A stretch of DNA of 49,501 bases from the IMG/VR virus record IMGVR_UViG_3300036759_000092, positions 1 to 49,501 of that record, one strand, 5' to 3'. The translations under genes were made by a program, and so were the position numbers. Origin of the DNA: a virus. Under the pieces are notes generated by a model. It did not search any database and was not told the DNA's origin. It saw only the letters and a list, made by a program, of their open reading frames with translations. This document shows, in pieces, positions 1 to 49,501 of the stretch; positions within the stretch are counted from its first letter, which is position 1; each line of letters begins with the position of its first letter.

Positions 1-127
1 GGCATCGCCCAGCGCGCCCCTGTCGCTACGTTGACTTCGCTAGGCTCTTGGGAGCCGGGCATCGCTGGACGTGGGTTCGTTCCTTTCACATCGTTCGGTG
101 GAGATGCGGGGTGCGAACCCATCAGCG
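1..127. repeat. Terminal direct repeat, left copy (contig closure overlap)
   Basis: These 127 bases are identical to the last 127 of the window. The length equals a k-mer size commonly used by short-read assemblers, so this is most likely the overlap of a circular assembly graph path and not a physical terminal repeat. It implies a circular or circularly permuted genome of 49,374 unique bases. Apart from the stop codon at 122-124 it holds no gene. A short stem (GGCTC/GAGCC, about 42-55) lies downstream of the leftward gene at 122-355. Confidence 0.95.
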
Positions 128-355
128 CTTGTCAACCTCCATCAGCGTTGCCAGATACCCCATCACATCGAGGTGGTCTTCAGTCGTGGCGATTGAGAAG
201 TAGCGTCCGTTGGTCGTCCGGACGATGACGATCGGGTAGCCGTAGGACGAGTACGCGATGGTCGCGCTCTTCACCTTCGGGTGGTGGTTGAGATGCCTCC
301 CGATGGTGGTGACCTCTTGCTCAGTGAGTTTCTCGCGCTCGCGGCGCGGCGTCAT
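122..355 (-). CDS. Hypothetical protein, 77 aa
   Basis: I do not recognise this small basic protein. Residues about 28-60 look like a two-strand beta unit with a G-Y-P turn and an R-T-T-N-G-R-Y strand, resembling the small fold of its neighbour at 774-968. The start ATG overlaps the upstream stop as ATGA (352-355), indicating translational coupling. It is the last gene before the circular junction; downstream lies about 125 bp without genes, then the Rpf-like gene. Confidence 0.75.
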   Translation of the reverse strand: MTPRREREKLTEQEVTTIGRHLNHHPKVKSATIAYSSYGYPIVIVRTTNGRYFSIATTEDHLDVMGYLATLMEVDKR

Positions 356-777
356 CCTTGAGGCTTCCGGTAGGGCGTCATCGTGCCATCGGGGTTGAGC
401 ACCATCCCCATCGGCGTGCGTTGCCGATGGCGCACATCCCCCGACCCTACTGATTCGATGGCCTTGTTCTGGCGGCGCTGGCGCAGCGCGAAGACGAACT
501 CGTCGTCCCGGTCGTGATGCCAGAGCTTGCCGCCCATCTTCAGCAGCATCTTCTCGGCGCGGTCAACGACCTCCAGCGTCTCACCTATCGCCCACACGAC
601 CCAGTGGATCGGGTTCTCGGGCGGTCCCTTGGTGCGCCAGCAGGAGATATTGACTAGCTCCCTGTCGGCGCGCTCCCACGCCTTGCGCGACGTGGTCTCG
701 TCCGGGTAGTTGATCGCCGTCCAGAAGCGCCCGGTGTGAGGAATGAACAGCCGATGGTCCGGCCCGGCGTCCATCAT
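352..777 (-). CDS. Hypothetical protein, 141 aa
   Basis: No family recognised. The start at 777 was chosen because its ATG overlaps the upstream TGA as ATGA; the frame stays open further upstream, but that extension would lie inside the preceding gene. The protein is mixed alpha/beta with tryptophan-rich strands around residues 20-60 and a C-terminal P-D-G-T-M-T-P-Y tail resembling a short beta hairpin. It lies in a tightly coupled trio with the genes at 774-968 and 122-355. Confidence 0.75.
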   Translation of the reverse strand: MMDAGPDHRLFIPHTGRFWTAINYPDETTSRKAWERADRELVNISCWRTKGPPENPIHWVVWAIGETLEVVDRAEKMLLKMGGKLWHHDRDDEFVFALRQRRQNKAIESVGSGDVRHRQRTPMGMVLNPDGTMTPYRKPQG

Positions 778-968
778 CGCGTCACCGTCAAGATGCGCTT
801 GTTCGCAGCGTTCCGCACCTGGATGCGGCTCCACTGGCTGCTGCTGTCGAGCAGGAGGCGAGCGTGCTCGCGTCCTGTGCGGTAGTCAGCGGCGGTGCCG
901 ACGTTGACCTCTAGGCCGTCTGCCGCCCTAATGGCGACGAGCTTCACGCCGCCGTGCTTCGAGTGCAT
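774..968 (-). CDS. Hypothetical protein, 64 aa
   Basis: Unknown small protein with an alternating strand pattern (VKLVAIRAADG, LEVNVGTAADY) typical of small beta-rich phage proteins. An AAGGAGG box lies just 5' of the ATG at 968; a GTG/ATG pair at 998/995 would add about ten residues and is the alternative start. It is the first gene after the large hairpin at 1011-1059, so its transcript may depend on read-through or processing there. Confidence 0.7.
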   Translation of the reverse strand: MHSKHGGVKLVAIRAADGLEVNVGTAADYRTGREHARLLLDSSSQWSRIQVRNAANKRILTVTR

Positions 969-1010
969 GACCCTCCTTATATGGGATGTTGACATCACCC
1001 CTCACGCAGT

Positions 1011-1059
1011 CCGACCCCCCCTGGGGGCCACCTTGAATGGTGCCACCAGGAGGGGTCGG
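1011..1059. terminator. Long inverted repeat upstream of the 774-968 gene
   Basis: Arms 1011-1032 and 1039-1059 form an imperfect stem of about 20 bp around a six-base loop (TTGAAT). No uridine run follows it on the minus strand, so it may be a processing or regulatory stem instead of a classic intrinsic terminator. It fits the pattern of stem-loop followed by an AAGGAGGG box seen before many leftward genes here. Confidence 0.7.
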
Positions 1060-1080
1060 GTGTTTCGCCGAGCACGCTCC

Positions 1081-1099
1081 ATGCCGCAAACTGCGGCAT
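1081..1099. promoter_or_regulatory. Perfect 8-bp palindrome with 3-bp spacer
   Basis: ATGCCGCA-AAC-TGCGGCAT lies in the 1060-1141 gap downstream of the 1142-1639 gene. It could be an operator for a dimeric protein or a small transcript hairpin; no U-tract follows on either strand. I saw no second copy. Confidence 0.45.
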
Positions 1100-1141
1100 T
1101 CGCATTACGCGATAACGGCGCCGGCGCGTTTCTTGTAGTTT

Positions 1142-1639
1142 CTACCGGAACAGCGTCTCCAGGTCGGGCATCTGCTGGCTTGGCGTCAGCCCCTGGATGC
1201 GCGTGAGACAGCGCATGATCCGCGCCGAGGTGAGGGGCTCATCCTTCTCCCTCATCCAGCGCAGGCACACGCTGGCGAGCCGCGAGAGCTCCAGGTCCGA
1301 GCCGAGGAGCGGGTGCTGCTTCACGCCCCAGGCCCTCGCCCCGGACTGCGCGTTGTTCATCAGCGTGGTAACGCGACTCGCGTTGTAACTGAACTCCCAC
1401 AGCCGGGAATCCCGGTAGTTCTGCGGGGTGCTCGCCAGGGCGATGCGCCCAGGCTCGGTGATGAGCGGCCATTTCCCGCCCATGTTGGGGATCGTCACGT
1501 CGCGGCAATACTTCACGGCTGCCGCCAACTGACACGTCCCCATCTTGAGGCTCGACTGGATGGCTCGGCGGTTCTGCCAGTAGCCACGTTTCGGCTGAAG
1601 CGCCCAATAGAGCCGATGTGCATCTGCTGCGACCGACAT
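1142..1639 (-). CDS. Probable winged-helix DNA-binding protein, 165 aa
   Basis: Residues about 5-70 resemble a winged-helix unit: helices around Y11-L16 and R24-L31, a recognition-like helix with C-Q-L-A-A-A-V-K-Y, then a P-L-I-T-E-P-G-R wing like the L-T-x-x-G wing of phage regulators. The rest is helical. The start codon directly follows the upstream stop at 1640, so it is co-translated with the next gene. The function, perhaps regulation of the leftward operon, is inferred from fold features only. Confidence 0.6.
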   Translation of the reverse strand: MSVAADAHRLYWALQPKRGYWQNRRAIQSSLKMGTCQLAAAVKYCRDVTIPNMGGKWPLITEPGRIALASTPQNYRDSRLWEFSYNASRVTTLMNNAQSGARAWGVKQHPLLGSDLELSRLASVCLRWMREKDEPLTSARIMRCLTRIQGLTPSQQMPDLETLFR

Positions 1640-2407
1640 CTAGATGTTCAGTCCCTTCCTGACGTCATCGTCAGTCATGCGCTGAGCCTTGGCGAAATCC
1701 TCGAGATCGCTCACGGCCTGACGGATCTTGTCGAGCTTGAGGTCAAGCTCGCGCATGTTGTCGCTGCCCCACACGTCTGAGGACAGGTTGGCGAATGTCA
1801 CCTCCTTTGCCAGCTCGTGCGCCCGACGCAGGTTCCGGTACGCGTCGTTGAGCGTGTTCCACAGACGGCTCTGCGCAGAGTAGCCCGCACCGAACGTGTC
1901 GTCCGTGCGGCGGTCGGCCTGTCTGCGCGCATCCTCCTCGTGGCGGGCCTGTCGGTCAGTGACCTCCAGGTACACCTCGGGCTTCTCCATCAGCCCCTCG
2001 ATGATGTCCGCCTGCTCCTTCACAGGGCGCTGGCTGATGGTGTCGATGCCGTCCCCCTTGCTGCTGCGGATGGCACGGGTCGTTTCCTTGGTGCCGATGA
2101 GCTTGAGCGCATCTGACACGTCGTGTGTCTGGCCCCACGCCTCCTGGTGAACCGAAGGGGAGTAGCCGTCCATCCGCACACCAGGAGGGAACAGACCGGC
2201 CATCTGGCGCTGACGCTGGAGCCAACTGGGAGAGCGACCTCTCCAGCCAGCGATGTCCTTCAGCGTAAGAAACCCGGCGGCGGGCTTCTTACCTCTCTCG
2301 TCGCTGGTATTGGCGACCAGCCAGTCGCCAAGCGCCCACTTGTCCCTGGAGATACTGTCCTCCAGGGCCTCGTACTCGGCACGCAGCCGAGACTCATCCC
2401 TACTCAT
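1640..2407 (-). CDS. Hypothetical helix-turn-helix-containing protein, 255 aa
   Basis: The start at 2407 follows AGGAGGG with a 3-nt gap and a UUCG-capped hairpin (2423-2436). Residues about 45-75 (L-K-D-I-A-G-W-R-G-R-S-P-S-W-L-Q-R) look like a helix-turn-helix that would recognise DNA. The C-terminal two thirds are highly charged and helical, probably coiled coil (about 130-240). The architecture of an N-terminal HTH plus a long coil suits a phage regulator or ParB-like organiser, but I cannot name the family. Confidence 0.7.
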   Translation of the reverse strand: MSRDESRLRAEYEALEDSISRDKWALGDWLVANTSDERGKKPAAGFLTLKDIAGWRGRSPSWLQRQRQMAGLFPPGVRMDGYSPSVHQEAWGQTHDVSDALKLIGTKETTRAIRSSKGDGIDTISQRPVKEQADIIEGLMEKPEVYLEVTDRQARHEEDARRQADRRTDDTFGAGYSAQSRLWNTLNDAYRNLRRAHELAKEVTFANLSSDVWGSDNMRELDLKLDKIRQAVSDLEDFAKAQRMTDDDVRKGLNI

Positions 2408-2422
2408 AGGCCCTCCTATTCT

Positions 2423-2465
2423 GGGGCTTCGGCCCCTCACTGAATTCGGGCACCGCCTGGTGCCC
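2423..2465 (-). promoter_or_regulatory. Tandem hairpins and SD leader of the 1640-2407 gene
   Basis: Two perfect stems lie side by side: GGGGC-UUCG-GCCCC (2423-2436) and GGGCACC-GCCT-GGTGCCC (2448-2465). A third stem (CAGGGAC/GTCCCTG, 2524-2540) lies just past the lysin stop. Between stem and gene on the minus strand is CCCGAATTCAG, which also follows the hairpin ahead of the holin gene near 36.41 kb. Attenuation or RNA processing between the lysin and the downstream gene is likely. Confidence 0.6.
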
Positions 2466-2542
2466 CATTGACAGCGTACGCCAGCGATGCGTCGCTGCCT
2501 AGGGCAAGGAACTGCCCCATTTGCAGGGACTTTGTCCCTGGA

Positions 2543-3043
2543 TCAGACGTAGCGGCGGATGACCATGATGTCGCCGCGATAGTCGTACGGGAGGTAGTAC
2601 GGTCCCGATTCGCTGCCGTGGCTGATCACCATCGGCTTGCCGTTCCGCACGCCGACGATGATCGCGGTGTGCTTGCCCGGAGCGCCGCTCCCGTAGATCA
2701 CGCAGTCGCCGCGTAGGACGTTCTCCACGTGCTGGACGGGCTTCCCGTGGTTGAGCATCGTTCCCGTGTAGCCAGCCTTCCAGGCTGCGCCGTTCACCGT
2801 GTCGCGCACACCGAAGTGGTCCAGCCCGTTCCAGATGCACCACGTCGCCAGCGATGAGCAGTCGGCATAGTCCGGGCATTGATCCCGGTACGCCTTCAGG
2901 TCCTTGTCGATCCCTTCCCATCTACGTGAGCCCTGCGTGTAGTGGAGACGATCACGCCGGTTGTACGCGAGCCACGCCGCGTCGGCGATGAGCTCCCGCG
3001 CCTTGAGGCGATTGGTCTTGCTCAGCCCAGAGACGCTTGCCAT
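2543..3043 (-). CDS. Endolysin, NlpC/P60-type cell-wall peptidase, 166 aa
   Basis: A likely peptidoglycan hydrolase. A D-C-S-S nucleophile box at residues 61-64 and a K-H-T-A-I-I-V-G box with H125 give the Cys/His dyad of NlpC/P60 and CHAP peptidases, which cut peptide stems; a G-D-C-V-I-Y segment (112-117) precedes the histidine as usual for these folds. There is no signal peptide, so release would need a holin; the candidate holin is at 36167-36397. The start overlaps the upstream stop (TGATG, 3041-3045). No separate binding domain is visible, and at 166 aa this is a minimal single-domain lysin. Confidence 0.85.
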   Translation of the reverse strand: MASVSGLSKTNRLKARELIADAAWLAYNRRDRLHYTQGSRRWEGIDKDLKAYRDQCPDYADCSSLATWCIWNGLDHFGVRDTVNGAAWKAGYTGTMLNHGKPVQHVENVLRGDCVIYGSGAPGKHTAIIVGVRNGKPMVISHGSESGPYYLPYDYRGDIMVIRRYV

Positions 3044-3297
3044 CAGCGCCCGCCGAAGCCAGCGCCTCCGCCTGGCGGAATCGGTACGATGCCTGGCGGC
3101 GGGACCACCGATTCGACCGGCGCGGGGGCCTCCGGGTCGGCAGGCTGCTCCTCTTCCTCGTCCGGCTCGACCTCTTCCTTGTCGTCCTCGTCCGGGGTCT
3201 CCGGGGCGTCGGGCTCCTGCGTCTCGTCCTTGACCGGCTCGGCGGCGAGATCCTCGTCGTCGCTGGTGCTGGTGGTCGCCGCCTTCGTAGTGGCCAT
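3043..3297 (-). CDS. Acidic, proline-rich disordered protein, 84 aa
   Basis: The composition is dominated by Glu, Asp, Pro and Ala, with an A-T-T-K-A-A-T-T-S-T start and a glycine-rich end; it is almost certainly intrinsically disordered. AGGAG lies 5 nt before the ATG. It is coupled to the lysin start by TGATG. The role is unknown; a lysis-timing or chaperone role would be guesswork. Confidence 0.75.
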   Translation of the reverse strand: MATTKAATTSTSDDEDLAAEPVKDETQEPDAPETPDEDDKEEVEPDEEEEQPADPEAPAPVESVVPPPGIVPIPPGGGAGFGGR

Positions 3298-3333
3298 CGG
3301 TGCTCCTAAGCTCTGGGAGGACCAACGCTACAC

Positions 3334-4368
3334 CTATCGGGTGAATTGCCATGCTCGCTTGGTGAGCCTGAGCGGCACGTCGTCAGGCCCCTTGACGTAG
3401 GGGGCGATCCAGATCTGGCGATGCTCTCCCAAGCTCGCGTACCACTGGTTCCGCCAGTGTCCGCGGACGACGAAGCGGACCGTCAACCTGCGCCCCGTCG
3501 TCTCCATCTCCTCTTGGCCTTGCCGTCCGCGTCGCAGCGTGATCACAGTCACATCGTCAACCGGGCGCTTCTTCCTCTGGCTGTCACGTCTGAGCTGTCG
3601 CGGCAGACGGGCCTTGGTCGGGACGAGCTGGCTGCCGATGCGCCACATCGTCTGGATCAGGGAGGTCTGCTGGCGGGCACGCTCGCGCACATCTTCGAAG
3701 CTGTCCTCGGCGAGGATGTCGTACGCCTCCGGGTCGTCCAAGCTCTCGTAGCCGGGCTGTCCCCACGACCATTGCCACTGATGGACGATGCTGAACGGCA
3801 TGATCCTGCGGATCTCGTCCCTGCTGTGCACTGGCTCGGGGTCGTCCGGATGGCCCATCTCCAGCCTGGATGGGACGCCACGCTCATCCGCCAGGGCGAA
3901 CTCGTCATCGCAGTGGACGTAGAAGGCGATCCAGTAGGTGCCGACGCTGAGATCCTCGCTGTGGATCGGTAGCCACGCGACTGCGCGGACGGGGATCAGG
4001 CCGATGCCGCTGCGCCACGGATGCGTCTTGGTCACCGGCATATCGTCGATCAGCACCGGGCGCGGGAACAGGCAGAACCCACGCGGCGCGAACGGGTCGT
4101 TCGGCAGTAGCTTCTCCGGCTTCCACTTGGCGCGTGCGTCGTCGATGAGATCGGTCACGTCACTGCTGACGTAGATCGGCTCTGCCTCACGCAGCATCTC
4201 TAGCTGGATACCCGCCAGCACGCGGACATCCCGGCGGGCCTTCTCGGTGTGCTTCTCGTTCATCTCACCGAAGAAGCCGATCAGGTACTTGACCCCGATC
4301 TCCGACTGCGACCACTCCAAGATCTGCTGCTGCGAGATGTAGGCGTCCTCCCACCTCGCGTAGCGCAT
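3334..4368 (-). CDS. Conserved-type hypothetical protein, 344 aa
   Basis: A large cytosolic protein with no family I can name with confidence. The C-terminal part (about 285-344) contains the block V-R-G-H-W-R-N-Q-W-Y, then H-R-Q-I-W-I-A-P-Y-V-K-G-P, a pattern I associate with conserved hypothetical proteins of actinophages and actinobacteria. The start at 4368 overlaps the upstream stop (TGATG); a GTG one codon earlier is possible. It heads the small cluster that ends with the lysin. Confidence 0.75.
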   Translation of the reverse strand: MRYARWEDAYISQQQILEWSQSEIGVKYLIGFFGEMNEKHTEKARRDVRVLAGIQLEMLREAEPIYVSSDVTDLIDDARAKWKPEKLLPNDPFAPRGFCLFPRPVLIDDMPVTKTHPWRSGIGLIPVRAVAWLPIHSEDLSVGTYWIAFYVHCDDEFALADERGVPSRLEMGHPDDPEPVHSRDEIRRIMPFSIVHQWQWSWGQPGYESLDDPEAYDILAEDSFEDVRERARQQTSLIQTMWRIGSQLVPTKARLPRQLRRDSQRKKRPVDDVTVITLRRGRQGQEEMETTGRRLTVRFVVRGHWRNQWYASLGEHRQIWIAPYVKGPDDVPLRLTKRAWQFTR

Positions 4369-4556
4369 CACTCCACCGCGAACATCGCGTCGAAGCAGTA
4401 CTCACAGAGCCCGCTGATCTGGTACTCCCTGCGGCCCGCGTCGCTGTACCACCTCGCGGGCTTCTTACAGCGGGCGCAGATGCTCTTGGCCTGACACTCT
4501 GCGACGTAGCGCTTCCAGGCCTCCATGCTCTCCAGCTCGGGGTGCTCTTCAGCCAT
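4368..4556 (-). CDS. Small zinc-ribbon protein, 62 aa
   Basis: Two C-x2-C knuckles (C27/C30 and C51/C54) separated by about 20 residues make a four-cysteine zinc ribbon. The preceding helix (E7-A23) is amphipathic. The start overlaps the upstream gene by 8 nt. It is one of at least eight tiny cysteine-knuckle proteins in the leftward region; the binding partner is unknown. Confidence 0.8.
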   Translation of the reverse strand: MAEEHPELESMEAWKRYVAECQAKSICARCKKPARWYSDAGRREYQISGLCEYCFDAMFAVE

Positions 4557-4836
4557 CGGTGTCGATGGCGTCGCGGAAGATCTGCGCCACGCGCTCTGCG
4601 ACCTCGGCGCCTGGGATGTTGAGCTTCCCCGCCCAGTCGCTCTCCCAGTGGTCCGGGTCGCGCCAGGCGGCGAGGAACATCGTCACCCCGCCGATGGTGA
4701 TGTCGAGGTCGGTGTCGATGTTGTCCAGCACCGATTCGGCCAGCGCGGAGGCCGGGTCGCTCGTGTTGACGACGTACGCCCGATCGCGAAAGCCGATGCG
4801 GAAGGGGGCGTTGCAGATGTAGGAGAACTCAGCCAT
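4549..4836 (-). CDS. Hypothetical protein, 95 aa
   Basis: No family recognised. The N-terminal half is beta-rich (F-S-Y-I-C-N-A-P-F-R-I-G-F), and the C-terminal half is helical with G-A-E-V-A-E-R-V-A-Q-I-F. The ATG lies 8 nt inside the preceding gene, so translation is coupled. Confidence 0.7.
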   Translation of the reverse strand: MAEFSYICNAPFRIGFRDRAYVVNTSDPASALAESVLDNIDTDLDITIGGVTMFLAAWRDPDHWESDWAGKLNIPGAEVAERVAQIFRDAIDTDG

Positions 4837-4993
4837 CGGGGCGCTCCACTCGCCACGTCCTGGGCTTCCCGTTGGGCATGATCACGTTGACGTGGATCTC
4901 ACCGTTGACGTAGTGCTGCTCGATCACTCTTGCCTGCGCGTGCAGCAGGCGAGCGGCGAACTGCGTCGTGGTCATGGTCTTGGTCCTAGGCAT
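4829..4993 (-). CDS. Small hypothetical protein, 54 aa
   Basis: This frame begins at ATG 4993 after GGAGG with a 4-nt gap and overlaps both neighbours by 8 nt, the junction style used throughout this operon. The product is basic, with a helix (Q11-E25) followed by a beta hairpin (I-H-V-N-V-I-M-P-N-G-K). Function unknown. Confidence 0.65.
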   Translation of the reverse strand: MPRTKTMTTTQFAARLLHAQARVIEQHYVNGEIHVNVIMPNGKPRTWRVERPDG

Positions 4994-5297
4994 CCTTCCT
5001 CCGGCCCTTGGCCTCCTGGCGGTCCATCTCCTCCATCTGGCCCTCGGCGCGGCCCTGCTCGTACGCCTCGTTGAAGACCATCTCGCGCACGATGTCGATC
5101 AACGCGCAGATGGCCGGGTTCTCGTACCAGTAGACCTGGCCGTCGCAAGTCTCGCCGCCGGGGATGTCGAGCCCCTTCGCCTCGACCCTTGAGATCAGGG
5201 CATCCCAGAAGTGCTCCTCAGCGATGTCCTGCGGGCGGTTGCCTGGGATGTCGTTGGTGCTCACGCCGGGCGGGAGATCCCATCCGAATGTGCTCAT
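4986..5297 (-). CDS. Hypothetical protein, 103 aa
   Basis: Begins MSTFGWDLPPGV, a tryptophan/PPGV head often seen in small actinophage proteins. It ends in a charged helix (about 70-103) with many Glu, Gln and Arg residues. The start at 5297 follows AAGGAGG and overlaps the upstream TGA as ATGA. Function unknown. Confidence 0.75.
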   Translation of the reverse strand: MSTFGWDLPPGVSTNDIPGNRPQDIAEEHFWDALISRVEAKGLDIPGGETCDGQVYWYENPAICALIDIVREMVFNEAYEQGRAEGQMEEMDRQEAKGRRKDA

Positions 5298-5449
5298 TCC
5301 TGCTCTTCCTCCTTGTGGGTGGTGTCCAGCGCGTCGGCAACGCGACGCAGCTCGTTGGCGATGATCGCCAGATCCTTCTCGATGCCTTCGAGGATTGCTG
5401 GCAGACGCTCCACGCTGCGGAGCGTCCTCAGCTCTTGGACTGTCGTCAT
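5294..5449 (-). CDS. Small coiled-coil protein, 51 aa
   Basis: A single continuous amphipathic helix is predicted from residues 4 to 45, with leucine and isoleucine at heptad spacing (L7, L10, L16, I19, I23, L27). It is coupled at both ends by ATGA overlaps (5446-5449 and 5294-5297). Probably a small dimerising adaptor; function unknown. Confidence 0.7.
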   Translation of the reverse strand: MTTVQELRTLRSVERLPAILEGIEKDLAIIANELRRVADALDTTHKEEEQE

Positions 5450-5823
5450 CGCTCGTAATGGCGCTCCGCCCAGGCGACGGCCTCATCGGCGCAGTCTTCG
5501 CAGGCCTCCATCTCGGGCTGCGGCGGCGTCTCGTTGTCGCCCGGGTAGGCGGGGATGGTTCCCAGGGCGTGCTCGGGCACGACGTGGCCGCGCTCGCACA
5601 CCTTCGCCGCCTCGCCCGGTCCCAGCACGTTGACCCTCAGGTCGAGCGCCGAGTCCATGTAGTGCCGGACCCAGTCTTCGACGCTGCGGCTCCCGCCCTC
5701 CTGCCCCTGGATGGGGATCAGGATCTGCATGGCGACGCTGACGTACATCACGTCCCCCGGGTCCATGGGGATCCAGTGGGTCGGGTTCTCCGGGTCGTAG
5801 CGACCCAGATCGTCGATGTTCAT
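5446..5823 (-). CDS. Hypothetical protein with Cys/His pairs, 125 aa
   Basis: The C-terminal part carries C-E-R-G-H and C-E-D-C groups that could bind one zinc ion; the N-terminal half is mixed alpha/beta with the segment D-V-M-Y-V-S-V-A-M-Q-I-L-I-P. It is coupled to the upstream gene by ATGA (5820-5823). Function unknown. Confidence 0.7.
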   Translation of the reverse strand: MNIDDLGRYDPENPTHWIPMDPGDVMYVSVAMQILIPIQGQEGGSRSVEDWVRHYMDSALDLRVNVLGPGEAAKVCERGHVVPEHALGTIPAYPGDNETPPQPEMEACEDCADEAVAWAERHYER

Positions 5824-6092
5824 GGCAGGCTACCCTCGCTCCAGGTCATGTCGGTGTCCTGCAGATCTGCCAGCAGGACGGGGCGGTTCTCATCCACCCA
5901 GCCGACCTCGTCGTACTCCTGGCCTCCTGCCAGGCGCTCGATCCTACCGAGGAACGTGGTCGCTACCAGCTCCACGTTCGCCGGGTCTTGCAGCCAGGAG
6001 GCGAGCTCCTGCTGCTGCGTGAACTCCGCCACCACTCGCAGCTCAACCTCCAGCGCGAGATGGAGCTTCACGCTCGCTTGTGCATCAGCCAT
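5820..6092 (-). CDS. Hypothetical protein, 90 aa
   Basis: The start at ATG 6092 follows an exact ACCCAAAGGAGGG box with an 11-nt gap, which is somewhat long. The first half is an amphipathic segment (V-K-L-H-L-A-L-E-V-E-L) and the second half is acidic. It is the first gene after the hairpin and promoter-like elements at 6124-6191, so it probably starts a transcription unit running to 3334. Confidence 0.75.
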   Translation of the reverse strand: MADAQASVKLHLALEVELRVVAEFTQQQELASWLQDPANVELVATTFLGRIERLAGGQEYDEVGWVDENRPVLLADLQDTDMTWSEGSLP

Positions 6093-6100
6093 TGTGATGC

Positions 6101-6191
6101 GTCCCTCCTTTGGGTTCGGTGGAGGCCGCACGAAGCGGCCCCCCCATTATGCGAAGCCTACAGCAGCGATACCTCGCTGTGTTTCGGTGTT
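6101..6191 (-). promoter_or_regulatory. Promoter-like element, hairpin and start-associated box
   Basis: Read on the minus strand: the block AACACCGAAACACAGCGA, then TAGGCT (6155-6160) exactly 31 nt from the first base of that block. Next comes a GGCCGC/GCGGCC stem (6124-6140), then ACCCAAAGGAGGG before the ATG at 6092. The same block and spacing recur at 48577-48613, and ATCGCTGCTGTAGGCT recurs near 11.01-11.03 kb. TAGGCT is a plausible actinobacterial -10 hexamer. Confidence 0.55.
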
Positions 6192-6195
6192 TGGG

Positions 6196-6375
6196 TTAGA
6201 TGCTCTGCCTCGGGCACGGCTCCATCGGCCAGTTGCAGGTGACGCAGAGCATCGGGTCGCACGGCTCCGGGATCGGGCGTCCGTAGCCGCAGTTCAGGCA
6301 CACGACCAGGACTGCCGTCCTGTCGAAGTGCGTGCCGCGACAGGCCGGACACGGCTTCACGATGAGTGGCTCCAT
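6196..6375 (-). CDS. Small multi-cysteine zinc-binding protein, 59 aa
   Basis: Starts at ATG 6375 after AGGAGG (4-nt gap) and ends in TAA at 6196-6198. It contains C-P-A-C (9-12), C-L-N-C (26-29), C39 and C-V-T-C (44-47), enough for one or two zinc sites. The alternative frame over the same bases has no cysteine pattern and no ribosome site. Likely a zinc ribbon adaptor; target unknown. Confidence 0.7.
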   Translation of the reverse strand: MEPLIVKPCPACRGTHFDRTAVLVVCLNCGYGRPIPEPCDPMLCVTCNWPMEPCPRQSI

Positions 6376-6383
6376 TACCCCTC

Positions 6384-6629
6384 CTACTCGTAGAGCTCCG
6401 TCATCGGGGAGCCGCAGGTCTGGCAGCGGAACATCCTGGCGGGATTGCCGTCAGCGTTCGCCTTCCGCTGCTGGTCGATGGAGTACGCGACCCCGCTGAC
6501 CGGGAGGCTCATCCCGAAGGTCAGGATCGCGGCCGTCGCGTGCCAGCTATGTCGCGTGGTCCTGCCCGCGCACAGTCGCCGACAGTTGCAGATCGGGCAG
6601 TGCCCGGATCTCATAACGAGGCGTCCCAT
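6384..6629 (-). CDS. Cysteine-knuckle protein with hydrophobic middle, 81 aa
   Basis: C-P-I-C (11-14) with C16 and C20 at the N-terminus and C-Q-T-C near residue 69-72 flank a hydrophobic stretch (about 30-50). The stretch could be a membrane helix or a buried core helix. A zinc ribbon split by a hydrophobic insert is the likeliest reading. Its ribosome site is weak. Confidence 0.65.
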   Translation of the reverse strand: MGRLVMRSGHCPICNCRRLCAGRTTRHSWHATAAILTFGMSLPVSGVAYSIDQQRKANADGNPARMFRCQTCGSPMTELYE

Positions 6630-6632
6630 GTC

Positions 6633-6884
6633 TCAGCCTCGCGGCTCCACGGCGACGTGGAAGTCGTGCGCTCGGTACGTGAACTGGATGCTCATGCCCT
6701 CGCGCTCGCGGGCGTTCTCCTGGACGTACTTGGCGATCGACTCGAACGACGCCTCAAGCGGCGACTTGTCGCCGTCCGGCCCGAGGTAGACGCGGTCGAT
6801 CACCTCGCGGCGCTCGATGAGGATGGTGTCCTCATCTGCTGTCTCGTCGTGCCAGGTGTCTGGCGACGGCTTCTTCACTGCCAT
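6633..6884 (-). CDS. Hypothetical protein, 83 aa
   Basis: The start at 6884 is fixed by AAAGGAGG with a 4-nt gap (CCCCAAAGGAGGGG box). Residues 25-83 alternate strands and one helix; the end resembles a ferredoxin-like beta-alpha-beta unit. Function unknown. It is preceded by the long hairpin at 6919-6973. Confidence 0.75.
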   Translation of the reverse strand: MAVKKPSPDTWHDETADEDTILIERREVIDRVYLGPDGDKSPLEASFESIAKYVQENAREREGMSIQFTYRAHDFHVAVEPRG

Positions 6885-6918
6885 GTCCCCTCCTTTGGGG
6901 TAGTGATCCTGCTCGTTT

Positions 6919-6973
6919 GTGAACAGGCGCAGGGGCGACATCGTGACCAGATGCCGCCCCCGCGTCTGCTCAC
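6919..6973. promoter_or_regulatory. 23-bp imperfect inverted repeat
   Basis: Arms 6919-6941 and 6951-6973 match at 19 of 23 positions, and most mismatches can form G.U pairs. The stem sits between two leftward genes and ends about 35 nt before the start-associated box of the 6633-6884 gene. It has the size and place of the ESAS elements of Cluster K mycobacteriophages; RNA stem and protein-binding site are both possible. Confidence 0.75.
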
Positions 6974-6974
6974 A

Positions 6975-7211
6975 TCACCAGCTTCCGTAGCGGATCACGC
7001 CCGCGTGGTAGAGCGCCTCGATCCTGGGCTTGATGATGGGCTGGATGCGCCCGACCCAGTCGTCACGCGGGACGTCGAACGTCCAGGTCCAGTTGCCGAA
7101 GACGCGGCTTTCCGACTCCGGGACCGCGAGTCCGGTGCCATCCAGCACGCCCGCGATCAAGTCGCCGGGGCGCGGATCGCCGGGCGGGCAATCCAGTTCG
7201 ATGCTTTCCAT
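6975..7211 (-). CDS. Hypothetical protein, 78 aa
   Basis: The start at 7211 follows ACCCGAAGGAGGG. The protein contains the segments F-G-N-W-T-W-T-F-D-V-P and W-V-G-R-I-Q-P-I-I-K-P-R, and ends with two small aromatic residues like its neighbours (G-S-W). No family recognised. Confidence 0.75.
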   Translation of the reverse strand: MESIELDCPPGDPRPGDLIAGVLDGTGLAVPESESRVFGNWTWTFDVPRDDWVGRIQPIIKPRIEALYHAGVIRYGSW

Positions 7212-7240
7212 CGTGCTACTCCCTCCTTCGGGTTGGGTAT

Positions 7241-7287
7241 GACCACAGACAGGGAGCGCGTCGCACCCGCGCTCCGCGTCTCTGGTC
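7241..7287. promoter_or_regulatory. 19-bp imperfect inverted repeat
   Basis: Arms 7241-7259 and 7269-7287 match at 16 of 19 positions with a nine-base loop. It lies immediately after the stop of the 7289-7522 gene and before the start-associated box of the 6975-7211 gene, the same arrangement as at 6919-6973. Confidence 0.75.
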
Positions 7288-7288
7288 G

Positions 7289-7522
7289 CTACCAGCTCCC
7301 GCCTCGGCGGACCAGCACCATCGTGCAGTCGTGCGCGAAGTTGACCAGACGCTCGTCGTCCTCGTGGATCGGCTTGCTCAGCTCCGCGTGGGCGCAACTG
7401 CGGAACTCGTCCAGATCGATGTTTGAGAATTGGTTCAGGAAGTGACGCTGGAGCTGGTCGCCCTCCAGCGCCTCCCACTTCTCAAAGGTCAGCCCGAACG
7501 GGCTGGTGTTCGGCTCGTACAT
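7289..7522 (-). CDS. Hypothetical protein, 77 aa
   Basis: Its start overlaps the upstream stop (TGATG). The first half is helical with F-E-K-W-E-A-L-E-G and N-Q-F-S-N-I-D-L-D-E-F. The C-terminal V-L-V-R-R-G-G-S-W is close to the end of the next gene's product (R-Y-G-S-W), hinting at a shared minor motif. Function unknown. Confidence 0.75.
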   Translation of the reverse strand: MYEPNTSPFGLTFEKWEALEGDQLQRHFLNQFSNIDLDEFRSCAHAELSKPIHEDDERLVNFAHDCTMVLVRRGGSW

Positions 7523-7764
7523 CACGGCTTCAGCCAGCCCATCCTGCGGGCGTGATCCAGGGAGCAGATGCGCTCCCCGTTGAGCAGCTCGCGGGTGTCG
7601 TCCTCGCGGCTGAGGTAGAACCATCCCTGCGAATCCGGTGCTGTCAGGATCGTGTGGCAGTGCATCGTGTAATGCGAGAAGACACGGCTGCCGACGTTCA
7701 CCGTCACACCGTCTGCGGTCGTTATTGCCGCGTTCGCGCTCCCAGGCGCTCTATCGCCATCCAT
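7522..7764 (-). CDS. Hypothetical protein, 80 aa
   Basis: Beta-rich small protein (V-T-V-N-V-G-S-R-V-F-S-H-Y-T-M-H) that may be an SH3-like or OB-like barrel. V-T-V-N-V-G resembles V-N-V-G-T in the 774-968 product, so the two may be distant paralogues. Ribosome site weak (AGAAAGA). It is preceded by two hairpins at 7784-7842. Confidence 0.7.
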   Translation of the reverse strand: MDGDRAPGSANAAITTADGVTVNVGSRVFSHYTMHCHTILTAPDSQGWFYLSREDDTRELLNGERICSLDHARRMGWLKP

Positions 7765-7783
7765 GTGATGATCTTTCTGCTCA

Positions 7784-7842
7784 GCACTCCCCGTTGGAGT
7801 GCGGTTGACGCGAGCATCAACGTGGACGCTCGCCTCAACCGC
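7784..7842. promoter_or_regulatory. Two adjacent inverted repeats
   Basis: GCACTCC/GGAGTGC (7784-7802) is a perfect 7-bp stem. Beside it, arms 7801-7818 and 7825-7842 match at 16 of 18. Both lie in the gap between the 7888-8148 and 7522-7764 genes. No uridine tract follows. Confidence 0.7.
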
Positions 7843-7887
7843 GCTCGCACGTAGCGGCGCGGTCGCATATCAGGACGCATGCGTCGT

Positions 7888-8148
7888 TTAGACGACCCCG
7901 CTCTGGCGGAGCCATTGGCGGTAGTGATCCTCTCCCTGGAGGTACTCCAGGAGATTGCGGGCACTGGTCGCTCGCGCCCACTGTGGAGCGAAGTCGGTCG
8001 TGTTGTGGAACAGATCGGGCTGCTCGGTGTGCATCGCGGTCAGCAGGTCCTGCATCCTCGCGTCCAGCTCACGCTGGGCGTTCGCGATCTGCGCTGCCTC
8101 GTACACATAGGCGTCGGTGCCCGTCTGTCCCGTAGGGGTACGGAACAT
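7888..8148 (-). CDS. Hypothetical protein, 86 aa
   Basis: The start at 8148 follows ACCCAGAGGAGG with a spacing of about ten bases; the frame is open further upstream but that part is low-complexity and overlaps the hairpin region. The product is mostly helical (A-N-A-Q-R-E-L-D-A-R-M-Q-D-L-L-T-A-M) with an aromatic C-terminal half. Function unknown. Confidence 0.7.
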   Translation of the reverse strand: MFRTPTGQTGTDAYVYEAAQIANAQRELDARMQDLLTAMHTEQPDLFHNTTDFAPQWARATSARNLLEYLQGEDHYRQWLRQSGVV

Positions 8149-8193
8149 GAGGTGGGTTCCTCCTCTGGGTAGGTATGTGGGTCCCCGGTCTCG

Positions 8194-8230
8194 GGGCGTC
8201 AACGTCCGCAGGGCACGGACGTTCACGTCC
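8194..8230. promoter_or_regulatory. 15-bp imperfect inverted repeat (perfect 8-bp core)
   Basis: Core AACGTCCG (8201-8208) and CGGACGTT (8216-8223), extended outward to 15 bp with two mismatches. It stands before the start-associated box of the 7888-8148 gene, another instance of the stem-plus-box layout. Confidence 0.7.
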
Positions 8231-8279
8231 TGGGGCAGGGGGGAGGGGGGCCGGATCGCACCCGGCCCCGGGTTCCCTC

Positions 8280-8717
8280 TCAGGCGGCGATGTCGCCGCT
8301 GGCCTCCAGCTCGGCGCGGGCCATCTCGTAGGCGACCACGCCCTTCAGCCAGAGGTGGCCCTTCTTCACCGGGTGGGTCTTGGTCCACTCGGCCCAGGCG
8401 GTCTCGTAGGCGGTGTTCAGGAGCCCCTTGGCGTCGTTCGACTTGCCCTTCCGTGCGATCGGCTTCAGCTCGTCCGTCGTGTACTCGCCCATGGCGTCGA
8501 GGAACGTCTGCCCCTCGGGCGAGCCCAGGAAGGACTCGTAGCTGGCCACCTGCGCGAGCGACATCGGGTTCACACCCATGAGGTCGGCCTGCGCCGCACG
8601 GGCACGGATCTTCTCGTGCACCGTCTTGGCAATCGTCGTCTGATCGCTGTCCTGCTGGTCGGGGCTCCCGGCCCCTTCGTCCTTTGCCCAGACGATCGTG
8701 GGGTACGGGAACTGCAT
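8280..8717 (-). CDS. Hypothetical protein, 145 aa
   Basis: ATG 8717 lies nine bases after the exact ACCCAAAGGAGGG box; a GTG at 8726 would overlap that box and is less likely. The protein is largely alpha-helical and alanine-rich, with no membrane segment. It is the longest product in this stretch of small genes, and its own leader suggests strong early expression. Function unknown. Confidence 0.75.
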   Translation of the reverse strand: MQFPYPTIVWAKDEGAGSPDQQDSDQTTIAKTVHEKIRARAAQADLMGVNPMSLAQVASYESFLGSPEGQTFLDAMGEYTTDELKPIARKGKSNDAKGLLNTAYETAWAEWTKTHPVKKGHLWLKGVVAYEMARAELEASGDIAA

Positions 8718-8772
8718 ATCAACCACCCTCCTTTGGGTGCCGCATGACGCGGGCGCAGCGGATGTCTGGAGA

Positions 8773-8789
8773 CGCGGGTGACCCCCGCG
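8773..8789. promoter_or_regulatory. Short hairpin upstream of the 8280-8717 gene
   Basis: CGCGGG-TGACC-CCCGCG, a perfect 6-bp stem within GC-rich sequence between the start-associated box and the palindrome at 8818-8835. Confidence 0.45.
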
Positions 8790-8817
8790 CCCGGCCCCTG
8801 AGTGGACCGTACTGCCC

Positions 8818-8835
8818 GACTGCGCAAGCGCAGTC
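8818..8835. promoter_or_regulatory. Perfect 18-bp operator-like palindrome
   Basis: GACTGCGC-AA-GCGCAGTC lies in the 8718-8940 gap between a leftward gene and a rightward candidate gene. On the minus strand its end merges with TAGACT, a plausible -10 hexamer, so a repressor bound here could block leftward transcription. I saw no second copy and no repressor gene is recognisable. Confidence 0.5.
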
Positions 8836-8940
8836 TACACCGCCCCGGGCGCCCGAGCACCCAGGCGTGCGCCAGAGCGCGCCTGTTTCCCCATGGCTAC
8901 GGACATCCCGCGCTGGTGGACATAGGCCCGGTGAGGATAT

Positions 8941-9168
8941 ATGCGCGAGTTTTGGAACGCCCCAGAGCGCGAAGAGCGGAGGGCGCTGCGAGAGGACCGC
9001 ACCGCAGACGTAGATGGTAGCCCCCTCCCCGAGATACCGATCTCCGCGGTGTGGTTCTGCTCTCGGCGCACTGGGACCCTTGGTCTTACCTCGCCTACCC
9101 GACGCGATGCCCCTCTGATGACGACCGCTCATGCCGCCAACGGGATGTGCCGCGCCTGCATCGCGTGA
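8941..9168 (+). CDS. Candidate rightward small Cys-containing protein, 75 aa
   Basis: This frame begins ATG after GTGAGG and has about 73% G/C at third positions, as expected for coding sequence here. The C-terminal half has V-W-F-C-S-R-R-T-G and N-G-M-C-R-A-C-I, resembling a compact zinc ribbon. It is opposite in direction to all genes around it, and its stop is 7 bases from that of the convergent 9176-9403 gene. If real it forms an isolated regulatory island with the palindrome upstream. I am only moderately sure it is translated. Confidence 0.5.
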   Translation: MREFWNAPEREERRALREDRTADVDGSPLPEIPISAVWFCSRRTGTLGLTSPTRRDAPLMTTAHAANGMCRACIA

Positions 9169-9175
9169 CGTTCGG

Positions 9176-9403
9176 TCAGCGCGTGGGCGTGCGCCTGTCG
9201 AGCTGCGTGACCGCAGACTCGATCAGGTCTTCGCGACCGGCCAAACGACCCAGTCGTCTCAGCGTGGCTCGCTTGCGTCCTCGGCCCGGCAGGTCACTAC
9301 GCACCAGCGTGGCGTAGGATCTCAGCTCTCTTCCGAGGATCGCAGCGGCACCGCTCGGTTTGACCCCGATGATCTGCTCATCCATCATCGGGCGGTACGT
9401 CAC
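9176..9403 (-). CDS. Hypothetical small basic protein, 75 aa
   Basis: GTG 9403 was chosen because GGGAG lies five bases upstream and because the putative minus-strand promoter (TTGACG, 17-nt spacer, GCATAC at 9525-9520) excludes a start near 9532. The frame is open to about 9532, so an N-terminal extension cannot be ruled out. The product has an HTH-like segment (G-V-K-P-S-G-A-A-A-I-L-G-R-E-L-R-S-Y) and an Arg-rich helix, so DNA binding is plausible. Confidence 0.55.
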   Translation of the reverse strand: MTYRPMMDEQIIGVKPSGAAAILGRELRSYATLVRSDLPGRGRKRATLRRLGRLAGREDLIESAVTQLDRRTPTR

Positions 9404-9497
9404 ATGTGCTCCCAGCGATGGGACTGTGCCTGCCAGCGCGTGCAACCACGAAATCTGCGCTGTGCAGGTGACTTGTAACGATTTACCAGCGATCTGC

Positions 9498-9526
9498 TGC
9501 GATGCCGCCTGGGCATCTGGTATGCT
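9498..9526 (+). promoter_or_regulatory. Extended -10 promoter candidate, rightward, overlapping a leftward one
   Basis: TGGTATGCT (9518-9526) is an extended -10 element with a weak -35 (TGCGAT). On the opposite strand the same bases give GCATAC, 17 nt after TTGACG. Transcription may therefore diverge here, leftward into 9176-9403 and rightward into the hairpin at 9570-9595. Confidence 0.4.
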
Positions 9527-9527
9527 C

Positions 9528-9600
9528 GGCACTTCGGGAAGTCGTCAATAGGCGTCATCTCAGTGTCTAGAGGGGAGCCTACCAGGGCTCCTCTCGCTTT
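9528..9600 (+). ncRNA. Possible short structured transcript ending in a strong hairpin
   Basis: No gene is visible in 9527-9672. A transcript from the 9518-9526 element would contain ACTTC/GAAGT and then a 10-bp stem (9570-9579 with 9586-9595, one G.U) followed by GCTTTGTG, a fair terminator. The hairpin also works on the minus strand, directly downstream of the 9673-9927 gene, so it may simply be a bidirectional terminator. Confidence 0.35.
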
Positions 9601-9672
9601 GTGCGGGCAGATCCGCTACGTGCGGAGATGTTTTGCTACGACGCTCGTCATCACGTCTCATAGGGCCACCCG

Positions 9673-9927
9673 TCAGTCCACCCGCCAGTCATCGACGAGC
9701 TGCTCGAACGTGGGGTAGTGAATCCCCTGCAAACCGGCGAGTATGTCGCCCAAGCTGCCGCTCGGGAGATCGTGGATGTTGGTGAACCAGACGTGGCAGC
9801 AACCGGGGATCATGACGCCCGCGGCGCCGTAGTGCCGATGGACGACGGGCAGGCACGGCCAGTAGAGCCAGAGGCTGGGATCGCGCATGAATCTGAGATC
9901 GTCCTCGCGCTCGTCCTGCTGGGTCAT
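9673..9927 (-). CDS. Hypothetical protein, 84 aa
   Basis: Aromatic-rich small protein (S-L-W-L-Y-W-P-C-L-P) resembling short conserved actinophage proteins with a W-P-x-L-P core; it has two adjacent cysteines (C-C-H). The start at 9927 overlaps the upstream TGA (ATGA). Function unknown. Confidence 0.75.
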   Translation of the reverse strand: MTQQDEREDDLRFMRDPSLWLYWPCLPVVHRHYGAAGVMIPGCCHVWFTNIHDLPSGSLGDILAGLQGIHYPTFEQLVDDWRVD

Positions 9928-10178
9928 CGTCCCTGCTCCCATAGCCCCGCGATGCGCGCCGCGTGCCGCCCGATCCAGCGGAGGCGCTCGTCCTCATTCA
10001 CCTGCAAATCGTGGGATTCCGGTTCCAGCGCGGCGATCTGCCGCAGCGTCTTTTCCGCCGCGTCGCGCTCGGCCCGCACCAGCTGCACGCTCTCATCGAT
10101 AAAGGGGCGGCGGAGCGCATCGTCCCCCAGCGCAACCGCGACCCGCTGGAGCCAGCATTGGCTCGCGTGGTTGCTCAT
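9924..10178 (-). CDS. Hypothetical helical protein, 84 aa
   Basis: One long amphipathic helix (residues about 25-55, rich in Glu, Arg, Ala, Leu) followed by a second helix with R-L-R-W-I-G-R-H-A-A-R-I-A. Probably a helical hairpin or coiled coil. The start at 10178 overlaps the upstream stop as ATGA. Function unknown. Confidence 0.75.
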   Translation of the reverse strand: MSNHASQCWLQRVAVALGDDALRRPFIDESVQLVRAERDAAEKTLRQIAALEPESHDLQVNEDERLRWIGRHAARIAGLWEQGR

Positions 10179-10567
10179 GTCACCCTGTCCCCTCGTGCCT
10201 CGGCGCGCCATTGCGCCACCAGATAGGGATCGCGTGTCTCCCAGGCGTGGAGGACGTCGGGGTGGACGTTGAGCCACCAGCTCGCCGGGGGGATGCCGAC
10301 GACGAACGCGACCCCGGGCCGCAGATCGTGCACCGTGTTCACCATCTCCTCCCACGTCGGCACGCGCCCGGCGTTCGTCTTCGGGTCTGCCCAGCGTATT
10401 GAGAGATGCCAGCGCACATCCTCCACGGCCACCGGCTCGCGTCCCATCAGGGCCAGTCTGCCGTCCCTGTGCGCGTACGCTCGCGGGGCGGGGGTGGTCC
10501 CCATGTTCTGCTCCCAGGTCTGGAGAAAGTCGGGTGTCAACACCATCTGCCGCCATCCGTCATGCAT
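10175..10567 (-). CDS. Conserved-type hypothetical protein, 130 aa
   Basis: Layout H-L-S-I-R-W, then P-T-W-E-E-M, then G-V-A-F-V-V-G-I-P-P, then V-H-P-D-V-L-H-A-W-E resembles a small alpha/beta phage domain whose members share an R-D/W start and an H-x-W end. I recognise the type, not a function. GAGGA precedes ATG 10567. It is coupled downstream by ATGA. Confidence 0.75.
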   Translation of the reverse strand: MHDGWRQMVLTPDFLQTWEQNMGTTPAPRAYAHRDGRLALMGREPVAVEDVRWHLSIRWADPKTNAGRVPTWEEMVNTVHDLRPGVAFVVGIPPASWWLNVHPDVLHAWETRDPYLVAQWRAEARGDRVT

Positions 10568-10609
10568 AGGTAAATCCTCGTTTTTCGTTTCCGTACCGCT
10601 CCATTCCGC

Positions 10610-10867
10610 TCACTCCGACGCACAGAGCGAGTTCGCCTTCGTGCGTGCTTCGGTATATGCGCGGGCTAGCTCCCTCTGGAAGCGCTCCACGCCCCAGCGG
10701 AAGTCCACCGTCCGCACCACGCACACGCGGCGACCTCGTTGCACGCAGACCTCATAGAAGTCGTCGTGCACGCGCTGCGTCACGCGCCAGCGCCTCCGGG
10801 GCGGGCGGGCGCACCAGTAGCCACCCGCGAACCCGATGCAGATCCCGATCAGCATGATGATCAGCAT
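10610..10867 (-). CDS. Small single-pass membrane protein, 85 aa
   Basis: Residues 2-18 are a hydrophobic helix with G-x-x-x-G spacing, followed by an Arg-rich stop-transfer patch (P-P-R-R-R-W-R) and a cytoplasmic domain. This is the first leftward gene after the divergent region, with two stacked AAAGGAGG boxes before its ATG, so it is probably made early and strongly. Membrane position and early expression would suit a superinfection-exclusion or host-takeover role, but nothing proves that. Confidence 0.75.
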   Translation of the reverse strand: MLIIMLIGICIGFAGGYWCARPPRRRWRVTQRVHDDFYEVCVQRGRRVCVVRTVDFRWGVERFQRELARAYTEARTKANSLCASE

Positions 10868-11095
10868 CTCGTCCTCCTTTCCCCTCCTTTGGGATGGGTA
10901 AGCGAGGCGAGCCCGGGGTCACAGAGCATCGCCAAAGGAGGGTAGGCGAACACCCTCCGGACTCGCCTCATACCATTCCCGCGACCCAAGGCGCGGGCTG
11001 GCACCTTTGAGCCTACAGCAGCGATGTTTCGGCTGCTTCCGTCCCCTCGGACCTCTATGCTCCAGGGCATGCTTATGTCACAGGAGCTGGAGGGG
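10868..11095. promoter_or_regulatory. Divergent control region between early and late blocks
   Basis: 228 bases with no gene. It contains the start-associated box CCCAAAGGAGGGG of the leftward gene and an inverted repeat (10905-10916 with 10957-10968, one mismatch) enclosing a second, opposite-facing CAAAGGAGGG. It also contains minus-strand TAGGCT (10010-offset: bases 11010-11015) within ATCGCTGCTGTAGGCT, a 16-mer shared with 6155-6170. A rightward TATGCT (11056-11061) is the only late -10 candidate and lacks a clear -35. Confidence 0.6.
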
Positions 11096-11737
11096 ATGGC
11101 CATTGATCTGCACGAGCTCGTCCCGCATCCGGGCAACCCGCGCCGCGGGCGCGTGGAGACGATCAAGCGGAGCCTGACGCGCTTCGGGCAGATGCGCCCC
11201 ATCCTCGTCGGCCACAGCGACGGCGTCATCATCGCGGGGAATCACACCTACCTGGCCGCGCAAGAGCTCGGCTGGGAGAAGATCGCATGCGTCTACACCG
11301 ATCTCCCCGACGACGAGGCGACGGCGTACATGCTGATGGACAATCGCAGCAGCGACGAGGCGACCTGGGACGACGATGGGCTCCTCATCGTCCTCAAGGA
11401 CATGGAGCGCAAGGATCTGCTGGACGCCACCGGGTTCAACATCGACGACATCGAGGATCTGGTGGCCGCGCTCGACGCCGTCCGCGAGACCGAGGTGGAG
11501 CAGTTCTCCGGCGACTACACCGAGTCCAGCGAGGAGACCGCGCAGCGCTGGGAGAACAGGAACGAGGGCGCGAACAGAGAGATAGTCCTGCTCCTCCCCA
11601 GGGACCAGTACGAGCCGTTCATGCAGGCGGTGGCGATCCTGAAGCAGCACTACGATCTCGAAAGCGCCGCCCAGACGATCTTCCGCGCCGTCACCACCCA
11701 TGCCGAGGTGCTGCATGCCGAGTCTTCTGCCAGCTAG
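11096..11737 (+). CDS. ParB-like nuclease/Srx-fold protein, 213 aa
   Basis: The N-terminal domain (residues 1-110) matches ParB/sulfiredoxin-like phage proteins: L-V-P-H-P-G-N-P-R-R-G (8-18), S-L-T-R-F-G-Q-M-R-P-I (26-36), G-N-H-T (48-51) and the M-D-N-R motif (81-84). Such domains sit beside methyltransferases and base-modification enzymes in many phages; they bind nucleotides and DNA, and some cut DNA. ATG 11096 was chosen for the AGGAG nine bases upstream. The stop overlaps the next gene by 23 nt, tying it to the glycosyltransferase and dioxygenase. Confidence 0.85.
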   Translation: MAIDLHELVPHPGNPRRGRVETIKRSLTRFGQMRPILVGHSDGVIIAGNHTYLAAQELGWEKIACVYTDLPDDEATAYMLMDNRSSDEATWDDDGLLIVLKDMERKDLLDATGFNIDDIEDLVAALDAVRETEVEQFSGDYTESSEETAQRWENRNEGANREIVLLLPRDQYEPFMQAVAILKQHYDLESAAQTIFRAVTTHAEVLHAESSAS

Positions 11738-12518
11738 CAGTTGGCCCTTCGTCGCCGTCCCGTCCTACCGCCGCGAGCACATCTGCCGTGACCGGACGCT
11801 GAAGCTGCTGGCCAGCCTCCGGGTGCCCAAGGAGCGCATCACCCTCTTCGTCGCCGACGAGGATGAGGCGAGCCGCTACAGCAAGACGATCCCCAGGACG
11901 CTGTGCGGTGACATCGTCATCGCACAGCCGGGGATGGGAGCCGTGCGGCGCTACATCAGCAACTACTACCCCGCGTCCGCCGAGGTGCTCAACGTCGATG
12001 ACGACATCACGGGCTTCTACAGGAAGCTGCACGACAAGCGCTACCAGCCGCTCGACGCGGTGGACTTCCACACCATGATCAAGCTCGGCTTCTGGTCGTG
12101 CAGGGAGATCGACGCCCGGCTGTGGGGAATCTACCCCGTCCTCAACCCGCTCTTCATGAAGCTGCGCATCAACGTCGGGCTGATCTACATCGTGGGGGCG
12201 TTCTGGGGCTGCATCAACTCGCACGACGCTCGTCTCACGGTCACCCTGGACGACAAGGAGGACTTCGAGCGCACCATCAAGCACTTCATCGTGGACGGTG
12301 CCGTCGTCCGCCTGGAGGCCTACAGCCTGCGGACGAGCTACTACACCACTCCGGGCGGGATGCAAGAGACCAGGACCACAGAGCGCGTGACGTCCAGCGC
12401 CAAGTGGCTCGCCCAGCGCTACCCCGAGCTCTGCCGCCTGAACACGGCCAAGAAGTCAGGGCGCACGGAGATCCGCTTGCTGAAGCAGCCGGTGCGTCAG
12501 CGCGAGGTGCTGGCATGA
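11715..12518 (+). CDS. TET-associated glycosyltransferase (TAGT), 267 aa
   Basis: Predicted to attach a sugar to a hydroxymethylated DNA base. The N-terminus F-V-A-V-P-S-Y-R-R (12-20) is the nucleotide-sugar Rossmann strand of the family, L-N-V-D-D-D (92-97) is its metal-binding acidic motif, and L-W-G-I-Y-P-V-L-N-P (136-145) and P-G-G-M-Q near the end are further hallmark blocks. Length fits a single-domain enzyme. It overlaps the ParB-like gene and overlaps the dioxygenase start as ATGA, so the three are made together. The sugar and the exact base cannot be read from sequence. Confidence 0.85.
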   Translation: MPSLLPASSWPFVAVPSYRREHICRDRTLKLLASLRVPKERITLFVADEDEASRYSKTIPRTLCGDIVIAQPGMGAVRRYISNYYPASAEVLNVDDDITGFYRKLHDKRYQPLDAVDFHTMIKLGFWSCREIDARLWGIYPVLNPLFMKLRINVGLIYIVGAFWGCINSHDARLTVTLDDKEDFERTIKHFIVDGAVVRLEAYSLRTSYYTTPGGMQETRTTERVTSSAKWLAQRYPELCRLNTAKKSGRTEIRLLKQPVRQREVLA

Positions 12519-13393
12519 TCGAGGCGCGTCTGCGGACCAAGATAAGCGCCGCCGAGATGGAGACGAAGATCGGCAAGATCTTGACACCGACCGACATCAA
12601 TCTCAGTCTCACAGGTCCGGCGCGCATACTCCTCCCGGACGGCAAGCCGCTCTGCGTCTACCTCCCGGGAGGCGTCCTGGTGGAGATGGACGCAGTGTGG
12701 CCGACGTTGCGCAAGATCAAGATGACGACCGACAATCGCGGTCTGGCCAGCGGGACGCAGCGCGTCAGCGCGGGAGGCAACCGGACGCGGACCATGCCCG
12801 TCTTCAGCGGGATAATGGGCGCGATGGATGCCGGTCCCGGGCGCGGCTACTGTCGGCTGACCAACTTCACGCGTGAGAACGCCGAGGTCTGGGACATGCT
12901 CGCGCCGCTGCTGCGCGCTATCGCTGCCAAGTTCGCCCAGCACGTCCCAGATCGCTACGCCAACCAGAGCCAGGTTTCACGTTTTACGGAGAGGGATTGG
13001 GTCGTACAACGGACGCCCTTCACCACCATCACGGTGAACAACAGCTACTCCACGGGCGTCCACAAGGACAAGGGCGATCTGGATGCCGGGTTCTCGTGTC
13101 TCGCGGTCGGGCGGGGGGGGGAGTTCGACGGCGGCTGGCTCGTCTTCCCAGAGTACCGCGTCGGCGTGGACATGCGCCACGGCGATCTCCTCCTCATGGA
13201 CGCGCATCAGTGGCACGGGAACACCGCGATGGTCTGCCGTTGCGGGGAGAAGATGTCCCGGCGACCCTGTAGCCTCTGCGGTGCGGAACGAGTTTCCGTC
13301 GTGGCGTACTACCGCACGAAGATGCAAGTCTGCGGGACGCAACAACAGGAGAACGACAAGCGCGTTGCGGCCCTGGAGGCACGAGCACGATGA
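12515..13393 (+). CDS. TET/JBP-family 2-oxoglutarate Fe(II) dioxygenase, 292 aa
   Basis: A DNA base oxidase. H183-K-D185 is the proximal H-x-D iron triad, W-H234-G-N supplies the distal histidine, and R259 or R267 (R-V-S-V-V-A-Y-Y-R) can bind the 2-oxoglutarate carboxylate. C241, C243, C252 and C255 form a zinc knuckle between the last two motifs, as in phage TET/JBP proteins. It would hydroxylate the methyl group of 5-methylcytosine or thymine for the adjacent TAGT enzyme. The last 25 or so residues are nearly repeated at the end of the next gene. Start by ATGA overlap. Confidence 0.88.
   Translation: MIEARLRTKISAAEMETKIGKILTPTDINLSLTGPARILLPDGKPLCVYLPGGVLVEMDAVWPTLRKIKMTTDNRGLASGTQRVSAGGNRTRTMPVFSGIMGAMDAGPGRGYCRLTNFTRENAEVWDMLAPLLRAIAAKFAQHVPDRYANQSQVSRFTERDWVVQRTPFTTITVNNSYSTGVHKDKGDLDAGFSCLAVGRGGEFDGGWLVFPEYRVGVDMRHGDLLLMDAHQWHGNTAMVCRCGEKMSRRPCSLCGAERVSVVAYYRTKMQVCGTQQQENDKRVAALEARAR
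13309..13393 (+). repeat. Direct repeat, copy 1 (3' end of the dioxygenase gene)
   Basis: About 80 bases, roughly three quarters identical to 13746-13830, in the same reading sense. It encodes the Y-Y-R-T-K-M-Q to V-A-A-L-E-A-R segment of the dioxygenase. Confidence 0.85.
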
Positions 13394-13842
13394 TCTGCTC
13401 CAAATGCGGCGAGGATAAGGAGACCGGCGACTTCTACGCTGGTCGCCGGGCGTGCAAGGAGTGCGACAAGCGCCGGGTTGGTGAGTGGCAGAAGGCACAT
13501 CGCGACGGCGCGTACATGCGACTGTGGCGCTACGGGATCAGCGAGGAGGACTTCCACGCTCTGCTCACTGAACAAGACGGGCGGGGTGCAATCTGTCGTC
13601 AGGTGATGACGAAGCCGCACATAGACCACAGTCACAAGACTGGTGAGATCCGGGGTCTGCTCTGCTTCCATTGCAATGCTGGCCTTGGCCACTTCAAGGA
13701 TTCGCCTGCACTGATGCGCCGAGCGCTCGCTTATAGTCAAGGTCGCTACTACCGGACAAAGATGCAGAAGTGCGGGACACCCGAACAGGAAAACCACAAG
13801 CGCGTCGCGGCCCTCGAAAGCCGCACGACGACCGCTGCCTGA
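13390..13842 (+). CDS. Recombination endonuclease VII-like HNH protein, 150 aa
   Basis: C3-x2-C6 and C22-x2-C25, then H77-I-D79-H80-S-H82 with C69, C92 and C95 match the endonuclease VII fold (zinc plus beta-beta-alpha-metal nuclease), which as a free-standing gene commonly behaves as a homing endonuclease. The core ends near residue 117. Residues 120-146 are foreign to the family and instead copy the C-terminus of the upstream dioxygenase. It starts inside the dioxygenase stop (ATGA). Best read as a mobile nuclease gene inserted at the 3' end of the dioxygenase gene. Confidence 0.85.
   Translation: MICSKCGEDKETGDFYAGRRACKECDKRRVGEWQKAHRDGAYMRLWRYGISEEDFHALLTEQDGRGAICRQVMTKPHIDHSHKTGEIRGLLCFHCNAGLGHFKDSPALMRRALAYSQGRYYRTKMQKCGTPEQENHKRVAALESRTTTAA
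13746..13830 (+). repeat. Direct repeat, copy 2 (3' end of the endonuclease gene)
   Basis: Counterpart of 13309-13393. Codes for Y-Y-R-T-K-M-Q-K-C-G-T and K-R-V-A-A-L-E-S-R. Probably the displaced original 3' end of the dioxygenase gene. Confidence 0.85.
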
Positions 13843-13902
13843 TCACGAGGCAGTGGTTCAGTGGCTACCAGCCGCCGATGCGGGAACAGTTGAGCCTCTT
13901 CG

Positions 13903-14439
13903 ATGAGCGAGAGCAACGGGCATCTAGCGGACGAGGAAGAGCGCCGCGCAGCGCGTCGCGCTGAGGTCGCACGCGATACCCGGGCGGGCATCCTCGACAG
14001 AGCGCGGAGACGCCATCGCATCTTGGAGCTGCGTGCGGCTGGTCTCACCGAGCAGCAGATAGCCGACCGGCTCAGCATGACGCAGAGCAACGTCAGCCGC
14101 GCTCTCAATCGCGTCATGCAGAAGTGGGGCGAGGAGGACGAGGAGAACGTCCGCGCCGTCCGCAACATGAAGCTGTTCGAGCTGGACCAGCTCAAGCGGG
14201 CGGTCTGGGCGAATGCGCTGCAAGGCGACGTCAAGGCGGTGCGCGAGGCGATGCGCATCATCGAGTTGCAGGCCAAGATCAGCGGCGCCAGCGCCCCCAT
14301 CCGCATCGAGCGGCGCACCACCGTTGACCTCGGCGGGATCGACACCGCAGAGATCGATCGCATGGAGACCGCCTGGCTGGAGGCGGGTGGTGAGATCATC
14401 GAGGGTGTGATCGCGGAAGAGGACGATGGCAACACCTGA
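13903..14439 (+). CDS. Terminase small subunit, 178 aa
   Basis: DNA-recognition subunit of the packaging motor. Residues about 40-72 form a clear helix-turn-helix (L-E-L-R-A-A-G-L-T-E-Q-Q-I-A and S-M-T-Q-S-N-V-S-R-A), followed by a long helical oligomerisation region and an acidic tail that would contact the large subunit. It overlaps terL by 14 nt. No strong Shine-Dalgarno lies before ATG 13903. The 60-base gap after the endonuclease holds nothing else I can support. Confidence 0.8.
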   Translation: MSESNGHLADEEERRAARRAEVARDTRAGILDRARRRHRILELRAAGLTEQQIADRLSMTQSNVSRALNRVMQKWGEEDEENVRAVRNMKLFELDQLKRAVWANALQGDVKAVREAMRIIELQAKISGASAPIRIERRTTVDLGGIDTAEIDRMETAWLEAGGEIIEGVIAEEDDGNT

Positions 14440-15952
14440 GGAGAAGCGGGTCCAGCGCGTCAAGCGGGCGCTGGCCAACCCCGTCTTCTTCGCAGAGACG
14501 TACTTCCGCCCCTACGACCAGAGCTGGGCGTCGAGCATGCCTGCGTTCGCACAGGACATGCTCCGCTTCATCAGGTCGAACTCGCGCAGCGTGGTCATGC
14601 TCCCGCCCGAGTTCATGAAGACGACGATCTGTAGCCAGGTCTACCCGCTCTGGCTGACGTACCGCGCCGCCATCATGCAGAAGCTGCTGCGCGGGATGCT
14701 GGCCAGCGAGGAGGAGGGGTTGGCCGCGTCGAATCTCAGCGTGGTCGCGTGGCACATCGAGAACAACGAGTTCCTCTCCCGGGACTTTGTCGATCCCAAG
14801 GGCAAGCGTCTGGTCTACCCCGACCCCACGGAGGACACCTGGCGCTACGACGCCATCATCGTCAACCGCCACGGCGCATCGAAAGACCCCACCTGGCAGG
14901 CGAAGGGATTGGACAGCAAGGGCGTCCAGGGTCGCCGCATCGACGTGCTCATCGCCGATGATCTGGTGACGCCCAAGAACGCCATGTCACCGACGCTGCG
15001 TCGCCGCGCCCTCGACTTCTGGGATCTCCAGTTCGAGACGCGGCTCGTCGCCAGTGGCCAGGCCATCGTCTCGGGCAACTTCAACGACATACGCGATCTC
15101 GTCTCCACGCTCTCCGCTCGTCCCGGGTACAAGCTCTTCAAGCGGCCCAGCATCGCCAAGCTCGACAACCCCAGCGAGCCCCCGCGTGAGCAAGACCTGG
15201 AAAGCGATGCCAAGAGCACCCTCACCTGGCCGGAGGTCTGGACGCGGGAGCGGCTCTTCAACGAGCGCAAGATGAAGCCGCAGCGCTTCCGGCGCATCCA
15301 TCTGCTGGACAGCCGCGCCGAGATGGGCGAGCAGCTCAAGATCGAGTGGGTGCAGATCCTCGATCCCAACGAGACCCCGCTGAAGTACTGCCGCTTCTAC
15401 ATGGGGATCGACCCGGCGCCTGGCAGCGGCGACGACGACCCCGACTTCTTCAACATCACGGTGGGCGCGCTCCACGGCTCCAACCTCGACGTCGTCGAGA
15501 TACGCGACGTGCGTGCGCCGATCCCGCGTCAGTGCGCGCTGGTCGGCATCCTCCATGATCGCTACCAGCGCCTCGGCATGGGCGTGATCGCCATCGGCGG
15601 GGCCAAGATCACGCTCGACCGCTACTTCCGGGGTGCCCTTTCGATTGCCCGAAAGGACCTGACGCACAAGCTGGTGGAGATCAGCGTGGCGGGCGCGAAG
15701 GAGGAGCGGCTTGAGGCGCTGGGGCCGTTCGCGCAGAGCGGCTTCATGCGCTGCTGGGAGCCGACGTGGCTCGGCCTGACGGCGGATGTGACCGACCAGT
15801 GGCAGGAGCTGAGCCTGTACGAGCAGTGGCGCGACTTCCCGCACGCACGCCATGACGACAAGCTCGACGGCCTCGACGTGATGGTGCGCACGGCCAATCA
15901 GTTCGCGATGGTCGGCGAGCAGACGATAGACGTGGAGGTGCTGGAGGCATGA
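14426..15952 (+). CDS. terL: Terminase large subunit, 508 aa
   Basis: ATPase and nuclease that drives DNA packaging. A deviant Walker A (L-P-P-E-F-M-K-T-T, 59-67), Walker B (I-D-V-L-I-A-D-D, 172-179) and an RNase H-like nuclease are visible: M-G-I-D-P-A-P-G (about residue 330) provides the first acidic residue and H-D-D-K-L-D-G-L-D near the end the last ones. Full family length. It is translationally coupled to the small subunit and to the zinc-ribbon gene after it. Packaging type cannot be proved from sequence, but the closing 127-mer fits circularly permuted headful DNA. Confidence 0.95.
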   Translation: MATPEEKRVQRVKRALANPVFFAETYFRPYDQSWASSMPAFAQDMLRFIRSNSRSVVMLPPEFMKTTICSQVYPLWLTYRAAIMQKLLRGMLASEEEGLAASNLSVVAWHIENNEFLSRDFVDPKGKRLVYPDPTEDTWRYDAIIVNRHGASKDPTWQAKGLDSKGVQGRRIDVLIADDLVTPKNAMSPTLRRRALDFWDLQFETRLVASGQAIVSGNFNDIRDLVSTLSARPGYKLFKRPSIAKLDNPSEPPREQDLESDAKSTLTWPEVWTRERLFNERKMKPQRFRRIHLLDSRAEMGEQLKIEWVQILDPNETPLKYCRFYMGIDPAPGSGDDDPDFFNITVGALHGSNLDVVEIRDVRAPIPRQCALVGILHDRYQRLGMGVIAIGGAKITLDRYFRGALSIARKDLTHKLVEISVAGAKEERLEALGPFAQSGFMRCWEPTWLGLTADVTDQWQELSLYEQWRDFPHARHDDKLDGLDVMVRTANQFAMVGEQTIDVEVLEA

Positions 15953-16173
15953 GAGGTCAGCGCGGCGCGATGTACTTCGGCTCGCCGAGCCCGGAGGACT
16001 TCCTGCGCGGTGCCATACCACGCGACAAGCCGGTCAGCACCGTCTGTCCCCAGTGCTGGACGCCCTTCCCGCTGTTGTGGTCGCCGAATGTGACAGGCGT
16101 CTGCGTCTGTCCCTATTGCAACTGTCGGCTCCTCACGAAAACAGCGCTGGAGCGTGACGTAGACGTAACCTGA
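15949..16173 (+). CDS. Zinc-ribbon protein, 74 aa
   Basis: C-P-Q-C and C-V-C-P-Y-C-N-C groups about 20 residues apart form a zinc ribbon. The start overlaps the terminase stop as ATGA and the gene sits directly before the portal, a place where some actinophages carry small zinc-finger genes of unknown use. Confidence 0.8.
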   Translation: MRGQRGAMYFGSPSPEDFLRGAIPRDKPVSTVCPQCWTPFPLLWSPNVTGVCVCPYCNCRLLTKTALERDVDVT

Positions 16174-16177
16174 GGCT

Positions 16178-17719
16178 GTGGACGCAGCCGAGCACCTTGA
16201 GAAGTCCCACGAGATCATCGTCGCGGGGCTTGCGCTCGGCGGCAAGACGACCCAGAAGCCCCCGGCCAACGAGCCGGTCACCCCTGACAACGCGCTGGAG
16301 CCGCCCGTCAGCCTGGAGTCGCTGGCCAAACTCAGCCAGATCAGCAGTCTGCGGGCCAGCATCATCGATGCGATCTCCACCAACGTCGTCGGGCTGGGCT
16401 ACGGCATCGACGTTGCCGAAGGTCACGAGGAGCAAGTCACAGACCCGCGTGATGTGGCACGTCAGGTTGCGGCAACGCTGGAGGCGCTGGCCATGCGTGA
16501 CGTCCGCATGGACCGGCCCAGCTTCACCGAGCTCATGTTCGCTGTGAAGACGGACGAGGAGGAGGTCGGCCAGGGGTTCCTGGAGGTCAGCCGCGACAAG
16601 CGCACCGGCAAGATCGACGGGCTGTTCCACATCCCCGGCAAGCTGATGCGTCGCCTGAAGGACCGCAGCGGCTACGTCCTCCTTGACGAGGATGAGCAGG
16701 TGGCCAGCGTCGAGTTCTACAACTTCGGCGAGAAGGTCAACTACACCGATGACGGTGAGCCGACCGGCGACCTGGAGCAAGGCAAGACCTGGGCACGCAA
16801 CGAGGCGCTCAGCTTCAAGCTCTACACCAGCGAGTCACGCGACTACGGGCTCCCCAGGGACGTTGCCGAGGCGATGGACTACGCGGGCGACAAGCTCGCC
16901 GCCGAGTACAACATCGGCTTCTTCGATTCTGGCGGCACCCCGCCGACGCTCCTCTTCATCTCGGCGACAGGTGATGACACGATGGGCCAGAAGGTCACCT
17001 TCCGCGTGCCGCAGGAGACGGTGGCGCGGATCGGCAACACCATCAAGTCGGACAGCGGTCACAGGGACAAGGTGGCCATCATCCCGCTGCCGCAGAACGC
17101 CACCGTCGAGAAGATCACGCTCGGCGAGATCAGCGAGCGGGACATGGGCTTTGTCAACTACCGGACCGACAACGCCCAGCGGATCTTGAGCGCCTTCCGC
17201 ATGCAGCCGATCTTCGTCGGGCTGTCGAGCGAGGGCCGCTACGACGCGGAGGTTCAGCGCAGCATCACCCTGGAGCAGTTGTTCGACCCCGAGCAGACAA
17301 GGTACGAGGCGCGTCTGCGCGCCACGCTGATCAAGGATCTCGGCTACAGCAGCATGGAGCTGAAGTTCAAGCGGATGGCCGTCGAGTCGGACGCGGCCCG
17401 GCGCGAGTCGGCACAGCGGCTCGCCGAGGCGGCGGACATCACGTTGCGCGAGCATCGCGCCGCTCACGGCTACGGCCCGCTCCCAGAGGCCAAGGATGGG
17501 CAAGACCCGGAGCCCGGTCAGTACCCCAGCGGCATCAACGACCGGCTGATCAACATCGGCCAGCCACGCGGCGCGGAGCACCGCAACGACACGAGCGACC
17601 AGCGCGGTCTACGTCCCGGCCTGGCCGACCGTGAGCAGCGCAGCACCGACAACGAGCTCGCTATCCAGGCCGAGCGTCAGCGCACGGGCGTCACCACCAA
17701 CGGAGCGCCCAATGCCTGA
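16178..17719 (+). CDS. Portal protein, 513 aa
   Basis: Dodecameric head vertex protein through which DNA passes. Size, place after terL, and segments such as S-L-R-A-S-I-I-D-A-I (about 58-67), G-Y-G-I-D-V, and the Q-P-I-F-V-G-L-S-S-E-G-R-Y stretch in the C-terminal half match the HK97/PBSX-type portal family, where the last motif lines the clip and stem. GTG start after TGAGG. The last 60 residues are hydrophilic and probably flexible. Confidence 0.9.
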   Translation: MDAAEHLEKSHEIIVAGLALGGKTTQKPPANEPVTPDNALEPPVSLESLAKLSQISSLRASIIDAISTNVVGLGYGIDVAEGHEEQVTDPRDVARQVAATLEALAMRDVRMDRPSFTELMFAVKTDEEEVGQGFLEVSRDKRTGKIDGLFHIPGKLMRRLKDRSGYVLLDEDEQVASVEFYNFGEKVNYTDDGEPTGDLEQGKTWARNEALSFKLYTSESRDYGLPRDVAEAMDYAGDKLAAEYNIGFFDSGGTPPTLLFISATGDDTMGQKVTFRVPQETVARIGNTIKSDSGHRDKVAIIPLPQNATVEKITLGEISERDMGFVNYRTDNAQRILSAFRMQPIFVGLSSEGRYDAEVQRSITLEQLFDPEQTRYEARLRATLIKDLGYSSMELKFKRMAVESDAARRESAQRLAEAADITLREHRAAHGYGPLPEAKDGQDPEPGQYPSGINDRLINIGQPRGAEHRNDTSDQRGLRPGLADREQRSTDNELAIQAERQRTGVTTNGAPNA

Positions 17720-18083
17720 GGCTCTGGTACGTGATCTCGGGCCTGACCTGATCGCCTACAAGGCGGGTGCCGACTTCCAGGTCCCGGGCATCGACAGTCC
17801 CGACATGGGCATCGCGGTCGGTGAGAACTTCTGCATCGTCTACGGCCAAATCGAGTTCACCGCCGCCAGCGGCGCTATCACCATCGATCTGCCAGATGAG
17901 CTGGCCCCGATGGTCGAGGCGGTCAGCATCGCCCTGTGCGGCGAGGAGCTAGCCACCATCCGTGTCTATGACGACGCCGACAAGGGCGCGGGGATAGACC
18001 TGGCGCTCTATGGATCGCACGGTCCGGGCTTCGAGGCGGGGATGATCGTCTCGCTGGGACAAACCATGTACGTGAGGAAGTGA
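17712..18083 (+). CDS. Hypothetical beta-rich structural protein, 123 aa
   Basis: Starts at ATG 17712, overlapping the portal stop. Alternating strands (F-C-I-V-Y-G-Q-I-E-F, A-I-T-I-D-L, A-T-I-R-V-Y) suggest a jelly-roll or beta-sandwich fold. Position between portal and protease and lack of any enzyme motif suggest a head decoration or minor head protein. Confidence 0.75.
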   Translation: MPEALVRDLGPDLIAYKAGADFQVPGIDSPDMGIAVGENFCIVYGQIEFTAASGAITIDLPDELAPMVEAVSIALCGEELATIRVYDDADKGAGIDLALYGSHGPGFEAGMIVSLGQTMYVRK

Positions 18084-18086
18084 GCG

Positions 18087-19613
18087 ATGGCCTTCCATCT
18101 CCTCAGTGACGTTGACGTGGTCGCCGTCAGCCTGGTAGACAAGGGCGCGAACAGGCGCAAGTTCTACCTCCGCAAGCAGGAGGACGAGGAGCGCGAGGAG
18201 TTCCTGCTGCCGCCGTCGCGCATTGTCAAGGCGGACGACTGGTCAGCCGTCTACTGCATAGTCGCTGAGCCGGGTGCGCGTGAGAATCCCGGCGTCGGTG
18301 CCGATACCGACCTTGAGGACGAATGGCGTGATGCCGACGAGATCCGCAAGGCGGCACATCGCTTCATGAAGAACGGCGCGCTCGTCAACAAGATGCACGA
18401 GGCGCTGGATCCATTCGGCACCGTGGTGGAGAACTTCGTGGCGCAGTCCACCTTCCTCGTCGGTGAGGAACTGATCAAGGAGGGCGCCTGGGTGATCGGC
18501 ATCGCGCCCACCGACGATGGTAAGGCAGCCATCGAGAAGGGTGAGTTCACCGGGGTCAGCATCCAGGGGACGGGCATCAGGACGCTGGTGGAGAAGGCTG
18601 CCCTCACATCGAAGGGCAGGAAGAGCCTTCCCAGCAGCGCCTTCGTCTTCCCGAAGGACAAGCGCTACCCGATCCACGATCGGGCGCACGCTGCGAACGC
18701 GCTTGCCAGATCAAGCGGCAAGCCCGAAGAGGCTGCCGTCCGCGCCGCCGTCTGCAAGAAGTTCCCCGATATGCCTGCATGCAAGAGGGGCGTGCAGAAG
18801 GAACTGGAGAAGGTGCTCGGTCCGCCCGGAACCGACATCGCTCGCAATCAGGCGGCGGCGCGAGGTCCTCTGCGGCACCTGATCGCCTTCTACATGAAGA
18901 AGCCGCATCCGTTCACGGCATGCGTCCGCGACAACACCAAGCGGTTCGGTCCCGATCGTGCCAAGCGAGTGTGCGCCGTCCTCAAGGATCTCGGTGAGGG
19001 GACGACGAAGTGGCGTAGCGGCGGCAAGAAGATGATGAAGGCCGAGGACGTCAGCGACGAGCTCGTGGAGACGTGGGCGCTCGCCTTGGGCAGCGTCGGC
19101 GTCACGCACGACGACATCGTGTTCTTGGCCAAGGCTCTAGAAGATACGGAAGGTAGGCTTGGCGAAGGCGTGACTGACACCGAAAACAAGGGCTGGCTTC
19201 GCGCCATCGGCAAGACGCTCGGCATCTCGAAGGAAGATGTCGATGCAGAGGTAGAGCTCGCGACCGAGGAGGAGACGACGGTGTCGGACAACGCGTCCGA
19301 CGAGCGCCTGGAGCGTATCGAGGAGGCCATCACCAAGTCTTCGGCTCAGGTCGAGGCGCTGGCGAACCGGCTCGCCGATATCGCCGAAACGCTCGCCGGG
19401 AAGAAGAAGGAAGACGAGGAGAAGGAGGAGGAGCAGGTCCCGCAGGCCGAGGTCTACCATCGTCTCGAAGAGGTGGCCAAGTCGCTCGACGAGATCAAGG
19501 CCGACGTGGACAAGCTCGCCTCCGGCGACTCGACCCAGCGCGACGACCAGCGCGACAGGGTGACCAAGTCCGAGTCCGACCACCCGCTCGCGGGTCTGCT
19601 GATCGAGGAGTAA
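18087..19613 (+). CDS. Prohead protease / scaffold fusion (XkdF-like), 508 aa
   Basis: Residues about 35-165 resemble the XkdF-type putative serine protease: A-V-Y-C-I-V-A-E-P, an M-K-N-G-A-L-V-N-K-M-H-E block and E-G-A-W-V-I-G-I. Residues about 195-245 match a small domain seen in many phages (S-A-F-V-F-P-K-D-K-R-Y-P-I-H-D followed by R-A-A-V). The C-terminal 150 residues are acidic coiled coil, as in scaffolding proteins. A single chain therefore probably serves as both maturation protease and internal scaffold. It sits just before the capsid gene. Confidence 0.8.
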   Translation: MAFHLLSDVDVVAVSLVDKGANRRKFYLRKQEDEEREEFLLPPSRIVKADDWSAVYCIVAEPGARENPGVGADTDLEDEWRDADEIRKAAHRFMKNGALVNKMHEALDPFGTVVENFVAQSTFLVGEELIKEGAWVIGIAPTDDGKAAIEKGEFTGVSIQGTGIRTLVEKAALTSKGRKSLPSSAFVFPKDKRYPIHDRAHAANALARSSGKPEEAAVRAAVCKKFPDMPACKRGVQKELEKVLGPPGTDIARNQAAARGPLRHLIAFYMKKPHPFTACVRDNTKRFGPDRAKRVCAVLKDLGEGTTKWRSGGKKMMKAEDVSDELVETWALALGSVGVTHDDIVFLAKALEDTEGRLGEGVTDTENKGWLRAIGKTLGISKEDVDAEVELATEEETTVSDNASDERLERIEEAITKSSAQVEALANRLADIAETLAGKKKEDEEKEEEQVPQAEVYHRLEEVAKSLDEIKADVDKLASGDSTQRDDQRDRVTKSESDHPLAGLLIEE

Positions 19614-19615
19614 CC

Positions 19616-20566
19616 GTGGACAGGCGCGAAGCACTCACCAAGGCCACGATCACTACCACAGGTGTCGGCACCGGCCTCCTGTCTGCCGAACGCGGACGGG
19701 CCTTCATCCGGGCGCTGAAGGACCGGGGCGTCCTCAGCACCAAGCTCACCCAGGACACACGCACCGCCGCGACAGGCGTCGTGGACAAGATGGCGACCGG
19801 GGCGCGCATCATCCGTGCTGCCACCGAGAACGCCGATGACGGGTACCGGGTCGGCGCGACCTTCGAGCAGGTGCCGTACACGACCAAGAAGGTGCGGCTC
19901 CCCTGGGAGATCACCGAAGACGCGCTCCACGAGAACCTGGAGAGCGGTGGCCTGGAGAGCGACATGCTCGACGAGATGACCACGCAGTTCGCGCTGGACC
20001 TGGAAGACCTAGAGATCAACGGCGATAGCGCCGATGCCAGCGCCGATGCCGCCTTCCTCACCATCAACGACGGCATCCTCAAGCTCGTCGCGACTGCCGC
20101 TCAGGCCGGACGCAACCTCAACGGCGCGACCACGAACAGCGGTGTCTTCTCCAAGGCGCACATGTTCGACGCTCTCTTCGCGATGCCGCCGAAGTACCGG
20201 AACCAGCCCGGGAACGTCTGGATCATGTCACCCAACCGACAGGTCCAGTGGTGGGAGCAGCTCACCGACCGCACCACCGATGCCGGTGACGCACTCCTGC
20301 TCGGCAGCGGCGGCGCGGCGGACAAGCCCCTCGGGTACAACATCCTCACGCCGCCCTCCTGGCCAGATAGCGTCGTGTTCCTGTGCAACCCGAAGAACTT
20401 CCATCGTGTCGTCAGTTGGCAGATCCGGCGGCGCGTGGTGACGGGTGCCACCGACGCAGAGCTGGCCGCGAAGGACAAGCGGTTCTACGTCTTCTTCATC
20501 AAGCACGACGTCATCGTTGAGGAGTTCGACGCGGTGGTCCGGACGTACGGCCTCGCGGCGGTCTAG
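19616..20566 (+). CDS. Major capsid protein, HK97-like, 316 aa
   Basis: Length, position and pattern fit an HK97-fold capsid subunit: helical N-arm, P-W-E-I-T-E-D-A-L (spine-helix region, about 97-105), the E-I-N-G-D strand near 133, and N-V-W-I-M-S-P-N followed by Q-V-Q-W-W in the A-domain. GTG start preceded by GAGGAG five bases away. No signature of an accessory insertion domain is visible. Expected to be the most abundant virion protein. Confidence 0.9.
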   Translation: MDRREALTKATITTTGVGTGLLSAERGRAFIRALKDRGVLSTKLTQDTRTAATGVVDKMATGARIIRAATENADDGYRVGATFEQVPYTTKKVRLPWEITEDALHENLESGGLESDMLDEMTTQFALDLEDLEINGDSADASADAAFLTINDGILKLVATAAQAGRNLNGATTNSGVFSKAHMFDALFAMPPKYRNQPGNVWIMSPNRQVQWWEQLTDRTTDAGDALLLGSGGAADKPLGYNILTPPSWPDSVVFLCNPKNFHRVVSWQIRRRVVTGATDAELAAKDKRFYVFFIKHDVIVEEFDAVVRTYGLAAV

Positions 20567-20580
20567 AAAGGAACCACCTG

Positions 20581-21129
20581 ATGCCATACGTCTACGAGGG
20601 TGAGGAGCCGGTCCGCGTCAACAACGTCCGCTACGCGCCCGGTGCCATCACCGACAGCGAGGACGTAAAGGGGAAGCCCGGCTTCCGCAGTATCAAGGAC
20701 GACGAGGCGGCCAAGATCGCAAGCGAGCGGCCCGGCACCTTCGCCAACGCCAAGCCCGACGCGATGATGGCCGCCGTCGCCGATCGAATCGCCTGGATCG
20801 GTGATGCGACGGTGGCGGCACCGCTGAACACGGTGGTCGGCGACAATGAGGCCCCCTTTGGTCCGCCCACCGGGACGATCACCACCAAACAGGCCGTCAT
20901 GCGCGACGCCGCGAGCAGTGCCGAACGGATGGCCTTCGGTGACCACGAGTGGCTTCCGGAGGACGAGGAGGGCCGCAACCTCGGGGACAGCACTTCGGGG
21001 AAGGTGCAGGCCGCTCAGGCGGCTGCGTCCGGCAGGCTGGAAGAGGTCACGCAGGAGCTGCAAGACCTGGCGGCAGCGGAAGAGGAACCCGCTCCCTCTG
21101 GTGGCTCGTCAAGCTCAGCTTCTGGGTAG
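20581..21129 (+). CDS. Probable head accessory protein, 182 aa
   Basis: Follows the capsid gene with AAGGA before its ATG. The N-terminal part (about 1-55) is a small beta domain (P-Y-V-Y-E-G-E-E-P-V-R-V-N-N-V-R-Y) often found directly after capsid genes; the rest is low complexity, ending in Gly/Ser repeats. A minor head or capsid-binding role is inferred from location. Confidence 0.7.
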   Translation: MPYVYEGEEPVRVNNVRYAPGAITDSEDVKGKPGFRSIKDDEAAKIASERPGTFANAKPDAMMAAVADRIAWIGDATVAAPLNTVVGDNEAPFGPPTGTITTKQAVMRDAASSAERMAFGDHEWLPEDEEGRNLGDSTSGKVQAAQAAASGRLEEVTQELQDLAAAEEEPAPSGGSSSSASG

Positions 21130-21150
21130 CGACGGTGGGATAGTTGGGTC

Positions 21151-21804
21151 ATGCCTGACTATCCCACTGCGCCTGAGCTGGTAGCAGAGTCCAACATCCC
21201 GGCGCTGACGCAACTCACGCCGGACCAGCAGCAGGAGCTCTACGAGCTTTCGGTCAGTGCAATCGAGGAGTTCTGCGGGCAGGTGTTCGACTTCCAGCAG
21301 GACGCGACGTTCCTCCTCGATGGTCCGGGCTCCAACGTCATGTACCTACCGAAGCGCCTGGAGCGTTTGGATGCGCTCTACATCACCAACTCGGCGCTGG
21401 ATGTGGGCGATGTCACACTCAGCGAGAAGCACGACCACCTGGAGGTCATCTCTGGGCTCGGTGCCGGGAGGAACTACTACTCCTGGGCGTTGCTGTCATT
21501 TGAGGTGGGCGTCACGTTCGACTTCGCCTACGGGCTGTCGAACGTGCAGATCACCGGGAACTGGGGCTGGGAGAACTTCCCCACGCCTGTTCGCACGGCG
21601 ATCCGCACCGACATGGAAGACACCGCTCTGGCCGATACCAATCTCCTCAACCAGACGGTGCGCAGCTATCGCAAGATGGGCATGCGCGATATTTCGCAGG
21701 GGAACCTCCGTGCAGCGGTCAACTTCGCCCCCGGTCTGGGCGACGATGTGATCAACATGCTCCAGCCGTACGTCTGGCAGGGCGCGATCGGTGTCGTGGT
21801 CTAG
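21151..21804 (+). CDS. Head-tail connector (adaptor) protein, 217 aa
   Basis: Helical start ([21 protein letters not shown]) followed by a beta section and a helical end with S-Y-R-K-M-G-M-R-D, the arrangement of gp6/gp15-type adaptors that bind below the portal. Its position fits. No strong ribosome site; its stop TAG shares one base with the next GTG start. Confidence 0.75.
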
Positions 21805-24656
21805 TGGCTCGGGTTCCGTTCATCATCCGCGCCACCGACTTCGCGGGGAACGCACTCGGCAACGCCTTGGTCGAGGTCCGCAGGCAGGACACGCAGGCTC
21901 CTGCCAGCATCTACGACGACGAGACGAACGGCACCGTAGTCGATCCTGCGCTGACAGCGCCAAACGGGAAGCTCATCGCGTGGATCGACAGCGACGTCAC
22001 CTACGAGTGGCGTGCGACCTACGCCGAGTACGTTCTCCCGTGGGAGATCTATTTCGCTGAGATATCCCAAGGTGCTCCGGGGCCGCAGGGTCCTCCCGGG
22101 CCTGCCGGGTCGATAGGACCAGCAGGACCGACAGGTCCCGCAGGCCCAGAGGGGCCGGATGGTGCGCAGGGGCCGCTAGGCCCGACAGGAGCAACCGGCC
22201 CGGTAGGACCCGAAGGCCCGGCAGGAGTGGACGGCGCTGTCGGCCCCACGGGCACAACCGGAGCGACTGGCTCGCAGGGTCCGGTTGGACCTACAGGACC
22301 TCAAGGACCTCAGGGACCGGCAGGTCCATCGGGCATGACGTACCGGGGAGCGTGGGAGGCCGGGACCGCCTATGTCGCCGCCGACGTGGTGTCGTACTTC
22401 GACACCAGTTACATCGCCATCGTCGCGTCCACTGGTGTCCAGCCCAACAGTGACCCGGACAAGTGGGCCGTGCTCGCGTCCGCCGGGGCGGCTGGCCCCA
22501 TCGGCCCCCAGGGCGACGCTGGTCCCACCGGACCTGCTGGGCCAGAGGGACCAACGGGGCCGACAGGGCCGCAAGGGCCGGAGGGACCCGCAGGAGCCAC
22601 GGGTCCAACGGGTCCCGCAGGACCGCAGGGCATCCAGGGGCTCCCGGGTCCCATCGGCCCGGCAGGGCTGAACTGGCGCGGTCTGTACTCGGGCACCGCG
22701 ACCTACCAGATCAACGATGCGGTCGCCTTCGGCGGGAGCAGCTACTTCGCGACGAAGGTCACGACGGGCAACCTCCCGACGAACACGAACTTCTGGGCGC
22801 TCCTGGCTGCTCAGGGTGCAGCCGGTCCGCAGGGGCCGGTAGGAGCACCAGGACCGACAGGTCCCGCTGGAGCCACCGGACCGGCGGGTTCCACCGGCCC
22901 GGCAGGGCCGGTAGGACCGGCAGGACCCACCGGGGCAACAGGACCGACAGGACCGGCAGGCACGACTGGACCGGCAGGCCCCGCAGGGCCGATCGGCATG
23001 ACGTGGCGGTCTACGTGGTCGTCCACTGTCCAGTACGCCGCACGCGATGCCGTCGAGCGGAACGGCAGCAGCTACATCGCCAACACGTCCAACAAGAACA
23101 AGGACCCGGCGTCAACCAATCAATGGGATCTCATCGCCCAGCGCGGGTTGACAGGTCTCCAAGGGCCGACCGGACCCACGGGGGCAACAGGAGCGACGGG
23201 CTCTCAAGGTCCGCAGGGGATCCAGGGTATCCAGGGAGTGGCTGGCGCGACTGGCGCGACTGGCGCGACTGGCGCGGCGGGGCCTCAAGGACCGGAGGGC
23301 GCTCCGGGCGGAGGCACCCAGCAGTCGGTCTGGGGGTGGTACGCCGCAGCGGTGAGCGCGCCCATCGCGACTGGACGCGTGGGTGTTGACAACGATTCCC
23401 CCAGCCTGGCGACCCATGTCTGGATCCACCCCGTCGATCAAGTGACAGGCGGCGTGGATTGGAGCACAACGATCATGGCGCTGGTCGCTGGCGACCACGT
23501 CTACGGTCAGGCGAAGGGCAGTGCTTCGAGTTGGCATCGCTGGAAGGTGACTGGTCCGGCGGTGACGAACGGGTCGAACAAGGTGATCCCGGTCACCAGC
23601 GAGTCCGGGAGCCCGCAAGGGACGGAGCCCGCCAACGGTGCCGATGTCGTCTTCGCGTTCCAGTTCCAGCCACTTGCCGGTCCCGCAGGTGCAACTGGAC
23701 CGGCAGGACCTCCTGGTGCATCTGTCATATGGCGTGGGACATGGGCAGCAGCGACCGCCTACGCCGTGAACGATGCCGTCACCTACAACGGCTCCAGCTA
23801 CATCAGGACGATTGCAGGGACCACGGCCACGAACCCGGCGTCGGATACGACCAACTGGGCCGTCCTCTCGTCCAAGGGCGATACGGGCGCGCAGGGGCCG
23901 ACAGGTGCGACAGGTGCGACAGGCCCAGCAGGAGCGGATGCCCAGCCGCGTCAGTTGATGGACGAGGGATCTGCACTCGCTGTGCGGGGCTACGTCAACT
24001 TCGTGGGGTCTGGTGTCACAGCGGCCGACGATGCCGCGAATGACAGGATCAATGTCACCATCCCTGGTGGCATTGCCCCGACAGACATGCGTCGGCGGAT
24101 GCGACCCGGTCGGTACTACTTCCAGAACGTTGGCGGCGCGCTCAGCAATGTCGGGTGGGGACAGAACAACCGCCTCTACTGCACGCCACTGGACGTCGAG
24201 CAGGGGGTTGTCCTGGATCGCCTTGGTATCAGCATCGGCACGGTCTCATCACCCACCACCGCCACTGTCCGCTTCGGCATCTACGCCGACACTGGCGATG
24301 GCTATCCAGGTGCCCGGATCATCGATGCCGGGACGGTCGATGTGGGCACCCTCGGCGCGAGAGAGGTGACGCTGAGCCAGCTTATCTCTGACTCCCTGAT
24401 CTGGCTCGCCGCGCTGGTCCAGGGCGCGACGACGACGCTACCGAATGCTGCGGGATGGGCAGGAAGCGCACTGACAGCGGGGTCCTATGGCTTCCAGGAT
24501 TCCCTAGTCACTGGCGTCGCCGTCAACGGCCAGGCGCTCAGCGTCAACGCGCAATCCGCCGGGCTGCCGTCCACATTCCCCGATACGACGGATAGCAACG
24601 TCACCGCGTTCGGCGCGGTCTCGACGCCGCGCATCTGGGCGCGGGTAGCCCCCTGA
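21804..24656 (+). CDS. Collagen-like fibre with four carbohydrate-binding modules, 950 aa
   Basis: An N-terminal beta domain (1-90) anchors long runs of G-P-x/G-x-x triplets interrupted by four repeats of a W-R-G-x-W/Y...Y-x-x-x-D-x-V...G-S-S-Y unit (near residues 175, 290, 395 and 645), the pattern of type 3 chitin-binding (CBM5/12) modules. A C-terminal beta-rich domain of about 230 residues may trimerise or bind a receptor. The gene lies among head-tail connector genes and not with the tail tip genes, so it may be a head fibre. GTG start overlapping the upstream stop. Confidence 0.85.
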
Positions 24657-24979
24657 TGGCCGAGGCCGTCTTCCCGTTCTTCGTCTACCCCGCCGAGGGG
24701 CAGCTCCCATTCATCAACACGGCGAAGTTGACCAAGGGGAATGCGCTGATCGCCCTGCACGTCCCAATCTCGGTGTGGCCAGCGCCGAATGGAGCCACCA
24801 ACGTAGGCGTCGTCTACGATCACGGTGGTGAGACGGGCCTCGACTACTTCGACCTCTTCAGGACACCCAACGTCAAGGTCACCATTGACGATCTCTCCTA
24901 CATGGTCGTTGACATCCAGAAGAACCTCTACGTCCCGCACGCCGCGTTGATGCTGCGCGAGTCGAACGCCATGCTCTGA
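24656..24979 (+). CDS. Probable head closure protein, 107 aa
   Basis: A compact beta-rich protein (V-P-I-S-V-W-P-A-P, V-G-V-V-Y-D-H-G-G) in the slot where head-closure (head-tail stopper) proteins lie, just before the gp10-like neck protein. Coupled by TGATG upstream and ATG overlap downstream. Assignment is by position. Confidence 0.6.
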   Translation: MAEAVFPFFVYPAEGQLPFINTAKLTKGNALIALHVPISVWPAPNGATNVGVVYDHGGETGLDYFDLFRTPNVKVTIDDLSYMVVDIQKNLYVPHAALMLRESNAML

Positions 24980-25644
24980 TGCCACGCGACGATGCCATCG
25001 CAGTCGTCAAGATCACTGCGCGTGGATTGCGCAAGCAGGAGAAGCTGACCGACATCGACCAGAAGTACGTCCGCAAGGTCATACAGGAGATGATCGAGGA
25101 GATCGGGATCGTCTCTGCCGAGATTTTGCAGGACAACGCGCCCGTCCGCACCGGGCGCTTGCGCGACAGCGTCCACATCTCGGGGCGGAACCGCAGCGTC
25201 TTCCGTCCTGAGATCCGAATCGGGATCGACGTGCGCAGCGACGAGAGCTTCCCATATCTCGATGTGACGCGCTTCGGGCGGCGGGCCGTCGTCGCCAACC
25301 CCATCCGCGTGAACTTCCGCCCCGAGGCTGGCATCGGCGGGACGCGGCGTCCGCGCAAGTTCGCGCCGGAGGAGGGAGAGCCCGGCTTCCAGCGGCGTCC
25401 ACGTCGTGCGCACATGCTCCGGTTCGAGCCGGGGCCTCCCGGGACGGGCTTCATCTATCGCCGCGCTGTCCGTGCCTATCGTCCAGGGAGGGACTGGGTG
25501 CGTGCCAGCGACACCGAGATCCAGGACGTTGCTGATTTCGGCTTCAGGAAGGTGACCCGGGAGGTTGAGAAGGTCTTGAACAGCGATAGCGCCGGTCGGC
25601 GTGCCACCGTCAAGATCAGGACGAGGACGGGGACCTTCAGGTGA
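24979..25644 (+). CDS. HK97 gp10-like neck/tail completion protein, 221 aa
   Basis: I-L-Q-D-N-A-P-V-R-T-G-R-L-R-D-S-V (residues 51-67) is the signature of the HK97 gp10 family that joins head to tail tube. A basic C-terminal half with an R-R-P-R-R patch follows. Overlaps both neighbours. Confidence 0.8.
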   Translation: MPRDDAIAVVKITARGLRKQEKLTDIDQKYVRKVIQEMIEEIGIVSAEILQDNAPVRTGRLRDSVHISGRNRSVFRPEIRIGIDVRSDESFPYLDVTRFGRRAVVANPIRVNFRPEAGIGGTRRPRKFAPEEGEPGFQRRPRRAHMLRFEPGPPGTGFIYRRAVRAYRPGRDWVRASDTEIQDVADFGFRKVTREVEKVLNSDSAGRRATVKIRTRTGTFR

Positions 25645-26093
25645 TCGGGTCAAACGGGATGGTCGCCGTCCTTGCCGATTGGATCATGGAGACGGTGCCC
25701 GAGCTCGCCCTCAGCTACGAGTTCGAGCCGGTGGAGAAGACCGAGTTGCCGGATGTGGTGGTCGTCCTTGACGACAGCATCATCGAGCTCGGAAATACGA
25801 CCTTCCCGCTGATCGACATCCAGCAGCGGGTTATCCAGCGCTACGACTTCACGGTCTCGTTCATGGTGGACAACGCAGAGCCAGAGGCGGCTGCCGTCAA
25901 GCTCCGTGGCTATGCGGATGCTCTCCGGGCTGGACTGCTGCGTGACGGTACGCTTGGACAGAGAGTTCTCGTGGCTTCGCCATTCGTCACCTTCGACTAC
26001 ACACCGCCCTTCGTGGTGTATCCGGATGGGACAAGAGGGAGGGAGATGACCATGAGCATGAGCATCGCCGAGCAAGCGGAGGTGGAGCAGTAG
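25641..26093 (+). CDS. Probable tail terminator protein, 150 aa
   Basis: The alpha/beta layout (N-terminal helix M-V-A-V-L-A-D-W-I-M-E-T-V, then strands V-V-V-V-L-D-D and Q-R-Y-D-F-T-V-S-F-M-V) matches the tail terminator (gpU/gp17-like) fold. It stands directly before the major tail protein, the expected order. GTG start overlapping the upstream stop. Confidence 0.7.
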   Translation: MIGSNGMVAVLADWIMETVPELALSYEFEPVEKTELPDVVVVLDDSIIELGNTTFPLIDIQQRVIQRYDFTVSFMVDNAEPEAAAVKLRGYADALRAGLLRDGTLGQRVLVASPFVTFDYTPPFVVYPDGTRGREMTMSMSIAEQAEVEQ

Positions 26094-26771
26094 ATGGCTA
26101 CCGTCACGGGTCCCTTCCCGTACGACATCGACAACCTGCTCGGTGGTGCCGTCCGGGTTCTCTACGCCCCGATCACGCAGGCGCTCCCAGCCGATATCAG
26201 CGACGTCATCGCCATGACGACGCCCTACGCTGCGCAGACCGGCTGGGTGGACTTCGGGGCAACCAAGGAGTCGTTCACCTACACACGCGGGTTCGACACC
26301 GAGGGCTTCGAGATCCAGCAGGTCCCGGGTGCGATTCTGGAGGACATCACCGATCTGTCGCGCACCATCTCGGTGAGCGTAGCCGAGCTGCGCCCGGAGC
26401 TGCTCGCCGTCATCGAGCAGGGGACCATCGAGGCGGACGTCGCCGCCGCTGGCGGAGCGGGCGCGCAGGACATCGTCAAGTTCGGTGCGTTCAACAGCGT
26501 GACGCAGTACCGGATCGCCTGGGTCAGCCGTCGCCACCAGGGGTCGGGCACCGTGCAGGAATCCGCAGGTCCGCCGCCCGTCGTGCGCGGACGTTTCTTC
26601 ATGGGGGTCGGCTACCGTTGTCAGATCACCGCCGACGAGATCGAGTTCGAGGGTGCCAAGGGCGAGCTCACCGGGCTGGGGCTGAGCTTCAAGCTCTTCC
26701 CGGAGCCGGGCCAGACCTACGGCGAGGAGTACGGCCTCTGGGCGTCTGAGCAGGCTGTCGCAGGGGCTTGA
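26094..26771 (+). CDS. Major tail (tube) protein, 225 aa
   Basis: Forms the tail tube. Position before the frameshifted chaperones and the tape measure, length, and a beta-rich sequence with G-W-V-D-F-G-A-T-K-E-S-F-T-Y-T-R (51-66), a typical N-terminal strand pair of siphophage tube proteins, support the call. Stop and next start share TGATG. Confidence 0.85.
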   Translation: MATVTGPFPYDIDNLLGGAVRVLYAPITQALPADISDVIAMTTPYAAQTGWVDFGATKESFTYTRGFDTEGFEIQQVPGAILEDITDLSRTISVSVAELRPELLAVIEQGTIEADVAAAGGAGAQDIVKFGAFNSVTQYRIAWVSRRHQGSGTVQESAGPPPVVRGRFFMGVGYRCQITADEIEFEGAKGELTGLGLSFKLFPEPGQTYGEEYGLWASEQAVAGA

Positions 26772-27334
26772 TGCCGAACCCTCGCAAGCTGGAACGTGAG
26801 CGGCCTGCCGATCTGGGGGGGTCGGCGGAAGTCGTTCTCGGCGACTACGAGTACACGATCGTCCCACAGCGGATCGGGTACTTGCGGTCGCAGTTCGGGG
26901 TGGCACTCCAGGGACTCGACACCGCAGACCTGGCGACATCCAACGTGATGGAGTTCTTGGGTGCGCGTGTCTACGCCGTGCTGAAGGTGTTCCTTCCCGA
27001 CCTGATGCCCGAGTACGAGTTCCTGGGGTACGCCACCCGCGAGGCGATGGAAGAGGACGCCTACAACCCCGAGTACGACAAGTCGCCATCGGCCACGCAG
27101 GTCAAGCTCGCGCTGGCGCGTGCTGCGGAGGTGAACGAGATCGACCTCCTCAAGCATCTGGGAAAATTGATCGGTCCGGACCTGCTCCAGACGTGGGTGC
27201 AGACGGTGATGATCGACAGTATGAAGGCGAGCTTGCAGACCTCTGCGGTGCCGAGTGGGGATGGACCTACGACTACGTCTGGTCCCGAGATCCCAACCTC
27301 GGTGTCGAACGCGGCCTCACCTACCCCCGCCTGA
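26771..27334 (+). CDS. Tail assembly chaperone G, 187 aa
   Basis: Upstream partner of the frameshifted chaperone pair between tube and tape measure genes. The N-terminal domain is alpha/beta; the residues after the slippery site are Ser/Thr/Pro-rich and probably matter less. It would bind the tape measure and recruit tube subunits. Confidence 0.85.
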   Translation: MPNPRKLERERPADLGGSAEVVLGDYEYTIVPQRIGYLRSQFGVALQGLDTADLATSNVMEFLGARVYAVLKVFLPDLMPEYEFLGYATREAMEEDAYNPEYDKSPSATQVKLALARAAEVNEIDLLKHLGKLIGPDLLQTWVQTVMIDSMKASLQTSAVPSGDGPTTTSGPEIPTSVSNAASPTPA

Positions 27335-27528
27335 AGGCGCTCATCCGGGCGCGGTCCCGGCGCAGGACGCGGGAGTTGAAGGAGATGGGTGTTCTGATCG
27401 CGCACGCCTTCCACGAGCCTGGGAAGCTGGACAGCCTGTTCAGACCGAGCGTTGAGGAGACGCTGGAGCGCAGCACCAAGGACCCCAGCGAGTGGGATTA
27501 CGACGAGTGGTGGAATACGACAGGGTGA
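26771..27528 (+). CDS. Tail assembly chaperone GT, made by -1 frameshift, 252 aa
   Basis: Ribosomes that slip back one base at 27160-27166 join the first 132 residues of G to 120 residues read in the -1 frame up to 27528. That frame is open across the whole overlap and continues past the G stop with tryptophan-rich sequence (E-W-G-W-T-Y-D-Y-V-W) typical of T domains. An internal GTG (27193) has no clear ribosome site, so fusion is the likelier product. Confidence 0.88.
27160..27166 (+). promoter_or_regulatory. Slippery heptamer GGGAAAA for -1 frameshift
   Basis: Read as G-GGA-AAA in the chaperone G frame, the exact X-XXY-YYZ arrangement. After slippage, decoding resumes at 27166 in the frame ending at 27528. 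The downstream GC-rich sequence could supply the stimulating stem; I did not identify a definite one. Confidence 0.9.
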
Positions 27529-27540
27529 GACACTGAACCT

Positions 27541-30500
27541 ATGCCCGACCAGCGGACAGTCGAGTTCGACTTCATCGGGCAGGCAGAGAAGCTGGTCAAG
27601 ACGCTCGAGAACATCGAGCAGCACATCCGGCGCGTTCCAGAAGAGAAGAACGTCAACATCAAGGCCAAGACGGCGCAGGCGCGCAAGGACATCGACGTCC
27701 TACAGGCGGAGCTGCGCAAGCTCACCTTGGAGGAGCACGACGTCAAGGTCCAGATGCGCCTACGCGAGCTTGCCGGTGATGTTGCTCGCGCAAAGGCTCT
27801 CATCGCAACGCTCCCAGAGCGCCGCACGCTCACCTACCGCTTCAGGGAGACGATCTTCGGGAGGTTGTCCAACGCTGCCAGGTTGACGGAGAACGCAGTC
27901 GGCAGGGTGGACAACATCATCAAGGGCGTCGGCGAGACCGCGACCGATACCGCCAGCAAGGTCTTCGACTTCGAGGGGGCGCTGAGCAGCTTCGGGGGAA
28001 GTCTCCGGAGGCTCGGGCCGTTGGTCACCGGCCTCAGCATCGCCATCGTGGCGGCGTTGATCCCGGGGTTGATCGCGCTCGGGGCTGCCTTCGGAGGAGC
28101 GATCGCAGGAGCGGGCGCGCTCGCCGTCGCCCTCGGCGGGGCTCTGGTGCCAGCCATCGTCGCTGCGGTCGGGGTCTTCGGGCGCTTCGGCGCGGTGCTC
28201 GATGTCTTCAAGCAGAAACAACAGGCTGCTCAGCAGGCCACCAAGGACAGCGGACAGGCGGCGCAGGATGCCGCCCAGCGCGAGGTCACGCTCCGCAACG
28301 CTCGGCGCGCCCTCGGTGACGCCAGCCGTCAGGTGGTCCGCGCTGAGCAGGCGCTCCAACAGGCGCGTGCTCAGGCGCGGGAGAACATCGCTGCGGCAGA
28401 GCAGCGTCTCGCAGATGCCCGCAAGAGCGCCGCCGACGCGGCGCAAGATCTGGCGCGTGCCGAGGTCGATGCCTTCAAGCAGATCAAGCAGGCCGTAGAG
28501 GACGCCAGCGACGCCGTCCGTGACTACAAGCAGTCGAAGCTGGACGCCCAGGGAGCCAAGCTCGACACGGAGCAGGCGCAGCTCGACCTGAAACAGTTGC
28601 GCGAGGAGCTTGGCCTCTTCGGGGCTGAGTTCGACAACACGATCAAGAAGTTCAATGAGGGCAACATCGATGCGAGCAAGCTCGGTGCCGCACTGGACAG
28701 CGCAGCGAGGGCTGCGACCGGGAAGGGGCTTTCAGCACAGGACAGGATCGATCTGGAGCGCGCCGTCCTCCGTGTCAAGGACGCCAAGCTGGGTGAGGCG
28801 AAGGCCACCGACGACGTCAAAGACGCCGAGAAGAAGGCGAACGACACAGCAACAGAGGCCGAGCGGCTCAAGAAGACCGGGATCAAGGGTGTCCAGTCCT
28901 ACGCCGATGCGCTGGACAGGAACAAGGAGGCGCAGAAGCACCTCAACGACGCGACCAAGGACTACAACGACCTGGTCGGCAAGGGCGTGGAGGGAGCGCC
29001 CGAGGTCATCGCTGCCCACCAGCAGATTGCCGATGCGGTCCGCAACGAGAAGCGCCAGCAGCAAGACCTCAAGACAGCGAAGGAGAAGCTGGACACGTCG
29101 CTCGGTGATGACGCGGCTGCCAAGAGGGCCAAGGACGCCTTCGACAAGCTGTCCCCGGCAGAGCAGAACCTTGAGCGCGCCCTAGAGCGGTTCAAGAAGA
29201 GGTGGGACACCTTCTGGAAGACGGCAGCGACGCCCGTCGTCAATGCCGTTGCCGACATCATCAACAACATCAACGCGCTCCTGCCTGGCATCCAGGGGCC
29301 GATGGCGGAACTCACCAAGATCTTCGGTGAGCAGATTACGAAGATCTTCCAGGGGATCCAGACACCGAAGAACCTAGAGAACCTCAGCACAGTATTCGGG
29401 AACCTGAAGAAGATCATCGGTGATGTCGGCACCATCGTCGTCAATGTCTTCGGGACGCTGGCGAACGTCGCTGCGGCGGCATCGCCCGCGCTCAAGGATC
29501 TGTTCCACGACTTCGCGGCATGGACCGGCCACCTGAAAGACGCCACCACCGATACCGGCAAGCTGAAGAAGAAGATCGACCCGATGATCGAGGCGTTCCG
29601 CCTGTTCGCCAGCATCGGCGTCGAGGCGATAAAAGCCGTCATCAACGTCTTCAGTGCCGACCCAAAGGGCCTCAACGACTTCCTCAAGTTTCTCCGTGAC
29701 GGCTTGAGGGACTTCAACAAGTGGGCATCGTCGAAGAAGGGGCGCGAGGAGATCAAGCGCTTCTTCGACAAGACGCTTCCCCTGGTTGAGCAGATCATCA
29801 GGTTGCTCGTCAACGTAGGCAAGGGGATCGCCAATCTGTTCGAGACGTTGGGGCCAATCCTGACGCCCGTCTTGGACAAGATCAACGATTTCTTCGATGG
29901 TCTCAATAAGGTCTGGGGCGTCATCAACAAGCTGACTGGTCCGATCAGCGGCTTCTTCTCTACTATCACGGCGGCAGTCAGCCCGCTCGGCATCGTCGCG
30001 ACGCTGTCTAAGACATTTGGTGATGCCCTCTCCAAGCTCGCCAGTGGTGACGTGCTGGGGGCGATCAAATCCGCTGGCAAGGATCTCTACGACGCCTTTA
30101 TCAAGCCCTTCGTGGATGCCTTCAACTGGATCAAGGACCACCTCGGCCCCGGCAAGCTCAGCGTGATCGCGACGGGTGGCTTCAACGGATTGATGATCAC
30201 CGTCGCGGGCTTCGGGGACGACATTGTCAACGCCATCGCGGGGCCGTTCAAGAAGGCGTTCGGCGCTATCCCGGGCATCTTCAACGACGCCAAGAACGCA
30301 GTGCAGACAGGGTGGGATGCGATCACCCACATCTTCTCTGTCGCCTGGGAGAAGATCCACGGTCTGGTCACCAAGGTCGCTGGCGCGGCAGCCGACATCG
30401 CGGGCGGCATCGTGTCGGCATTCGAGGGGATCGGTCCGCTGATCGAGACCGCGCTGAGCGGGATCGGTACCGCTGTCGAGGCGGTGCTCAACGTCGTCAT

Positions 30501-30918
30501 CGACATGATCAACGCCTTCGGCAATGGGCTGGACAAGGTATCCGGCCTGATCAACAAGATCCCCGGCGTACCGGACATCCCCGACATTCCCGACATCCCG
30601 CACGTCAGCTTGAAGGAGGGCGGCATCGCCACCAAGCGGATCTTCGCCGAGCTCGGCGAGGCCGGTAGGGAGGCGGTGCTCCCCCTCACGCAGAGCGTCT
30701 ACAGGGAGCTCGGCAAGGCAATCAGCGATGCGATGGTGACCACCGTCCAGGTCAAGCGTCCTGCCACACCGCTCGCAGCGATGGCGGGGCCGAGCAGCGT
30801 CACCAACGTTGACAAGATCCAGGTCATCACGCCCACGGGTGCCCCGATGGACCCGACCGTCGCTGCTGTGAAAATGGCGCGGCTACTTGAACGCCGAGGT
30901 GGAGGCACGCGAGGCTAG
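27541..30918 (+). CDS. Tape measure protein, 1125 aa
   Basis: Longest gene of the genome. N-terminal coiled coil (1-100), a hydrophobic glycine/alanine-rich section around residues 155-220 that could insert in the host membrane, several hundred residues of charged coiled coil, a second hydrophobic zone near 700-1000 and a C-terminal tail-tip anchor. By the usual ratio of about 0.15 nm per residue the tail should be near 165-170 nm. No peptidase or transglycosylase motif stands out. Confidence 0.93.
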   Translation: MPDQRTVEFDFIGQAEKLVKTLENIEQHIRRVPEEKNVNIKAKTAQARKDIDVLQAELRKLTLEEHDVKVQMRLRELAGDVARAKALIATLPERRTLTYRFRETIFGRLSNAARLTENAVGRVDNIIKGVGETATDTASKVFDFEGALSSFGGSLRRLGPLVTGLSIAIVAALIPGLIALGAAFGGAIAGAGALAVALGGALVPAIVAAVGVFGRFGAVLDVFKQKQQAAQQATKDSGQAAQDAAQREVTLRNARRALGDASRQVVRAEQALQQARAQARENIAAAEQRLADARKSAADAAQDLARAEVDAFKQIKQAVEDASDAVRDYKQSKLDAQGAKLDTEQAQLDLKQLREELGLFGAEFDNTIKKFNEGNIDASKLGAALDSAARAATGKGLSAQDRIDLERAVLRVKDAKLGEAKATDDVKDAEKKANDTATEAERLKKTGIKGVQSYADALDRNKEAQKHLNDATKDYNDLVGKGVEGAPEVIAAHQQIADAVRNEKRQQQDLKTAKEKLDTSLGDDAAAKRAKDAFDKLSPAEQNLERALERFKKRWDTFWKTAATPVVNAVADIINNINALLPGIQGPMAELTKIFGEQITKIFQGIQTPKNLENLSTVFGNLKKIIGDVGTIVVNVFGTLANVAAAASPALKDLFHDFAAWTGHLKDATTDTGKLKKKIDPMIEAFRLFASIGVEAIKAVINVFSADPKGLNDFLKFLRDGLRDFNKWASSKKGREEIKRFFDKTLPLVEQIIRLLVNVGKGIANLFETLGPILTPVLDKINDFFDGLNKVWGVINKLTGPISGFFSTITAAVSPLGIVATLSKTFGDALSKLASGDVLGAIKSAGKDLYDAFIKPFVDAFNWIKDHLGPGKLSVIATGGFNGLMITVAGFGDDIVNAIAGPFKKAFGAIPGIFNDAKNAVQTGWDAITHIFSVAWEKIHGLVTKVAGAAADIAGGIVSAFEGIGPLIETALSGIGTAVEAVLNVVIDMINAFGNGLDKVSGLINKIPGVPDIPDIPDIPHVSLKEGGIATKRIFAELGEAGREAVLPLTQSVYRELGKAISDAMVTTVQVKRPATPLAAMAGPSSVTNVDKIQVITPTGAPMDPTVAAVKMARLLERRGGGTRG

Positions 30919-31455
30919 ATGCCGTACACGACCGCAGAAGGCCCGCCCGACATGAACGCCATCCATGCGTTCACGGCTCCTTCGGCGCCGCATCCGCCAC
31001 AGCTCAACCAGCAGACCACCTGGCCCCCGACGTTCCCGTGGGCTCGGGTCATGCAGATCACCGGCTGGCGTGCGCTCCCCGAGAGCGAGGACAACCGCCA
31101 GCCCAGGACGTTCACAGAGGGTGAGATCGTCTACCCGTCGCTCAAGCTGGGGAAGACGCTGGCCTACGAGTGCCGGGTGGAGGCGCTCACCATCCAGTCG
31201 TTGCAGCAGTTCATGAACGCGCTCGTCCAGGGCTTCGGGCACGACATGAGCAACGAGGGGATCATGACCGTCGTCCCGTACTCGGGCTTCGGCGGTGGGC
31301 AGGAGTGGACGTTCAGCGCCCGCGTGCTCTCCATGGAGCCCGACCCCGCCTGGCAGTGGGATGTCGGCTGGAAAGCGCCCTTCCGGTGGCCGTTCTTGCT
31401 CACCATGCGCATGAGCGACCCGCACTTCTACGCCAGCGGCGTCCCCTTCTTGTGA
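30919..31455 (+). CDS. Distal tail (Dit-like) minor tail protein, 178 aa
   Basis: First gene after the tape measure. Strand pattern G-E-I-V-Y-P-S-L-K-L-G-K-T-L-A-Y-E-C-R-V-E-A and a W-T-F-S-A-R-V-L-S-M-E-P strand near the end fit a distal tail protein that forms the hub ring. It abuts the tape measure stop directly, and its own stop overlaps the next start as GTGA. Confidence 0.75.
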   Translation: MPYTTAEGPPDMNAIHAFTAPSAPHPPQLNQQTTWPPTFPWARVMQITGWRALPESEDNRQPRTFTEGEIVYPSLKLGKTLAYECRVEALTIQSLQQFMNALVQGFGHDMSNEGIMTVVPYSGFGGGQEWTFSARVLSMEPDPAWQWDVGWKAPFRWPFLLTMRMSDPHFYASGVPFL

Positions 31456-32756
31456 GCGAGCCGTTCGGCAGATTCCAGGTGGCGATCACGCCGCTGCTGC
31501 GGGCCGACAGCACTTGGGGAGAGGAGGCCTACATCTACGCGACGCAGTTCAGCGATGTCAACTTCCAGCACAACATGAACGAGGGTCGCACAGCGAGCGT
31601 GACGCTCTCCATGTACGACTCGCTGGTCGGCATCGTCGCGCCGTACTCCCAGGCGCTCTCCATCTGGTACATCCGCCCAGGCGAGGACAACCGCGAGCGC
31701 ATCTTCTGGGGGACCTGCAACGTCATCGAGGACTACGCCGCTGGAACCGTCACGTTGGACGGGCAGGACCCGAGCATCATGCTCCAGCACCATTACCTCC
31801 GCATCGATGACCTCGCGCTCAACAACCCCCAGGACAACAAGAAGGGCAACATCCCACTGGACGGGCGCGGCATCGCGCTACTGGTGTCCGCCGGTAATCC
31901 TGGGACACTGCCTCTCGTCCTCGACGCGGTGGGCATCCCGTTGCTCGGGTTGACCACGCACAATCACATGGCCAACCGCGCTGTGATCAGGCTGGAGGTT
32001 GAGCGCGGGCAGGAGATCTGGGCGACGATCACCGACATCGTAGAAGGGGTCGCCGGGCCGGACATCGATCTCAAGCCGAACCAGGGCCTCAACGGAGGTC
32101 TCCCCTCAGGCGCGACGAGTCAGGGCTTCGGCCTCGGGCGTTGCTACGCCGTCCTGCACAGCTACGATCCGTGGGGAGGCGCGACAGTCCTGGGGCGCGA
32201 CCTAGGCGCGGTGATCCATTTCGAGTACGGGCTCGCGCAGGACAACGCCTCGAACGTGCGCATCTCTCCGACCAGGCCAGGGAACGATGCCGTCGCGGTG
32301 GACAACTCGCAGACGTGGCGCGTGAGGGCGGTAGCCGATACCGAGCGCCAGATCACCGGCTTGTGGCAGGACTGGATCATGTACGACCACCGCGTCGGCT
32401 GGGGCGATGTGGAGCCACTGGCAGAGCTCGCCCAGGCGAACTGCAAGCTCTACGCTCGCCCGCTGCGGCAGTGCGACCTGGAGCTGCGCCACGACGTGGG
32501 GCAGGACTATTTCTACGGCGACCCCGATGCACTGGGGATCAGCGAGACAGGCGACTTCTACGTGGGCGACATCGTCACGGTCAGCGCGACCAAGGGTGCG
32601 CGCAGCGTCTCTGAGGATTACCGCGTGGTCGGTGTGAATCTCTCGATGCAGGGGACACGGGGACCGATCATCACCAAGCTGACATTGGTCCCCGACGTGG
32701 AGGGCATCGAGATATCGCTCGACTACGCATTCACACCTACCGGCGGAGGGAATTGA
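31452..32756 (+). CDS. Tail tip / baseplate hub protein, 434 aa
   Basis: The GTG at 31452 overlaps the preceding stop. The protein has a beta-rich N-terminus (W-Y-I-R-P-G-E-D, R-I-F-W-G-T-C-N-V-I-E-D-Y) resembling the gp27/Tal-type hub fold used by siphophages and a compact C-terminal domain (S-G-D-F-Y-V-G-D-I-V type). No lytic motif is visible, so this is probably the structural hub and not a tail-associated lysin. Confidence 0.8.
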   Translation: MSEPFGRFQVAITPLLRADSTWGEEAYIYATQFSDVNFQHNMNEGRTASVTLSMYDSLVGIVAPYSQALSIWYIRPGEDNRERIFWGTCNVIEDYAAGTVTLDGQDPSIMLQHHYLRIDDLALNNPQDNKKGNIPLDGRGIALLVSAGNPGTLPLVLDAVGIPLLGLTTHNHMANRAVIRLEVERGQEIWATITDIVEGVAGPDIDLKPNQGLNGGLPSGATSQGFGLGRCYAVLHSYDPWGGATVLGRDLGAVIHFEYGLAQDNASNVRISPTRPGNDAVAVDNSQTWRVRAVADTERQITGLWQDWIMYDHRVGWGDVEPLAELAQANCKLYARPLRQCDLELRHDVGQDYFYGDPDALGISETGDFYVGDIVTVSATKGARSVSEDYRVVGVNLSMQGTRGPIITKLTLVPDVEGIEISLDYAFTPTGGGN

Positions 32757-33229
32757 TGGCCAAGATCGCTGGCAACCCAGATCTGGTCCAGCAGTTCCGG
32801 CAGACACAGGAGAAGGTACGTCGCCTTGAGACGCGCACCTCGCAAACCTGGAGCGATACCAAGACCTTCGTGGTGAGCGGTGTGATCACGCCTGGGTTCC
32901 AGGTCCCTCCGTACTTCATATCGATGTCACCCATCTACGATCCGACTGCCCCCAGGCAGGAGACAGGTCCGCAGGAGACCCGGTACCTCATCGGTGTTGT
33001 TGCGAAGCTGCTTGATGGAACGTGCACCGTCCATCTCACGAGGAATGACGATACCATCATCGGGCCAGAGAATCCGTACCCTGTTTCGGCAACTAGCCCT
33101 GATAGGTGGACTGGCATCAATCTCGCGCTGGAAGATAGAGACAGGCTCGGTTTCGACGTTGTCAGCGCAAGCGATGTCGCTCGCGACTTGTCGGTGTCCT
33201 TCATCATGCGTATCACGATCTGGCCATAA
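32756..33229 (+). CDS. Minor tail protein, 157 aa
   Basis: N-terminal coiled coil (V-Q-Q-F-R-Q-T-Q-E-K-V-R-R-L-E) followed by a beta domain ending F-I-M-R-I-T-I-W-P. Such short coil-plus-beta proteins sit between hub and receptor-binding genes. Codons here become noticeably more A/T-rich than upstream. Start by TGATG overlap. Confidence 0.7.
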   Translation: MAKIAGNPDLVQQFRQTQEKVRRLETRTSQTWSDTKTFVVSGVITPGFQVPPYFISMSPIYDPTAPRQETGPQETRYLIGVVAKLLDGTCTVHLTRNDDTIIGPENPYPVSATSPDRWTGINLALEDRDRLGFDVVSASDVARDLSVSFIMRITIWP

Positions 33230-33238
33230 GGAGTCCGG

Positions 33239-33571
33239 ATGGCTGATGGTCTCGTGGTCGATTGGCCGACGCTGCACACGGTGGTGGATCCCGGCAGTGG
33301 CTACGTCATCAGCGGGACGGTGACATACGACTGGGTCAGCCTCGGCCGTACGCGGTCTGCGACGATGCTTGATGGCGAATGTCATCTAGACTTCTATGTC
33401 AACAGCGAAGTTATCTACTCTGGCTATTGGTGCCGAGCTTCGGCGAGGGAGAACTACTGGCGTGGAGTCAGCATCCAACTTCGAGATGGTGATCACTGTG
33501 ACAGATGCTACCGAGTTCGCACGCGATCTCTCTCTGCTGCCTTCATGATGACTCTAGAGGTTATCGGCTAG
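33239..33571 (+). CDS. Probable tail tip protein, 110 aa
   Basis: Clear AAGGAG nine bases before ATG. Entirely beta-rich, ending F-M-M-T-L-E-V-I-G, comparable to the end of the preceding gene. The pair may be diverged paralogues. The codon pattern (more A/T in third position) differs from the capsid genes, suggesting recent exchange of receptor-binding modules. Confidence 0.65.
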   Translation: MADGLVVDWPTLHTVVDPGSGYVISGTVTYDWVSLGRTRSATMLDGECHLDFYVNSEVIYSGYWCRASARENYWRGVSIQLRDGDHCDRCYRVRTRSLSAAFMMTLEVIG

Positions 33572-33641
33572 ATGTCATATACGACTGAGATCCTGACCTC
33601 TCATGGCCTTCTTGATCGTCATCAACCAGTGGCCGTAGATC
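33572..33641 (+). pseudogene. Possible C-terminal remnant of a tail gene
   Basis: The short open stretch before 33641 encodes M-A-F-L-I-V-I-N-Q-W-P and then stops, resembling the terminal F-I-M-R-I-T-I-W-P of the 32756-33229 product. An upstream stop leaves only about 13 codons. It may be what remains of a duplicated tail gene after deletion; the similarity is too short to be certain. Confidence 0.3.
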
Positions 33642-34298
33642 ATGCCAGAAATCCCAGATCCATTGCCTGATCCTCCTCCCTTTGGTCCATACGCGGAAAC
33701 GTTCGGACCTGAGACGACCATCCTCGGCGATCCTCCATACGGATGCTCTGTCCGCGCCCTATATAGAGCTCTTGGATACACCGTGCTCCAGTTGGAGAAG
33801 TGCTCTCCGCATCCGTGGTATGGACCAGTCACGGGCTCAACAGCACCAGACTTCTCGACCCTCTCTCTTTCCCCTGAAGGTATGGATGTCACTGGTTGGG
33901 AAGGGTTGACAATCCAGTTCTACGCAGACGTTGCGGCGTGGCCTCTTGTCACCGTTGACTGCAATCTTGACGCTACTACGCAGAACGATTGGGATTTCGT
34001 CATGAACCTTACGCTTGGCGATGTCTCGATGTTCGCTCAGAACGCTTACAGTCCAGGTGCCCCGAATATCGTCGTAGCGTCGCATTACTTCCCTGGCCCC
34101 GTGGGTCTACTACCTCCTGTAGATGTGGGTGGGGATACTGCGGTGTTCGCGGTGTATGCGTCGTTCTACGCTAGCTACACAGCAGAATCAATACCCGCTG
34201 GGCCATTCATTCCTGCGCCAAATCTCCCACCTGATCCGCCATATCCAGATCAGAAGCCTTACGAGATTGGACCCTGCACGACGTCTGCGCCTTCTTGA
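33642..34298 (+). CDS. Probable receptor-binding or tail fibre protein, 218 aa
   Basis: Proline-rich head (P-E-I-P-D-P-L-P-D-P-P-P) and tail flank a beta-rich centre without family resemblance. Position near the end of the tail module and A/T-leaning codons fit a fast-evolving receptor-binding protein. Its stop overlaps the next start. Confidence 0.6.
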   Translation: MPEIPDPLPDPPPFGPYAETFGPETTILGDPPYGCSVRALYRALGYTVLQLEKCSPHPWYGPVTGSTAPDFSTLSLSPEGMDVTGWEGLTIQFYADVAAWPLVTVDCNLDATTQNDWDFVMNLTLGDVSMFAQNAYSPGAPNIVVASHYFPGPVGLLPPVDVGGDTAVFAVYASFYASYTAESIPAGPFIPAPNLPPDPPYPDQKPYEIGPCTTSAPS

Positions 34299-35074
34299 TG
34301 GCTGACATCAGCCCGTACCTGTTCTTATGGAACGACGTTGCGTCACTGACAGGCACGGTAGATTCAGATAGTGAATGGGTCTACGTCAACGCGACGTTGA
34401 CATTCAACGAGAGCTTGTTCCCATATGGTCGTGGGAACATCGTCACATCTGACGGTTTCCAGCGCCCCGGCTTGATCGTATCGCCATACGCCCCGTTTGA
34501 GGCTGGGTTCGGTACGCTCCCGCAACTCTTCTGTCGTCTTCCCAACCCCCCATACGGGGCGAGGATTATCTACACGGATGACCCGACGAAGCCGAATGCC
34601 ATGACACCGATAGACCCAGGGAACGTCGGTGTCGATCGCAACGCAGACTTCGGGTTGACAGGGAAGTACCTCGGCTCACAGGTGCGATCGTCATGGGTAC
34701 ACAAGCTCAGCGGCTATAGCGAGGTCCGTCCAGCCGAGAACGAGACAGACTTCCCGCCCCTCGTCTGGGAAACTGTGAAAGACACCTACCCGAATGGCAT
34801 CCGTCGTCAATATGAGTACGACGAGTGGCTCGGCTACGTTCTTGCGTACAACGAGGAGACGGGGGCACCGATAGGCTGGGTACTCCACGACACCGTCCCT
34901 ATGATCTGGGACCCGGCCGATACCGATCAAAGAGTCATTAGTCGCGGTGGCTGGACGTACCTCGGGTTCTTCGGGCAATCGTCACCGGGCATGATCATCG
35001 ACTTCGAGATGCAGTGGTGGAACGGCCCCGGCTTCCGCTGTGGTGACGAGACGCGCATCATCACTGTGGACTAG
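34298..35074 (+). CDS. Probable tail fibre / receptor-binding protein, 258 aa
   Basis: Last rightward gene. Beta-rich, with many aromatic and glycine residues (L-P-N-P-P-Y-G-A-R, W-L-G-Y-V-L-A-Y-N). The stop TAG is embedded in CTAG (35071-35074), which on the other strand is the stop of the collagen-like membrane protein. No terminator separates the two convergent genes. Confidence 0.65.
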   Translation: MADISPYLFLWNDVASLTGTVDSDSEWVYVNATLTFNESLFPYGRGNIVTSDGFQRPGLIVSPYAPFEAGFGTLPQLFCRLPNPPYGARIIYTDDPTKPNAMTPIDPGNVGVDRNADFGLTGKYLGSQVRSSWVHKLSGYSEVRPAENETDFPPLVWETVKDTYPNGIRRQYEYDEWLGYVLAYNEETGAPIGWVLHDTVPMIWDPADTDQRVISRGGWTYLGFFGQSSPGMIIDFEMQWWNGPGFRCGDETRIITVD

Positions 35075-35856
35075 ACGGGCGGGCCGCAAGAGAAGACGTT
35101 GTCACCGTCGGGGTCGGCGCAGATCAACGTCACGAGGTTGTTGTTCCCGTCGGTAAAGGTGAACTGGAACTGCACCATCGCCGGTCCGGGGGGGCCTTGC
35201 GGTCCCTGTTGTCCTGCCGGGCCGGTCGCACCGGGCTCACCCTGAGGACCTGCCGGTCCGGCAGCTCCGGCTGGTCCCTGGTCGCCCTTGGCCCCTGTGT
35301 TCCCCGTGGTCCCGTTGGAGCCGGTGTCGCCCTGGTCGCCCTGGTCGCCCTTGGCACCAGGACTGCCGCTCGCTCCCGCTTGTCCCGCCTGACCAGATGC
35401 GCCCGATGGTCCCTGTGGACCCGTACCGCCCGATGCGCCCGTGTCGCCCTTGTCGCCCTTCGTCCCGCGCTGGCCTGTTGGTCCGGCTGGTCCTGACGGT
35501 CCCGTATCTCCCTGCGGACCGGGATTTCCAGGGAGTCCAGGGGTGCCGTCGTGCCCGTCTGCGCCCTGGACGCCTGAGATGCCCTGCTCGCCGCGCAGGT
35601 AGCGGACCACCTCCTCACTGCGGTCCTTCGCCTGGGTGGCGGTCGCCTTCGCCTGGTCGGCGCGCTGGGTCTGCTCCTTGAGCGCGATATAGGCGCTGAA
35701 CCCGCAGAGCAGCGCGAGTAGCCCGAGGGCGATCCACGTGATGAAGAAGCGCCGGTGGTTCTGCTGCGTCTCTTCGTTGGCGAGGGTCTGCCCATGCGAT
35801 AGCAGCTCATCCGCCGTCACTGGCTTGTGGTTCGTCTGCGGTGCCTGGGTGCTCAT
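35071..35856 (-). CDS. Membrane-anchored collagen-like protein, 261 aa
   Basis: A cytoplasmic N-terminus (1-36), one membrane helix (37-59), a helical stalk (60-90), about 45 G-x-y triplets (about 91-225) and a small C-terminal domain. A type II orientation would place the collagen rod outside the membrane, perhaps crossing the wall. It is the last gene of a lysis-type trio (holin candidate, coiled-coil membrane protein, this one), so it may aid envelope disruption, or it may dress the infected cell surface. Confidence 0.85.
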   Translation of the reverse strand: MSTQAPQTNHKPVTADELLSHGQTLANEETQQNHRRFFITWIALGLLALLCGFSAYIALKEQTQRADQAKATATQAKDRSEEVVRYLRGEQGISGVQGADGHDGTPGLPGNPGPQGDTGPSGPAGPTGQRGTKGDKGDTGASGGTGPQGPSGASGQAGQAGASGSPGAKGDQGDQGDTGSNGTTGNTGAKGDQGPAGAAGPAGPQGEPGATGPAGQQGPQGPPGPAMVQFQFTFTDGNNNLVTLICADPDGDNVFSCGPPV

Positions 35857-36170
35857 GTCTCGTCCAGCCTCTCCCGTATGCCCTCGACCTTGCCCTCGAT
35901 CCTTGCGTTGGCGACGCGCAAATCCACGCTGAGCTTGTTGACCTCGCTGCGGAGCTGCTCAACCTGGCCGCGCAACTCGTCGCGCTCTTTCTTCAGGCTG
36001 TCCGCCGTGACGCGCAGTTCGTCGTTGAGCGCCTTCATGTCGAGGAGGATCTGACTCTGTGTTGAGACGACCGCACTGGTGTCTTCGCGACGGAAGCGCA
36101 GCGCCGTGAACAGGACACCGGCCAGCCCGACGACTCCGGTCACGAGCGCGATGGCCTCCCCGGGGCTCAC
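35853..36170 (-). CDS. Membrane protein with coiled coil, 105 aa
   Basis: One N-terminal membrane helix (about 5-24), then a long heptad-patterned helix (45-100, S-L-K-K-E-R-D-E-L-R-G-Q-V-E-Q-L). Such one-helix plus coil proteins accompany holins in actinophage lysis cassettes. GTG start overlapping the upstream stop; its own stop overlaps the next ATG. Confidence 0.8.
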   Translation of the reverse strand: MSPGEAIALVTGVVGLAGVLFTALRFRREDTSAVVSTQSQILLDMKALNDELRVTADSLKKERDELRGQVEQLRSEVNKLSVDLRVANARIEGKVEGIRERLDET

Positions 36171-36397
36171 TCACTTGGGGCTTCTGGCTCGGGTTCTTCG
36201 TCCGGCCTAGGCCCGACGGCGGGGCTCACCACCTGCCTAATGCCCAGGGACGAGAGCAGCGGCCCGAAGATGGTCACGATAGTCGCGAAGTCGAACCCCT
36301 CACCGGCTGCCAGGTTGACGACCAGGATCGCCGCCGAGAACAGGAGGCCGATGGCCACGGCGGGCTCGGTCCATATGCGGTGTGCGATTACTTTCAT
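36167..36397 (-). CDS. Candidate holin, 76 aa
   Basis: Two hydrophobic helices (about 12-30 and 36-54) separated by a G-E-G-F-D turn, with a charged C-terminal tail (P-D-E-E-P-E-P-E-A-P): the class II holin layout. It would form the pores that release the NlpC/P60 lysin and trigger lysis. ATG 36397 follows a long hairpin (36414-36446) and has only a weak ribosome site, which could delay synthesis. Confidence 0.7.
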   Translation of the reverse strand: MKVIAHRIWTEPAVAIGLLFSAAILVVNLAAGEGFDFATIVTIFGPLLSSLGIRQVVSPAVGPRPDEEPEPEAPSE

Positions 36398-36413
36398 CGC
36401 GGTACCTGAATTC

Positions 36414-36446
36414 GGGAAGGCTCCCACGTCATGTGGGAACCTTCCC
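36414..36446. promoter_or_regulatory. 12-bp hairpin upstream of the holin gene
   Basis: Arms 36414-36427 and 36433-36446 pair except for a two-base internal mismatch; the stem contains the stop codon of the 36429-36641 gene. On the minus strand it is followed by CCCGAATTCAG, as at 2441-2450, then the holin ATG. Likely a control point for lysis timing. Confidence 0.65.
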
Positions 36447-36641
36447 ATCCGGATGCGATCGGTCCAGGGGAACACCGACCGTCAGCGGCTCACGGTACAG
36501 GTCAGGGACGACCTGCTCCTGGCATCTTGGGCAGGTTCCCCATGCGCGTTTGCGGAGGACGGTCGGACTCGGGACGCGCAACTCGTCGAAGTAGAGGCCG
36601 CAGCGCGTGCAGAGGCGTTTGATCAAGAGATCGCTCCTCAC
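36429..36641 (-). CDS. Zinc-ribbon protein, 70 aa
   Basis: C-T-R-C-G (11-15) and C-P-R-C (37-40) form a classic zinc ribbon, with basic residues between. GTG start overlapping the upstream TGA as GTGA. Similar to many small phage zinc ribbons that bind RNA polymerase or DNA; the target here is unknown. Confidence 0.8.
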   Translation of the reverse strand: MRSDLLIKRLCTRCGLYFDELRVPSPTVLRKRAWGTCPRCQEQVVPDLYREPLTVGVPLDRSHPDGKVPT

Positions 36642-36889
36642 CTGAGGACGAGCCTACGCGGTTCGCGTGGGGGCGGCGGGACCACCATCGTCTCCATGTA
36701 CGCCCCCCGGAAGCTCTCCTTGGCCCAGCGGAGGGCCTCCTTCCACTCGTTGAGGTAGAGGCGCTGCTCCTGCGTCCTACCGCGTGGGAGGCTCCGCATG
36801 GCAAGCTCCCATGCTGCGTCAAAGTCGTAGCCGCGTGCGCGACACTCATACAGCACCCGCCTGAGATGCATGGCGGGTGTGGATGTCAT
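36638..36889 (-). CDS. Hypothetical helical protein, 83 aa
   Basis: Helix-rich (A-W-E-L-A-M-R-S-L and E-W-K-E-A-L-R-W-A-K-E) with a proline-rich C-terminus. The pattern resembles small conserved actinophage proteins of unknown function. Coupled to the following gene by GTGA. Confidence 0.75.
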   Translation of the reverse strand: MTSTPAMHLRRVLYECRARGYDFDAAWELAMRSLPRGRTQEQRLYLNEWKEALRWAKESFRGAYMETMVVPPPPREPRRLVLR

Positions 36890-36895
36890 GGGAGG

Positions 36896-37069
36896 TCAAC
36901 TTCCGGCCAAGACGTCTTCCAGCACATCGATCTGGTGGCGCTGCATTTCGATGGTGTCTTGTAGGCGCTCTTCGTTCTGCTCCAGCGCGACAATGCGCTC
37001 AAGCAGTGCGCTGACCCGAGCCCGAAGCACGGCAATCTCGTCTGTGCGGTCGAAGGTATCTGCGGACAT
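36896..37069 (-). CDS. SlyX-like small coiled-coil protein, 57 aa
   Basis: Almost the whole chain is a heptad helix (I-A-V-L-R-A-R-V-S-A-L-L-E-R-I-V-A-L). ATG 37069 was chosen because AAGG lies nine bases upstream; a GTG at 37087 is the alternative. Probably forms a dimer or trimer; function unknown. Confidence 0.7.
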   Translation of the reverse strand: MSADTFDRTDEIAVLRARVSALLERIVALEQNEERLQDTIEMQRHQIDVLEDVLAGS

Positions 37070-37108
37070 GCCGCGCAACCTTCCCACATCGAGCGGCGGT
37101 AGAGGGAG

Positions 37109-37204
37109 CTAGAGGTTCAGCGTCAGGTAGATGGCAGTGCCGCACACGACGGCTGACACGCACACCAAGATCACGCAGAGGATGAACCAGTCATTCGGTT
37201 TCAA
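37109..37204 (-). CDS. Putative 31-aa membrane peptide
   Basis: A TTG-initiated frame overlapping the end of the preceding gene encodes K-P-N-D-W followed by a 22-residue hydrophobic helix with three cysteines, ending N-L. Single-helix peptides of this size are common beside holins. Evidence is the strong helix and close packing; the start codon is weak. Confidence 0.45.
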   Translation of the reverse strand: MKPNDWFILCVILVCVSAVVCGTAIYLTLNL

Positions 37205-37505
37205 CCTCTTCACGTTGCGCCTTCCAGTCGTTGGCCATCTCACGTACGAAGTCCTGCAAGAGCGCCGCAGCTTCGACAACGTCGTCTGCGTCTTGCTTTA
37301 GCGCTGCGATGTACTCGTCGCTGTAGCCAGCCGAGCGCGCCACACCGATGCTCATCATCATGAAGGTGAAGTTCGCCTGCAAGTCGCCGCAGCGCTGGAA
37401 CCACTCCTCCATGCGCTGCCGCCCGACCTTCACATCCCCGGGGCCGAAGCTGTCCCACGCGGCGTCGAATACCGGGTTCCCTGTCGGCTGTCTACGATTT
37501 GGCAT
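37191..37505 (-). CDS. Hypothetical protein, 104 aa
   Basis: Mostly helical (M-E-E-W-F-Q-R-C-G-D-L-Q-A-N-F and E-Y-I-A-A-L-K-Q-D-A-D-D-V-V-E-A). No family recognised. It starts within the end of the preceding gene. Confidence 0.7.
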   Translation of the reverse strand: MPNRRQPTGNPVFDAAWDSFGPGDVKVGRQRMEEWFQRCGDLQANFTFMMMSIGVARSAGYSDEYIAALKQDADDVVEAAALLQDFVREMANDWKAQREEVETE

Positions 37506-37671
37506 GCGTCGCCTCCGGGTTGCCGCAGCGGATGCACGACTCCAGCCCCGGATGCGCCGGGCGGAGATAGCCGCGACATCCCTGGGGGCGCGTCTCCCCC
37601 TTGAAGATGCGCTCGTGCGGCGGTGCGTTGAAGACGTTCTTGAAGACCGCTTTGATGTTGAACTCGCTCAA
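37492..37671 (-). CDS. Small protein with a Cys knuckle, 59 aa
   Basis: TTG 37671 chosen because AAAGGAG ends five bases before it and no better start fits. Ends with S-C-I-R-C-G-N-P-E-A-T-H, a C-x2-C followed by a histidine that could bind zinc with C32 (Q-G-C-R-G). Function unknown. Confidence 0.6.
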   Translation of the reverse strand: MSEFNIKAVFKNVFNAPPHERIFKGETRPQGCRGYLRPAHPGLESCIRCGNPEATHAKS

Positions 37672-37780
37672 AACTGCTCCTTTCGTTCGCTGTTTGCGGT
37701 GTACGGAGTATGCGGGATAGCCCGGACGGAACACCCCCATCCACGCTCTGTCCGAAGGGCGCTGGGAGCGTGACCCGCGC

Positions 37781-37918
37781 ATGACATACGATGCGTGCAA
37801 TGTGACGATCTTTGACGGCAAGCTCTACACGGTAGACCTGATCCTCACCATCGCCCGGTCGATCAAGGTCAAGGTCGTAGGCACCGTCGAAGTGCTCGAC
37901 ATCCGCAAGGACGTCTAG
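37781..37918 (+). CDS. Isolated rightward small protein, 45 aa
   Basis: An ATG-to-TAG frame on the plus strand within the leftward block. Codons have the expected G/C third positions and the product alternates strands (V-T-I-F-D-G-K-L-Y-T-V-D, K-V-K-V-V-G-T-V-E-V-L). The ribosome site is poor (GGGAG 12 bases away; GTG 37802 is an alternative). Its stop overlaps the stop of the convergent gene at 37915. The 37672-37780 stretch upstream has no other gene. Confidence 0.45.
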   Translation: MTYDACNVTIFDGKLYTVDLILTIARSIKVKVVGTVEVLDIRKDV

Positions 37919-38409
37919 AACGTCGTCGCCTCCTCTGCTTGGTCCACCTGGCCCTGCTCCAGACCGCCGCACGCAAGACAGGTGATCACTCCTGTGCTTT
38001 CGCTGATCTCCATGTTCGCCGGTCGCGGGCGACAGTCGCACACGCGATGCCCGGAGGCCAGGAGCGCACGGACGGTCGCATAGGCGTGCGGGGTGTTGTC
38101 CGTCCGGTGCTGATGCTGTCGTCCCTGCTGCTCTGCTGGCGGCTCGCTCTGCGCCCGCCGCATCAGTGCCGACAGCTCCACAGCCGCCGGAGGCCACTGG
38201 CTCTTCTCGCCGAGCATCCAGGAGTTCAAGGCGGCGAAGGCAGTGATAGGCGACTGGAGGATCTCCACATAGGTCGCCTGTTCGGTGGCGGGCCACTTCT
38301 TGCGGGGATACAGGGCGCGGAGGCGCTCAAAGAACGCGAGCCAGCCGGTCTTCTCCAACAGCTCGTCGTCCCCGTTGAACACGGCACGCACGATGTCGTC
38401 GTTGCTCAC
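37915..38409 (-). CDS. Candidate helicase loader / replisome organiser, 164 aa
   Basis: The N-terminal half (E-R-L-R-A-L-Y-P-R-K-K-W, then F-A-A-L-N-S-W-M and W-P-P-A-A-V-E-L) has the Y-P...P-P-x-x-E-L layout of G39P-type loader proteins and DnaD-like replication factors. The C-terminal part has C-D-C-R-P and C-L-A-C-G-G, a zinc ribbon. If correct it would recruit the host helicase to the phage origin, perhaps the adjacent gene-free region at 38.55-38.98 kb. GTG start overlapping the small upstream gene. Confidence 0.45.
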   Translation of the reverse strand: MSNDDIVRAVFNGDDELLEKTGWLAFFERLRALYPRKKWPATEQATYVEILQSPITAFAALNSWMLGEKSQWPPAAVELSALMRRAQSEPPAEQQGRQHQHRTDNTPHAYATVRALLASGHRVCDCRPRPANMEISESTGVITCLACGGLEQGQVDQAEEATTF

Positions 38410-38546
38410 TTCGTCTCCTCTGATGGGACCCGCTTGACCACCACGGGTGATGGCTCCCTCCAGGTGCGCCCGACGCGTTTGAGTGTTCCAGAGCGTTTCG
38501 CTAGACCGTGCTTGCCGAGCGCAAACGTCGGCTTTTTCTTGCTCAT
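38406..38546 (-). CDS. Small basic protein, 46 aa
   Basis: ATG 38546 follows a strong AGAAAGGAG site. The sequence begins S-K-K-K-P-T-F-A-L-G-K-H-G-L and is very rich in Lys and Arg, so it may bind nucleic acid. Its TGA overlaps the GTG start of the next gene, tying it to the candidate helicase loader. Too small to classify. Confidence 0.65.
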   Translation of the reverse strand: MSKKKPTFALGKHGLAKRSGTLKRVGRTWREPSPVVVKRVPSEETK

Positions 38547-38840
38547 CTCCTCTCCTTTCTTCTACTCAGCCTTCGCTGCCAGAAGTACCGCCCAGGAATG
38601 AACTCACACTCCTTGAAGCCCCCCCCCGAGCTCTAAGGAGTAGCTCCGAACCTACTTCCCCTGACGCCATGCTTCGCCCAGGCCCTCTAACGGTCATCTA
38701 CCGAAGCTGAGCGACAGGCTTGTCCACTGGTGGCCTAGTGACGACTCGGCTCGCACCCATGTCCAGGCTCCTAACCTGGGGCTATCCGCCTCCACCTGTC
38801 GGCCTAGCGACGCTCCGGCTTGCCCTCCACGCTCGTCGGC
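38547..38840. other. Gene-free region with repeats and hairpins (candidate origin)
   Basis: About 290 bases with no credible frame on either strand. It holds a run of nine C (38619-38627) inside a stem ACTCCTT/AAGGAGT (38608-38614 with 38635-38641). Two imperfect 33-base direct repeats lie at 38722-38754 and 38791-38823, sharing TCCAC, GGCCTAG, GACG and CGGCT blocks. A CCAGG/CCTGG hairpin with a 7-base loop lies at 38763-38779. With the candidate helicase loader beside it, a replication origin is possible, though it is not A/T-rich. Confidence 0.45.
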
Positions 38841-38868
38841 TTGAACGGCGTCTGAACCGGGGTATAGA
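38841..38868 (+). promoter_or_regulatory. Sigma70-type promoter reading rightward
   Basis: TTGAAC (38841-38846), 16-base spacer, TATAGA (38863-38868) is among the best -35/-10 matches I noticed in the window. It points away from the surrounding leftward genes and toward the folded element at 38886-38958. Confidence 0.6.
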
Positions 38869-38874
38869 CTGAGG

Positions 38875-38968
38875 CTTGGTTCATACGCTAAGAGCCAAAC
38901 GCTAGCGGTCCCTCGCTGCGAAGCAAGGGGCCGCTCTGCGTTGATGCCGCTCTTAGCGGGTTTCGCCT
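38875..38968 (+). ncRNA. Candidate structured non-coding RNA
   Basis: Downstream of the promoter at 38841 lies a three-tier stem-loop: outer CGCTAAGAGC/GCTCTTAGCG (38886-38895 with 38949-38958), middle AACGC/GCGTT (38898-38902 with 38938-38942), inner 10-bp stem 38904-38913 with 38926-38935. A small cap, GCT/AGC around a GCGA tetraloop, sits at the apex. The outer stem is followed by GGGTTTCGCC, which might end transcription. There is no reading frame inside. On the minus strand the same fold would lie 20 bases after the stop of the 38978 gene and could act as its terminator or 3' stabiliser. Confidence 0.55.
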
Positions 38969-38977
38969 GCATTGACG

Positions 38978-39646
38978 TTAGGCATCTGGCATCGCCTCCC
39001 AGCGCTCCTGGCACGCCTGCTGGAACTCGTCTAGGTGTCCTGCGCGCAAGGAGAGATGGTGGAGTTCCGTGACGAGCGCCGCCGCGCCATCCACGTCGAA
39101 GAAGAACAGGACGCGGGCGCGGTCCTGCGTTTGGTTGATCCTGCCGCCCAGCAGCAGACCGTAGAAGTTGCGGCCATCGCTCGGGTTGTCCACCCAGGCG
39201 GCGTCCACGCTGTCCATGAGGACGGCGTGCGCCGCGCTGAACATGACGCTCCCCTGGGAGTACGCGTCACCGCCTGAGCGGATGTCGCCTGGTAGCTCAC
39301 GCGGGTCGTCCGTGGTGCTGAGGACGAATGCCTCGATCTCCTGGGCGATCTGGTCGCGCCCCGCTTCGGTGTCGGGGTCGCCGATGATCACCCTGCTGGC
39401 CAACCGACGCAGCGAGCCGGGGATCTTACGTCCCGGCATCTGGAGCAGGCAGATGGGCTTGTCCATCATGATCGCCGCGCCTAGCTCCATGGCCATCTTC
39501 ACGTCCAGGTCATCCGTGTCGGGGACGATGCTGATGAACGCCTTGCTATCAGTGATCTTGTCGAGCGCATCGCGGCGGAAGTCGTCAACCAGACGCTCCC
39601 ACTCGGCGCGCTCTTCGGGGGTGAGGCTGTCGATCCAGTCGGGCAA
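38978..39646 (-). CDS. Rossmann-like protein (TIR / nucleoside deoxyribosyltransferase type), 222 aa
   Basis: Residues 30-90 read as a nucleotide-binding alpha/beta unit: A-F-I-S-I-V-P-D-T-D-D, then M-A-M-E-L-G-A-A-I-M-M-D-K-P-I-C-L-L, where E54 sits in the place of the catalytic glutamate of TIR NADases and nucleoside deoxyribosyltransferases. The C-terminal domain (about 120-222) is unrelated and unknown. Possible roles are NAD or nucleotide-signal cleavage, including counter-defence. TTG start with GAGGG upstream; confidence in the fold is moderate. Confidence 0.55.
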   Translation of the reverse strand: MPDWIDSLTPEERAEWERLVDDFRRDALDKITDSKAFISIVPDTDDLDVKMAMELGAAIMMDKPICLLQMPGRKIPGSLRRLASRVIIGDPDTEAGRDQIAQEIEAFVLSTTDDPRELPGDIRSGGDAYSQGSVMFSAAHAVLMDSVDAAWVDNPSDGRNFYGLLLGGRINQTQDRARVLFFFDVDGAAALVTELHHLSLRAGHLDEFQQACQERWEAMPDA

Positions 39647-39657
39647 AATGCGGCCCT

Positions 39658-40053
39658 CTACGCGGCGCGATTGCCCGGCTCGGTGGACTTGCCCTTGCCG
39701 TACTTGTCATGGCCCTCAACCACGTCGCTTGCGTTGAAGGCGCGCTCCCACGCTTGGATAGTCTCCACGCTGGGCCACCCGTCGAAGATGTCCATGGGGA
39801 CATCCATCAGGCCCTCGACGGGCTCCATCGTGTTCTGCATCTTCAACATCACCCGGCAGCGATAGTGCGGGGCGACCTCGACGCCTTGGGCGTGCTCGTG
39901 GAGCATGAGCACCCAGGCGATGCCGTAGCCGTCCGGGTCGAGGTTCGCCAGCACATCGGGCGGGAGCTGCCGGTTGTAGTTCAGCTTCTTCGCCCGCGCC
40001 GCCGCGTGACGGATGTCGTCAGCGGTCACTGCGCGTGTGTGCGACTTGTCCAT
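39658..40053 (-). CDS. Hypothetical protein, 131 aa
   Basis: No family recognised. Helical start, then an alpha/beta middle (Y-G-I-A-W-V-L-M-L-H-E-H) and a charged C-terminal tail. Overlaps the RusA-like gene upstream by 28 nt. Confidence 0.75.
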   Translation of the reverse strand: MDKSHTRAVTADDIRHAAARAKKLNYNRQLPPDVLANLDPDGYGIAWVLMLHEHAQGVEVAPHYRCRVMLKMQNTMEPVEGLMDVPMDIFDGWPSVETIQAWERAFNASDVVEGHDKYGKGKSTEPGNRAA

Positions 40054-40430
40054 GCGATCTCTCCTTCGGTCAACTCGATGACCGTCGTGGGTTGGCGACT
40101 GCTGCCGAACGTCACGCTGCGGAAGCGGTAGAAGTCCGGCTCGTCGTCTGGTATCCAGTCGCCAGCGACCAGTGCGTCGCCTAGCGACTTCTCAAGCAGC
40201 ATGCGGAAGTTGCCCTCGTCACGCCGCCTGCGTACTGGGAAGCAGATCAGCGCGTCTGCCACGACGGGCGTCAACAACTTCCGCTTCGGTGTGACCATCA
40301 CCAGCATCTCCATGCCGAGCATGTTCTGCCAGAGGTCCTTGTGGTATTTGAACAGACGCCAGCTACCTCGCGCCCCGACCTTGTTCATGGAGGGGGGCGT
40401 TTGCTGGATCGTCAGCCGAATAGGCGTCAT
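40026..40430 (-). CDS. RusA-like Holliday junction resolvase, 134 aa
   Basis: Cuts four-way junctions during recombination and before packaging. The core R-R-D71-E-G-N74-F...E-K81...D85-A-L...D95-D96-E-P reproduces the RusA acidic cluster and conserved lysine; P-P-S-M-N near the N-terminus is the usual family start. ATG preceded by GAGGAG seven bases away, inside the upstream zinc-finger gene. It works logically with the annealing protein at 42227-43171. Confidence 0.8.
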   Translation of the reverse strand: MTPIRLTIQQTPPSMNKVGARGSWRLFKYHKDLWQNMLGMEMLVMVTPKRKLLTPVVADALICFPVRRRRDEGNFRMLLEKSLGDALVAGDWIPDDEPDFYRFRSVTFGSSRQPTTVIELTEGEIAWTSRTHAQ

Positions 40431-40650
40431 CCATCATCTCCTCGAACGCCTGTCGGGCGCAGTGCTCGCTACAGAAGTCCCACTTCCGTTTGACCCTTCC
40501 GCTCCCGTGCAGGCTGATGACCCCGCTCATCGCGCCCCATCCGGCGGGGCGCGTGTAGAAGGGCTGTCCCGTCATGGGACGCAACTCCATCGCGTCCCCT
40601 CTCTGGCCGCATACGTCGCACTCGTACGTGACGCGTTCGTTCCTTGCCAT
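40363..40650 (-). CDS. Zinc-finger protein, 95 aa
   Basis: C-D-V-C-G (11-15) and F-C-S-E-H-C (about 59-64) form a treble-clef or zinc-ribbon site. It overlaps the RusA-like gene by 68 nt in another frame, unusually long for this genome, which suggests its C-terminus was extended or the resolvase start captured. Confidence 0.7.
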   Translation of the reverse strand: MARNERVTYECDVCGQRGDAMELRPMTGQPFYTRPAGWGAMSGVISLHGSGRVKRKWDFCSEHCARQAFEEMMDDAYSADDPANAPLHEQGRGAR

Positions 40651-40658
40651 GGGTCCCC

Positions 40659-41054
40659 CTAGAAGAGCTTGAGGGTGATCCCCGCCTCCGGCGGCGGGGG
40701 GGCCTCGTTGGGGATCGCGTGCGCCAGTTGCTTCCCGCGCCAGGTCAGCTTGTAGACGTAGCTGCGACGTCCGTGGCTGGCGCTGGAGCGGCCCTTGCGA
40801 TGCTCACCCGTTGAGGTCAGGTAGCCCTGCCTGACGAGCGCGTTGACGGCAGAGCCGATGATGTTGCGCTCGCTGATCTGCTGCCCGGTGATGTAGTCGC
40901 TGTGGAACTCGCCGTATGTCTTGGCGATCATGAGGATGAGGATGCAGGTGCGTCCCCACTCCTCCCTGCGCCACGTCCGGTACAAGTCCTGCGCCTGGGC
41001 GAGCGTCAGGGGTGGGAGCTGCCCTCCCCTTGAGCCCGCTCCGGGTTCGTCCAT
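40659..41054 (-). CDS. Winged-helix DNA-binding protein, 131 aa
   Basis: MarR/phage-regulator style wHTH: I-T-G-Q-Q-I-S-E-R-N-I-I-G-S-A-V-N-A-L-V (recognition helix region, about 55-75) and Y-V-Y-K-L-T-W-R-G-K-Q-L (wing and last helix, about 98-110). GGAGG precedes the ATG. Possibly controls early leftward genes. Confidence 0.7.
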   Translation of the reverse strand: MDEPGAGSRGGQLPPLTLAQAQDLYRTWRREEWGRTCILILMIAKTYGEFHSDYITGQQISERNIIGSAVNALVRQGYLTSTGEHRKGRSSASHGRRSYVYKLTWRGKQLAHAIPNEAPPPPEAGITLKLF

Positions 41055-41359
41055 TGTTCGCCTCCATCTTGAGACTTTTGGTGGAGCTTGGCCATGATCT
41101 CTTGCTCGTACTGCTGCTCGGCGTCTTCAAAGGCGGCGCGTCGCAGTTCGAGGTGGTTGAAGTCCAGCTTCGCCAAACGGGGTACAAGAGCCTGGAGGGC
41201 CATGATCCGTCCACACTCGGTGGAGAAGGGATGGAGGCCCCGACGGTCAAAGGTCTTGGGCCTCCTACCCCTCAACTCCCCTAGGCGCTCACCTCTCGCT
41301 ATCTGATACGCCGCATCTACGGCTTCTTTCCAGGCGTCGTAAGCCTGGTCTTCTGTCAC
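41006..41359 (-). CDS. Hypothetical helical protein, 117 aa
   Basis: Largely helical and charged, with R-R-A-A-F-E-D-A-E-Q-Q-Y-E-Q-E-I-M at the C-terminal half. Overlaps its downstream neighbour by 49 nt. No family recognised. Confidence 0.7.
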   Translation of the reverse strand: MTEDQAYDAWKEAVDAAYQIARGERLGELRGRRPKTFDRRGLHPFSTECGRIMALQALVPRLAKLDFNHLELRRAAFEDAEQQYEQEIMAKLHQKSQDGGEQWTNPERAQGEGSSHP

Positions 41360-41646
41360 CTGCGCTCCATCAAGGTGATGGTGCGCAGCGTTGTCAACAC
41401 GCCGAGCACGAATGCCTGTGCGACCTCGTGCCGCGCCTCTAGGATCGGCACCGGGTCATCACTGATTGAGCGGCGCGCATGGTCGGCTGCGAAGGCTGCC
41501 GCGCCGTGAACGTCCACGCCGAGCTCGCTGCCGACGCGCATCGCGCCCATGTCACTCTCGCCACCGCCGAACTCCATGGCGACCGCGTCGTTGATCTCCG
41601 CGCCACGGACCAGATCCCGCTTCAGGATGATGCGGGCCGTGATCAT
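41356..41646 (-). CDS. Hypothetical protein, 96 aa
   Basis: Starts at 41646 by TGATG overlap with the IHF gene. The segment M-E-F-G-G-G-E-S-D-M-G-A-M-R-V-G-S-E-L is a curious glycine/acidic loop between two helices. Function unknown. Confidence 0.7.
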   Translation of the reverse strand: MITARIILKRDLVRGAEINDAVAMEFGGGESDMGAMRVGSELGVDVHGAAAFAADHARRSISDDPVPILEARHEVAQAFVLGVLTTLRTITLMERR

Positions 41647-41996
41647 CAAGGCGCTTGCACCAGCTCGATCATGCGGATCAACTCGCGGCGACGGGCTACG
41701 CTCAGCCTGCCGATGTGCATCTTCCCCGAGATGGGGAACTCCGCCAGTATCTCCGCCACCGTCTTGTGGCCGAAGCCCTTGATCGCCATCAGATAGTCCT
41801 GCACCTGGATGCTGTTCGCGGTCTCCCACCAGGCGTGGTCGCGCTCGTTGAGCACCGCCACCGGATCGACTTGCTGCGTCCTGATGAGCTGCTTCAACTG
41901 AGCGGTCTTGGTCCGCTGGCTGTTCGCCATCGCCAGGGCGGTCTTGCGCTGCTCGGCGCGCTTCTCCTTGATGCTTGGCGATTCAGACACCGTCAA
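41646..41996 (-). CDS. Actinobacterial-type integration host factor (mIHF-like), 116 aa
   Basis: The C-terminal half has V-Q-D-Y-L-M-A-I-K-G-F-G-H-K-T-V-A-E-I-L, the helix-two-turns-helix of mycobacterial IHF and ribosomal protein S13, followed by R-R-E-L-I; the N-terminal helix is basic. Host homologues bend DNA and are essential nucleoid proteins. A phage copy could help replication initiation, packaging or transcription. Start uncertain between TTG 41996 and GTG 41990. Strong support for an actinobacterial host. Confidence 0.85.
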   Translation of the reverse strand: MTVSESPSIKEKRAEQRKTALAMANSQRTKTAQLKQLIRTQQVDPVAVLNERDHAWWETANSIQVQDYLMAIKGFGHKTVAEILAEFPISGKMHIGRLSVARRRELIRMIELVQAP

Positions 41997-42273
41997 TCGT
42001 CTCTTGGGTCTTCACGGTCGGGCGCTTTGTCGCCCAGAACCGCTCGCCCACGCTGGCGATCTCCAGGTCGCCCGTCCGCGCTTGCGCCATCAGGTCGTAT
42101 CGCTTGATGGCCTCCATCCTGGCGGCGCTGGCTCCGTCCGCCTCGACCACGCCCATCTCCTGCCAGACGTCCTTCTCGCCGAACTCGTCCGTCAGCCTCA
42201 CGAAGATGAGGTACCGGGAAGCCTTCTCATCCTCCGTAGCCTGGGTCTGTGTCTGCGTCTCCGTCGCTGCCAT
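41983..42273 (-). CDS. Hypothetical protein, 96 aa
   Basis: ATG 42273 follows AGGAG with a 4-nt gap. Gln/Thr-rich N-terminus, then a beta-alpha-beta unit (Y-L-I-F-V-R-L-T-D-E-F). It lies between the annealing protein and IHF, so a recombination accessory role is possible but unproven. Confidence 0.7.
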   Translation of the reverse strand: MAATETQTQTQATEDEKASRYLIFVRLTDEFGEKDVWQEMGVVEADGASAARMEAIKRYDLMAQARTGDLEIASVGERFWATKRPTVKTQETIDGV

Positions 42274-43171
42274 CTGACTCCTGTTCGCGTTGTTCTTGTT
42301 CGACACCGTCGCGTGCTGCGCGAGCGGTGTGCAAGAGAGCGCGGTAGACGATCCGCGGCATGTATCCGGTGGCGTCGCTGATGATGCTGTCGATGACGAA
42401 CTGCGCCAGCCCGCCGTCGTTGACCAGGAACAGCACCGCTCTGTTCAGGCGTTCGAGGTCTTCCGGCTTGGCCGACATCGGCGGGCCGTAGGTCCCCTCC
42501 TGTGTGATGCCGTCCATCTCCTCCGCTGGCGTGGCCTCGTAGCCCGCCATCGTGACGATGAACCCGAGGGGGGCCTTCAGCGCCTTCGACATCGCACGGG
42601 TCTGCGCCATCGACATGAGGGCGTAGTCGTCGCGACCAGCCCACTTCTGCTCGGTCCGCTTGCAGGCTCCCTCGGCACCGCCGACGACGGCACCGTTCAA
42701 CGTCTGCACGCGGTAGCTCGCCTTGAAGCCGAACGCGAGGCCCTTGCTCAGCGGACCGGCCATCGACTGCGGGAGCGGTTGCGGCCAGGGGATCTCCTCG
42801 ACGTACTCCTTCACCGGGAACACGCCGATCATCGACCCCAGCGTCTGCCAGCCCTCGACCTTGACGTGGTCGTTGCTGCCGATGCGCTGCGTGAGCTTCT
42901 GCTTCCGCAGGATGTCCTTCAACGTCGTGGACACCTTGGTCACACGCTCGATGACCTCTTGCGGGTCGCTGGTGCCGAACAGCGTTCCTATCGGCTGCTC
43001 GTGCGGCGGGGCCGGTACGACCTCGTGGCCGATGCCGACAGGCGGCTCCTCTTCACGTTCCCACGACGGATCGTACCGCGTATCGCTCGCATCGTCCGGC
43101 ACTACCTCACCCTCGACGTGCTCGGGTTCGGGTTCGGGTTCTGCGGGTTGCGCTTCTTGCATACCACGCAT
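42227..43171 (-). CDS. RecT/Erf-like single-strand annealing protein, 314 aa
   Basis: V-E-G-W-Q-T-L-G-S-M-I-G-V-F-P, then G-G-A-E-G-A-C, R-D-D-Y-A-L-M-S-M-A-Q-T-R-A-M-S-K-A-L and G-F-I-V-T-M-A-G-Y-E-A-T-P-A are the hallmark blocks of an annealing family common in actinophages. An acidic, disordered N-terminus (1-60) precedes the core. The likely job is annealing of complementary strands during replication or repair. The exact start is unclear (ATG 43171 or 43162, TTG 43198). Confidence 0.85.
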   Translation of the reverse strand: MRGMQEAQPAEPEPEPEHVEGEVVPDDASDTRYDPSWEREEEPPVGIGHEVVPAPPHEQPIGTLFGTSDPQEVIERVTKVSTTLKDILRKQKLTQRIGSNDHVKVEGWQTLGSMIGVFPVKEYVEEIPWPQPLPQSMAGPLSKGLAFGFKASYRVQTLNGAVVGGAEGACKRTEQKWAGRDDYALMSMAQTRAMSKALKAPLGFIVTMAGYEATPAEEMDGITQEGTYGPPMSAKPEDLERLNRAVLFLVNDGGLAQFVIDSIISDATGYMPRIVYRALLHTARAARDGVEQEQREQESDGSDGDADTDPGYGG

Positions 43172-43246
43172 TCTAGAGCATGGACCCTTCGTCACCAAGC
43201 GTGTCGCACCGTCTAACCCGCATACAGCGGCTTTCGGTTTATGCTA

Positions 43247-43296
43247 CGAAAAGAAAGGGACGGGAGGCAGCAGATCGCTGGTTGCCCTCCCGTCCC
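43247..43296 (-). terminator. Intrinsic terminator of the AAA+ ATPase unit
   Basis: A perfect 11-bp stem GGGACGGGAGG/CCTCCCGTCCC (43257-43267 with 43286-43296) is followed on the minus strand by TTTCTTTTC. It lies 30 bases past the ATPase stop, making it the best-formed terminator in the window. The 43172-43246 gap beyond it probably holds the promoter of the annealing protein. Confidence 0.85.
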
Positions 43297-43326
43297 TATG
43301 CCCCCCGAGCCTGTATCGGCAGGAAC

Positions 43327-44787
43327 CTACGAGGACCTTAGCTCGAAGAGCTGCTCCCCGTCGTCGTCCGTGCCATGCGTCCCGTCAACGGCTGACGCCA
43401 CGATACCCTGCAACTGCGTCTCCAGGTTGGACGGCTGCTTCGGCTCCTGGGCCTCGCGCATCATCCTGAGCTGCGGCTTCAGCCCCTCGGCTGCCTGGAC
43501 AAAGTCCTGCGTCTCCAGGACTATGTCGTGCCTATCTGCTCGCGCCAGGGCGTATCGCACTGCCCTGTCCGTCGCCTCCTTGACGAAGGCGGGCAAGAAG
43601 CCCTCCATGGCTGCGTAGATCTCCAGGTAGTCGAGCGGCGTCCGCATGTCCTCGGGGACCATGCTCTCGATCATGCGCTGCACGCCGGGGAGATCGAGGC
43701 TGCCGATCTCCACCACTGCGTCCAAGCGGCCCGGTCGCAACATCGCCTTGTTGATGCGCTCCGGGTGGTTGGTGGTCAGCACCATCATCACCTCGCTGCC
43801 CTTGGTGGTGATCCCGTCGAAGGCGTCGAGCAACATCTGCACGATGTCCACGTCGCCAGCCGCCTTCTTCTCGATGGCGTCCAGGTCTTCGACGAAGACG
43901 CACGCTGGCGTGTAGAGCTTCGCCGTGGCCAGGACGGTCGGCAGGTCGTCCTCTCCGGGACGGCAGTAGATGAACGTCCACCCGAACTCGGTGGCTATCT
44001 GTGCCGTCCTGAACGCGGCCAGCGTCTTGCCCGTCCCGTAGGGACCGTGCAGGAGGACGGCACGCTTCAGCGGCATCTTCAGGTCACGCATCAACTGCGT
44101 GCGCCGCATCAGCGACCAGATGTTCGCCTCCAACTGGGCCTGCGCCTCGTCGCTGTAGATCACGCGCTCCGCGTCCACGGTGCTCAGGTCGATGAAGTTG
44201 GGCGTCTGGTCCCCATCGATCGCCTTGCCCCGGTAGATGCTGTGCTCACGCAGCTCCTCCTCCACCAGCGTGAAGATCGCCGCCGCGTGCGCCTGGAAGC
44301 GCTTCTGGCATGTGATGCTCAACTGGAACATCTCACCGAACCGTGGCGAGCGCCACGTCCCGAGATGCATCACGCCCCTGAAGATGGGGACGGTGAGCGT
44401 GCCCCACGGGATGCTCGTCACCTGGCCGTAGCCGACCGTCACCTCCCTGGTGTCGAGCGGCATCGGGCCGAAGAACGTCCACTGCGGTCGCGGGACACCG
44501 CTGCTGCCGAACACCCGTTTCAGGGCGTTGTGGACAGCGACGGCCCCGTCCATCGGGCGGTAGTGGAACTTGCGGCCGAAGTCCGCATCCTCCTCCTGCG
44601 CCTGCTTCCAGTTGCGCAGGTGGAGGATGGCGTCGCCAACCTCCATGTCCTTCGGCAGGATGATCTCCGTGCCCTGGAACTTCAACTCGTCGCTCTGGAC
44701 GAGCTGTCCGCCAAGCTCTGCCAGCTTGGCCAGGAGCTGGTCTTGCTGCTCCTGCTCCACCGTCTTCTTCTCGACGGCGTCTGCCAT
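43327..44787 (-). CDS. AAA+ ATPase, 486 aa
   Basis: Walker A G-P-Y-G-T-G-K-T (248-255), Walker B C-V-F-V-E-D-L-D (296-303), sensor T-T-N-H-P-E-R (338-344) and the R-P-G-R-L-D arginine-finger box (351-356) define a CDC48/FtsH-like AAA+ module. The N-terminal 230 residues form a separate substrate or adaptor domain with no protease motif. It could remodel nucleoprotein complexes. It has its own hairpin leader (44811-44839) and terminator, so it is expressed as a single unit. Confidence 0.9.
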   Translation of the reverse strand: MADAVEKKTVEQEQQDQLLAKLAELGGQLVQSDELKFQGTEIILPKDMEVGDAILHLRNWKQAQEEDADFGRKFHYRPMDGAVAVHNALKRVFGSSGVPRPQWTFFGPMPLDTREVTVGYGQVTSIPWGTLTVPIFRGVMHLGTWRSPRFGEMFQLSITCQKRFQAHAAAIFTLVEEELREHSIYRGKAIDGDQTPNFIDLSTVDAERVIYSDEAQAQLEANIWSLMRRTQLMRDLKMPLKRAVLLHGPYGTGKTLAAFRTAQIATEFGWTFIYCRPGEDDLPTVLATAKLYTPACVFVEDLDAIEKKAAGDVDIVQMLLDAFDGITTKGSEVMMVLTTNHPERINKAMLRPGRLDAVVEIGSLDLPGVQRMIESMVPEDMRTPLDYLEIYAAMEGFLPAFVKEATDRAVRYALARADRHDIVLETQDFVQAAEGLKPQLRMMREAQEPKQPSNLETQLQGIVASAVDGTHGTDDDGEQLFELRSS

Positions 44788-44810
44788 GATTCAGCCTCCT
44801 TCACAAGGGC

Positions 44811-44839
44811 GGTCGGTGCCGACGTGGCCGACACCGACC
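44811..44839. promoter_or_regulatory. Inverted repeat upstream of the ATPase gene
   Basis: GGTCGGTG (44811-44818) and CACCGACC (44832-44839) form a perfect 8-bp outer stem with further pairing inside. GAAGGAGG and the ATG follow on the minus strand, another stem-plus-ribosome-site leader. Confidence 0.65.
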
Positions 44840-44868
44840 GATTGTCACGCTACCTTCTCTACCTCCTC

Positions 44869-45312
44869 TCAGATCTTCCCTCCATAGCTGGTCGTGCGTA
44901 GCATCGTGAACGGTCGGATACACGTACAGGCCTCTGCCACGACGCGGTAGGCGTCAGTCGTGATCTGGATGTAGAAGGCGAACGCTGCTTCCCACCCACA
45001 GATGATGAGACCGTTATCGAAGTGTTCCGCCACATGTTCCGTCCACTCTCCGTCGATCCACCAGGCATTGTGGACTCGGCCGGTGTAGTTGATGACGACC
45101 TGAGTCTGGTGGACGTCGGTCGGTGGCTCAACGTAGATCCGCCACAGCCTTCCGTTGTCACCACCGCGAACGCAGAAGCTGCCTGTCTTCGCGATGTCGT
45201 CAAGCTGGCAGGGCAGGAGGCGACCCCGAAGGATCGCCTCCCAGTCCGGCTGCCTATTCGGCAGGGGGACAGGCTTCATGAACCGACCCCGTGCGTCACG
45301 GACTACGGTCAC
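44869..45312 (-). CDS. Hypothetical protein, 147 aa
   Basis: Begins V-V-R-D-A-R-G-R-F, a short motif often seen at the start of phage and NUMOD-like DNA-binding proteins, then a tryptophan-rich beta domain. Start at GTG 45312 by TAGTG overlap; an internal ATG eleven codons in is possible. Function unknown. Confidence 0.65.
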   Translation of the reverse strand: MTVVRDARGRFMKPVPLPNRQPDWEAILRGRLLPCQLDDIAKTGSFCVRGGDNGRLWRIYVEPPTDVHQTQVVINYTGRVHNAWWIDGEWTEHVAEHFDNGLIICGWEAAFAFYIQITTDAYRVVAEACTCIRPFTMLRTTSYGGKI

Positions 45313-45554
45313 TACACGCCGCCCGCGAAGGGCGGGACCACCGTCACGTCCTTGGGCTCGTCCTCCTTGCCTGGAGCGTACGACGTGGGCACGTGAATCT
45401 TCTTGCCCGGCTGCTCCGTCGTGTCGAACGCGCTGCCTCCGGCGCGGATGGCCCGCCTGAAGGCGAGCCGCGCCTCTTCGACTGTCACGGGCTGGTCGGT
45501 ATCCCAGTGATAGATGCCGCGCCCGCGCCCTACGATGGTGACGGTTCCCGTCAT
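45312..45554 (-). CDS. Hypothetical protein, 80 aa
   Basis: AAGGAG six bases before ATG 45554. Alpha/beta start (T-V-T-I-V-G-R-G-R-G-I-Y-H-W, then V-E-E-A-R-L-A-F-R-R-A-I) followed by a disordered tail. Function unknown. Confidence 0.7.
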   Translation of the reverse strand: MTGTVTIVGRGRGIYHWDTDQPVTVEEARLAFRRAIRAGGSAFDTTEQPGKKIHVPTSYAPGKEDEPKDVTVVPPFAGGV

Positions 45555-45617
45555 CACTTTCTCCTTGTTCTGTGACTAGCCTCTAGGACCGGCGATTGGG
45601 GTGGCGGGGATCACCTC

Positions 45618-46244
45618 CTAGTCGTTCACGGGGACGTTGAAAGCTGTGATGTTGCCGTTGGTGCCCAAGACGTAGAGGCGCACGACGGGCTTGAGGCCGT
45701 GCTTCCTGATCACCAGCGACGTGACGCCGCACGGCACGTTGCGGAAGTTGACCTGCACCCGTCCGTTGCGGATGGGCAGCGTCACCTTCTTCCCTGCGAC
45801 ACGCGCCTGGACGCTGCCTCGGTAGCCCTTCGGCAGCTTCACCGAGAGCGTACGCTTGGACGTGCAGGTCGTGCGGTTCTGCACCGTCTGCGTCACGGTG
45901 GTGGTCGTCGTCACGCCTGGCGGTCCGGCAGCCCCAGTGGGACCGGCGGGACCGGCGGGTCCTTGCGGTCCGGTTTGTCCTGCGGGTCCTTGCGGTCCTG
46001 CGGGTCCCTGGGGGCCTGGCGACCCAGGCGTCTCCTCATCGTCGTCGTCCTTGCACTTGCCAATCGTGTCGCCGTGCATCAGGTGCGCCGGGACCGCATC
46101 GAGATCTACCGTGACGGTGTGCTCCTTATCCGGCGGCGGTGGGACGTGACACATCTCTACCTTCATGCCGTCGTCGGCCATTGCCGATGCAGGTGTGAGC
46201 ATGATCGCGGCGATAGCCGCCGCGCCGAGGTGACGCTTCTCCAT
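45618..46244 (-). CDS. Secreted collagen-like protein, 208 aa
   Basis: A signal peptide (1-24, ending A-S-A-M-A) precedes a short domain M-C-H-V-P-P-P-P...H-T-V-T-V-D...A-H-L-M-H-G-D...G-K-C (about 31-63), seen in secreted bacterial proteins. Eleven or so G-P-x triplets (73-109) and a beta-rich end with two cysteine pairs follow. Export and collagen triplets argue for an extracellular role during infection. AAGGAGG precedes the start. Confidence 0.85.
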
Positions 46245-46262
46245 GATGCCTCCTTGGTTGAT

Positions 46263-46751
46263 TCAGCCGGGCTGGCTTCCGTTGAGATACCGCAATGGTG
46301 ATGTGGAGTAGCGGTACTCGCGGCGCATCAGCGTCTGCGCAAGGTCATCCGAGGTGCGCTGGCGCTCTCCGAGCCAGCGCGTGACGAGGATCATCTGGTC
46401 GTCCTTGAACCTGTTCAGCGCGTCAGCCTGGCGGGCCGTCAGCTTGCCCATCGCCAACATCTCGCCGCCCTTCGTCAGTCGCCAGCGCTGGCCGTACTTC
46501 GGTCGGCCGCTCCTGGTGACCATCGGGCTGCCGGTGTCGTCCGTTTGGATCTCGCGCTCCATCGCGCCGTAGCGCACCATCCACACGAAGCGGCTGATCA
46601 CGCTGCGCACCGGGTTCGCGGCCTTGATGCCGAGCCGCTTCGCGACCGCTTCGGGATCGACCCAGCCACCTTCGCTGCTGAGATCATCGACCACCAGGAG
46701 CAACTCCCGGTCGCTGTAGTCCTCCAGCTTCAGCGTGTGGAGTTCAGGCAA
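46263..46751 (-). CDS. Winged-helix protein, 162 aa
   Basis: TTG 46751 chosen for GGTGAG upstream and the overlap with the previous stop. G-W-V-D-P-E-A-V-A-K-R-L-G-I-K-A-A-N-P-V (about 28-47) is a helix-turn-helix, with the wing ending R-W-R-L-T-K-G-G-E-M-L (about 90-100). Probably a DNA-binding regulator, paired with the wHTH gene upstream. Confidence 0.65.
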   Translation of the reverse strand: MPELHTLKLEDYSDRELLLVVDDLSSEGGWVDPEAVAKRLGIKAANPVRSVISRFVWMVRYGAMEREIQTDDTGSPMVTRSGRPKYGQRWRLTKGGEMLAMGKLTARQADALNRFKDDQMILVTRWLGERQRTSDDLAQTLMRREYRYSTSPLRYLNGSQPG

Positions 46752-47208
46752 CCGGCTCACCCTCTGGCTCTGCGACCGGCTGCGGCATCGTCGCCCAGAG
46801 ACGGGGCGGTGTCGCTGTCCGGCTCTTCTTCTCACCCACGCCAGCGATGCGCGCCTTCCCGTCCTCACGCAACTGGTTGAGCACGGTGTAGATAGTCGCA
46901 TCGGACTTGCCGACCATCTCAGCGATGAACGCCGCAGAGCAGGGTCCGTGCTCACCGAGGGCGGTCATGATCTCTGTGCGGACTTTTGGCGAGACGTACT
47001 TCCGCTGCGCAGGCGGCTTCGTCTTCTTCGTTGTGGTGGTGCCCGACAGCGATGCGACGGCGCGCTCCATGCGACGCTGTCGGTCCTGGCTCGCCGCCGC
47101 CGCTTCAATGAGGATCTTTCGGTGCGCCGCCTCGCGCTGGATGTACTCGGTCAGCTCCTCGATCTGCTGGTTGATCCGGGTCTGTGCCTCCGATGCGAAG
47201 TCCTGCAT
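46744..47208 (-). CDS. Coiled-coil plus winged-helix protein, 154 aa
   Basis: Residues 1-55 form a coiled coil; 70-130 form a wHTH (E-I-M-T-A-L-G-E-H-G, A-A-F-I-A-E-M-V-G-K-S-D-A-T-I-Y-T-V-L-N-Q-L). Likely a dimeric DNA-binding regulator. Start by TGATG overlap. Confidence 0.75.
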   Translation of the reverse strand: MQDFASEAQTRINQQIEELTEYIQREAAHRKILIEAAAASQDRQRRMERAVASLSGTTTTKKTKPPAQRKYVSPKVRTEIMTALGEHGPCSAAFIAEMVGKSDATIYTVLNQLREDGKARIAGVGEKKSRTATPPRLWATMPQPVAEPEGEPVA

Positions 47209-47759
47209 CAGTTCTCCTCTGCGGTTGACTGCTTGGCCACGATCTCCAGTGCGCCACGGAGCGGGTCGAGCATGTCGCCCTCCAGGCGTGCGCCCTCCTT
47301 GCGGTCGTCGGTGATGTCCCACTCCGAAAGCTGAGGATGCCTTCTCTGACGGCGCTTGATCATGGCTATCGACATCGTGCTCACGTCCCTGGTCGTGGTC
47401 ATGACCACGACAGCCTCCTTGCGCTCTGGGCTCTGGCTAGGTCTGACGTAGATCCCCTGACCTGCCTGCGCGTACTCCGGGTCGTCCGGGGTGAACGTGA
47501 GCATCCACGTCGTAGCCACGATGCCCATGCAGACGGCGTGGTGCGCGATCGCCTGGAGTGCCAGGGCAGCGGTGAACTGGTACTTCTCGTCGTCGTTGGA
47601 CCAACCCGGTGTTGCTACGACGGCCACCTCCTGGTCTGCGTTGACCATGAAGGCGATGGGCATCCAGTCGTCGTCAGGTCCCAGGCCCCTGCCGACGCGC
47701 TCCACGCTCTGGCGCATGTGCTCGCTCAGGCCCTCCGGTGTGGATAGGTCAGTGGGCAT
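47208..47759 (-). CDS. Conserved-type hypothetical protein, 183 aa
   Basis: Alpha/beta fold with W-M-P-I-A-F-M-V-N-A-D-Q-E-V-A-V-V-A (32-49) and a helical block of A, H and I residues (about 68-82), resembling a widespread family of small phage proteins of unknown function. The start lies 11 nt inside the upstream membrane-protein gene. Confidence 0.75.
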   Translation of the reverse strand: MPTDLSTPEGLSEHMRQSVERVGRGLGPDDDWMPIAFMVNADQEVAVVATPGWSNDDEKYQFTAALALQAIAHHAVCMGIVATTWMLTFTPDDPEYAQAGQGIYVRPSQSPERKEAVVVMTTTRDVSTMSIAMIKRRQRRHPQLSEWDITDDRKEGARLEGDMLDPLRGALEIVAKQSTAEEN

Positions 47760-47940
47760 ATCGGACCACCACCATGAACGCGACCACCGCGACCAACAGC
47801 ACCGCGATGGCGAACAGGAGCCAACGCCGCAGACGCCGCTCCCGCTCCTTATGCTGGTCGGCATAGCGTCGTGCTTGGCTCCGCTCCAGGCTCTGGTGGC
47901 AGGCCCGGTCTATCGCGTTGATGCTGCGCTGTTCAGTCAT
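47749..47940 (-). CDS. Small membrane protein, 63 aa
   Basis: A basic helix (15-38) leads into one C-terminal membrane helix (about 40-60), a tail-anchored layout. It overlaps both neighbours. Could act in superinfection exclusion or lysis; unproven. Confidence 0.75.
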   Translation of the reverse strand: MTEQRSINAIDRACHQSLERSQARRYADQHKERERRLRRWLLFAIAVLLVAVVAFMVVVRYAH

Positions 47941-48157
47941 CGTCTAGCAACCACATCCTGTAGAACGCCTCCTTGTCTCCGAATGCAGCCATGCAGATGT
48001 CGCAGGCGCATTGCTCGTGGTGTGTCGTGGAAGTGATGGCTATCTCTTCCTTCAACCGCAGGAACTTGAGGATGCCATCCAGCCCGGGCTTGGTCAGCCC
48101 AGGACCGTGACCACTGTCGGGATGCTCCGCTGGCGAGCCATGCGGATTGTCATCCAT
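47933..48157 (-). CDS. Small Cys/His protein, 74 aa
   Basis: H-H-E-Q-C-A-C-D-I-C (about 46-55) could bind zinc. GAGGAG precedes ATG 48157 by six bases. It overlaps the SLOG gene by 64 nt in another frame. Function unknown. Confidence 0.65.
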   Translation of the reverse strand: MDDNPHGSPAEHPDSGHGPGLTKPGLDGILKFLRLKEEIAITSTTHHEQCACDICMAAFGDKEAFYRMWLLDDD

Positions 48158-48522
48158 GTGCCGCTCCTCTTGCTCTGGCCGTGTTCCTCCGCGTGGAGGG
48201 GGAAGGCCAGCAGCACGTCACTGTGATCGAGTATCGCGGCGTTGCGTGAGCGCCACGGATGCTTCATGGTGTCGGGTACGCGGATCACCTCGTCGGCAAG
48301 CTCCAGGTAGGGGTTGTCCCAGTCCGAGCCGTGCTCGGGCAGGCAGACACGGTGGAGTGCCGTTGGGAGCCACGCCGAGAGCTTGCGCAGGACGTAGGTG
48401 TCAACTCCTACCGCGCCTCCGGTCGTGTACTCCACGCCGTCGAGGTGAGCCGTCAGCACCTCGTCCATTGCGGCGAAGTGCATCGGGTTGATGTACCGCG
48501 AACCCGTGAAGCCGTACTTCAC
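48094..48522 (-). CDS. SLOG / DprA-like nucleotide-binding protein, 142 aa
   Basis: G-F-T-G-S-R (4-9), G-G-A-V-G-V-D (35-41) and a late G-T-W motif fit the SLOG Rossmann fold (YpsA, DprA relatives) that binds nucleotide ligands. GTG 48522 was chosen because the exact ACCCAAAGGAGGG box lies five bases upstream. In phages such proteins have been linked to nucleotide signals and conflict systems; the ligand here is unknown. Confidence 0.8.
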   Translation of the reverse strand: MKYGFTGSRYINPMHFAAMDEVLTAHLDGVEYTTGGAVGVDTYVLRKLSAWLPTALHRVCLPEHGSDWDNPYLELADEVIRVPDTMKHPWRSRNAAILDHSDVLLAFPLHAEEHGQSKRSGTWMTIRMARQRSIPTVVTVLG

Positions 48523-48523
48523 G

Positions 48524-48653
48524 GTGTCCCTCCTTTGGGTGAGCATGGCGACGGACATACCGCCCGCCGCACTTAGAGCCTAACGCACGGACTTGTCGCC
48601 GTGGTTCGGTGTTGGCGGGCGACCGGCGGAGCCCCAGCCGAGATCCGCCGGTC
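48524..48653 (-). promoter_or_regulatory. Hairpin, promoter motif and start-associated box
   Basis: Minus-strand order: perfect 10-bp stem (48644-48653 with 48621-48630), the block AACACCGAACCACGGCGA, TAGGCT (48577-48582) exactly 31 nt from the start of that block, then ACCCAAAGGAGGG and the GTG of the SLOG gene. Same elements and spacing as 6101-6191. Confidence 0.6.
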
Positions 48654-48662
48654 TACCCATTG

Positions 48663-48950
48663 TCAGGCGCGCTCCTGGTCGCGCCAGGTCTCTTCCTGGT
48701 GCAGCACACGGACTCCTGGTGCCTCCATCTCAACCGCCCGCCTCACCTTCGCGCCCAGCGTCAGCTCGGCGCATCGTGCGCAGGTAGGCAGCATCATCAC
48801 GAGGTCGTCTTGGGATTCCAGAGGCGCCCGCTCCTGTCTGACGACCGCTGTCGCCATGCAGCGCGAGCATGCGTAGGAATTCACGAACTCGTGGCAGTAG
48901 TCGGTGTGTAGCCTCAACCGCCATTCGTGTTGACAGTCCTCCTCGTTCAT
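48663..48950 (-). CDS. Zinc-finger protein, 95 aa
   Basis: C-Q-H (6-8), C-S-R-C (about 28-31) and C-A-R-C (about 57-60) with nearby histidines allow one or two zinc sites. ATG 48950 overlaps the stop of the Rpf-like gene. Function unknown. Confidence 0.75.
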   Translation of the reverse strand: MNEEDCQHEWRLRLHTDYCHEFVNSYACSRCMATAVVRQERAPLESQDDLVMMLPTCARCAELTLGAKVRRAVEMEAPGVRVLHQEETWRDQERA

Positions 48951-49369
48951 GCGTACTGACATTTGGGCCAGGCTCCCCAGCCCTGGACGCGCATCAGTAG
49001 GATCGCTCTGTACATCTGCTCAAGCTTGGGGTAGACGTGAGGGTACCCGCGTCCGCCGACAGACCACCACGACGAGAGCGTGAACTGGAGCCCTCCGTAG
49101 AAGCCGTTCCCGGTGTTGATGTACCAGCGCCCACCAGACTCGCAACCGGCCATCCGCTCCAGGCGTGAGCGGTAGGGGGCGACCACCGCGATCTTCATCG
49201 CGTGCTCCTTTCTCTTGCGGCTGGCGCGCTGCCTCTTGGTGACGCGCTGGTCGCAGTGCTCGGTCTGGCATCCCTGATGTTGCGGGTCGTAGGGGGGTTT
49301 GTCCAGGATCGGTGGGGACTGTGCGGGCGTCGGCATGGCGAACGCCAGCACAGTTGCGAGGACAGTCAT
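48947..49369 (-). CDS. Rpf-like transglycosylase (muralytic), 140 aa
   Basis: Residues 72-138 match the resuscitation-promoting-factor fold: M-A-G-C-E77-S-G-G-R-W-Y-I-N-T-G-N-G-F-Y-G-G with catalytic E77, then L-Q-F-T-L-S-S-W-W and a final C137 pairing with C76. The long form has a hydrophobic N-terminus (1-18) like a signal peptide but no ribosome site; ATG at residue 58 has AAAGGAG six bases upstream. Two products, one exported and one cytosolic, are therefore possible. It would cleave glycan strands beside the NlpC/P60 lysin. Confidence 0.85.
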   Translation of the reverse strand: MTVLATVLAFAMPTPAQSPPILDKPPYDPQHQGCQTEHCDQRVTKRQRASRKRKEHAMKIAVVAPYRSRLERMAGCESGGRWYINTGNGFYGGLQFTLSSWWSVGGRGYPHVYPKLEQMYRAILLMRVQGWGAWPKCQYA

Positions 49370-49374
49370 GAGCT

Positions 49375-49501
49375 GGCATCGCCCAGCGCGCCCCTGTCGC
49401 TACGTTGACTTCGCTAGGCTCTTGGGAGCCGGGCATCGCTGGACGTGGGTTCGTTCCTTTCACATCGTTCGGTGGAGATGCGGGGTGCGAACCCATCAGC
49501 G
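49375..49501. repeat. Terminal direct repeat, right copy
   Basis: Identical to 1-127. See the left copy; together they close the circle, joining the Rpf-like gene to the 122-355 gene in one leftward operon. Confidence 0.95.

Follow-up and report, generated by a model that had tools for sequence, protein, structure and literature searches.

Several small leftward genes of an uncultured bacterial virus, all non-structural, begin just after nearly the same 13-bp word, ACCCAAAGGAGGG (the box), and the question raised by this locus is whether the box is a fixed word like the start-associated sequence (SAS) of cluster K mycobacteriophages or the visible part of something else. In the window (the whole 49,501-nt stretch of DNA that was analysed), the box with zero or one mismatch has six matches, all on the minus strand, compared to 0.04 expected from 100 dinucleotide shuffles, none of which reached six. 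Loosening to three mismatches gives 14 matches in the whole window versus 11.2 expected, a number reached by 23 of 100 shuffles, and because this total is not above chance only the close copies are counted. The sequence-only reading had placed boxes before eight genes, of which six have close copies and gene 8148 has a copy with two mismatches, but the Shine-Dalgarno (SD) sequence of gene 2407 is not a box. Its statement that the box is missing from late genes agrees with the absence of a called rightward gene after any of the three plus-strand matches at up to three mismatches (10930, 14823, 36723); none was found before the rightward structural genes. Window genes were predicted by a simple codon-usage caller and not by an annotation pipeline, and are termed early or late by gene content. 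The sites at leftward gene starts, each named by the start that follows it, are:

6103..6115, minus strand: box and predicted SD-loop hairpin of gene 6092; CCC-AAAGGA-GGG, exact; folds alone (-3.8 kcal/mol) and in context.
6887..6900, minus strand: box (6888-6900, one mismatch) and predicted SD-loop hairpin of gene 6884; CCCC-AAAGGA-GGGG; folds alone and in context.
7221..7233, minus strand: box (one mismatch) and predicted SD-loop hairpin of gene 7211; CCC-GAAGGA-GGG; folds alone.
8158..8170, minus strand: degenerate box of gene 8148; two mismatches, at most two pairs possible.
8724..8739, minus strand: box (8726-8738, exact) and predicted SD-loop hairpin of gene 8717; CACCC-AAAGGA-GGGTG, five pairs.
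10882..10894, minus strand: box of gene 10867, the first of the leftward block; one mismatch, 14 nt upstream of the start.
48528..48540, minus strand: box and predicted SD-loop hairpin of gene 48522; CCC-AAAGGA-GGG, exact; folds in context.
971..985, minus strand: box-like SD of gene 968; CCC-ATATAAGGA-GGG, with a longer loop and no match at up to three mismatches.
2411..2428, minus strand: SD of gene 2407, AGAATAGGAGGG, which has only the AGGAGGG core in common with the box.

The box genes are the uncoupled ones among the leftward genes. The end of the box lies 3-10 nt from the start codon in five of the six close copies, which thus have the ribosome-binding-site position, a few nucleotides from the start, that characterizes the cluster K SAS; like the SAS, the box is restricted to non-structural genes, and complementary outer triplets (CCC/GGG) surround the SD core in all six close copies. 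At gene 10867 a second, closer SD (AAAGGAGGA) intervenes between box and start, so this box is not the immediate ribosome-binding site. Gene 2407 has no box match at up to three mismatches, and the predicted fold of its SD region is a different hairpin.

The box makes most sense as a structure, and not as a fixed word, namely a CCC-AAAGGA-GGG mini-hairpin predicted to carry the SD core in its loop. Within the window, the predicted stems are mostly CCC/GGG alone (3 bp, about -4 kcal/mol); the minimum-energy folds of full leaders hold an SD hairpin in 4/9 cases in the window and 4/7 in G001, the closest relative (79% identity in the terminase), and the hairpin at 7221..7233 is missing from the minimum-energy fold of its longer leader. 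A permutation test confined to the window is weak (p about 0.04), stems of at least 5 pairs are at chance level there (2/67), and the lack of a usable stem at 8148 counts against the hairpin; the G001 homologue of that gene (39421) is likewise without a hexaloop hairpin. At 6884, an additional C on one arm is matched by an additional G on the other. Structured leaders (z below -2) are found at 8/23 leftward starts with a gap of at least 60 in the window and 10/25 in G001, versus 0/31 and 2/22, respectively, of coupled leftward starts.

Comparison of the window with G001 finds the loop kept and the stems altered in a complementary way. Among 20 leftward starts of G001 with an ANAGGA site, six have a stem of at least four Watson-Crick pairs, compared to 0.65 expected after permutation of the 5' flanks (0/2000 permutations as high as six), although one of the six (50339) runs antisense to the capsid gene and is unlikely to be a start. 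The arms of homologous genes are CACCC/GGGTG at window gene 8717, GACCC/GGGTC at G001 38498 and GAGTC/GACTC at G001 39890; no further homologues of 8717 were found beyond G001. In 20 sites of the window and G001 that were not selected for a stem, 63.0% of cells are paired versus 53.8% in shuffles (3/500), and covariation is 0.301 versus 0.162 (1/500); slid versions of the alignment give covariation of 0.055-0.163. An earlier set of 13 sites gave 83.1% versus 68.3% paired, a figure biased by the choice of its G001 sites for having a stem, and the 20-site set, which adds window 968 and 2407 and G001 34055, 35301, 37522, 39421 and 42662, is therefore relied upon; G38894, which has no ATG, GTG or TTG start within range, is included in both. 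Five of 11 G001 sites lack a hexaloop stem, and the G001 homologue of 48522 has no such hairpin before its start. For the box, this comparison contradicts the possibility raised at the outset that the arms vary without compensatory changes, and the joint changes of the arms suggest a structural rule for a motif that phage researchers have found puzzling since 2011.

The same pattern was found in unrelated viral contigs, represented by one site per protein cluster. Among the matches listed, 84 unrelated viral starts carry CCCAAAGGAGGG, and at 43 of them the bases immediately outside CCC/GGG form a Watson-Crick pair (21.1 expected), with all four pair types present and 0/5000 permutations as high; the non-pairing control GGG-AAAGGA-GGG gives 25/80 versus 19.0 expected (z 1.6, matches listed). 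GGG-AAAGGA-CCC sites show no excess of a fourth pair (15/63 versus 16.2 expected, matches listed), and no trend towards SD hairpins exists in viral starts generally (1258 sites among the matches listed). In six more distant terminase relatives (G004-G009), no counterpart of the leftward box genes was found and SD hairpins are few; no near-identical DNA was found in phage records, and no terminase relatives were confirmed in species genomes. These counts show a common structural plan across unrelated phages, homology between them being a separate matter, and the independently evolved code first suggested is a candidate reading.

Upstream of the boxes are inverted repeats, of which the sequence-only reading had named five; a gapless search recovers four, and the fifth (10905-10968) is a nested hairpin in the minimum-energy fold. 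These and related features are:

1011..1059, minus strand: long hairpin upstream of gene 968; 16/18 pairs, z -3.5.
6121..6145, minus strand: hairpin before box 6103, predicted by folding and additional to the five.
6918..6974, minus strand: long intercistronic hairpin separating gene 6975-7211 from gene 6884; 21/25 Watson-Crick pairs, loop 7, z -6.5.
7241..7287, minus strand: long intercistronic hairpin before box 7221; 17/20 pairs, loop 7, region z -3.9.
8194..8230, minus strand: intercistronic hairpin before box 8158, from gapless search and fold; whole-gap z -4.3.
10905..10968, minus strand: nested leader hairpin of the first leftward gene, from the minimum-energy fold.
10930..10942, minus strand: anti-box (box complement) in the apical loop of the leader hairpin, from the plus-strand match CGCCAAAGGAGGG and duplex energies.
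48621..48653, minus strand: inverted repeat after the stop of the preceding gene; 10/10 pairs, about 80 nt from the box.
2473..2488, minus strand: promoter-like repeat ATCGCTGNNGTASGCT upstream of gene 2407.
6155..6170, minus strand: promoter-like repeat upstream of gene 6092.
11010..11025, minus strand: promoter-like repeat upstream of gene 10867.

The lower stem of 6918..6974 is common to G001 upstream of 36871, and its upper stem differs yet stays paired. The suggestion that the repeats resemble the extended SAS (ESAS) is not supported: a consensus is lacking among their arms, with a mean best 9-mer identity of 5.71 versus 5.67 shuffled, and the half-site pair of the ESAS is no commoner in the window than expected by chance (7 versus 9.2), so the upstream repeats are real but are not ESAS. 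No Rfam family matches above its gathering score, and no intrinsic terminator (a G+C stem followed by a T run) was found on the leftward strand of 1-11100, with four on the plus strand (5.0 expected).

With moderate confidence, the box is regarded as an SD mini-hairpin of uncoupled leftward non-structural genes, in which a stem of 3-6 bp closes an A-N-A-G-G-A hexaloop within about 10 nt of the start codon. Given the enrichment, the placement, the joint arm changes in G001 and unrelated viral contigs, and the predicted folding, the hairpin would form in the mRNA with the SD core single-stranded in the exposed loop, and its function would be to present the ribosome-binding site, either for ribosomes or for some factor acting in trans. 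An SD core kept in an exposed loop could not be buried by the G+C-rich leader and the long hairpin just upstream, so that ribosomes could start afresh on each uncoupled box cistron, opening the short stem as they do so. The long hairpins between stop and box, which are unrelated in sequence, would insulate cistrons by protection or processing of mRNA ends and would not be operators for a specific protein.

The alternative that survives best, although it is unlikely, is an operator read in trans: GGA(G) in the closed loop would be recognized by an RNA-binding protein or endoribonuclease, of phage or host, that represses early mRNAs or degrades them in the manner of T4 RegB/RegA. A constant loop core with varying stems, at leftward non-structural genes only, speaks for such an operator, but no trans-acting protein for the box was found: the window phage and G001 encode no CsrA, RegB or ParE/RelE-type family at E<=10, so that the GGA in the loop is present with no CsrA among the phage proteins and the GGAG with no RegB, and 30 window protein entries in Pfam include no recognizable RNA-binding domain. 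The register of the hexaloop is also one base off the ANGGAN loop of CsrA, and the boxes of Microbacterium cluster EF carry GGAC, not GGAG. The predicted fold of the 8717 protein (pLDDT 72) has no PDB match at E<=0.001.

Rather improbable as well is a strong SD copied between genes, strong because the box genes are uncoupled, with the flanking CCC as a hitch-hiker and no need of a hairpin. AAAGGAGG matches the bacterial anti-SD, the box genes are indeed the uncoupled ones, and the arms hardly vary within the window; however, CCC cannot pair with the anti-SD, the flanks change in G001 yet remain complementary, and among the matches listed unrelated viruses show covariation of the flanking pair, which does not reach significance in the control with the same SD.

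It is quite doubtful that a sequence-specific protein uses the long inverted repeats as DNA sites, comparable to ESAS operators or promoters, with the box as a separate ribosome-binding site. The ESAS of Adephagia holds SigA-like promoters according to an excerpt of one report (PMC11373665), the promoter-like repeat stands upstream of three leftward window genes, and mismatches in the inverted repeats have no RNA-strand bias (G-U 16, A-C 12), but the arms have no common consensus, and the 7-17 nt between repeat and box at 6884, 7211 and 8148 is too little for an intervening promoter.

Least probable of all is regulation by the leader hairpin, whose loop UACCCUCCUUU would pair with boxes either in cis (10882) or, once the leader RNA has been processed, in trans. 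In its favour, the loop region contains an 11-nt exact complement of the box, 7/10 best duplex partners among gene starts are 8717, 6884, 7211, 6092, 48522, 10867 and the box-like 968, and G001 and G002 have nested hairpins in the corresponding position, with ACCCUCC or ACCCCUCC close to the apex. Against it, a complement to a purine-rich SD arises easily: shuffled loops give as many duplexes below -10 kcal/mol in 23/300 (window) and 114/300 (G001) cases. The G001 loop shows no preference for hairpin genes, and transcription of the putative leader is presumed, its energy in the window not being below that of shuffles (z -1.1).

With the SD mini-hairpin preferred, the layout is like that of SAS/ESAS, as first proposed: a word at the ribosome-binding site of non-structural genes that have a true intergenic gap, with a long inverted repeat upstream. 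The word was also correctly judged to differ from that of cluster K, as GGGATAGGAGCCC at up to three mismatches has 20 matches in the window versus 18.9 expected, the best being four with two mismatches (9585, 11931, 31517, 41259), none of them at a box gene. Defined as the 13-bp GGGATAGGAGCCC with at most two deviations directly upstream of starts, the cluster K SAS does not include the window element, which works like SAS yet is not cluster K SAS. Both are 13-bp words at the SD position of several genes, all non-structural, with intergenic gaps mostly over 50 bp, complementary outer triplets and inverted repeats upstream (PMC3203893), but the window has stem CCC/GGG and loop AAAGGA whereas cluster K has stem GGG/CCC and loop ATAGGAG, and the 17-bp inverted repeats of the cluster K ESAS have arms that share a consensus within a genome (PMC3203893), unlike those of the window. 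Pope et al. (2011) pointed out the symmetry GGGNNNNNNNCCC in the cluster K SAS (PMC3203893), and the word is predicted to fold alone; of 23 non-consensus cluster K sites, 12 keep two pairs, four one and four none, and three are fully compensatory, one of these at an annotated start. In cluster EF, GGGAAAGGACCCC is at the ribosome-binding site of ten genes and the ESAS is centred on GTAGAG (PMC7302621); its AAAGGA hexaloop is closed by three G-C pairs as in the window but with reversed stem polarity (in the window, CCC precedes the loop and GGG follows it in all six close copies), so the window box is not a cluster EF SAS and the likeness shown is one of plan. The published words of clusters K and EF fit the same plan, with deviations in K that are mostly not compensatory.

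Structure at the initiation region of phage mRNA also promotes or regulates initiation in T4 genes 25 and 38 and at RegB sites (PMC3014915), but the hairpin of genes 25 and 38 lies between SD and AUG and shortens their spacing, whereas in the window the SD core itself would be the loop. The 5' stabilizer stem-loop of the ompA leader (cited in PMC7148126), upstream of a ribosome-binding site, would be a model for the long hairpins, which in the window lie between cistrons. SAS motifs have lacked an assigned function since 2011 (PMC3203893) and are termed ill-defined in an excerpt of a 2024 paper (PMC11373665). If SAS motifs are read as an SD in a loop with exchangeable stems, a conserved word that has gone unexplained becomes a structural hypothesis open to testing in laboratory SAS phages. 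Searches for one consensus word overlook most members in phages like G001, whose stem varies from gene to gene. There is a small chance that phages repeatedly use SD-in-loop mini-hairpins as a control element, with the K, EF and window elements as its versions and with a loop read by a factor that comes from infection. If so, the loop would be constant and the stem free, the factor would be a phage protein or an anti-box leader RNA such as 10930-10942, and the whole non-structural gene set would be switched at translation.

The window, an IMG/VR virus record, carries a terminal direct repeat of 127 bases and is therefore probably a complete genome, in which gene 48522 (genes are named by start position) lies near gene 968. 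Rightward structural genes, with terminase, portal and protease among them (PHROGs/Pfam), span 11 to 35 kb, and small leftward (minus-strand) genes, mostly without known family, fill 35-49.5 and 0-10.9 kb; their gene content suggests that the leftward genes are 'early'. Two leftward genes (35071-35856 and 45618-46244, minus strand) encode collagen-like Gly-Pro-rich repeats; the former matches tail fibre/collagen-like PHROGs, and the repeats of the latter were seen by eye only. With at most one mismatch, the 13-nt box ACCCAAAGGAGGG has six copies in the window, all on the minus strand (0.04 expected), which precede genes 6092, 6884, 7211, 8717, 10867 and 48522. The sequence-only reading, which had placed the box before these genes, 8148 and 2407 and had called it absent from late genes, was largely right: 8148 has a copy with two mismatches, a mismatch search of the window found none upstream of 2407, and no rightward gene is preceded by a copy. 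Box genes are marked by a true gap to the upstream gene, whereas overlap or abutment is typical of most other leftward genes.

The box is composed of CCC, AAAGGA and GGG. Only AAAGGAGG within it can pair with the 16S anti-Shine-Dalgarno (anti-SD) sequence; CCC cannot. The word can be read as an SD hairpin, a mini-hairpin with the SD core in a hexaloop, and this structural reading is well supported in the closest relative (G001) and in a sample of viral contigs, has weaker support in the window, and receives mixed evidence from cluster K mycobacteriophages; a function for the hairpin is something that we infer. A fourth C is matched by a fourth G at gene 6884, and pairing reaches CACCC/GGGTG at gene 8717. 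When folded in isolation, the boxes are predicted to form this structure with energies between -3.8 and -8.5 kcal/mol, and folding of longer leaders retains it in four of nine window sites.

G001 (52,037 bases; 79% identity to the window in terminase and 76% in portal) has SD hairpins with a constant loop and stems that vary by gene:

Predicted SD hairpins of G001 (stem-loop-stem)
GAGTC-AAAGGA-GACTC
GACTC-AAAGGA-GAGTC
GACCC-ATAGGA-GGGTC
CGGCTC-AAAGGA-GGGCCG
TGTCTC-ACAGGA-GGGACA

At least four Watson-Crick pairs are possible at 6 of 20 leftward ANAGGA starts of G001, versus 0.65 when 5' flanks were permuted (six reached in 0/2000). Among these six, 50339 runs antisense to the capsid gene and is unlikely to be a genuine start. 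Counting more widely, with any AGGA, a stem of at least 5 and four loop sizes, gave 8/90 in G001 versus 2.8 expected (6/1000) and no signal in the window (2/67), because window stems are short. Window protein 8717 aligns with G001 38498 and 39890 at 33% and 41% identity (BLAST E 4e-11 and 5e-10), and all three genes have the hairpin, each with a different stem. The homologues 8148 and G001 39421 both lack a usable hexaloop hairpin, the hairpin at window 48522 is missing at its G001 homologue, and the pair 968/G001 34055 has a longer-loop form only, and only in the window; thus, retention between homologues is frequent but not universal. In a set of nine window and eleven G001 sites, taken in one register and not chosen for stems, paired cells were 63.0% versus 53.8% shuffled (3/500) and covariation was 0.301 versus 0.162 shuffled (1/500), with slid registers at 0.055-0.163; an earlier, stronger-looking set was biased by site selection.

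Other elements were noticed in G001. Five minus-strand copies of CAATCCCG occur (segments L010/L011), four of which (35339, 36909, 38581, 39928) lie between a long intercistronic hairpin directly 5' and an SD hairpin 3'. ARAGORN reports a tRNA-like gene (L010:9894-9967, minus strand) whose anticodon has four bases, gtta, and which ends immediately 5' of the SD hairpin of gene 27873, and at 20579 and 29954 (minus strand) stems of 12-13 bp with loop GGAGGA or GAGGA stand directly 5' of GTG codons, which are candidate starts.

Viral contigs were scanned for CCCAAAGGAGGG followed by ATG, and sites were clustered by downstream protein. Among the matches listed (84 sites), the bases flanking CCCAAAGGAGGG on the outside were Watson-Crick in 43/84 versus 21.1 by permutation (0/5000), as G-C 16, T-A 11, A-T 10 and C-G 6, and positions farther out reached z of at most 1.8. 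Also among matches listed, the control GGGAAAGGAGGG had the pair in 25/80 versus 19.0 (z 1.6), and GGGAAAGGACCC showed no stem extension (15/63 versus 16.2). Viral starts in general gave no hairpin signal (1258 sites). On these counts together, the short hairpin is used by a subset of phage starts and is no general rule. Several differing stems occur within one contig, as in G011, which was chosen for having several (4/16 with at least three pairs versus 0.56 expected).

The long inverted repeats that had been noted before box genes are real by repeat search and folding, and they are concentrated at gapped leftward starts. Starts were scored as structured when the 80 nt preceding the SD had a z below -2, and as gapped when the gap was 60 or more; structured starts were 8/23 (window) and 10/25 (G001) of gapped leftward, 0/31 and 2/22 of coupled leftward, and 2/7 and 0/6 of gapped rightward starts. 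The likeness to the extended repeats (ESAS) of cluster K did not hold: ESAS arms share a consensus, whereas the window arms have none in common. In the sole repeat pair comparable between the phages, upstream of 6884 and G001 36871 (related proteins, E 0.002), the lower stem sequence is common and the upper stem is different, yet paired. Mismatches (16 G-U, 12 A-C) show no RNA bias and therefore do not separate action as DNA from action as RNA. A search of 1-11100 gave no intrinsic terminator on the leftward strand. The long hairpins would insulate cistrons or serve their processing. Three exact copies of ATCGCTGNNGTASGCT, whose TASGCT resembles a -10 box, were found:

Exact copies of ATCGCTGNNGTASGCT
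2473-2488, minus strand, upstream of gapped leftward gene 2407
6155-6170, minus strand, upstream of gapped leftward gene 6092
11010-11025, minus strand, upstream of gapped leftward gene 10867

At up to two mismatches three are found versus 0.74 expected, and 7/100 shuffles reach three.

The leader of gene 10867 has an exact 11-nt box complement in and beside a hairpin loop (10930-10942), and nested hairpins at the corresponding place in G001 and a further relative (G002) carry ACCCUCC or ACCCCUCC close to their apex. The best duplex partners of the window loop are mostly box genes, but shuffled loops match its strong-duplex count in 23/300, and the G001 loop has no preference for hairpin genes; pairing of this anti-box with boxes is a lead. 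No CsrA, RegB or ParE-type protein was found in the window phage or G001. According to passages of PMC3014915, T4 RegB requires GGA unpaired and the next G constrained, a target geometry that the predicted SD hairpins offer; RegB-like cleavage is an analogy only, because no nuclease was found in either phage.

The start-associated sequence (SAS) is GGGATAGGAGCCC in cluster K, where passages of PMC3203893 remark on its outer symmetry and AGGAG core, assign no function and find little support for an mRNA hairpin formed by ESAS repeats, and GGGAAAGGACCCC, of unclear role, in Microbacterium phage cluster EF (excerpts of PMC7302621). Both words fit the plan stem-SD loop-stem, which was not found stated in those parts of the two papers, nor in titles and abstract openings searched; it may nevertheless have been published before. 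In segments of six cluster K phages, 81 of 104 ATAGGAG sites near starts have GGG/CCC, and the other 23 comprise 3 fully compensatory sites, 12 with two pairs, 4 with one and 4 with none. One compensatory hairpin (GTAC/GTAC) is at the annotated start of Pixie 42, one precedes an in-frame ATG inside Pixie 38 (L171:2493-2541), whose true start may lie downstream of the annotated one, and one, in Aminay, lies 5' of gene 49's regular SAS; from these deviations and locations, the support from cluster K is mixed. The searched segment of AnnaSerena has eight GGG-AAAGGA-CCC (or CCT) starts, and ten EF SAS are counted in its genome in the portion of PMC7302621 concerned. A 20 kb viral contig (G015, L425) has GGG-AAAGGA-CCC in 7/9 ANAGGA starts and, judged by these words, appears to carry many cluster EF-like SAS. 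The resemblance to SAS drawn by the sequence-only reading holds in part: the box appears to work like an SAS, but it is not the cluster K SAS, from which it differs in word, and the repeats upstream lack an ESAS consensus.

Follow-up and report, generated by a model that had tools for sequence, protein, structure and literature searches.

Which base does a phage dioxygenase of the TET family modify when the genome that encodes it has no recognizable C5-methyltransferase? This question is raised by a virus record, a single linear sequence of 49,501 bases (referred to as the window, i.e., the whole stretch of DNA analyzed), in which genes for a ParB-like protein, a glycosyltransferase, and a TET/JBP dioxygenase are located 5' of the terminase. 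TET/JBP enzymes are thought to originate from phages. Burke et al. reportedly described in 2021 phage TET systems with a C5-methyltransferase, and, in line with that work, all characterized phage TETs that we know of act on 5-methylcytosine (5mC), which counts against thymine as a substrate. A passage in the literature that cites Burke 2021 (PMC12730594) presents glycosylated cytosine as the product of a phage C5-methyltransferase, TET, and glycosyltransferases that collaborate. The preliminary description of the locus had left two options, namely, 5mC supplied by the host or thymine. The genes of the locus and those that follow it are listed below.

11096..11737, + strand: ParB-like protein with a ParB_N domain (PF02195, 3.5e-7; phrog_620, 2e-39)
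11715..12518, + strand: TAGT-type glycosyltransferase with a GT-A fold and the DDD motif D95-D97 (phrog_25200, 6e-42)
12515..13393, + strand: TET/JBP dioxygenase with invariant ligands and a TET2-like fold (PF12851, 9.8e-21)
13390..13842, + strand: endonuclease VII/HNH-type gene (PF02945, 1.9e-20)
13903..14439, + strand: HTH protein at the position of the terminase small subunit (HTH_23, 8.4e-6), found 3' of TET in relatives
14426..15952, + strand: large subunit of the terminase, located 3' of the cassette (phrog_38, 4.3e-47)

The ParB-like, TAGT, and TET genes form a real three-gene DNA modification cassette. As had been proposed, the ParB-like gene is coupled to the other two by overlaps, which amount to 23 bases between the ParB-like and TAGT genes and to 4 bases between the TAGT and TET genes. 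The start codon of the ParB-like gene is uncertain, position 11024 being an alternative.

The assignment of the dioxygenase, originally made on the basis of an H-x-D...H...R motif, was confirmed at three levels. (i) The protein matched PF12851 (Tet_JBP) with 74.1 bits at a cut-off of 34.9. (ii) In an alignment of 34 sequences, the iron ligands H183, D185 (the H-x-D motif), and H234 as well as R259, which serves 2-oxoglutarate, were invariant. (iii) The AlphaFold model (pLDDT of 91) resembled TET2 with a Z-score of 22.3 over 255 residues, followed by NgTET1 (19.0), CMD1 (19.0), and CcTET (17.6), whereas the scores for FTO/AlkB were lower, between 13 and 15. A phmmer search of PDB sequences with the single window protein matched no TET; a profile search did match TETs. 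The D-D-D glycosyltransferase of the TET-associated type was also upheld. Its score against the Pfam family TAGT (PF20691) is 22.5 bits, slightly under the cut-off of 27.5 bits, and a relative that is 60% identical reaches 38.2 bits, above the cut-off. D95-D96-D97 are invariant in 28 sequences, and the model (pLDDT of 92) matches GT-A folds; the best structural matches include several HexNAc-transferases (Z of approximately 14), which do not fix the sugar that would be transferred. Among 41 viral relatives of this TAGT type, the fetched locus contained a TET in 29 cases and a C5-methyltransferase in none.

The description of an apparently complete genome in which no methyltransferase is found also withstood closer inspection. 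Neither PF00145 (C5-methyltransferase) nor PF01555 (N4/N6 methyltransferase) matched any of the six frames of the window, and the same was found for the related genome G001, whose ParB, TAGT, and TET are 60 to 71% identical to those of the window. In a Pfam search of the 58 window proteins outside the structural block, methyltransferases were absent among the best 25 of 42 families. Two PHROG assignments that carry the name DNA methyltransferase were rejected: the first concerned the gene at 18087-19613, which is a head protease and was judged a naming artefact; the second, phrog_498, covered only residues 13 to 161 of the ParB-like protein and was judged a mixed-family artefact. In G001, the genes that occupy opposite ends of the window are approximately 0.5 kb from each other, and the ends of G001 fall within or beside genes that adjoin each other in the window; both records thus look nearly complete and differently permuted.

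To place the window TET among phage enzymes, we used scans that provided 62 close relatives, 71 sequences related to the TET of phage Melnitz, and 8 related to that of phage Terij. These formed three separate groups in the tree (supports of 97, 99, and 100), in which some branches are long and the deeper joins unsure; the window TET falls outside the methyltransferase-linked Melnitz clade, and both clades are supported (97 and 99). The loci of the window's clade (n = 62) and of the Melnitz-like clade (n = 72) were then compared by gene counts, using profiles made for this analysis. (i) In the window's clade, ParB-like genes were found in 52 loci, ADDT in 48, P-loop kinases in 52, TAGT in 10, PLP enzymes in 18, FAD enzymes in 12, and radical SAM enzymes in 3, and none of the 62 TET cassettes contained a C5-methyltransferase. 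Representatives of the neighbors were ADDT PF18724 (amino acid:DNA transferase) and Ploopntkinase3 PF18751, and further recurrent ones were a DAO-type FAD oxidase, a radical SAM enzyme, and a protein with a weak match to PLP enzymes. (ii) The Melnitz clade, in contrast, contained a C5-methyltransferase in 67 of 72 loci, no ParB, no ADDT, and TAGT in 10, together with 28 kinases, which are raw matches of a broad profile. For C5-methyltransferase and ParB-like genes, the contrast between the clades corresponds to a Fisher value of 1.9e-32, which overstates the independent evidence since the loci are related by descent. (iii) In the two main clades, no fetched locus combined ADDT with C5-methyltransferase. 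(iv) Of 50 records from the window's clade, 5 contained PF00145 somewhere; four of these matches were above the cut-off and tens of kilobases away from TET, and the fifth was sub-threshold at approximately 5 kb. The methyltransferase-free cassette described initially is hence present in the window but is not peculiar to this genome, being instead the rule in its clade. There is an exception to this rule, since Actinomadura rayongensis (L193) has a PF00145 gene approximately 3 kb from a ParB-linked TET, along with a radical SAM gene. PF00145 was also absent from the complete genomes of 11 isolates whose TETs lie outside the Melnitz clade, namely, HTVC112P, Cr30, P12024L, DLP_6, S-CBWM1, C48C1, Terij, Ottawa, Acadian, Altadena, and Prairie.

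L001, L002, and L008 join the window in a small branch of its clade (support of 95), in which TAGT stands where the rest of the clade has ADDT and kinase. PF18724 was absent from these four records and present in all six sister-branch records tested. The relatives thus share the methyltransferase-free pattern and carry enzymes of thymine modification, which suggests that the window phage probably makes a sugar-decorated thymine. PF00303, the thymidylate synthase family, which includes dUMP hydroxymethylases, had no match in the window and was absent from 44 of 45 TET records, with Caulobacter phage Cr30 as the exception. This makes TET a candidate source of 5-hydroxymethyluracil (5hmU) and thymine its likely substrate.

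We start from what was observed, namely, genes with intact catalytic residues, the order of these genes, the C5-methyltransferase that was not found, and the clade-wide pattern, and consider it likely that the cassette serves a postreplicative hypermodification, of which we infer the thymine substrate, the sugar, the role of ParB, and the protective function. The TET-fold enzyme would convert thymine of the phage DNA to 5hmU by hydroxylating its 5-methyl group, and TAGT would use an activated nucleotide-sugar to glycosylate the hydroxyl so created, resulting in a glycosylated 5hmU, a base-J-like base, that may shield the phage DNA from host nucleases. The ParB-like protein would probably recruit or target the enzymes to phage DNA, and the location of the cassette 5' of the terminase suggests that modification precedes packaging. 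For the clade as a whole, the gene content favors, on balance, a base-J-like thymine made by TET and TAGT with a ParB-like targeting factor. In the sister branch, the same thymine hydroxylase would feed an amino acid transfer, so that 5hmU would come from TET instead of the nucleotide pool.

The active site provides hints on the choice between thymine and 5mC. Three residues, R267, N236, and M228, are common to the window TET and its ADDT-linked relatives (44 of 44 each) and differ in the methyltransferase-linked clade, so that the window enzyme, which has these distinctive residues, is likely to share the substrate of those relatives. The position of TET2 H1904 is occupied by R in the window's clade and by D in the Melnitz-type clade, and the R267 position splits the clades into R, D, or L. 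However, CcTET, which was crystallized with 5mC and 6mA DNA, also has an Arg at the place equivalent to R267; this residue is thus suggestive rather than diagnostic, and its use to tell thymine from 5mC was abandoned. In addition, Asp188 aligns with NgTET1 D234, a 5mC contact, and is kept in both the window's and the Melnitz-like clades, indicating that the pocket does not clearly read thymine.

The alignment of Asp188 with NgTET1 D234 agrees with an alternative in which TET oxidizes 5mC set on phage DNA by host methyltransferases and TAGT glycosylates the resulting 5hmC. The structures of TET2, NgTET1, CMD1, and CcTET contain 5mC or related DNA, TAGT shows kinship to the hmC glucosyltransferases of phrog_842 (beta-glucosyl-HMC-alpha-glucosyltransferase, 2.5e-9), and, of 40 actinomycete genomes that were sampled and had no TET match, 18 contained PF00145. 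Nevertheless, more than half of these genomes lack PF00145, and one genome that carries the cassette argues against a host source. In a scan of bacterial genomes, the cassette was found in a prophage of Haloechinothrix alba DSM 45207, where terminase-like and portal-like genes come after ParB, TAGT, and TET, in the same order as in the window. PF00145 was not found in the 4.7-Mb H. alba genome by a search that did match in other genomes; in at least one case, the usual host 5mC is therefore unavailable. Cytosine methylation was furthermore unseen in recent studies of Mycobacterium smegmatis, the host of phage Acadian, although this is disputed (PMC4938668), and host-made 5mC leaves unexplained why ADDT and kinase take the place of the methyltransferase across the clade. 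We therefore regard this explanation as unlikely. Of the two options left initially, thymine is favored by the C5-methyltransferase counts of the two clades, the ADDT and kinase partners, and H. alba.

A still less probable alternative is a phage-encoded C5-methyltransferase that has diverged beyond the reach of PF00145, or a hypothetical gene that makes the 5-methyl group in another way. Many small genes of the window have no match, and a gene for 344 amino acids at 3334-4368 has no Pfam match; however, each of the five Melnitz-like records searched with PF00145 yielded its methyltransferase, and the 344-amino-acid gene has no counterpart in G001, which retains ParB, TAGT, and TET. Action of TET on another substrate, such as RNA or the N6-methyladenine on which CcTET can act, with TAGT modifying something else, is highly improbable: R267 aligns with the Arg of CcTET, also solved with 6mA DNA, but the adjacent glycosyltransferase fits a stable hydroxymethyl pyrimidine and not the unstable hydroxymethyl adenine, as expected from general chemistry, and the partners in sister loci belong to an enzyme type that works on 5hmdU DNA (PMC6449724).

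Glycosylated 5hmU made from thymine can be compared with several systems. (i) To our knowledge, base J is restricted to kinetoplastids and their relatives, in which JBP1/JBP2 have in common with the window a TET/JBP-family dioxygenase followed by a glycosyltransferase, with thymine as the proposed substrate in the window. The differences are that the window glycosyltransferase is a phage TAGT, that a ParB-like protein is present, that the base-J-like product is deduced, and that Pfam reported no J-binding domain in the window. (ii) Burke-type or Melnitz-type loci share the TET fold, the core catalytic residues, and, in 10 of 72 cases, a nearby TAGT, whereas the window's clade is separate and has a ParB-like gene instead of a methyltransferase. 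(iii) The ParB-TET-aGPT-Pplase2-kinase set of Rhodococcus phage Tonitrus was proposed in 2025 to function in thymidine hypermodification (PMC11955845). It likewise has ParB-like and TET-like genes at one genome end, but the window contains TAGT and not aGPT-Pplase2 (ADDT) and kinase. (iv) Mycobacterium phage Acadian and the Arthrobacter phages Altadena and Prairie have ParB-like, TET/JBP, and TAGT genes together in genomes without PF00145, but their TETs are approximately 25% identical to that of the window, TET precedes TAGT, and there is an additional PIG-L gene of the GlcNAc-deacetylase type; no PIG-L gene was seen in the window. In Mycobacterium phage Acadian (TAGT, 6.5e-38), TET matches PF12851 with 1.4e-4, under the cut-off, and is annotated as queuine tRNA-ribosyltransferase; Arthrobacter phage Altadena has the same gene set, and its TET is named "Tet-like J-binding protein" in GenBank. 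The deacetylase-type gene suggests an amino sugar in these phages. (v) In phages M6, ViI, and phiW-14, the modification is also built on 5hmU in DNA, 5hmdU being elaborated by a 5hmdU DNA kinase and then by alkylamine transferases; unlike the window, which has no PF00303 gene, these phages are believed to use 5hmdUTP for replication (PMC6449724).

Phage TET/JBP and TAGT are thus established as families, and the notion that a J-like phage base would be new has to be restricted, given the thymidine role already proposed for ParB-TET clusters (PMC11955845) and the GenBank name of the Altadena protein. New here are the separate clade formed by the methyltransferase-free TETs nearest the window, the finding that no fetched locus of the two clades compared has both ADDT and C5-methyltransferase, the replacement of ADDT and kinase by TAGT in the branch of the window, and a cassette host that appears to have no C5-methyltransferase. 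If our proposal is true, prokaryotes would have a counterpart of JBP in a phage enzyme that hydroxylates thymine and comes with a glycosyltransferase of its own. It would be a new enzyme that introduces 5hmU and glycosyl-5hmU into DNA and would open a way to hypermodified thymine that bypasses a special nucleotide pool.

The endonuclease VII-type gene, which overlaps TET by 4 bases, lies within the span 11096-13842 first given for the cassette; only the first three genes belong to the cassette. A direct repeat of 71 nucleotides with 80% identity links 13307-13377 to 13747-13817, the 3' end of the endonuclease VII-type gene being a copy of the TET 3' end. In the relative L001, TET runs directly into the next gene with no such gene in between, and the endonuclease VII-type gene is probably an inserted interloper outside the module.

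A single cluster in Actinomadura rayongensis (L193:3051-8942) combines a radical-SAM gene, a C5-methyltransferase, a ParB-like gene, and TET, and is an exception to the rule that TET cassettes of the window's clade lack a C5-methyltransferase (0 of 62 relatives). At three other loci (L179, L180, and L186), a radical-SAM gene adjoins TAGT, and TET was not seen in the fetched stretches.

In Synechococcus phage S-CBWM1 (L067:3729-7139), the genes after TET and TAGT bear the annotations capsule phosphatase and glucose-1-phosphate thymidylyltransferase and perhaps provide the sugar nucleotide. In Pelagibacter phage HTVC112P (L063:8497-9195), an FkbM-type methyltransferase comes after ParB-TET; its substrate could be a sugar or base adduct.

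Because the window TET matches phrog_6059, the name of this phage protein family, queuine tRNA-ribosyltransferase, is probably wrong. The same annotation is carried by the following gene:

L202:813-1691, Mycobacterium phage Acadian gp2, annotated queuine tRNA-ribosyltransferase

By a weak Pfam match and alignment, its product looks like a TET/JBP protein.

The 3' end of the endonuclease VII-type gene (13390-13842, plus strand) carries a copy of the TET tail (13307-13377 versus 13747-13817; 71 nt, 80% identity), as would be expected if a mobile nuclease gene had inserted at the TET 3' end. Elsewhere in the window, the head-protease gene (18087-19613) matches a PHROG called DNA methyltransferase, which we judged to be a naming artifact, and three genes (21804-24656, 35071-35856, and 45618-46244) contain collagen-like Gly-X-Y repeats.

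Follow-up and report, generated by a model that had tools for sequence, protein, structure and literature searches.

Duplicated ends of a phage dioxygenase gene around an endonuclease VII gene: a candidate homing insertion that needs no splicing

The end of a TET/JBP-type dioxygenase gene occurs twice in the DNA of an uncultivated phage, once as the 3′ end of the dioxygenase gene itself (tail 1) and once, in frame, as the C-terminus of an endonuclease VII gene that follows it (tail 2). The window analysed here, meaning the whole 49.5 kb stretch of DNA, is a single viral contig from IMG/VR, and the features of the locus are collected in Table 1. Our preferred reading, to which we assign a probability of roughly 0.7, is that a homing-type endonuclease VII inserted itself at the dioxygenase gene's 3′ end and brought with it a replacement tail from a related phage. 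Together with the ParB-like and glycosyltransferase genes upstream, the dioxygenase gene forms a trio that we take to be a DNA base-hypermodification cassette.

Table 1. Features of the dioxygenase and endonuclease VII locus in the window.
Feature	Position	Strand	Basis or remark
ParB-like gene	11024-11737		upstream in the neighbourhood of the duplication
TET-associated glycosyltransferase	11700-12518		score below Pfam cut-off
TET/JBP-type 2OG-Fe dioxygenase, 292 aa, host gene	12515-13393	+	Pfam PF12851 Tet_JBP, residues 108-267, E 4e-21
Tail 1, dioxygenase 3′ end, last ~28 codons and stop, YYRTKMQVCGTQQQENDKRVAALEARAR then stop	13307-13393	+	boundary at TACTACCG; structure model
ATGA overlap of nuclease start codon and dioxygenase stop codon (TGA)	13390-13393	+	sequence, ORF list
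Endonuclease VII gene, whole ORF	13390-13842	+	directly behind dioxygenase gene
Endonuclease VII body	13390-13746	+	Pfam PF02945, residues 45-116; alignments A1, A5; GC3
Codon GGT (Gly66) replacing first zinc-ligand Cys, GAIC not CAIC	13585-13587	+	alignments A1, A5
Tail 2, in-frame nuclease C-terminus, YYRTKMQKCGTPEQENHKRVAALESRTTTAA then stop	13747-13842	+	collinear with L002 and L312 3′ ends and downstream bases
Native downstream flank, around CTGATCAC...AGT..TTC	13843-13902	+	L002/L312 alignments; conserved alternative-frame peptide
HTH gene, probably terminase small subunit	13903-14439	+	Pfam HTH_23; gene order
Probable terminase large subunit	14426-15952		no Pfam match

Compared over 27 codons without gaps, tail 1 and tail 2 are identical at 60 of 81 bases (74%) and 21 of 27 residues, and both remain in frame. 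The similarity is detected by blastn (E 6e-11) as well as tblastn (E 5e-8), and its onset is sharp at TACTACCG in both copies. The first-pass annotation had reported a dioxygenase end repeated on the endonuclease C-terminus, with copies about three quarters identical over some 80 bases, and these values bear out both the repeat and its coordinates. Dispersed repeats were ruled out as the cause of the duplication, since the next-best ungapped match to the tail-1 81-mer in the window reaches only 42/81. Of the 21 substitutions between the tails, 13 fall at third codon positions (P = 0.007), a bias indicating that most of the divergence took place under protein-coding constraint. The structure model of the dioxygenase contains a strand at residues 258-265 followed by helices at 268-272 and 276-291, with tail 1 starting directly behind this last strand. 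As modelled, the tail thus comprises the C-terminal helices, and exchanging the duplicated unit swaps a helical cap while leaving the oxygenase core untouched.

Which of the two copies stands in the old position? Scans for the dioxygenase, from each of which the best-ranked matches were taken, yielded 146 loci, 102 of them distinct and 96 with at least 600 bases downstream. An endonuclease VII profile detected no nuclease behind the dioxygenase in any of the 102 distinct relatives listed, a tail of this kind closes the dioxygenase in nearly every relative whose 3′ end is included, and a second one was absent from all 62 loci of the first scan. The closest relatives among the matches listed, L002 (71% identical) and L312 (73%), lack the nuclease, and the terminase small-subunit (HTH) gene comes directly after the dioxygenase. 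From TACTACCG onward both are collinear with tail 2 and beyond (window GCTGCCTGATCACGAGGCAGTGGTTC, L002 GGTGTCTGATCACAACGGAGTATTTC, L312 GACTGCCTCATCACCCGCGAGTGGTTC). The aligned dioxygenase end and the bases that follow read GGTGTCTGATCAC in L002, GACTGCCTCATCACC..GAGTGGTTC in L312 and GCTGCCTGATCAC..CAGTGGTTC in the window, and tail 2 is read in the former dioxygenase frame, which runs to the same stop position as in L002. Given this downstream collinearity, the alignments place tail 2 in the native position and identify tail 1 plus the nuclease body as the added unit, so that the downstream copy is the native one, as it is in the mobile ORFs discussed below. The empty-site relatives thereby reveal the direction of insertion. 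They also agree with what the first-pass annotation had predicted, namely that the dioxygenases of relatives without the nuclease would end in the copy now carried by the nuclease; its two potential refutations, paired tails in relatives without the nuclease and a tail normal to the nuclease family, were not encountered in the 62 loci or in the nuclease alignments described below.

HNH or endonuclease VII genes do occur in L017 and L344, but elsewhere and not behind the dioxygenase. In L344 the endonuclease VII gene (1998-2414) lies two genes upstream of the dioxygenase, has an ATGA overlap with the preceding stop and is accompanied by no duplicated end. An alternative frame at 13770-13964 (+) of the window overlaps tail 2, and its core at 13836-13904, CLITRQWFSGYQPPMREQLSLFD, is conserved directly after the dioxygenase in L002 (4816-4980) and L312 (3021-3179), possibly as a small unannotated gene.

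The collinear flank fixes the position of the copies, and a further question is how the second copy arose. One alternative hypothesis, which we consider unlikely, is that the dioxygenase tail was tandemly duplicated in place and that illegitimate recombination placed an endonuclease VII gene, as a passive passenger, between the two copies. The greater likeness of the tails to each other (60/81) than to L002 (tail 1 55/81 bases, tail 2 52/81) or to L312 (46/81 and 50/81) speaks for such a duplication, as does the fact that no donor carrying dioxygenase, then this nuclease, then a downstream gene was found among the relatives scanned. However, this history calls for two events, a tandem tail occurs in none of the relatives examined (62 loci), and the same layout surrounds an endonuclease VII gene in an unrelated gene (L127, below). 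Third-position divergence also weighs against it, being 13/27 (48%) between the tails and 124/264 (47%) between the whole dioxygenase genes of the window and L002. Divergence at the L002 level combined with protein-level constraint is expected of tails from two separate lineages, whereas under local duplication it would imply long selection on a copy that had no job.

Attempts to name the native tail by similarity alone failed, with tail 1 marginally closer to L002 and tail 2 closer to L312, and the tails are too short for placement on a tree. Tail 2 is the more family-like by residues, lying nearer to 80 of 137 relatives while tail 1 lies nearer to 9, in a set of non-independent sequences. 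The GC3 of the nuclease body is 0.71 as against 0.88 in the neighbouring genes (P = 1e-7). Compared with these native neighbours, tail 2 shows no difference (P = 0.15), and tail 1 departs weakly (P = 0.01), a difference that some dioxygenase segments equal. Taken together, the typicality of tail 2, the third-position divergence and GC3 make an old local duplication less likely, in our view, than delivery of tail 1 together with the nuclease by a phage that was related but not the same. A co-conversion tract was looked for in the body of the dioxygenase gene and not seen.

The nuclease itself belongs to the endonuclease VII family, matching PF02945 with E 1.9e-20 and 73 bits against a cut-off of 23.6. 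Its homologues end within a few residues of the start of tail 2 (alignments A1 and A5), so that the domain is already complete and the fusion extends it by about 30 residues, and tail 2 can be ruled out as a normal endonuclease VII tail. The DH.H motif, the conserved Arg and the second CxxC with its Asn are kept (D79, H80, H82, R88, C92, C95, N96). The first CX2-4C zinc pair is incomplete, with Gly66 replacing the first Cys and Cys69 retained. The corresponding column is otherwise Cys in A1 and A5 and is Cys in nearly all of the 93 domains listed; the Gly66 codon is GGT, where TGT would encode Cys. In T4 endonuclease VII, replacing zinc-site Cys by Ser, as in the C23S mutant, abolishes activity (PMC6083498). 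Because this near-invariant zinc cysteine is lost, the nuclease of the window is probably inactive now. The Cys66 to Gly change may reflect decay or a sequencing error in the single contig, both of which are possible. Homing nucleases often decay after becoming established.

Could tail 2 instead be present because it now serves a function, either as an extra nuclease helix for binding, dimerisation or targeting, or through the overlapping frame at 13770-13964, whose beginning it encodes? Tail 2 retains the family-invariant Y, R, C and E, the overlapping-frame core CLITxxWF..Q.LF is conserved in three phages, and the nuclease structure model, built from alignment rows of viral contigs only, predicts a helix for tail 2 with fair confidence (pLDDT about 77-81). 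On the other side, tail 2 is a plain dioxygenase tail that recency alone would make look conserved, it is absent from all other endonuclease VII proteins aligned in A1 and A5, and the low overall pTM of 0.57 leaves its packing undefined. A present role, which we think very improbable, would in any case account for the retention of tail 2 and not for its origin. Least credible of all is a chimeric assembly in which two strains present together, the first with dioxygenase, tail 1 and nuclease and the second lacking the nuclease, were joined. The record is indeed an IMG/VR contig, but a difference of 26% between the tails exceeds what a simple mis-join would leave, the reading frame of the nuclease continues through tail 2 as far as the region of the ancestral stop codon, and the genes on either side are ordered as in relatives.

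Under the preferred reading, entry of a homing-type nuclease, the incoming unit would consist of the replacement dioxygenase tail and the nuclease body, derived from a related phage in which the nuclease lay behind the same gene. We infer that cleavage by the nuclease itself set off the insertion: the recipient's tail would have suffered a double-strand break, which was then repaired from a donor arranged as dioxygenase, tail 1 and nuclease. On the left side, repair would have used homology in the dioxygenase gene, with the donor tail taking the place of the resident one and the enzyme remaining complete. Co-conversion of flanking gene sequence is established in intronless phage homing, and the left-hand join proposed here follows that precedent (PMC2988022). 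On the right side, the join would have formed at the leftover resident tail (YYRTKM) and not at the downstream gene, making that tail the C-terminus of the nuclease, which probably decayed afterwards by the Cys66 to Gly change. On a simple reading, a free-standing nuclease located behind a gene would as a rule home cleanly, using homology on either side, and joining of the right side within the remaining target would leave a duplicated end as a scar. Besides the cut, it is the right-hand join, the one-sided homology and the donor origin of tail 1 that we infer.

How does this arrangement compare with known modes of gene invasion? The nearest counterparts are the mobile ORFs of fungal mitochondria, described in Glomus atp6, atp9, cox2 and nad3 and in atp6 of Allomyces macrogynus. 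Such an ORF supplies the gene with a C-terminus of foreign origin, and the native C-terminus ends up downstream of the endonuclease (PMC3630166). As in the window, the endonuclease sits near the 3′ end of the gene, the replacement C-terminus keeps the gene whole, and the copies differ far more than a recent local duplication predicts (PMC3630166). The window shares the duplicated gene end on either side of an endonuclease ORF with an intact host ORF, and its divergence and third-position GC are compatible with a foreign donor, although none was found among the relatives scanned. The fungal elements encode LAGLIDADG or GIY-YIG enzymes in organelle DNA, whereas the nuclease here is of endonuclease VII type in a phage, and its displaced end is fused to it in frame. 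The first-pass annotation's account, entry of a homing-type endonuclease with its own replacement gene end, gains from the nuclease-less relatives, the collinear flank and the absence of a family tail, but the trick is not new in kind (PMC3630166). By analogy, the layout is one known from fungal mitochondria, and what appears new is the phage setting, the endonuclease VII and the in-frame fusion of the displaced end; a mode of gene invasion from fungal mitochondria would thus now be seen in a phage with an unrelated nuclease family.

Endonuclease VII-type homing enzymes are known in phages (PMC6083498). Like the window nuclease, F-CphI has the DHxH, Arg, CxxC and Asn of this catalytic family and is free-standing beside the gene it targets, but it works with an intron and no copy of the target end is described for it, while the candidate nuclease here is without one zinc cysteine (PMC6083498). 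SegF, SegG and MobE of T-even phages are likewise intronless and co-convert flanking gene sequence, and the MobE start overlaps the upstream stop (UAAUGA) much as in the window (AUGA); however, no duplicated gene end is described for the T-even free-standing homing endonucleases, and MobE in phage Aeh1 splits its gene in two with no repair (PMC2988022). Group I introns and inteins also leave the invaded gene functional, but they do so by splicing, whereas the dioxygenase ORF is complete as DNA with its own stop, and no group I intron or other known RNA was found in the window at Rfam gathering thresholds. A phage precedent for the replacement-end layout was not found in the open-access literature, to which the search was confined.

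To place the layout in a broader context, 204 distinct endonuclease VII loci, the best-ranked scan matches, were surveyed for cases in which the end of an adjacent gene recurs on the other side of the nuclease. The flanks were compared with filtering, as an unfiltered six-frame comparison gave only composition noise. One further case passed among the 204 loci listed, L127 (1619-3454), in which the gene concerned is an unrelated, major capsid-like gene. This gene ends ...KILRAEAIVTARVNIA then stop, and is followed by a group I intron at 2692-2931 (Rfam RF00028, E 6.5e-17), an endonuclease VII ORF at 2950-3423 and a second capsid end, KILRPEAIVTARVNIA then stop, after which comes the ribosome site of the next gene. 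The modelled 5′ splice site falls at about the last capsid codon, so the capsid gene would be complete without splicing. Judged from its sequence, L127 is an independent second case of a duplicated gene end around endonuclease VII. In 10 related loci (L155-L164), a gene of the same capsid family is immediately followed by endonuclease VII, and neither an intron nor a repeated end is present. Both L127 and these free-standing genes add to the evidence for the proposed origin. We tentatively hypothesize, at somewhat less than even odds, that invasion of essential-gene 3′ ends by phage homing nucleases is recurrent, needs no splicing and proceeds via one-sided homologous repair, and that it took place independently here and in L127. 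Such repair would carry the donor gene end along and leave the old one trapped on the nuclease or behind it. If general, this route would explain homing nucleases in essential genes that have neither intron nor intein, and the duplicated gene end around a nuclease would be a searchable scar with which to map past homing events and swapped gene ends. If true, it could also turn introns into splice-free inserts and spread nucleases to new genomic contexts.

The remaining survey matches were dismissed as nuclease paralogues (L066), adjacent paralogous genes (L098), a dispersed repeat (L082), a weak protein match (L090) or short DNA matches (L103, L245, L252). The free-standing genes of L155-L164 mostly start 20-30 bases behind the major capsid gene, about 65 in L161, and form a natural set for testing intronless homing. 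In L066 (Synechococcus phage 7B11-B), three endonuclease VII genes and one HNH gene are clustered among small genes at 2486-4479, and one of the endonuclease VII genes overlaps the terminase small-subunit gene. L064 contains, at 2099-3028, an ORF that resembles a LAGLIDADG homing endonuclease by eye and lies between two capsid-like gene pieces. In L103, a perfect 20-base direct repeat (139-158 and 591-610) flanks the endonuclease VII gene.
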